Virus record (IMG/VR): IMGVR_UViG_3300023176_002025
Coordinates: 1-23,296 of that record
Length of the DNA stretch: 23,296 nt
Source: a virus
Strand: one strand, 5' to 3'
Under the pieces are notes generated by a model, which saw nothing but the letters and a program-made list of their open reading frames with translations, did not search any database and had not been told where the DNA came from. Both the position numbers and the translations under genes were made by a program. Positions within the stretch are counted from its first letter, which is position 1, and every line of letters starts with the position of its first letter. Shown here piece by piece: positions 1-23,296 of the stretch.

Positions 1-3000
1 GTAGAGAAATACTATGAAGCTCAGGAAAGTTCTGGTCAACCTCTAGATATTGCTAATAATATTTTAGATTATACTGACATTAATTATTATGAGAAAAATC
101 TTCTCAATGAAAATAGTATTTTAACGTCAACAATTTCTTCATCTGACACTACTATTGTTTTGGATGATGGTAGTTCGTTTCCTGAAAAGAACGGGTATAT
201 TAAGATTAATAATGAAATAGTTTTCTATGCCAAGAGAACTAATAATGTCCTCTCAGAATGCTCTAGAGGGGTTAGTGGCAACACTACCCTAGGAGACTTG
301 TATGAACAGTCCACATTCGTAACTACAGACGCTGCTGGGCATGTTTCTGGGTCTGCTGTATACAATGTAAGCAACCTATTTCTATATGCTCTTATTAAGA
401 GTTTTGAGTCTCAATATCTTGCATCATTCCCAGAGAAGTATTTAAAGAGTGGTGTAGACAAAAGAACTCTTATTAAAAACATTAGACAGTTCTATAAGAC
501 AAAAGGAACTGCTGCTTCTATTAGATTCATCTTTAACTCGATTGTTGCAAAAGACACTAGAGATGTTCCTGAGAAGTATAAACCCAGAGATTACACGTAT
601 AAGGCATCAAACGCTGATTGGATCAATGTATTTGCTCTTAAAGCAAAAATTGTTTCTGGCGATCCAAATGACCTGATTGGTAATATTGTTGTTCAAGAAG
701 CAACAGATGAGTATGGATATGCATCAGCAACTGTCGATAATGTTTATCCAGATGGAACTAGTGATGGGGAGAAAATTTGGAACATAGTTCTTGCACCAGA
801 AACGGTTAATGGAACTTTTGCAATTTCAACTAAAACCAAACTAGAAAAAACAATCTTACAAACAGATGGTATCGGAAAACGAATCAATGTATTCTCCACA
901 GTTGGTTGGGGAAAATCTGGAGAGGTATTGATCGGCAATGAAACTATTAAGTTTGAAGAAAAAAATATTACTCAGTTTGTAATCAAGAAGAGGGGAGATG
1001 TAACATATACCCATGAAGTAGGTGCTTCTGTTTACAAACCAGTTACTATTTCTGGATCTAATGTCACAATGTTGACATTTGGAGTAGTATATAATTTTAC
1101 ACCAAGCACTTCTAGTCCATATTCTTATCCTGGTGATAGGATTCAAGTTTCAAATCCTGGTTTCGAAACTGCAGATCCAAAAATTGTAAGGACAGGAACA
1201 AATCAAGTTAGATGGTTTTTGAATCGGAATCTTGCTGTAGATATTCCATCCAATCCAGTAGCACAATCTGCTCTTGGAGATGTTTCTACTGATGTATCTG
1301 CTATTTTTAGTGATGATCAATATTATTATATTACTGCATCTGGATTCCCATCCCACGAAATTCTAGATGGATCTGGTGTAACACAAACTCTTAAAGATCA
1401 AAAACTTCTTCGTATTCTGAGAAAAGAAGCAACTAGAACTACTGAGAAGTATAAGACACCAAAATCAGAAGTTGGTATTTTCTTGAATGGAACTAGAGCA
1501 TATAGTTATAAAGATACAGAGAGTATTCGTTATGGAAAATTAGAGAGCATTGCAGTCAACACTCAGGGAACTGGATATGCTAAACCACCATTCGTTCTAC
1601 TCGATGGTGTACCTAACAAAGCAAGGGCAGTTCTTTCTGGTTCTGTAGTTGAAAGATATATTGTTGACACAAATGATACTTTCCCAAGAACACCAACTGT
1701 AGAAGTTACTTCTGGTAGAGGAGCTTCTATTCGTGCAGTTGTTACTGGAGACAAAATTACTTCTCTTGTTATTGAAAATCCTGGAGAATATTATTCATCA
1801 CCACCTATTATTAGAATTACTGATAGAAATGGAAAAGGAAGATTTGCCGATTATACAGCGATTGTAAGCACTGATGGCAAGATCACGGGATTTATTAAGA
1901 ATGATGAGGGTAGTTTTTACACTCAACCAACAGTAAGAGTTGATGTTATTCCTGTTGGAAATGGTGCCACTGGCACTCCTCTACTAAAAGAATGGAATTT
2001 TAACCGCTTCAATAAGTTAAAATCAGTTTTAGATGATAATTACGGATATGTTTTTAAGAATTATAACAGTGTTTTAGAGTATGGATATGGTCAAGTAGCA
2101 AATCCAAAGGCACTTAGAGTAGCACTAAACGATAATTTAAGTTCATCCGATACAGAACCATCCACAAAAGTTCATTCTCCTATTATAGGTTTTGCTTATG
2201 ATGGAAACCCAATTTATGGTCCATTTGCACATGAAAACCCTGTAGATCCACAGTCTCCTATTGTTAGGATGACTTCTAGTTATTCTATGAAAGGTTCTAG
2301 AGCAGATGGTCCAGCACTTGCACAATACCCTCTAGGTTCATTTAATAATGACTATTCTTATACCCACAAATCTGGTTCTCTAGATGAGAATAATGGTAGA
2401 TTTTGTGTCACACCAGATTATCCGTCTGGAACATATGCATACTTTATTACTATTGATAGCAATCAAGTCCCACAGTATCCATATATTTTAGGTGAGAATT
2501 TTTATTCTCTGCCAGTAGAAAGTAACTATGCTTCGAACATCAATCAGAATGATGTTCCAAAAAAATCTAAGAGACTTTCAGTTCCTGGGATGTCAAGAAA
2601 TGGAGAAGGTTTGGTTGCAGAAATTGAAGAAGTAAGGTCTGGAACCGTTGATGCTATTGACATTGATCGATCATCAAATAACTTCTCGGTTAACTCAAAA
2701 GTATATTTTGATAATAGAGGCACCGAGGGATCCGATGCAGAAGCGTTAGTTGAGTCTGTTAAAGGTAAAGTAGTATCATATCTTGATAGTTATGAAAATA
2801 AAGTAGTAAAACTTACTACAATTCAAAACGCATATCTGTTCACTGACGATACATTAAGACAACCATCATCTGGGGCATCTGGTGTTATTGTGGGAGAGGT
2901 GAGGAATGATAACGTAATTGTTCTAAAAAATGTCGTTGGGACATTTGATAATACAGGAACTTTTTCTGCAGATATTAAAACTTTCTTCATTCTCTTGGAT

Positions 3001-6000
3001 CAAGATAGTTCATATACCAAAGGTGCTACATTAAGTCTTACCGATGGAATTAATCCAGCAATTGCAACTGCAGAAATTTTAAATGGCACTGCTGGTCAAA
3101 ATGTTGTTGAGATTAAGGTTTTAACTGGTGACTGGTTGCAGTTTAATCAAGGCGAGTATTTCTTACAATCCAACAATTTATTTGATACATCTGGAACACG
3201 ACCTGTTATTCTTACTTCTCTCAGCGATAACCTAGAACCATTTGAAGTTAATCAAAGTGTTGCCCTAGTAGAGACAGCAACAAATCACGGTATGGGTGTT
3301 GGTGATAAAGTTAATGTTGATATTTTCCCAGACGATTCTATCAAGACTAAGACTTATTATCTAAGAAAGAGATTATATCAAGATATTGTGTTGCAAGCAC
3401 CAGAGTTCAAAACATCTATTGATGATACTGGTGTTGGCAGATTTCAAATTTTAAATGGTGGCGCTGACTACACACCAGGAACATATACGAACGTTTCCAT
3501 TACTGGTGGTACTGGATCTGGATTTACAGCAACAGTTACTGTTTCTTCTGCTGGTGTAGTTTCTTCTATTCAGATTCAAGATGGTGGAACTGGATATAGA
3601 AAGGCAGATTATCTTGGTGTTGATGATGAATCTCTCGTGAGATCTGTAGCATCAACTAGCACTCAGAGATTGGTTCTATATGTTGATCATGTTGGATTTG
3701 CGGCAGGATCTACAAGTCTCACTCTTGATAGCACTACTGGCATTTCCGAGAACGATTTAATTCTTGTCGGGGAAGAAGTATTAGAAGTTTCTTCTATTAA
3801 CGGCAAGACTCTTACAGTTTTGAGAGGACAAGAGAATACCACTGATAAAGATCATTATGACGGTCAAGAAGTATCACTGTATAAACCAAGATACAACTTT
3901 GATGATAATTTCCAAATTGGTGCTGGTATTGGTAGTGGATATATTTCTTCGTATGATTTAGAAACTCAAAAGGCAACTATTGTTTATGATTATTCTACCA
4001 CAAAAGAAACGGCACAAATTATTCAAGTTAGCAGCACCTTCTTTGACGATAGTGTTCCATCCAGATTAGTATCGATTAAAACTACAGATCCTATTGAATT
4101 CAAGTTTGAGTTTTCAGAAGATAATGTAACTTATATTCCAAATCCAACAATTGAAATTCAAGAGTATTACAAGTACAAGTTTGACACTTCTCACTCTTCT
4201 CTAACGGGAACATACTTTGATTTAAGTCCTAGTAAAAATTACAATGTAATTACGACAGAAAAATTAGCATCAACTATTTTACCAGGAAACCCAGGTGCAT
4301 TTACTGATGTTAAGTTTGGATTTGGTTCTAGAATCGCGTCAAATAACTATCAAACTAAGAGAGGAACTGATTTTACAAACTTCTACTATTTTGATAAAAA
4401 AGGAGTTGTGGATTCTGATGGCAAGTACCTAAAGATTGTTTCAGATCCATTGCAAGGTGAAAAAATATTGAATTATGTTACTCCCAACAGATTTGTATAC
4501 GATATTCTAACTCCGCCACTATGGGATGGATCTGGAACTATCACCTACACAACGACAGGGCAATTTGCTGTTGGTGAACTGAATTCAATTAAAATTACAA
4601 ATCTTGGATTAAATTATAAAAAAGTTCCATCTATCTCTGGAATTGACCCAAATCAAAATTTCAAGGCAAAAGCTAGAGTATTGTTTGATGTTGCAACTAA
4701 CAGCATTACTGGCGTTGAACTAGAACAAAAAGGATCTAATTATACAAATCCAAAAGCAGTAATTATTGATGGCGATGGAATCGATGCGACATTTAACTTA
4801 GTTGTCAGAGATGGAAGTATTTTTTCTATTACTGTCAGTAATCCTGGAAGAGGGTATACGTATGCTCCAGTAATTGAAATTGTAGAGGGCGATGTTGAAG
4901 CATATGTAAACAGTTCTACTATTGGTGTACCACAAAGTATTAAGATTACCAGAAATGGTGGTGCTTTCCACCTCGACAAGACAGTATCTTCAGAATTTAC
5001 TTCTAAGTATACAGTTTCTTTAAAAAACTTTAGTGGAAATTTCCAAAAAGGAGAAACTGTTGTACAGAGAATTGGACAAACTGAAGTTTCTAGATCTGTT
5101 GTATCTGAATGGAGACTTGGATCTAATCTCCTTAAGTTAGAGAATATTCGTGGAACTCTGAGAGAAGACGTAGTTATTGAAGGACTGGTATCGAGAGCAT
5201 CTGGTACTGTAAAGGGAATCTATGCTAGCACATTTACAAATAATGTAACAGCGTTTTTTGATAATGTTGGATACTTCAAATCCGACAAAGGAAAATTAGG
5301 AGTATCCAATCAAAAATTAATTGATAGTTATTTCTATCAAGATTACTCATATGTTATTAAATCAAAAACTCCAATTGACCAGTGGAGAGATTTAATCAAA
5401 TCAACTACACACCCCGCAGGATTTAAACTGTTTGGTCAAGTTGACATTGAAACAAATGCTCCCGTTGAGATGCCAGCAGAAATGCCAAAGGCGTCGCATT
5501 TTAGTGTCATTCAACTTTGGGATCCAGATAAAAACAAAATTACAGTTGAAAACACAAGAAGAACTGTAACTCAAATTATTCAGAAGACAGAGAATCAAAG
5601 AATTCGTAAGGGAGTAGGTTCTGCTGCTACTTCTGAGTTTAATTTCAATGAATCTCGTGCATTTACATTTACACTAAATGGGTCTTTTGATGGATATTAT
5701 GATTCTAATGGTATTTTGCAAGGTACAAAAACATTCCAATTATTGGATGATCAGGGTCAACCATTTACTCCATCTAGTGCTAAAAATTTAATCGTAACAC
5801 TTGACGGAATTATTCAAGAACCAGAAGTAGCATACACTGTTTCTGGTGATAACATAGTCTTTTCACAACCACCCTTAGGTGCTAATCAAAAACTCACTGG
5901 AAACAATTTAAATGAATTAACTGATTATGCTGGAGTAACATTTTACGGAAGATATTTTAACTTTAAAGATAATCAATATAATACGAGATACTTTAAAAAA

Positions 6001-9000
6001 ATTAGAAATATCTTCCAAAGAAATGGAAGGTGGTTAGACTCTGCCAATCAAATAGAAAGAAACAAAACTTTCATTATTGAAGAGTGTATTGGTTACGGAA
6101 GATCTAAGTATCCATCTCTGGATTGGAGCACTAAGCAAGATGACTATGAGAGAGATCTTGGTTACATCTTGGATGCGTATCAGCATGACATTAGATTTGG
6201 TGGTAACGTAAAAACAGTTGATTATGTCTCATATTTTAACCAAGATGATGACTATGATTATATCACAAACAATAAAACAGAATCTTTAGGAATAATCAAG
6301 TATGCTACAAACTTGGCAAAACTTTCTGTTAGAAATTGGGATGTTGTAGAAGCGAGTGTATCTTATATACAAGGTTCAAATATAGTAACAGTCCAAGATA
6401 CAAATAGACTAGCTGTTGGTATGCATATTAGTTCTGGAAGAGCATTTGCGTCTGGAACTAAAATTGCATCAATTGATAGTGATACTCAAATTACACTATC
6501 GTCATATGCTTTAGCAAACTCAGGTGGTCTTGGTGGTGCTCCAAGTGGCATCACGGATTTAAGTGGATCTACTGGCGGAAGTGACTTTGTTATGCCAACC
6601 AGCACTGGGGAAGTTACCCCTGGAAATCAATTTGCTGTTGATCCAGGAGATATTTTACAAGCTCCAATTTCGTTCTCTTCATCGGATAGCGCATTTTTCT
6701 TCTTTAGTGGTTTGAACAATGGTACATTCTATGATGCTTCAAATCTCATTCAAGGAAACAAACTGTACTTGCAAGAAGAAATTAGTGAATACATTTATGA
6801 TACATACAATCTTCCTCAGGGAGATAAAACAAAATGCAAGAGAGATCTTGGATATTTAATTGACGCTATAGTTTATCATCTGAGACTTGGTGGAAATGAA
6901 AGGGTTGTAGAATTTGCTAGACTATATTATACGAATGCTGGATACCCATATGGAGAAACTTTAACATACATCAATAGATCTACAGAAGAAACTAACGCAG
7001 CAATTGATGCATGGACAAAACTTGGTGAAAAAATGATTCTTGCAATGAGAAATAATCTTGGGGCGGGAACTTATACCACTATCGCTCCATATGTAGATCT
7101 CACTGTTTCCACTGATACTCAAGTTCCATATTGTGCCGAAGTTGCATCTGCAATAACAACATATATTGATGTTGTCAAAAATATTCTTGCAAATGGAACT
7201 GGTGCGGTTGATTCTGTAGGAATTAATCCATCAAAACCTGGATATTGGACGGATACAAAACCAACAATTGATTACAATTTAATTCCAGATCCACAACTTC
7301 CATATAATGGAGAATGCGATGATGTAGTTTCTGCTATCGACTCCTTATATGAAAATGTCGATGATGTTCTCGACAGTCAATTAGTTTCAAAGACTCTTCC
7401 AGACTATGTGGATGGCGAGAATAAGATTTTTGAATTATATTGGGAAGATGGTTCTGAAGTCTACACAGAAGAAGATGAAGATTTATTCTTAACTATCAAC
7501 GCAGTTCTTCAGAGACCAAAGTACAATGCAGATTATCCAGGTGGAGATGCATATTATATTGATAGAAATACTATTCCAAATAAGTTGATCTTTGATGTTG
7601 CCCCAATTTGGGATCAAGATTTTGGTGCTAAAAGTATTGGAGAACCAACTGCCGTTGAAAAAGTTGTAGGTATTGGTGTTGGAAACTATAAGAGATTGAC
7701 CATTGATTACAACTTGGTTAATGGTGTTAAGAGTGGTCCTTTCTTAATTTTAGATGTAGAAGATAATACAGTTCAATCTGTTGAGGAAAAAGAATATCTT
7801 TATGTTTTCTTAGATGGCGTTCTTCAAAGAGAAGGATATAGTTATACGGTATCTGGTCCAAATATCTATTTTAATGTTCCCATTAAAAAGGAAATGAAAA
7901 TTGACATGAGATATCTCTACGGAAGAGATGTCGGTCAAATTCTTAATATCTACGATTTTGCTCCAGATACATATTTTGCTACTGGTACACTTACAATCAA
8001 CACTACATCATCTCTAATTGATGATTATACAACTTATAGATGGATGGGTGATTTGTCTGGTAATGGTGTTCATTTATGGCAAGTAAAACCAGACGGTACG
8101 TATAATGTTATTGGTAAAGTAGCAAATCTTTATAGAACTTCAGGAGTCGTGAGGTTTGATATTATTAAATCTCAGAATGGTTCTATTATTGATGGATTAG
8201 ATTTTGTATTTGCCGTTGAGGGAAGATATACTAGAACATTTACATTACCATGGTCAGAATTTACCTCCGCATCTCTTCAATATAAAGTTGATGATTATGG
8301 AAGAAAAATTCTAAGCGATGAAAATTCTCTATGGTCTGGCACTATTGTCAGAAAATACTATAGAAATCCATTTGTAAGTCTGTCAAATGGTGATAAGATT
8401 CGTGTAGAAGGAGAAGAAAAGTTTAGAAATATCAAAGTTCTTCCATCTAATACTACATCAAAAGACGGTAGAGATGGAGAACAACTTTCTGATGATATCT
8501 ACGGGGCAGTTCAAGTTGAAACTTATGCTGGAGTTACTCGTGGAGAAGGTCTAAGTGTTGTAGCAAATATTGAAAATGGAAAAGTAGTTTCTCTTTCATG
8601 GAATCAGAGAAGCTGGAATCCTCTCACCCAACCAACAGCATATCAATATTTTACTCCACCTGTTTTAGAATTCGTACCAGAAAATGGAGAAGGTGGCGGA
8701 GCAAGGGCTGCTGTTATTGTAAGCAAGGGACAAGTTGTTAGTGTTGATCTTCTTGATGGCGGATCTGGATATACCAAGGCACCAAAAGTTGTAGTTGCTA
8801 GAAGATATGAAATTCTAAATGAAAGAGATATTGGTGTATCTCTAATTAACATTGGAATAAACCCATATGTTGAAAGCAGTGGTATGACTGCAGTTTCAAC
8901 AATTAATGTCCTTGGAAATCAAGTTTCTGGTGTTAACTCTTTCACATCTGTATTCTTCAATAGTCCTATTGACACCGACAGAGTTATTACTGCCGAGATT

Positions 9001-10251
9001 CAATTACTAAGAGAATCTGGTGATGAACTTCAAAAAGCAGCATCAGAATTTATTGGTATTAGAGATCAAGATCCAAACGATGTACAAATCATTGATGTAT
9101 TCTATGATGCTACTGTTGTATCTGCCGAAATCCAGGGTGTTCTATCTACAAATTCCATTTCATCTGTAAGTAGAACAATTACAACTTCATTTGAGAATTT
9201 AATTCCAAATGATGCTATTTCCAATATCAACTTCTTTGAGGTTGGCGCTTATCTCGATGTTGATCTCGATCCTGCTGACACTATTATATACATTCCAGAT
9301 ACCACAAAATTCAAGACAAGTGGATATCTTCTAATTGGAAATGAAGTTGTACGCTACATGCGTAAACTATTTGATCGTTTCATCAAAGTTGAAAGAGGAG
9401 TAAACAACACAACTCCACAATTCTGGGCATCAGGAACTTTCTTAAGACAAATTCCAGATCCTGTATCTGTTGCCTTTGGTGGCATTGCTGTTATTGAATC
9501 CGATGTTGCTGTTGTCTCCATCGGACTAGAGACTCAAATATCTAGAGAATCTATCATTCCTAGACAAGCAGAATCCCAGATTACACAGCAGCATAATACT
9601 ACAACAGAAGTAGTTATCACCCCACCACCAGGAGGAGCAGTAGATGGATACGAAGAATCACTCTTCTTAGTAGACCCTGTTCCAGTAAGAGGATCAAATA
9701 CTACTGGTGGTCATGATGGTGACGTTGACCTTATTGATGTTAATGGTGAATACTATGTTACCTTGAGAGATACTACACAACAATTAATCATTAATGAATT
9801 ATTTGGTTCTGCACAACAATACATTGGTCAATATGCAAAAACAAATGCTGGACCAACTATTGGTAATTTTGATCAAATTTTAGATGATGGAACATGTAAT
9901 GTTTCAGGAATAACATTGTTAGAATTAGACTTCCATTATCCTGCATTGACCATTAGAGATTTTGTTGAAAGATCTGAATCAAGTTATACTTTATCGGGTG
10001 ACTATTTCAATTTGACGAATGCTTCTATTCAAAATCCAGTTACGATAACTTCTTCATCTGGAACAATTGGATCTAGTGTTGTTGTTCAGGATACTACATA
10101 TTTCCCACCATCTGGATATCTATTTACTTCTGGTGGAACAGTGATTCAATATACTAGTAAAACAGCAACTACATTCGAAGGTTGTAGTTTCACAAGGGGT
10201 GCAAATACTATTAGTAGTGGTGATGAACTCATTCCGTTTGCAATCACCTAA
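1..10251 (+). CDS. Giant modular virion structural protein, gp7-position (5' end outside window)
   Basis: The frame is open from base 1 (V-E-K-Y-Y-E-A) to the TAA at 10249-10251, so at least 3416 residues are visible and the true start is upstream. A TTG at 160 is not a credible start because coding similarity continues before it. The visible N-terminus has a helical block (NILDYTDIN, LFLYALIK, YLASFP, IRQFYKTKGTAASIRFIF, codons about 19-182) that I recall from marine T4-like phage structural proteins. After it come GGxGY-type beta modules (1537-1953, 3436-3615, 4576-4893, 8530-8805), a YHYH-like domain (2161-2505), two helical modules (5953-7220), three DGVLQ-type modules (5728-7929) and five LDDxxxFP/IGNE-type modules, the last forming the C-terminus. 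It lies directly before gene 8, where T4 has gene 7, so a wedge role is inferred from position only; no clear gp7 sequence match was seen. A baseplate-attached fibre is the alternative. Confidence 0.88.
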   Translation, partial: VEKYYEAQESSGQPLDIANNILDYTDINYYEKNLLNENSILTSTISSSDTTIVLDDGSSFPEKNGYIKINNEIVFYAKRTNNVLSECSRGVSGNTTLGDLYEQSTFVTTDAAGHVSGSAVYNVSNLFLYALIKSFESQYLASFPEKYLKSGVDKRTLIKNIRQFYKTKGTAASIRFIFNSIVAKDTRDVPEKYKPRDYTYKASNADWINVFALKAKIVSGDPNDLIGNIVVQEATDEYGYASATVDNVYPDGTSDGEKIWNIVLAPETVNGTFAISTKTKLEKTILQTDGIGKRINVFSTVGWGKSGEVLIGNETIKFEEKNITQFVIKKRGDVTYTHEVGASVYKPVTISGSNVTMLTFGVVYNFTPSTSSPYSYPGDRIQVSNPGFETADPKIVRTGTNQVRWFLNRNLAVDIPSNPVAQSALGDVSTDVSAIFSDDQYYYITASGFPSHEILDGSGVTQTLKDQKLLRILRKEATRTTEKYKTPKSEVGIFLNGTRAYSYKDTESIRYGKLESIAVNTQGTGYAKPPFVLLDGVPNKARAVLSGSVVERYIVDTNDTFPRTPTVEVTSGRGASIRAVVTGDKITSLVIENPGEYYSSPPIIRITDRNGKGRFADYTAIVSTDGKITGFIKNDEGSFYTQPTVRVDVIPVGNGATGTPLLKEWNFNRFNKLKSVLDDNYGYVFKNYNSVLEYGYGQVANPKALRVALNDNLSSSDTEPSTKVHSPIIGFAYDGNPIYGPFAHENPVDPQSPIVRMTSSYSMKGSRADGPALAQYPLGSFNNDYSYTHKSGSLDENNGRFCVTPDYPSGTYAYFITIDSNQVPQYPYILGENFYSLPVESNYASNINQNDVPKKSKRLSVPGMSRNGEGLVAEIEEVRSGTVDAIDIDRSSNNFSVNSKVYFDNRGTEGSDAEALVESVKGKVVSYLDSYENKVVKLTTIQNAYLFTDDTLRQPSSGASGVIVGEVRNDNVIVLKNVVGTFDNTGTFSADIKTFFILLDQDSSYTKGATLSLTDGINPAIATAEILNGTAGQNVVEIKVLTGDWLQFNQGEYFLQSNNLFDTSGTRPVILTSLSDNLEPFEVNQSVALVETATNHGMGVGDKVNVDIFPDDSIKTKTYYLRKRLYQDIVLQAPEFKTSIDDTGVGRFQILNGGADYTPGTYTNVSITGGTGSGFTATVTVSSAGVVSSIQIQDGGTGYRKADYLGVDDESLVRSVASTSTQRLVLYVDHVGFAAGSTSLTLDSTTGISENDLILVGEEVLEVSSINGKTLTVLRGQENTTDKDHYDGQEVSLYKPRYNFDDNFQIGAGIGSGYISSYDLETQKATIVYDYSTTKETAQIIQVSSTFFDDSVPSRLVSIKTTDPIEFKFEFSEDNVTYIPNPTIEIQEYYKYKFDTSHSSLTGTYFDLSPSKNYNVITTEKLASTILPGNPGAFTDVKFGFGSRIASNNYQTKRGTDFTNFYYFDKKGVVDSDGKYLKIVSDPLQGEKILNYVTPNRFVYDILTPPLWDGSGTITYTTTGQFAVGELNSIKITNLGLNYKKVPSISGIDPNQNFKAKARVLFDVATNSITGVELEQKGSNYTNPKAVIIDGDGIDATFNLVVRDGSIFSITVSNPGRGYTYAPVIEIVEGDVEAYVNSSTIGVPQSIKITRNGGAFHLDKTVSSEFTSKYTVSLKNFSGNFQKGETVVQRIGQTEVSRSVVSEWRLGSNLLKLENIRGTLREDVVIEGLVSRASGTVKGIYASTFTNNVTAFFDNVGYFKSDKGKLGVSNQKLIDSYFYQDYSYVIKSKTPIDQWRDLIKSTTHPAGFKLFGQVDIETNAPVEMPAEMPKASHFSVIQLWDPDKNKITVENTRRTVTQIIQKTENQRIRKGVGSAATSEFNFNESRAFTFTLNGSFDGYYDSNGILQGTKTFQLLDDQGQPFTPSSAKNLIVTLDGIIQEPEVAYTVSGDNIVFSQPPLGANQKLTGNNLNELTDYAGVTFYGRYFNFKDNQYNTRYFKKIRNIFQRNGRWLDSANQIERNKTFIIEECIGYGRSKYPSLDWSTKQDDYERDLGYILDAYQHDIRFGGNVKTVDYVSYFNQDDDYDYITNNKTESLGIIKYATNLAKLSVRNWDVVEASVSYIQGSNIVTVQDTNRLAVGMHISSGRAFASGTKIASIDSDTQITLSSYALANSGGLGGAPSGITDLSGSTGGSDFVMPTSTGEVTPGNQFAVDPGDILQAPISFSSSDSAFFFFSGLNNGTFYDASNLIQGNKLYLQEEISEYIYDTYNLPQGDKTKCKRDLGYLIDAIVYHLRLGGNERVVEFARLYYTNAGYPYGETLTYINRSTEETNAAIDAWTKLGEKMILAMRNNLGAGTYTTIAPYVDLTVSTDTQVPYCAEVASAITTYIDVVKNILANGTGAVDSVGINPSKPGYWTDTKPTIDYNLIPDPQLPYNGECDDVVSAIDSLYENVDDVLDSQLVSKTLPDYVDGENKIFELYWEDGSEVYTEEDEDLFLTINAVLQRPKYNADYPGGDAYYIDRNTIPNKLIFDVAPIWDQDFGAKSIGEPTAVEKVVGIGVGNYKRLTIDYNLVNGVKSGPFLILDVEDNTVQSVEEKEYLYVFLDGVLQREGYSYTVSGPNIYFNVPIKKEMKIDMRYLYGRDVGQILNIYDFAPDTYFATGTLTINTTSSLIDDYTTYRWMGDLSGNGVHLWQVKPDGTYNVIGKVANLYRTSGVVRFDIIKSQNGSIIDGLDFVFAVEGRYTRTFTLPWSEFTSASLQYKVDDYGRKILSDENSLWSGTIVRKYYRNPFVSLSNGDKIRVEGEEKFRNIKVLPSNTTSKDGRDGEQLSDDIYGAVQVETYAGVTRGEGLSVVANIENGKVVSLSWNQRSWNPLTQPTAYQYFTPPVLEFVPENGEGGGARAAVIVSKGQVVSVDLLDGGSGYTKAPKVVVARRYEILNERDIGVSLINIGINPYVESSGMTAVSTINVLGNQVSGVNSFTSVFFNSPIDTDRVITAEIQLLRESGDELQKAASEFIGIRDQDPNDVQIIDVFYDATVVSAEIQGVLSTNSISSVSRTITTSFENLIPNDAISNINFFEVGAYLDVDLDPADTIIYIPDTTKFKTSGYLLIGNEVVRYMRKLFDRFIKVERGVNNTTPQFWASGTFLRQIPDPVSVAFGGIAVIESDVAVVSIGLETQISRESIIPRQAESQITQQHNTTTEVVITPPPGGAVDGYEESLFLVDPVPVRGSNTTGGHDGDVDLIDVNGEYYVTLRDTTQQLIINELFGSAQQYIGQYAKTNAGPTIGNFDQILDDGTCNVSGITLLELDFHYPALTIRDFVERSESSYTLSGDYFNLTNASIQNPVTITSSSGTIGSSVVVQDTTYFPPSGYLFTSGGTVIQYTSKTATTFEGCSFTRGANTISSGDELIPFAIT
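130..285 (+). repeat. LDDxxxFP/IGNE-type beta module, copy 1 of 5 in the first giant protein
   Basis: Encodes a module of about 50 residues: SSSDTTIVLDD, then FPEKNGYIKINNEIVFY and ending in CSRGVSG. The pattern (short strand, aspartate turn, G-Y-hydrophobic-hydrophobic-I-N/G-N-E, then R-G) recurs at 841-1041, 3700-3888, 9253-9453 and 10051-10239 in the same protein. The copies are divergent at DNA level, so this is a protein-module repeat and not a recent DNA duplication. Confidence 0.6.
841..1041 (+). repeat. LDDxxxFP/IGNE-type beta module, copy 2
   Basis: Contains GEVLIGNETIKFEE, then KKRGDVTYTHEVGASVYKP. The SVYKP ending matches VSLYKP of copy 3. It belongs to the same module family as 130-285. 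Confidence 0.6.
1537..1953 (+). repeat. Four tandem GGxGY-type beta modules
   Basis: About 139 codons hold four consecutive units of 30-45 residues. Each has a strand ending in a G-x-G-Y-like turn (QGTGYAKPPFV, NDTFPRTPTVEV, NPGEYYSSPPIIRI, NDEGSFYTQPTVRV) followed by an alanine-rich strand (ARAVLSG, SIRAVVTGDKI, ADYTAIVSTDGKI). The same unit recurs in gp8, the DUF4815 protein and the fibre-like protein of this window. Its function is unknown; a structural beta-prism or beta-helix element is a reasonable inference. Confidence 0.6.
2161..2505 (+). other. YHYH-like domain within the first giant protein
   Basis: About 115 codons carry the hallmarks I recall for the YHYH family (PF14240): HSPIIGFAYDGNPIYGPF at 2173 onward, then GSLDENNGRF, and GTYAYFIT followed by YPYILG. 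In cellular members the stretch before the YPY-G block carries the Tyr-His-Tyr-His signature. Here the equivalent residues are Tyr-Ala-Tyr-Phe (2434-2445), so the namesake histidines are missing. The family's function is not established, and in this phage protein it is probably a surface domain. Assignment is by motif memory and not by a profile search. Confidence 0.65.
3436..3615 (+). repeat. Paired GGxGY-type beta modules
   Basis: Encodes two half-units, FQILNGGADYTPGTYTNVSI and SIQIQDGGTGYRKADYLGV, joined by GGTGSGFTATVTV. The arrangement is nearly the same as in the fibre-like protein at 20880-21075 (LNSGGSNYDPGVYSNISLTG). Confidence 0.6.
3700..3888 (+). repeat. LDDxxxFP/IGNE-type beta module, copy 3
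   Basis: Contains STSLTLDSTTGISENDLIL, GEEVLEVSSINGKTLTVLRG and HYDGQEVSLYKP. The order of turn, G-E-E/G-N-E strand and R-G is the same as in the other copies. Confidence 0.6.
4576..4893 (+). repeat. Three tandem GGxGY-type beta modules
   Basis: The units are NSIKITNLGLNYKKVPSI, GVELEQKGSNYTNPKAVI and SITVSNPGRGYTYAPVIEI, each followed by an alanine- or valine-rich strand. It is the same family as 1537-1953. Confidence 0.6.
5728..5895 (+). repeat. DGVLQ-type beta module, copy 1
   Basis: Contains FQLLDDQGQPFTPSSAKN, then LIVTLDGIIQEP, AYTVSGDNIVFSQPPLGA. The L-x-V-x-L-D-G-hydrophobic-hydrophobic-Q ... Y-T-V-S-G pattern recurs at 7690-7929 almost unchanged (YVFLDGVLQREGYSYTVSG) and in weaker form at 7423-7632 (LFLTINAVLQRP). 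I recall this unit from marine phage tail and baseplate proteins. Confidence 0.6.
5953..7220 (+). repeat. Duplicated alpha-helical module around a small beta insert
   Basis: Two units of about 120 residues are alike. The first is roughly 5953-6350, with FIIEECIGYGRSKYP, DYERDLGYILDAYQHDIRFG and GN. The second is roughly 6688-7060, with LYLQEEISEYIYDTYN, CKRDLGYLIDAIVYHLRLGG and N. Between them lies a beta unit (VSYIQGSNIVTVQDTNRL, then VGMHISSG and DTQITLSS) of the same type as the three in the fibre-like gene. The motif R-D-L-G-Y-x-x-D-A-x-x-x-x-x-R-x-G-G-N is the diagnostic core. These are the main clearly helical segments in this otherwise beta-rich protein. Confidence 0.65.
7423..7929 (+). 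repeat. DGVLQ-type beta modules, copies 2 and 3
   Basis: Copy 2 is about 7423-7632 (FLTINAVLQRPKYNADYPGG, then KLIFDVAPIWDQ). Copy 3 is about 7690-7929 (EYLYVFLDGVLQREGYSYTV, SGPNIYFNVPI). Copy 3 is closest to copy 1 at 5728. Confidence 0.6.
8530..8805 (+). repeat. GGxGY-type beta modules
   Basis: Contains SVVANIENGKVVSLSWNQ, then ARAAVIVSKGQVVSVDLLDG and GSGYTKAPKVVVARR. This is the most canonical G-G-x-G-Y unit of the protein. Confidence 0.6.
9253..9453 (+). repeat. LDDxxxFP/IGNE-type beta module, copy 4
   Basis: Contains DTIIYIPDTTKFKTSGYLLI, GNEVVRYMR and KVERGVNNTT. It is the closest match to the N-terminal copy at 130-285. Confidence 0.6.
10051..10239 (+). repeat. LDDxxxFP/IGNE-type beta module, copy 5 (C-terminal)
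   Basis: Contains GSSVVVQDTTYFPPSGYLF, then GTVIQYTSK and FTRGANTISSGDELIPF. It ends four codons before the stop, so the protein closes with this module. Confidence 0.55.
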
Positions 10252-10272
10252 ATATTGCTATAAATATAAATA
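10248..10272 (+). promoter_or_regulatory. Stacked T4-type late promoter boxes before gene 8
   Basis: Two perfect TATAAATA boxes overlap by two bases (10259-10266 and 10265-10272), and a CTAAATA (10248-10254) overlaps the upstream stop codon. T4 late promoters consist of little more than TATAAATA, read by the phage late sigma factor gp55. Transcription would start a few bases past 10272, giving a leader of about 25-30 bases before the gene 8 ATG. Which box is used cannot be told from sequence. Confidence 0.8.
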
Positions 10273-10305
10273 ACACAGGCACAAACACTACGTCGGAAAA
10301 AACCA

Positions 10306-12123
10306 ATGGCTGCTATTATCTCTGATAAATTTAGAATTTTTAACGCGAAGCAATTCCTTGAATCGCTAACTGAAGGTGCTACTGACACTAGTGCCGAGCG
10401 TTCCAGGATGTACTTCTTTGTGGGTCGCCCACAACCCTGGAAAGCATACTTAGAGGTTTACTCTAAGTCACCAACCAACTTCACAGTTGGCAACGAAGTG
10501 TTCATCGGTACATATGGATCTACAGCGTTCCGTGCTACTGTTTCTGCCGTTTATGATAGTGCCCTTCTTCTTACCGACGTTTTTGGCAGCAACGGTGTTA
10601 ACTCTACACCACCCCTTGGTAGCACACTACTAGAAACTGCTGATGGTGGTTCAACCACAACCAACGCAACAGCAACCACTGGTGTTTATCGCTATGGTAC
10701 TGAGGACATCCCACCTCTACCTTTAGATAACCAGAGAGAAAAGATTGGTCTGTACGACGAAATTATTGCTGCTAAGCGTATTACTGATGCTTTTGCAAGA
10801 ACTGTTGTTCGTCGTTACAACTGGGACTTAGTTGCTAATCCTAAGTTTGATATGTGGAAGCCTGATTACTCCGCTACCCCAGGTGGTGGTGGTCAAATTG
10901 GCAAACAATCTGCAACTGGTGCATCTTCTATTGCTGATTCCAAGTTCTATGTAATGAACTCAAACTATGAAGTATTCAAGTGTCTCTATAATGGAGAGAA
11001 TACTTCAAATGCAACTGGTCAGAATGCAACTGAAGAACCAATCACCACTGGTGCTAATTATGATGCTGGTACTGGTCTTTATACTGAGACTACTGGCGCT
11101 GGTTACATTTGGAAGCATATGTATACCATCCCAACAGATGATGTTCTGAAGTTCCTTTCTTCAGACTTTATGCCAATTGTTCTTCCTGCACAACCTTCTA
11201 GAGTTGCAGTTGCTGGATTGGCAGTTCCAGGTGCTCTCGATGTTGTTCTAATCGAAGATGGTGGAAATAACCTACCCGCTTTACAGACTTTATATGCTGG
11301 AGTCAAGGGAGATGGAACTGGTGGAGTTGTCAGGTTTGTTACTGATGGATCTGGAACTATCACATCTGCTTCTGTAGTTTCTCGTGGTCAAGATTACACA
11401 TATGCCAATGTTCTTCTTGGTAACGGTAATCTATTCTCTGATCCTGGTCTAGCACCTGGCGATGCAGTCACAACTCCTCCTGGTGCAACTGGTGCTCTAG
11501 AAATTGTTATGCCTCCACAGGGTGGACATGGTTCCGATCACGAAACGGAACTTAACGGCAAGCGCGTAATGACAAACATTCGCCTAACTTATGCAGAAGG
11601 TTCTGGTGACTTCCCAGTTGACAACGACTTCCGCAGAATCGGTATTATCAAAGATCCATATAACTATGGTACAACAACATTCTCAACATCGGATACATTA
11701 TCTGGTTTGAGAGCAGTTAAGATTACTGGAGCAACTGCCGATTATCTACCAGACGAAAGAATTAGTCAAACTGTATCTGGTGGCACTGCATATGGTACTG
11801 TTGTTTCATGGACTCTAGACAGTGGTTCTACTACTGATGGTGTTCTTAAGTACATCCAAACTAATGATGCACACACAGATCAGGGTGTTGTAAGAGCATT
11901 CGAAAGCAATGCTGCTAATGCAATTTCTGGTGGTCTATCCGCTGCTTCTGGTAATGTTGCAACTACATATGCGAATACTCTACTGGGTGCTACATTTGCT
12001 GCTGGTCTAGCAACTCCCGAGATTGAAAACAACTCTGGCGATGTTATCTACATCGAGAACCGTCGTCTAATCACTCGTGCTCCTGACCAGATTGAAGATA
12101 TCAAACTAGTTATCGAGTTCTGA
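10306..12123 (+). CDS. 8: Baseplate wedge protein gp8 homologue
   Basis: This is a 605-residue homologue of T4 gp8, a wedge subunit of the contractile-tail baseplate. It matches T4 gp8 in order: an N-terminal SDKFRIFNAKQFLESL (residues 6-21), MYFFVGRPQPW (35-45; T4 has I-T-F-G-R-S-E-P-W), RRYNWD (about 168-173; T4 has RRDWGD), GYIWKHMYTIP (266-276; T4 GYVWEYLFEIP), FRRIGIIKDP (T4 FRQISIITNP) and the C-terminal GDVIYIENRR plus APDQIEDIKLVIEF (T4 GEMIYMENRP ... MDQTEEINILFTF). T4 gp8 is 334 aa; the extra length is mainly inserted beta modules: about 305-400 (VVLIEDGGNN, SASVVSRGQDYTYANVLLG) and about 465-560 (SGGTAYGTVVSW). The ATG at 10306 has only a weak GGA (10295-10297) eight bases upstream, but the N-terminus matches the family. 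It is preceded by late promoters and followed by a strong terminator. Arginine codons in conserved blocks are mostly CGN, unlike the neighbouring giants. Confidence 0.95.
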   Translation: MAAIISDKFRIFNAKQFLESLTEGATDTSAERSRMYFFVGRPQPWKAYLEVYSKSPTNFTVGNEVFIGTYGSTAFRATVSAVYDSALLLTDVFGSNGVNSTPPLGSTLLETADGGSTTTNATATTGVYRYGTEDIPPLPLDNQREKIGLYDEIIAAKRITDAFARTVVRRYNWDLVANPKFDMWKPDYSATPGGGGQIGKQSATGASSIADSKFYVMNSNYEVFKCLYNGENTSNATGQNATEEPITTGANYDAGTGLYTETTGAGYIWKHMYTIPTDDVLKFLSSDFMPIVLPAQPSRVAVAGLAVPGALDVVLIEDGGNNLPALQTLYAGVKGDGTGGVVRFVTDGSGTITSASVVSRGQDYTYANVLLGNGNLFSDPGLAPGDAVTTPPGATGALEIVMPPQGGHGSDHETELNGKRVMTNIRLTYAEGSGDFPVDNDFRRIGIIKDPYNYGTTTFSTSDTLSGLRAVKITGATADYLPDERISQTVSGGTAYGTVVSWTLDSGSTTDGVLKYIQTNDAHTDQGVVRAFESNAANAISGGLSAASGNVATTYANTLLGATFAAGLATPEIENNSGDVIYIENRRLITRAPDQIEDIKLVIEF

Positions 12124-12140
12124 TTTATAAGACTCAAAAG

Positions 12141-12170
12141 AATCCCCCGATTAATCGGGGGATTTTTTTT
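12141..12170 (+). terminator. Intrinsic terminator after gene 8
   Basis: A 9-bp perfect stem, ATCCCCCGA (12142-12150) pairing with TCGGGGGAT (12155-12163), has a TTAA loop and runs into a tract of eight T (12163-12170). It starts 17 bases after the gene 8 stop and should end the gene 8 transcript. It also lies immediately upstream of the next late promoter, so the downstream unit is insulated. Confidence 0.93.
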
Positions 12171-12177
12171 ATCTCTA

Positions 12178-12184
12178 CTAAATA
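12178..12184 (+). promoter_or_regulatory. Late promoter (CTAAATA) for the DUF4815 unit
   Basis: CTAAATA (12178-12184) is a variant of the T4 late box TATAAATA, placed just after the terminator and about 35 bases before the ATG at 12219. The next start-to-stop gaps downstream (9 bases, then an overlap) contain no promoter, so this one probably serves the three genes to the right. Start of transcription is expected near 12190. Confidence 0.6.
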
Positions 12185-12209
12185 CTAGGGACTAGTGACT
12201 AGTATTTGG
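12178..12209 (+). promoter_or_regulatory. Inverted repeat overlapping the late promoter and abutting the ribosome-binding site
   Basis: CTAAATACTAG (12178-12188) pairs with CTAGTATTTGG (12199-12209): 11 pairs including one T-G, with a ten-base loop that itself holds ACTAGT. The right arm ends one base before the GGAG at 12211. The left arm is the promoter box plus four bases, so RNA started at this promoter (about 12190) would lack it. RNA reading through from upstream would carry both arms and could block ribosome access. Confidence 0.6.
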
Positions 12210-12210
12210 C

Positions 12211-12214
12211 GGAG
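12211..12214 (+). promoter_or_regulatory. Ribosome-binding site deciding the ATG at 12219
   Basis: GGAG lies four bases before ATG 12219. It favours this ATG over the in-frame GTG at 12195, which has no such site and lies within the inverted repeat. The protein then starts MPQKTNLNVNPYYEDF, as expected for the family. Confidence 0.8.
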
Positions 12215-12218
12215 TACG

Positions 12219-15200
12219 ATGCCTCAGAAGACTAACCTAAATGTAAATCCTTATTATGAGGACTTTGACGCGAATAAGAATTTCTACAAAATTCTTTTCC
12301 GTCCTGGATACTCAATTCAAGGTAGAGAATTAACTCAACTTCAATCGATTCTCCAAAATCAGGTTGAAAGTTTTGGTAGATATGCATTTAAACAGGGACA
12401 ATTAGTTATTCCTGGAGAGGTTGCTCTTAATACAAAGTTAGATTTTGTGAAGTTGTCTTCAGTCACTGAAGTTGCTATAAACGATGGTAATGATATTGTT
12501 TATAGAAAGTACGATATCACTCAACTTGTTGGACAGCAACTCAGAGGTCTTACCTCTGGAGTTAAAGCAACTGTGTTGGAAGCAAACTTAGCAACTGCAA
12601 ATTCTTCTGATACATTATATGTAAACTACCTCAATAGTGGCAACTCAAATACGGAAGAAACTTTTAGACAGGGCGAAACTTTAGAAGTAATCGATGGTGT
12701 CAATACACCTTTGATGGTTGTTGGTACTGACGGTAGTGTTCTTCCCACTAGTATTGACGTAACAGATCCAGAATCTGGTTTAACTACATCTCTAGATAGT
12801 CCCGCAATGGGATATGGTTCTGCCGTTAAGGTAGAAGAAGGCATTTATTTTGTAAATGGATATTTTGTTCGCAACGATGAACAACTCCTTGTTATTGATG
12901 AATACTACAATAAACCTTCTGCAAAAGTTGGATTCACAATTGTTGAGGAAATTGTAACCCCAGAAGAAGATGCAAGTCTTTATGATAATGCAATCGGTTC
13001 TTCAAACTATACTGCTCCTGGGGCTCATAGACTTAAGATTAGTCTGTCTCTAAAAGAATTTGCATTAAATGCAATTACAGATAAGAATTTTATTCAACTC
13101 CTAACAGTATCGAAGGGTGTAGTTCAAAGAAAAGTTTCTGCTGCTGATTATACTCTTCTTGAGCAAACTCTTGCTCGTAGGACATTTGATGAAAGTGGTG
13201 ATTATGTAGTAGATAGTTTTGCTATTGATATAAGAGAATATGCTCAGAAAGAAAGTAACATGGGCATCTACTCAGTAGATGAATTTGGATTATATAATGG
13301 TTTGACAGATGCCATGGCATCTAAGAAAATGATTGCCAGTGTTGGACCTGGAAAAGCATATATTAAAGGATATGAAATTGTAAATAAAGAAACTAAGTAT
13401 CTTGAGATCAACAAAGCAAGAGAAAGCTTATCATCAGACAACGTAACTCTTAAAACAAAGGGACTTCCAACTTATAGTATTTCTAATGTTTTTGGAAGTG
13501 TTCCTCTAAACAAAGAGGGATCTCAGTTAACTGCATATCCAACTGTATATCTTTACTCATTATTTAATGATGGTTATGTTGGATTAAATGGAACAGAGTC
13601 CGATTCTAACTATCGACAAACAATTCAAAGAAGAGGTCTTTTCTTTGATTCTAATATCGGAATCAAGACCATAACTTTGGAAATCGTTGATGTTAATATT
13701 CCCATCACATCTATTATTCCATCCGAATTAGAAACAACATTTGCAAAACTTTGGTATGTTAAAACAAGAGCAGGAACTAATGTTGTTGGAAGTGTTGATG
13801 TTCTTTCTTACACTAAGGTTTTCAAACCACTAAGAAATTCTGGAACTTCTGAAGAGTCTAGATTTTTTGAAGTTACTGTTGCTGGATTAAAAACAGATTT
13901 AGAAAATGTATTTAAAGAATATGATGAAAGTTCTGATAATAAACAGAGAAAATTATTCTTAACTCAGAATGACGCTCTTGGAGATGAGAAAGAGGGTCTT
14001 TCTTCAACTGTGTTTGCAAACATTATGGATTATAGTGATACTATTACTCCTGTAATTGGAACTGCAAAACCAAGTAATTTTTACTTACAACGCAGGGGAG
14101 ATGGATTTAATCCAGATTCAAGTATTGTAATATCTAAAGGTATTCTTCCCCAAGGAACATCTGCGTACAATGCTACTTTTGGATTGTCATATTTCGATCC
14201 ACAGTTCTTCACAAAAATAAAATTAGAATCTGTTCCACCAGAAAACACATATGATGTTGGTGTATATGTCTATGGTTTAACTAGTGGTGCCTATGGTGTA
14301 GTTGAGGGAGCTCCTGCTGGAGTATATTCAACTGGCAAACTTTTATATGTAAAGACTCTTTCTGGAAAATTTGTCCCTGGAGAAACCATTAGAGATGAAG
14401 AAGGCAATCTTGTAAAAATTGCTCAGGAAAACACACTGTCACACTTTATTGTTCAAAATAGAGGACTAGGATATCCCAATTCTTCCAGCCTTATTATTGA
14501 TGGTGTTGAATACGATCAATCAAAAATTGAAATTGGATTCCAAGGTCAAGGAATTTATAAAGTAGAAATTTTAGATAGAACTTCCGTAAATACTCAATAT
14601 GCAAGACCACCTGTAGTAACAGTTGATCCTGGAACAACCACTCCAACGGAGGCAGCTGCGGTAGTTCCTGTGTTGAATAAAAACACAGTAACAACTTACA
14701 CACCACAAAACGTAAAATCTTTTGGTTCAACTTACGGATCTGGAGGAGAAAACAAGTTTACATGTGATGTTGTAATTGATGATAGAGTATATGCAGATAT
14801 TTCTCCAGTTACAGACTTTACTTTCTTTGGATCAAAAGGATCTAAATTTTTAGAATCCACTAGTTTTAGTGCTGACGCAAGTTCTGTGGTTCAACAAGGA
14901 GATCTTGTACAATTCTCAGATGCTTCTAATAATACTATTAGAGCAATTGTACAATATGCAACTGTTCAACAAGGATCTTCGAAGACGAGAATTTATCTCG
15001 ATGAAACTCTTTATGATGACGTAACTAGCACTACAGTTGTTCGCTTGCGTCCAAAAGTAGCAAATTCCAATTCAGGAACACTACTCTTCCCAACTGGTAG
15101 TAAGCAAGTATCACAAATTTCTGCTGGAACAGAAGATAGTAAGATTAAATATTTCTTCCGCAGAGATTTTGTAACCACTGGTTCAACAGGTGGTGGTCTA

Positions 15201-18200
15201 ATTACTTTTGCTGCACAACTTCCATTTGGAACACAAAGATTTACTGCATTTAATGAGAACAATTACATTATTACGGTACTCAATAAGAATAGTGCGGATC
15301 TTGTAGAAACTGGCGACATTGTTTACATTGATGCTGATAATGTCACCATCTCATCTTCCACTGATACAGCAAGCGGATTAACTTCTGGAAGTATTCAATT
15401 CAATCTTCCAACATCATACTTCAATACTAATTTTGAAGGAGTATCAAATTATGTTGCTCCAGAACTAAAATTAACCGCAACACTAGAAGTATCTAACGCA
15501 AAACCAAGACTCAAGACAGCAGTTAGAAATAAGAGAATTGTTGTTGACTCTGCTGGCGATAGAGTAATCCCATTTAGAGGAACTGATTATGACACTGATG
15601 TTGTAGAAACTCTATCATATTCAGATGCATTCAGATTGAGATATGTTTATGAGGGAACTAGCACCCAACCACCAGAAATTGATAGTGCTGGCAACCTAGT
15701 ATCTGGAACAGATGTTACCAATAGATATACTTTTGATAACGGACAAAGAGATACAATTTACGATGTGTCTAGAATTGTTATTAGACCTGGATTTGAACCA
15801 TCTGTAGGTCAACTTGTTATTGCATTTGATTATTTTGAACAATCACAGGGAGACTTCTGTACTATTGATAGTTATCTACACGAAGCTGGTGTAACGGAAG
15901 ATGAAATTCCATCGTTTAATTCATCTGTTCTTGGAAATGTAGAACTCAAGAACCTTATAGACTTTAGACCAAAAGTTAATAGTCAGACAATTGTTCCTGG
16001 ATTCCAAGACACTGCTTCACTCGAAGTAACTACCAGCAACTTTACTGGTCCTGGTTCTGTGGTAGCAAGCACTCCTGCTCCAGACACTACACTTGAATAT
16101 ACATTCTCATTCAGTCAAGTTCAATATCTTGATCGTATTGATGGTATTTTCTTGAATAAGAAGGGAGAATTTATTGTCAAGGAAGGAAATTCTTCACTCA
16201 ACCCATCAAAACCAGATCCAGTAAAAGATTCTATTCCTCTATTCTATGCGTACATTCCTGCTTATACAAATACAAGTAAGGATGTGAGAATTACTCCTGT
16301 TGAGCACAGGCGTTATACAATGAAAGACATTGGTAAACTTGAGAAGCGTATTGAACGTCTTGAGTATTACACAACTCTTAGTATTCTTGAGCAGCAAGCA
16401 CTTAACATGCAGGTCAAGGATAGTATTGGTTTAGACAGATTTAAGTGCGGTTTCTTTGTTGATAATTTTGAAGCACATAAGGTTGGCAATCTTGTTTCTG
16501 CAGACTATAAGTGTTCTATCGACAGTAAGCAATCTGTTCTCCGCCCACAATCAAAAGAAGATTCACTGAAATTAAAAGAAGTTTACACCAGACAAGATCA
16601 AAGATCTGTTGCTGGATATCAAAAGTCTGGTGATATCGTAACTCTTCCATACTCAAAGGTTAAGTTACTTGGTAATGAGTTTGCCTCTAAGACAATCAAT
16701 CCAAATCCATTTGTTGTCTTCCAGTATGTTGGTGATGGCAAAATTTCTCCAGAGATTGATCAGTGGTATGACCAATCTATTGATCCTCTTGTTGTAGATA
16801 CTAACACCAGTATCTTTAATATTTTCCTCGCTAAGGATGATTCTAGAGAGAGTTTCTCTAGTTTACACAATTCATTTATTGTAAACTGGGTTGGCAGTTC
16901 TCCATCATTTACTTCTATCAATTCTTTAGGAGAGTCCAATACTTCCAGTGCCAAATCAACAGTAAGCGCCGCTTCGGTTGGAAGTTCTTCAAATATTAGT
17001 CCTCAAAACAACGAAGTTGGAAAAGGAGTTCAGTCAAAAACTGTAGGAGAAAATATTGTTTCCACTTCATTGCAGTTTTTTGCTAGAACTCAACCAATCA
17101 AGTTTGTCATTGGAAGACTGAAACCAAACACAAAAGTTTCCGTATTCCTTGAAGGAAGAAATATTAATCGTTGGGTAAATCCAGATTTGAGATTTACTGG
17201 AATTGCTGGAAACTCATTGTCTGCTTTTAATGGAGACATTGTAACAGATGAGAGTGGTAATGCCAGTGGATTAATTCTTTTACCTTCTGGATATCCACCC
17301 AGAGAGAATGCTACTTGGACTGGTGATGTTGGAACTGTAGACTATGATACTTCTGCAGAAGAACTGAGATTTACAGTTGGAACACTCACATTTAGATTCA
17401 CTTCAAGTGCAACAAATGCAGACAAAACAACTGTAGATACATATGCTGAAATGAAATATTATGCTACTGGCATTCTTCCAGAGAATCCAGTAAGTATTGT
17501 TTCCACAAGACCTTCATACTTCAAATCTAATGAAGGTGTTCAGTTTGTTGACAGTAATACTGATAATCCAATCAGACCCAATCCACTTGCACAGACATTT
17601 AAAGTTGAGAACTATCAAGGTGGATTATTTGTTACTGGTGCAGATCTGTTCTTTAAGAGCAAGAGTTCTGAAGTTCCAGTTAAAGTATACCTAACAAACG
17701 TAGATTACGACAAACCTGCTAAGAATATTGTTCCTGGAACTGAAAAAACTTTAACTCCATCAACTTACTTAAAGTGCTATGCTAATGGAAATTTGAATGT
17801 CACTCAAGGGGAATATGTTGTAGGAACTAGTTCTGCTGCTTCTGGTCCTATTTCCTCAATCCTTGATAAGAATGGTGTTGAATTGACTCCAACTTCGACT
17901 GGAATTTATTCTTTAACCAATGAGCAGGTTTATACTTTAATTCTTAGCAACCACAATGGTCGTTCATTTAGTCAGAACGAGCAATTAGAAATTCCTTCAG
18001 TAACATTAGCAAATTCTACTGGCGGAACAGATCTTTCATTGACAATTGCTAAGGACAGTGGAAAACTTTCCGATATTAGAATTACCAATACTGGTGCGAA
18101 TTATGATAGTGCGGTTTTGACGATTGAGAGTCCACAACTTCCTGGTGGATCTGTAGCTACAGCAAGAATCAATGTGTCAAACGGTCAGATCTATAATGCC

Positions 18201-20357
18201 GAGGTTTCTATTGCTGGATTTGGTTATACCGAAGCACCATCAGTAGTCATCAAGGGCGTTGGTAATGGCGCTGGAGGATGCACAGTAGAGACCTTTATTG
18301 ATATTGATACCCCAGCAGTTAGAATGGGCGTAGCAACGGATTTTGAGGGTGTTACAGAGTCTACTACTCCTACTAGATTCGAGTTTGATTATCCAGTGTA
18401 TCTGCAAAATGATACCGAGTACGCATTGGTTGTAGAAACAGATTCTATTGATTATGAAATGTGGGCATCCAGATTAGGAGAAACTGATCTTTCTACAAGT
18501 ACAGTTATTACATCACAACCATCTCTTGGTTCTGTTTACAAATCACAGAATACAGAAAATTGGACTGAAGATATTTTTGAAGATCTCAAGTTCTCTCTAT
18601 ACAGAGCAGAATTCGATATCACAAGACCAGCAGAACTTCTTCTTAAGAACGAAAGTCTTGGTTATGACAAGTTAACTGCTGATGCAATTGAAACCAATGC
18701 CACATCAGATTCAATTGCCACATCAAAACTGTTCAAGAACAACAACAGTGTTATTAAAGTAAATCATAGAGACAATGGATTTGAAGACAGTGGAAAATCA
18801 TATGTTTTCTTCAGAACTGTATCTGACGTTGGTGGAATCACTTCAGAGGTATTGAATACTAATCTATTTGAAGTTACAAACTCTGGACTAGACTCATATA
18901 ATATTAGAACTATTACCAAAGCATCTCAAAGTTCATTTGGTGGTGGATCTACGGCATATGCATCATATAACAGAAAGTTTGAAACTTTATATCCACAAGT
19001 TCATTATCTAACTGTTACTGGAACTAAGTTGGAAACTAAAGTAAAAACCACCAATATTATTCCAGTTGATTCATCTACTCAAAATTATACATCATATTCA
19101 CAGACGGATTTCGAAAAGACTTTCCTCAATGAACCACATTTCTTTGATAATCAGAAGGTCATTGCTTCCGAAATCAACGAGACATTAAACAATGTCGGCA
19201 GATCTCTTACTTACAAAATGGATCTCTCATCTACAGTGTCATATCTCTCACCTGTAGTTGATCTTTCAAATGCTTCTGTAAAAACTGTTACTAACAGAAT
19301 TGAAAATGCAAGCGGACAGGAAAACAGATATGGAAGAAGAAATCAAATTTTAGAATTCTATCCAGTTTTCACCTTTGCTTTATCAACAACAACTATTGGT
19401 GTGACCTATCAAAATAACCAAAGCATTAAAGGTAAGACTTCACAGGCAACTGGATCTATCGCTAAAGTAGATGGTAACAACATTTGGGTAAAACTTTCCA
19501 CAAAACAAGGATTTGTAAATGGCGAGGAGGTTGAATTAACTCAAAGCATCGCCAACCCAGTAACAGTTGGTTCTAACCCATCGCTAGTAACGCCAGTAAT
19601 TAATAGTTCAACACAATCTGCTGCTGGAGAATCAATTACTATTGTTGCTCGCAATCCAGTCGAATCTAAGATTCTTGAAACATATGATAATAGGATTACT
19701 GGAAAGTCTATTATTTGGAACAAGACCACGAGGCAGTTAACTCTCAGAACTGATATCCAACCAATCAATAATGATTACAATGGAAGAATTGTTGATAGTA
19801 ATTTGTATGCCAGAACAAATGAAGTGACTGATCAGATTGCTGATGTTTTCAGAGTTGGTGATATTATTTCATACCCAAATCAACCAGATGATGAAGCATT
19901 CTTTATGGAAGTTGCTAAGGTAACTTATAGTAATGGTATTGATTTTGTTGCTGAAGATACTTCCAAAAATAGTTCTTCTATTTCAAAATATGTGACTAAG
20001 GAAATTTACATCAATAATCCAGCAACTGCCATTGATGTACATCTGCTTGCAAATATCAAAGACGTCTCAAACATTGAAGTTCTCTATAAGTATAAGAGAG
20101 CATCAAGTCAGGAGAACTTTGAAGATTCTGAGTGGATTTATTTTAATGAGTCTGGAGAACCAGATTCTTTAGAACTTGCTACTGCAGAAAACAATATTTC
20201 AAGTATTGTAGAAAAGCAATCTTCATATCAAGATCTTAAATACAGCGTTTCCGATCTTCCAGAATTCTCTTCTTTTGCAATTAAGATTGTGATGAAAGGA
20301 GTTGATCCAGCATATGTTCCTAAGATCCAAGATATTAGAGCTGTTGCTGCATTCTAA
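12219..20357 (+). CDS. Giant DUF4815-type virion structural protein
   Basis: A 2712-residue protein. Residues 11-67 (NPYYEDFDANKNFYKILF, RPGYSIQGRELTQLQSIL, QNQVESFGRYAFKQG) match the N-terminal signature I recall for DUF4815 (PF16075), found in phage tail/baseplate proteins. A second conserved block at about 1364-1420 has a short coiled coil (MKDIGKLEKRIERLEYYTTL) then DSIGLDRFKCGFFVD. Further blocks known to me from cyanophage structural proteins are FARTQPIKFVIGRLKPNTKV (about 1620-1640), NPLAQTF with GADLFFKSK (about 1790-1815), and FDYPVYLQNDTEYALVV with LGSVYKSQ and DLKFSLYRAEF (about 2055-2131). GGxGY-type modules sit at 14440-14640 and 18051-18290. The start at 12219 is set by GGAG at 12211. 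It lies in the T4 gene 9/10 region, so a baseplate-periphery or fibre-connector role is inferred. No enzyme motif was seen. It is unusually long for the family, apparently through module insertion. Confidence 0.88.
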   Translation: MPQKTNLNVNPYYEDFDANKNFYKILFRPGYSIQGRELTQLQSILQNQVESFGRYAFKQGQLVIPGEVALNTKLDFVKLSSVTEVAINDGNDIVYRKYDITQLVGQQLRGLTSGVKATVLEANLATANSSDTLYVNYLNSGNSNTEETFRQGETLEVIDGVNTPLMVVGTDGSVLPTSIDVTDPESGLTTSLDSPAMGYGSAVKVEEGIYFVNGYFVRNDEQLLVIDEYYNKPSAKVGFTIVEEIVTPEEDASLYDNAIGSSNYTAPGAHRLKISLSLKEFALNAITDKNFIQLLTVSKGVVQRKVSAADYTLLEQTLARRTFDESGDYVVDSFAIDIREYAQKESNMGIYSVDEFGLYNGLTDAMASKKMIASVGPGKAYIKGYEIVNKETKYLEINKARESLSSDNVTLKTKGLPTYSISNVFGSVPLNKEGSQLTAYPTVYLYSLFNDGYVGLNGTESDSNYRQTIQRRGLFFDSNIGIKTITLEIVDVNIPITSIIPSELETTFAKLWYVKTRAGTNVVGSVDVLSYTKVFKPLRNSGTSEESRFFEVTVAGLKTDLENVFKEYDESSDNKQRKLFLTQNDALGDEKEGLSSTVFANIMDYSDTITPVIGTAKPSNFYLQRRGDGFNPDSSIVISKGILPQGTSAYNATFGLSYFDPQFFTKIKLESVPPENTYDVGVYVYGLTSGAYGVVEGAPAGVYSTGKLLYVKTLSGKFVPGETIRDEEGNLVKIAQENTLSHFIVQNRGLGYPNSSSLIIDGVEYDQSKIEIGFQGQGIYKVEILDRTSVNTQYARPPVVTVDPGTTTPTEAAAVVPVLNKNTVTTYTPQNVKSFGSTYGSGGENKFTCDVVIDDRVYADISPVTDFTFFGSKGSKFLESTSFSADASSVVQQGDLVQFSDASNNTIRAIVQYATVQQGSSKTRIYLDETLYDDVTSTTVVRLRPKVANSNSGTLLFPTGSKQVSQISAGTEDSKIKYFFRRDFVTTGSTGGGLITFAAQLPFGTQRFTAFNENNYIITVLNKNSADLVETGDIVYIDADNVTISSSTDTASGLTSGSIQFNLPTSYFNTNFEGVSNYVAPELKLTATLEVSNAKPRLKTAVRNKRIVVDSAGDRVIPFRGTDYDTDVVETLSYSDAFRLRYVYEGTSTQPPEIDSAGNLVSGTDVTNRYTFDNGQRDTIYDVSRIVIRPGFEPSVGQLVIAFDYFEQSQGDFCTIDSYLHEAGVTEDEIPSFNSSVLGNVELKNLIDFRPKVNSQTIVPGFQDTASLEVTTSNFTGPGSVVASTPAPDTTLEYTFSFSQVQYLDRIDGIFLNKKGEFIVKEGNSSLNPSKPDPVKDSIPLFYAYIPAYTNTSKDVRITPVEHRRYTMKDIGKLEKRIERLEYYTTLSILEQQALNMQVKDSIGLDRFKCGFFVDNFEAHKVGNLVSADYKCSIDSKQSVLRPQSKEDSLKLKEVYTRQDQRSVAGYQKSGDIVTLPYSKVKLLGNEFASKTINPNPFVVFQYVGDGKISPEIDQWYDQSIDPLVVDTNTSIFNIFLAKDDSRESFSSLHNSFIVNWVGSSPSFTSINSLGESNTSSAKSTVSAASVGSSSNISPQNNEVGKGVQSKTVGENIVSTSLQFFARTQPIKFVIGRLKPNTKVSVFLEGRNINRWVNPDLRFTGIAGNSLSAFNGDIVTDESGNASGLILLPSGYPPRENATWTGDVGTVDYDTSAEELRFTVGTLTFRFTSSATNADKTTVDTYAEMKYYATGILPENPVSIVSTRPSYFKSNEGVQFVDSNTDNPIRPNPLAQTFKVENYQGGLFVTGADLFFKSKSSEVPVKVYLTNVDYDKPAKNIVPGTEKTLTPSTYLKCYANGNLNVTQGEYVVGTSSAASGPISSILDKNGVELTPTSTGIYSLTNEQVYTLILSNHNGRSFSQNEQLEIPSVTLANSTGGTDLSLTIAKDSGKLSDIRITNTGANYDSAVLTIESPQLPGGSVATARINVSNGQIYNAEVSIAGFGYTEAPSVVIKGVGNGAGGCTVETFIDIDTPAVRMGVATDFEGVTESTTPTRFEFDYPVYLQNDTEYALVVETDSIDYEMWASRLGETDLSTSTVITSQPSLGSVYKSQNTENWTEDIFEDLKFSLYRAEFDITRPAELLLKNESLGYDKLTADAIETNATSDSIATSKLFKNNNSVIKVNHRDNGFEDSGKSYVFFRTVSDVGGITSEVLNTNLFEVTNSGLDSYNIRTITKASQSSFGGGSTAYASYNRKFETLYPQVHYLTVTGTKLETKVKTTNIIPVDSSTQNYTSYSQTDFEKTFLNEPHFFDNQKVIASEINETLNNVGRSLTYKMDLSSTVSYLSPVVDLSNASVKTVTNRIENASGQENRYGRRNQILEFYPVFTFALSTTTIGVTYQNNQSIKGKTSQATGSIAKVDGNNIWVKLSTKQGFVNGEEVELTQSIANPVTVGSNPSLVTPVINSSTQSAAGESITIVARNPVESKILETYDNRITGKSIIWNKTTRQLTLRTDIQPINNDYNGRIVDSNLYARTNEVTDQIADVFRVGDIISYPNQPDDEAFFMEVAKVTYSNGIDFVAEDTSKNSSSISKYVTKEIYINNPATAIDVHLLANIKDVSNIEVLYKYKRASSQENFEDSEWIYFNESGEPDSLELATAENNISSIVEKQSSYQDLKYSVSDLPEFSSFAIKIVMKGVDPAYVPKIQDIRAVAAF
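14440..14640 (+). repeat. GGxGY-type modules in the DUF4815 protein
   Basis: Contains SHFIVQNRGLGYPNSSSLI, then GIYKVEILDRTSVNTQYARP and PVVTVDPG. It is preceded by a G-A-x-G-V-V-E unit (GLTSGAYGVVEGAPAG) that resembles gp8 (SGGTAYGTVVSW) and the first giant protein (SSGASGVIVGEV). Confidence 0.5.
18051..18290 (+). repeat. GGxGY-type module pair in the DUF4815 protein
   Basis: Encodes DIRITNTGANYDSAVLTI and AEVSIAGFGYTEAPSVVI, joined by ATARINVSNGQIYN and followed by GVGNGAGG. This is the clearest copy in this protein. Confidence 0.6.
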
Positions 20358-20366
20358 TTTCCGCGT

Positions 20367-20582
20367 ATGGGTTACCTCAAAGTTAAAGGGCATGATGGTC
20401 TTGTCAGAGACGAGACCACAGGTGCTATCTTGAATTACGACGATTCTGCCATCCAAGCAAGGCGTAAACAAAAACAATTGAATTCCGCGTTGGAAGACAT
20501 AAATATGTTGAAGGATGAAGTCTCTGAAATCAAATCCCTACTTAGAGAGTTAATAAGAAATGCCAGCAATTCAAGTCGCTAG
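20367..20582 (+). CDS. Small conserved-looking coiled-coil protein of the structural cluster
   Basis: 71 residues. The N-terminal half reads MGYLKVKGHDGLVRDETTG, then AILNYDDSAI; the G-H-x-x-L-V-R-D-x-x-T-G-A-I-x-N pattern is one I recall from short unnamed proteins in marine T4-like phages. The second half (about residues 32-65) is charged with regular leucine/isoleucine spacing (LNSALEDINMLKDEVSEIK, SLLRELI) and should form a coiled coil. It starts nine bases after the DUF4815 stop with no clear ribosome-binding site, so translation is probably coupled. Its last 23 bases overlap the next gene. It has no signal peptide or membrane segment. Possible roles are a small virion subunit that trimerises with, or an assembly helper for, the fibre-like protein downstream; function is unknown. 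The antisense frame at 20223-20477 is taken to be a shadow. Confidence 0.85.
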   Translation: MGYLKVKGHDGLVRDETTGAILNYDDSAIQARRKQKQLNSALEDINMLKDEVSEIKSLLRELIRNASNSSR

Positions 20583-23296
20583 AACTGACACTTTTGAAAC
20601 ACAAAGAGTCAAAATTAATCAAATTGGTGCTCAAATATTTGATGTTACCCAAGGTGGTAGTGATCTTGCTACTGGCAATTTAAAGTTGGGTGATGGTACA
20701 CGAACTGCTCCATCCCTAGCATTTACTTCCGATGCTTCTCTTGGAATTTATAAACCTCAAGATGGATATTTTGGGTATGTATATTCTGGGAGAAAATTAT
20801 TAGATATTTCACCAGAGACTTTTATTTCATATCAGGATATTGTTTTACAACAAAAAATTATTGATGGATCGACATTATCTTTGAATAGTGGTGGATCTAA
20901 CTATGATCCTGGTGTATATTCAAATATCAGTCTTACTGGAGGAACTGGTTTTGGTGCATTATCCAACATTACTGTTGTAGATTATTCTGGCACGATTACC
21001 AATAGCGGAGCAAATTACACTCCAGGATCTTATGTTCTAGTCCCTCTTGATGGTGGCAATGGAACAGGAGCAGAAGCATCATTTGTAATTGATGATATTG
21101 ATGGTGATATTTTAGACGTTGGTAATGGATATATCCCTGGTGTTTATCCTGCTGTTCCTCTAACAGGTGGATCTGGAACTGGTGCTGAAGCAGAAATAAC
21201 CATTACAGGTACTGTTAGTATCACGACAACAGTATCTAATGCTGGCACTGGATATACAGATGGTTCTTATCCTGCTGTATTGTTATTCAACGAACCGACA
21301 CAAACTTTTACAGTTACTGTTATTGCTAATCCTGGTTCTGCACCACCAGATAATGTATACCAAATTGATGGTAATACTCAAGCAACTCTATCCCTAACAA
21401 AAGGAAATACTTATTGGTTTGATGTTTCCGATGCTAGTAATGCTGAACACCCATTCGTTCTGCAGTTGAGTGATGGATCCCCACTTCCAGCAGATCAATA
21501 TGCCATTTCTCAAAATGGATCTGGTGGAAATAGTGGATCATATATCGAATTAGTAATTAAACCAGATGCTACAGAATCTCAATTAAAATATGATTGTGCA
21601 GTGCATCCAAATATGGGTGCTGGAATTAATTTATCTACAGGAACTTTAGGAGATTATGGCAATGGTGCCGTAGCACAAATTGATGTTTCTAGTGGATCAG
21701 TTACAAATTTCACGATTGTTACTGCAGGAGATGATTACAAAACTTCAGATATTTTAAGAATAGGCACAGATATCTTAGGATTTGGAAATGGATTTTCTGC
21801 AACTATCACTAATATTACATATGATGGTATAGTATCTGCTATTACCGTTACAGATCCAGGACAAAATTATGCTATTGATGATGTACTGTCATTTTCAAAC
21901 ACCAGTATTGGTGGAACAGGTTCTGGATTTAGTTATACTGTAACTACAAATCCAGGTATTTTAACTGAAATCACTTTAAGTCAATATGGAACTGGATATC
22001 AACTCAATGATGTACTCTTCTTACCAGAAGAAGTAACAAACGTCTCTACTTCATTAAATGGAAGTATTGATGGACTTACTACCACTCTATCTACTGGATC
22101 CACAAATATAACAGTTACCGACACTGCTGGTATTTCTGCTGGAATGATTGTGTTTACTCAGCAGGGAAGCACAGGAACTTTAGACCCAGAAACTGTAGTC
22201 CAAAGCGTAGTTAGTTCAACTGTTATCGAATTATCACTAGCTCCAACTGGAGATGGAGCAGCAACTTTATCTTTTAATACACAAGAACCATCATCTTCCA
22301 TTACACTACCTTCAACCGCTGGAATATTTGTTGGATATGAAATAGTTAAATTATCTGGTAGTGGAGTTTTAGATGCAAATACTACTGTAACTTCGGTAGA
22401 TACTAACACAAACATCATTGGATTGTCTGCAAACGCACTTGTTCCTGGACCTGTTGTTTTGGAATTTGTTCCACCTTATGGAAAAGTTACACAAAGAGCA
22501 GAATACACTATCCAAGATCTTGGCACCGTTTCTTCAGTAACATTATCAGATGGTGGTATTGGATATTCGGAACTTGATAATTTATCTGTAAATCCTTTAG
22601 ATCTAACACAAGATATCACATATCTTGTTACAAATAAGAATATACAGACACTAACTTTCAATCCACCACTATCTGCAGGAACAATTTCTGTAGGTGATGA
22701 AGTTAGATTATCGGACAGAGATGTTGTTACATTTACTATAGATACAAGTCCAATACTCAATCCAACAACTGTTGGTCCCCTATCGACAACTTTATCAAAT
22801 TCTTCGGCAACGATCACAGTTTCTAATACCAGTGGTATTTCTGCTGGAATGTTAGTAGCACAAGATTCTAATGACACTGGACTATTGGATTTTGCTACTA
22901 CTGTTCTTAGTGTGGATAGTTCCACTACTTTAACACTTTCATTAACTCCAATTGTATCTGGAGCAGCAAATTTAACTTTTGCCACAAATGAATCTGGATC
23001 TTATAATAATATAGCATCATCTTCAAGTGGATCTGGAACTGGGGCAACATTTAATGTTGTTAGATCTCCAGACGGAGTAGTTGCAACAGTTCAATTAAAT
23101 TCTGGTGGAAAATTTTACTTACAAAATGATACCATAACTATCTCTGGATCTGATGTTGGTGGATCTTCACCAACTCATGATATTGTGCTAACAGTTTCTT
23201 CTGTATTAGAACTTCAAAATAGCACTGTATATGAAACTATTTTATCAGGGTCGGACATTTCTGGTATTAGAATTGATGCTGGAACATATGCTGATA
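20560..23296 (+). CDS. Tail-fibre-like virion protein with a cupredoxin-like domain (3' end outside window)
   Basis: From ATG 20560 (MPAIQVARTDTFETQRVKIN) the frame is open to the window edge, 912 codons so far. Residues about 43-90 (GDGTRTAPSLAFTSDASLGI, YKPQDGYFGYVYSGRKLLDI) match a motif common in phage tail fibres (A-P-S-hydrophobic-x-F ... D-x-x-x-G-I-Y-x-P). Residues 107-250 are GGxGY-type modules, about 248-361 a cupredoxin-like domain with candidate copper ligands H297, C346, H349 and M352, about 365-492 more GGxGY modules, and about 507-812 three GISAGM-type units around another GGxGY segment. AGAGAG (20544-20549) ten bases upstream is a possible ribosome-binding site, inside the previous gene, and the 23-base overlap suggests coupling. 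The fibre assignment rests on the N-terminal motif and context; no receptor-binding tip or chaperone domain is visible because the C-terminus is missing. Confidence 0.88.
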   Translation, partial: MPAIQVARTDTFETQRVKINQIGAQIFDVTQGGSDLATGNLKLGDGTRTAPSLAFTSDASLGIYKPQDGYFGYVYSGRKLLDISPETFISYQDIVLQQKIIDGSTLSLNSGGSNYDPGVYSNISLTGGTGFGALSNITVVDYSGTITNSGANYTPGSYVLVPLDGGNGTGAEASFVIDDIDGDILDVGNGYIPGVYPAVPLTGGSGTGAEAEITITGTVSITTTVSNAGTGYTDGSYPAVLLFNEPTQTFTVTVIANPGSAPPDNVYQIDGNTQATLSLTKGNTYWFDVSDASNAEHPFVLQLSDGSPLPADQYAISQNGSGGNSGSYIELVIKPDATESQLKYDCAVHPNMGAGINLSTGTLGDYGNGAVAQIDVSSGSVTNFTIVTAGDDYKTSDILRIGTDILGFGNGFSATITNITYDGIVSAITVTDPGQNYAIDDVLSFSNTSIGGTGSGFSYTVTTNPGILTEITLSQYGTGYQLNDVLFLPEEVTNVSTSLNGSIDGLTTTLSTGSTNITVTDTAGISAGMIVFTQQGSTGTLDPETVVQSVVSSTVIELSLAPTGDGAATLSFNTQEPSSSITLPSTAGIFVGYEIVKLSGSGVLDANTTVTSVDTNTNIIGLSANALVPGPVVLEFVPPYGKVTQRAEYTIQDLGTVSSVTLSDGGIGYSELDNLSVNPLDLTQDITYLVTNKNIQTLTFNPPLSAGTISVGDEVRLSDRDVVTFTIDTSPILNPTTVGPLSTTLSNSSATITVSNTSGISAGMLVAQDSNDTGLLDFATTVLSVDSSTTLTLSLTPIVSGAANLTFATNESGSYNNIASSSSGSGTGATFNVVRSPDGVVATVQLNSGGKFYLQNDTITISGSDVGGSSPTHDIVLTVSSVLELQNSTVYETILSGSDISGIRIDAGTYAD
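20880..21300 (+). repeat. Tandem GGxGY-type modules before the cupredoxin-like domain
   Basis: Four units in a row: LNSGGSNYDPGVYSNISLTG; ITNSGANYTPGSYVLVPLDG; LDVGNGYIPGVYPAVPLTGG; TVSNAGTGYTDGSYPAVLLF. Linkers are G-x-G-x-G-A-E-A-x. The regular spacing of about 35-45 residues suggests a repetitive beta structure. Confidence 0.7.
21301..21645 (+). other. Cupredoxin-like (blue-copper-type) domain with intact ligand set
   Basis: Residues about 248-361 follow the cupredoxin pattern: TFTVTVIAN, a lysine/glycine turn before NTYWFDVSD, SNAEHPFVLQLSDG carrying a first His (H297, codon 21448-21450), a variable loop, YIELVIKP, then KYDCAVHPNMGAGINL. The last block has Cys346 (21595), His349 (21604) and Met352 (21613), spacing C-x2-H-x2-M, which is the spacing of amicyanin (Cys92, His95, Met98). 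The fold and ligands are read from motif; copper binding is inferred. Confidence 0.72.
21652..22035 (+). repeat. GGxGY-type modules after the cupredoxin-like domain
   Basis: The units are NFTIVTAGDDYKTSDILRIG, ITVTDPGQNYAIDDVLSF and ITLSQYGTGYQLNDVLFL. Here the turn is followed by D-x-L rather than by P-x-V, a subtype distinct from the tandem array at 20880-21300. Confidence 0.6.
22078..22995 (+). repeat. Three GISAGM-type beta units in the fibre-like protein
   Basis: The copies are 22078-22290 (STNITVTDTAGISAGMIV), 22291-22482 (SSITLPSTAGIFVGYEIV) and 22783-22995 (SATITVSNTSGISAGMLV). Each continues with V-x-S-V-x-S/T-x-T-x-I-x-L-S. Copies 1 and 3 share an identical 18-base DNA stretch, GGTATTTCTGCTGGAATG, at 22129-22146 and 22834-22851. 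The segment 22540-22600 between copies 2 and 3 is a GGxGY unit (LSDGGIGYSELDNLSV). A related unit lies in the first giant protein at about 6355-6540. Confidence 0.65.

Follow-up and report, generated by a model that had tools for sequence, protein, structure and literature searches.

A predicted cupredoxin-like domain bearing type 1 copper-type ligands in a structural protein of a marine cyanophage

Introduction

The locus examined here raises the question of whether a complete set of candidate copper ligands lying in the interior of a phage structural protein marks a genuine cupredoxin-type metal site, and of what such a site would be doing on the phage particle. Two histidines, one cysteine and one methionine in a cupredoxin fold make up the type 1 copper set, and metal in marine phage tails has so far been discussed mainly for iron. 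No description of a cupredoxin or blue copper domain in phage structural proteins was found in full-text searches of openly accessible, published papers.

The DNA analyzed, referred to below as the window, is the whole 23.3 kb IMG/VR virus record IMGVR_UViG_3300023176_002025, positions 1-23,296. The explanation preferred in the present work, to which a probability of about 0.62 is assigned, is that the segment is a metal-pinned cupredoxin module of the host-recognition apparatus, with copper the most likely metal and with one canonical site normally kept per protein.

The locus and its neighbourhood

The features of the window are as follows.

1-10251: large baseplate-type protein with a YHYH domain
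10306-12123: gp8-like baseplate wedge protein
12195..20357, plus strand: DUF4815 protein (Pfam E 5.5e-50; neighbours)
20366-20562: short 65-aa ORF that overlaps the structural gene at its start
20560..23296, plus strand: virion structural protein gene (phrog_6005; PHROG E 2.6e-197; synteny), with its 3' end beyond the window
20872..21294, plus strand: upstream array of GGxGY-type structural modules, aa ~105-245 (from the sequence)
21298..21639, plus strand: predicted cupredoxin-like domain, copy 1, aa 247-360 (~115 residues; AlphaFold2 pLDDT 92.8, Foldseek PDB, relatives)
21448..21450, plus strand: His297, predicted first ligand (conserved in 98.8% of 83 non-redundant domains)
21595..21597, plus strand: Cys346, predicted ligand and sole Cys of the domain (98.8% of the 83)
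21604..21606, plus strand: His349, predicted ligand (98.8% of the 83)
21613..21615, plus strand: Met352, predicted axial ligand (97.6% of the 83)
21643..22000, plus strand: downstream array of GGxGY-type structural modules, aa ~362-480 (from the sequence)

The structural ORF begins at the ATG at 20560 and runs off the end of the window; a second contig, L002, which is identical across an overlap of 2737 bases, extends the ORF at 20560-23296 to about 1363 aa. The assignment to phrog_6005 rests on the profile match and on the position of the gene 3' of the DUF4815/VrlC-like gene, and both the order and the families of the genes are those of Kyanoviridae cyanophages (Syn1, S-H9-1, S-CAM4, S-PM2 and others). 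In related myophages the host-recognition cluster starts directly 3' of VrlC, and the genes downstream of VrlC are tail fibres in most genomes (PMC7029224). The position of the structural gene after the DUF4815/VrlC-like gene speaks for a place of the domain in the host-recognition apparatus. The gene at the DUF4815 position in Syn1 and S-PM2 is labelled a "virulence associated protein" (T4-GC 828), and at the position of the 65-aa ORF a gene of similar size is annotated in relatives (T4-GC 112 in Syn1 and S-PM2).

The initial annotation of this DNA had identified H297, C346, H349 and M352 as a copper ligand set with amicyanin-like spacing, sited between two GGxGY arrays. All four residues are confirmed exactly as placed, the spacing is indeed C-x2-H-x2-M, with 49 residues between the first His and the Cys, and the domain does lie between the arrays listed above.

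Fold of the domain

The AlphaFold2 model of the domain, built from a 69-sequence alignment, has nine strands and a pTM of 0.87. By DSSP assignment, H58 of the model (H297) lies just before the strand at 60-64, C107 (C346) ends the strand at 102-107, and H110 and M113 precede the strand at 115-120, so that the ligand layout in the model is canonical, with the first His before a strand and C-x2-H-x2-M in the loop joining the last two strands. Among PDB structures, Foldseek ranks copper nitrite reductase (2dv6, E 1.2e-4) first, followed by laccases; only five matches fall below E 1e-3, and the TM-scores to PDB cupredoxins are moderate, at 0.5-0.6. Among viral models, the matches by fold are to cyanophage tail-fibre, virion and baseplate-connector proteins. 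Small giant-virus beta-sandwich proteins in BFVD also match the model by fold with TM about 0.6-0.7 (Pithovirus LCPAC302/304 and Marseillevirus LCMAC201/202).

The claim of cupredoxin affinity fared differently at different depths of comparison. At the level of direct sequence search there was no Pfam or NCBIfam family match, either for the domain of the window protein or, against Pfam, for 18 members of the family, none of which (0/18) matched PF00127 (Copper-bind) above its curated score. A remote relationship to Copper-bind did appear when profile was compared with profile, and copper proteins lead the fold search. A profile built from 255 members of the family matched a Copper-bind set drawn from genomes with a probability of 66% and a score of 31.1, compared with 15.8 for the reversed profile and at most 16.5 for 40 shuffled profiles; the alignment spans the G-x-T strand and the Y-x-C-x2-H motif, with the first His off by a few residues. 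With a larger alignment, plastocyanins and a pseudoazurin occur among the sub-threshold PDB sequence matches.

Three of the features by which the cupredoxin superfamily is recognized are found here, namely a beta-sandwich fold in the model, with more than the usual minimum of 7-8 strands, a conserved His...Cys-x2-His-x(2-4)-Met pattern and the placement of the ligands, and on the strength of the model aa 247-360 is predicted to fold as a true cupredoxin-like beta-sandwich carrying type 1 copper-type ligands. Several other assignments were rejected. Pfam hints of Laminin_G_3 and SAMP2 (E 0.03-0.06) are not common to the relatives, and a weak PDB phmmer match to pyranose dehydrogenase disappears when a profile is used. 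In multicopper oxidases, several cupredoxin domains are accompanied by type 2/3 His-x-His motifs; the phage protein has one contiguous domain and a split copy, there is no His-x-His motif in the domain, and 32/83 relatives have two His only.

Conservation of the ligands

The sample comprised at least 240 viral loci from three scans and 28 loci from bacterial and archaeal genome records; the domain family is larger than this. The search patterns of two of the viral scans contained no ligand residues, so the ligand conservation seen in those scans was not created by the patterns, while one pattern of the third scan (A4) included the first His.

An alignment of 18 divergent phage relatives has nine invariant columns, of which the H, C, H and M columns are four. 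Among 83 domains sharing less than 70% identity, the four ligands are kept at 98-99%, against 48% for the median column, and the full H-C-H-M set is complete in 81/83; among the matches listed, it is complete in 262/267 distinct domains. The relatives keep the ligands, in 18/18 of the divergent set and in nearly all of the non-redundant one. The two non-redundant exceptions are the domain of contig L070, in which all four ligands have been lost together, and an extra copy in L026, in which Glu replaces Met. The latter (L026:3667-4023) is an unsplit additional domain 3' of copy 1 with longer Cys-His spacing.

This conservation rules out a chance motif. A disulfide role for the Cys is also ruled out and does not account for its conservation, because 76/83 of the non-redundant domains have a single Cys. 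In 88% of the 83 domains the first His is followed by Pro. In the Copper-bind proteins collected it is followed by Asn, Asp or Thr, but the pattern used to select that set demanded N, T or D.

A second, split copy

New in the present work is the observation that orthologues of the protein hold a second copy of the domain, split by a nested module. In full-length orthologues this second cupredoxin-like domain lies near aa 925-1115, in two halves that flank a nested beta module roughly 80 residues long. The contig that extends the window protein supplies one further feature.

L002:5035-5661: second cupredoxin-like domain (copy 2), with the first H, and with C-x6-H-x2-E in place of C-x2-H-x2-M

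The model of this copy (pLDDT 85) has the strand order of copy 1, with the insert between the halves. The fold search with it returned nothing significant, the top match being an Arthrobacter phage Bridgette protein (E 0.013), with the cupredoxin AcoP at E 0.16; copy 2 is assigned as cupredoxin-like by its sequence homology to copy 1 and by its strand order. Its C-x6-H-x2-E pattern, common in outline to about a dozen relatives, would perhaps make a different metal site, to judge from the residues. The initial annotation had argued that the domain is not a decayed remnant; this is right for copy 1, and a largely decayed sister domain lies further along the same protein.

The states of the two copies were compared in the 51 proteins in which copy 2 is visible. 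Where copy 1 is intact, copy 2 is canonical in 1/41 proteins (L079); where copy 1 is absent or without its ligands, copy 2 is canonical in 8/10 (ACG-2014e, IMG/VR contig L070, Sf-CH11, S-RSM4, ACG-2014j US23, Sf-FP1, Sf-FR1 and S-RIM44 Np_42). Of the other two, S-PM2 has no canonical set, its copy 2 being C-x6-H with Glu for Met, and S-WAM2 has none in either copy. In three proteins with an intact copy 1 (L040, L041 and L056), copy 2 retains H, C, H and M with six residues between C and H. The difference between 1/41 and 8/10 has a Fisher p of 6e-7, or 1e-5 without near-copies, in both cases uncorrected for kinship; the tree of the N-terminal part contains four changes of copy-1 state, and a kinship-corrected test has one to four independent pairs, which is too few for significance. 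A redundant site under relaxed selection would produce such a pattern, which suggests that a single canonical site in each protein is normally favoured. The site can be dispensed with, as S-PM2 and S-WAM2 both do without any canonical set.

Comparison with known metal proteins

The phage domain shares with the type 1 cupredoxins plastocyanin, pseudoazurin and amicyanin (PF00127) a Greek-key-type beta-sandwich, as modelled, with a His before a strand and a Cys-His-Met loop between the last two strands that has the amicyanin-like C-x2-H-x2-M spacing. It differs from them in lacking a Pfam match, in having Pro rather than Asn, Asp or Thr after the first His, and in being embedded in a virion structural protein, whereas they are free electron carriers. 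Cyanophage PetE plastocyanin likewise has a phage-encoded cupredoxin-type ligand set, but it is a free electron carrier expressed in the host, outside the virion proteins (PMC3037559).

The HxH iron sites of T4 gp37 and alterophage R22Y have in common with the predicted site the presence of metal in a phage tail and a proposed role in adsorption (PMC11705849), but they consist of His pairs in trimeric fibres that bind iron, with neither a cupredoxin fold nor Cys or Met ligands. The same phages have another metal site predicted in their virion proteins, that of the YHYH domain (PF14240) of baseplate proteins, a family for which a zinc site has been predicted; it has another fold and other ligands (three His and an Asp) and is a predicted zinc hydrolase (PMC7824862). 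In the window this domain (E 7e-29) lies at 2158-2472, aa 720-824 of the ORF at 1-10251, and together with the cupredoxin-like domain it may give the phage tail two different metal sites. The same ORF also has, at about 4141-4314 (aa 1381-1438), a weak match to the profile of the present cupredoxin-like family (E 0.001, against a small database); this region is conserved in 60 phage records and has no His, Cys or Met ligands, and the sequence is possibly that of a further degenerate cupredoxin-like copy.

Weighing of the explanations

The initial annotation had named structural stabilisation, copper or redox sensing at the cell surface, and binding of a host envelope component as possible roles. 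In the preferred explanation, the domain would take up a copper ion from the lysate or from seawater, either while the particle assembles or afterwards. The ion would hold the His and Cys-His-Met loops together, and the pinned loops would fix the tip of a module that is inserted between structural modules and probably exposed on the tail or baseplate region. The split copy 2 has usually lost its canonical set when copy 1 has one, and mostly keeps it otherwise. The sequence, the conservation of the ligands, the confidently modelled fold, the spread of the family and the complementary states of the two copies are established here; we infer that the site is loaded with metal, that this metal is copper, that the virion of this phage contains the protein, and that it acts at the host surface. 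Copper is favoured because the ligand set is His2-Cys-Met, and a structural or contact role is favoured over electron transfer because the gene context is that of a virion structural protein. Counting against the explanation as a whole are the missing Pfam and NCBIfam matches, the modest TM-scores, the Pro after the first His, and S-PM2 and S-WAM2, which have no set. Counting against copper in particular is the assembly of phage tails in the cytoplasm, a compartment with little free copper.

The last point leads directly to an unlikely but substantial alternative, in which the fold holds a metal other than copper, such as zinc or iron, as a purely structural staple in the manner of the HxH iron sites of tail fibres. 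Assembly in the cytoplasm would favour such metals, iron is bound by the fibres of T4 and of marine phages (PMC11705849), and the neighbouring baseplate protein has a domain with a predicted zinc site (PMC7824862); the Met ligand, however, is conserved nearly as well as the His and Cys, and the set it completes is that of type 1 copper. A role without any metal, as a cupredoxin-derived adhesion module that binds a receptor or glycan and keeps the four residues for packing, is less probable still. It fits the adhesion-like modules that surround the domain in the host-recognition region, as well as the sister copy that retains the strand order without the ligands, but it fits poorly with four polar or soft residues conserved at 98-99% in a domain whose median column is at 48%, with their simultaneous disappearance in L070, and with the retention of the copy 2 ligands mainly in proteins whose copy 1 is without them. 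That the domain is a redox protein, exchanging electrons with the host surface or mimicking plastocyanin, is very improbable: the ligand set is that of plastocyanin and amicyanin, and cyanophages do encode petE plastocyanin as a separate gene (PMC3037559), but the present gene is a virion structural gene away from metabolic genes, and the family occurs also in phages of non-photosynthetic hosts (Pelagibacter, Methylophilales) and in SAR86 lipoproteins.

Distribution and significance

The domain is an uncatalogued one carried by hundreds of other marine phages. Cyanophages, as well as phages that infect Pelagibacter and Methylophilales, have relatives about 30-50% identical to it, and the PHROG families matched are tail fibre, baseplate wedge subunit, wedge-fibre connector and virion structural protein. 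Proteins with the domain are labelled "structural protein", "tail fiber" or "hypothetical" in the annotated records seen, and there is no curated model.

A wider proposal is put forward tentatively, at somewhat less than even odds: that true blue-copper-type sites are a standard host-recognition module of marine phage virions, that in the present protein selection maintains a single working site, whose place has shifted between two paralogous domains, that virion copper matters for infection, and that phages carry marine copper. A type 1 copper ligand set in so widespread a virion domain would give the particles of T4-like cyanophages and of other marine phages a copper-dependent stability or host-contact step, which could be tested with one purified domain.

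The domain also occurs in cellular genome records. A Pelagibacteraceae record has it towards the C-terminus of a T7-type tail fibre (PF03906), a locus that is presumably phage sequence. In the SAR86 records L276, L283, L284 and L288 it occurs with intact ligands in proteins that have lipoprotein-like signal sequences, and it is possible that these proteins are a cellular reservoir, or a recipient, of the phage domain.
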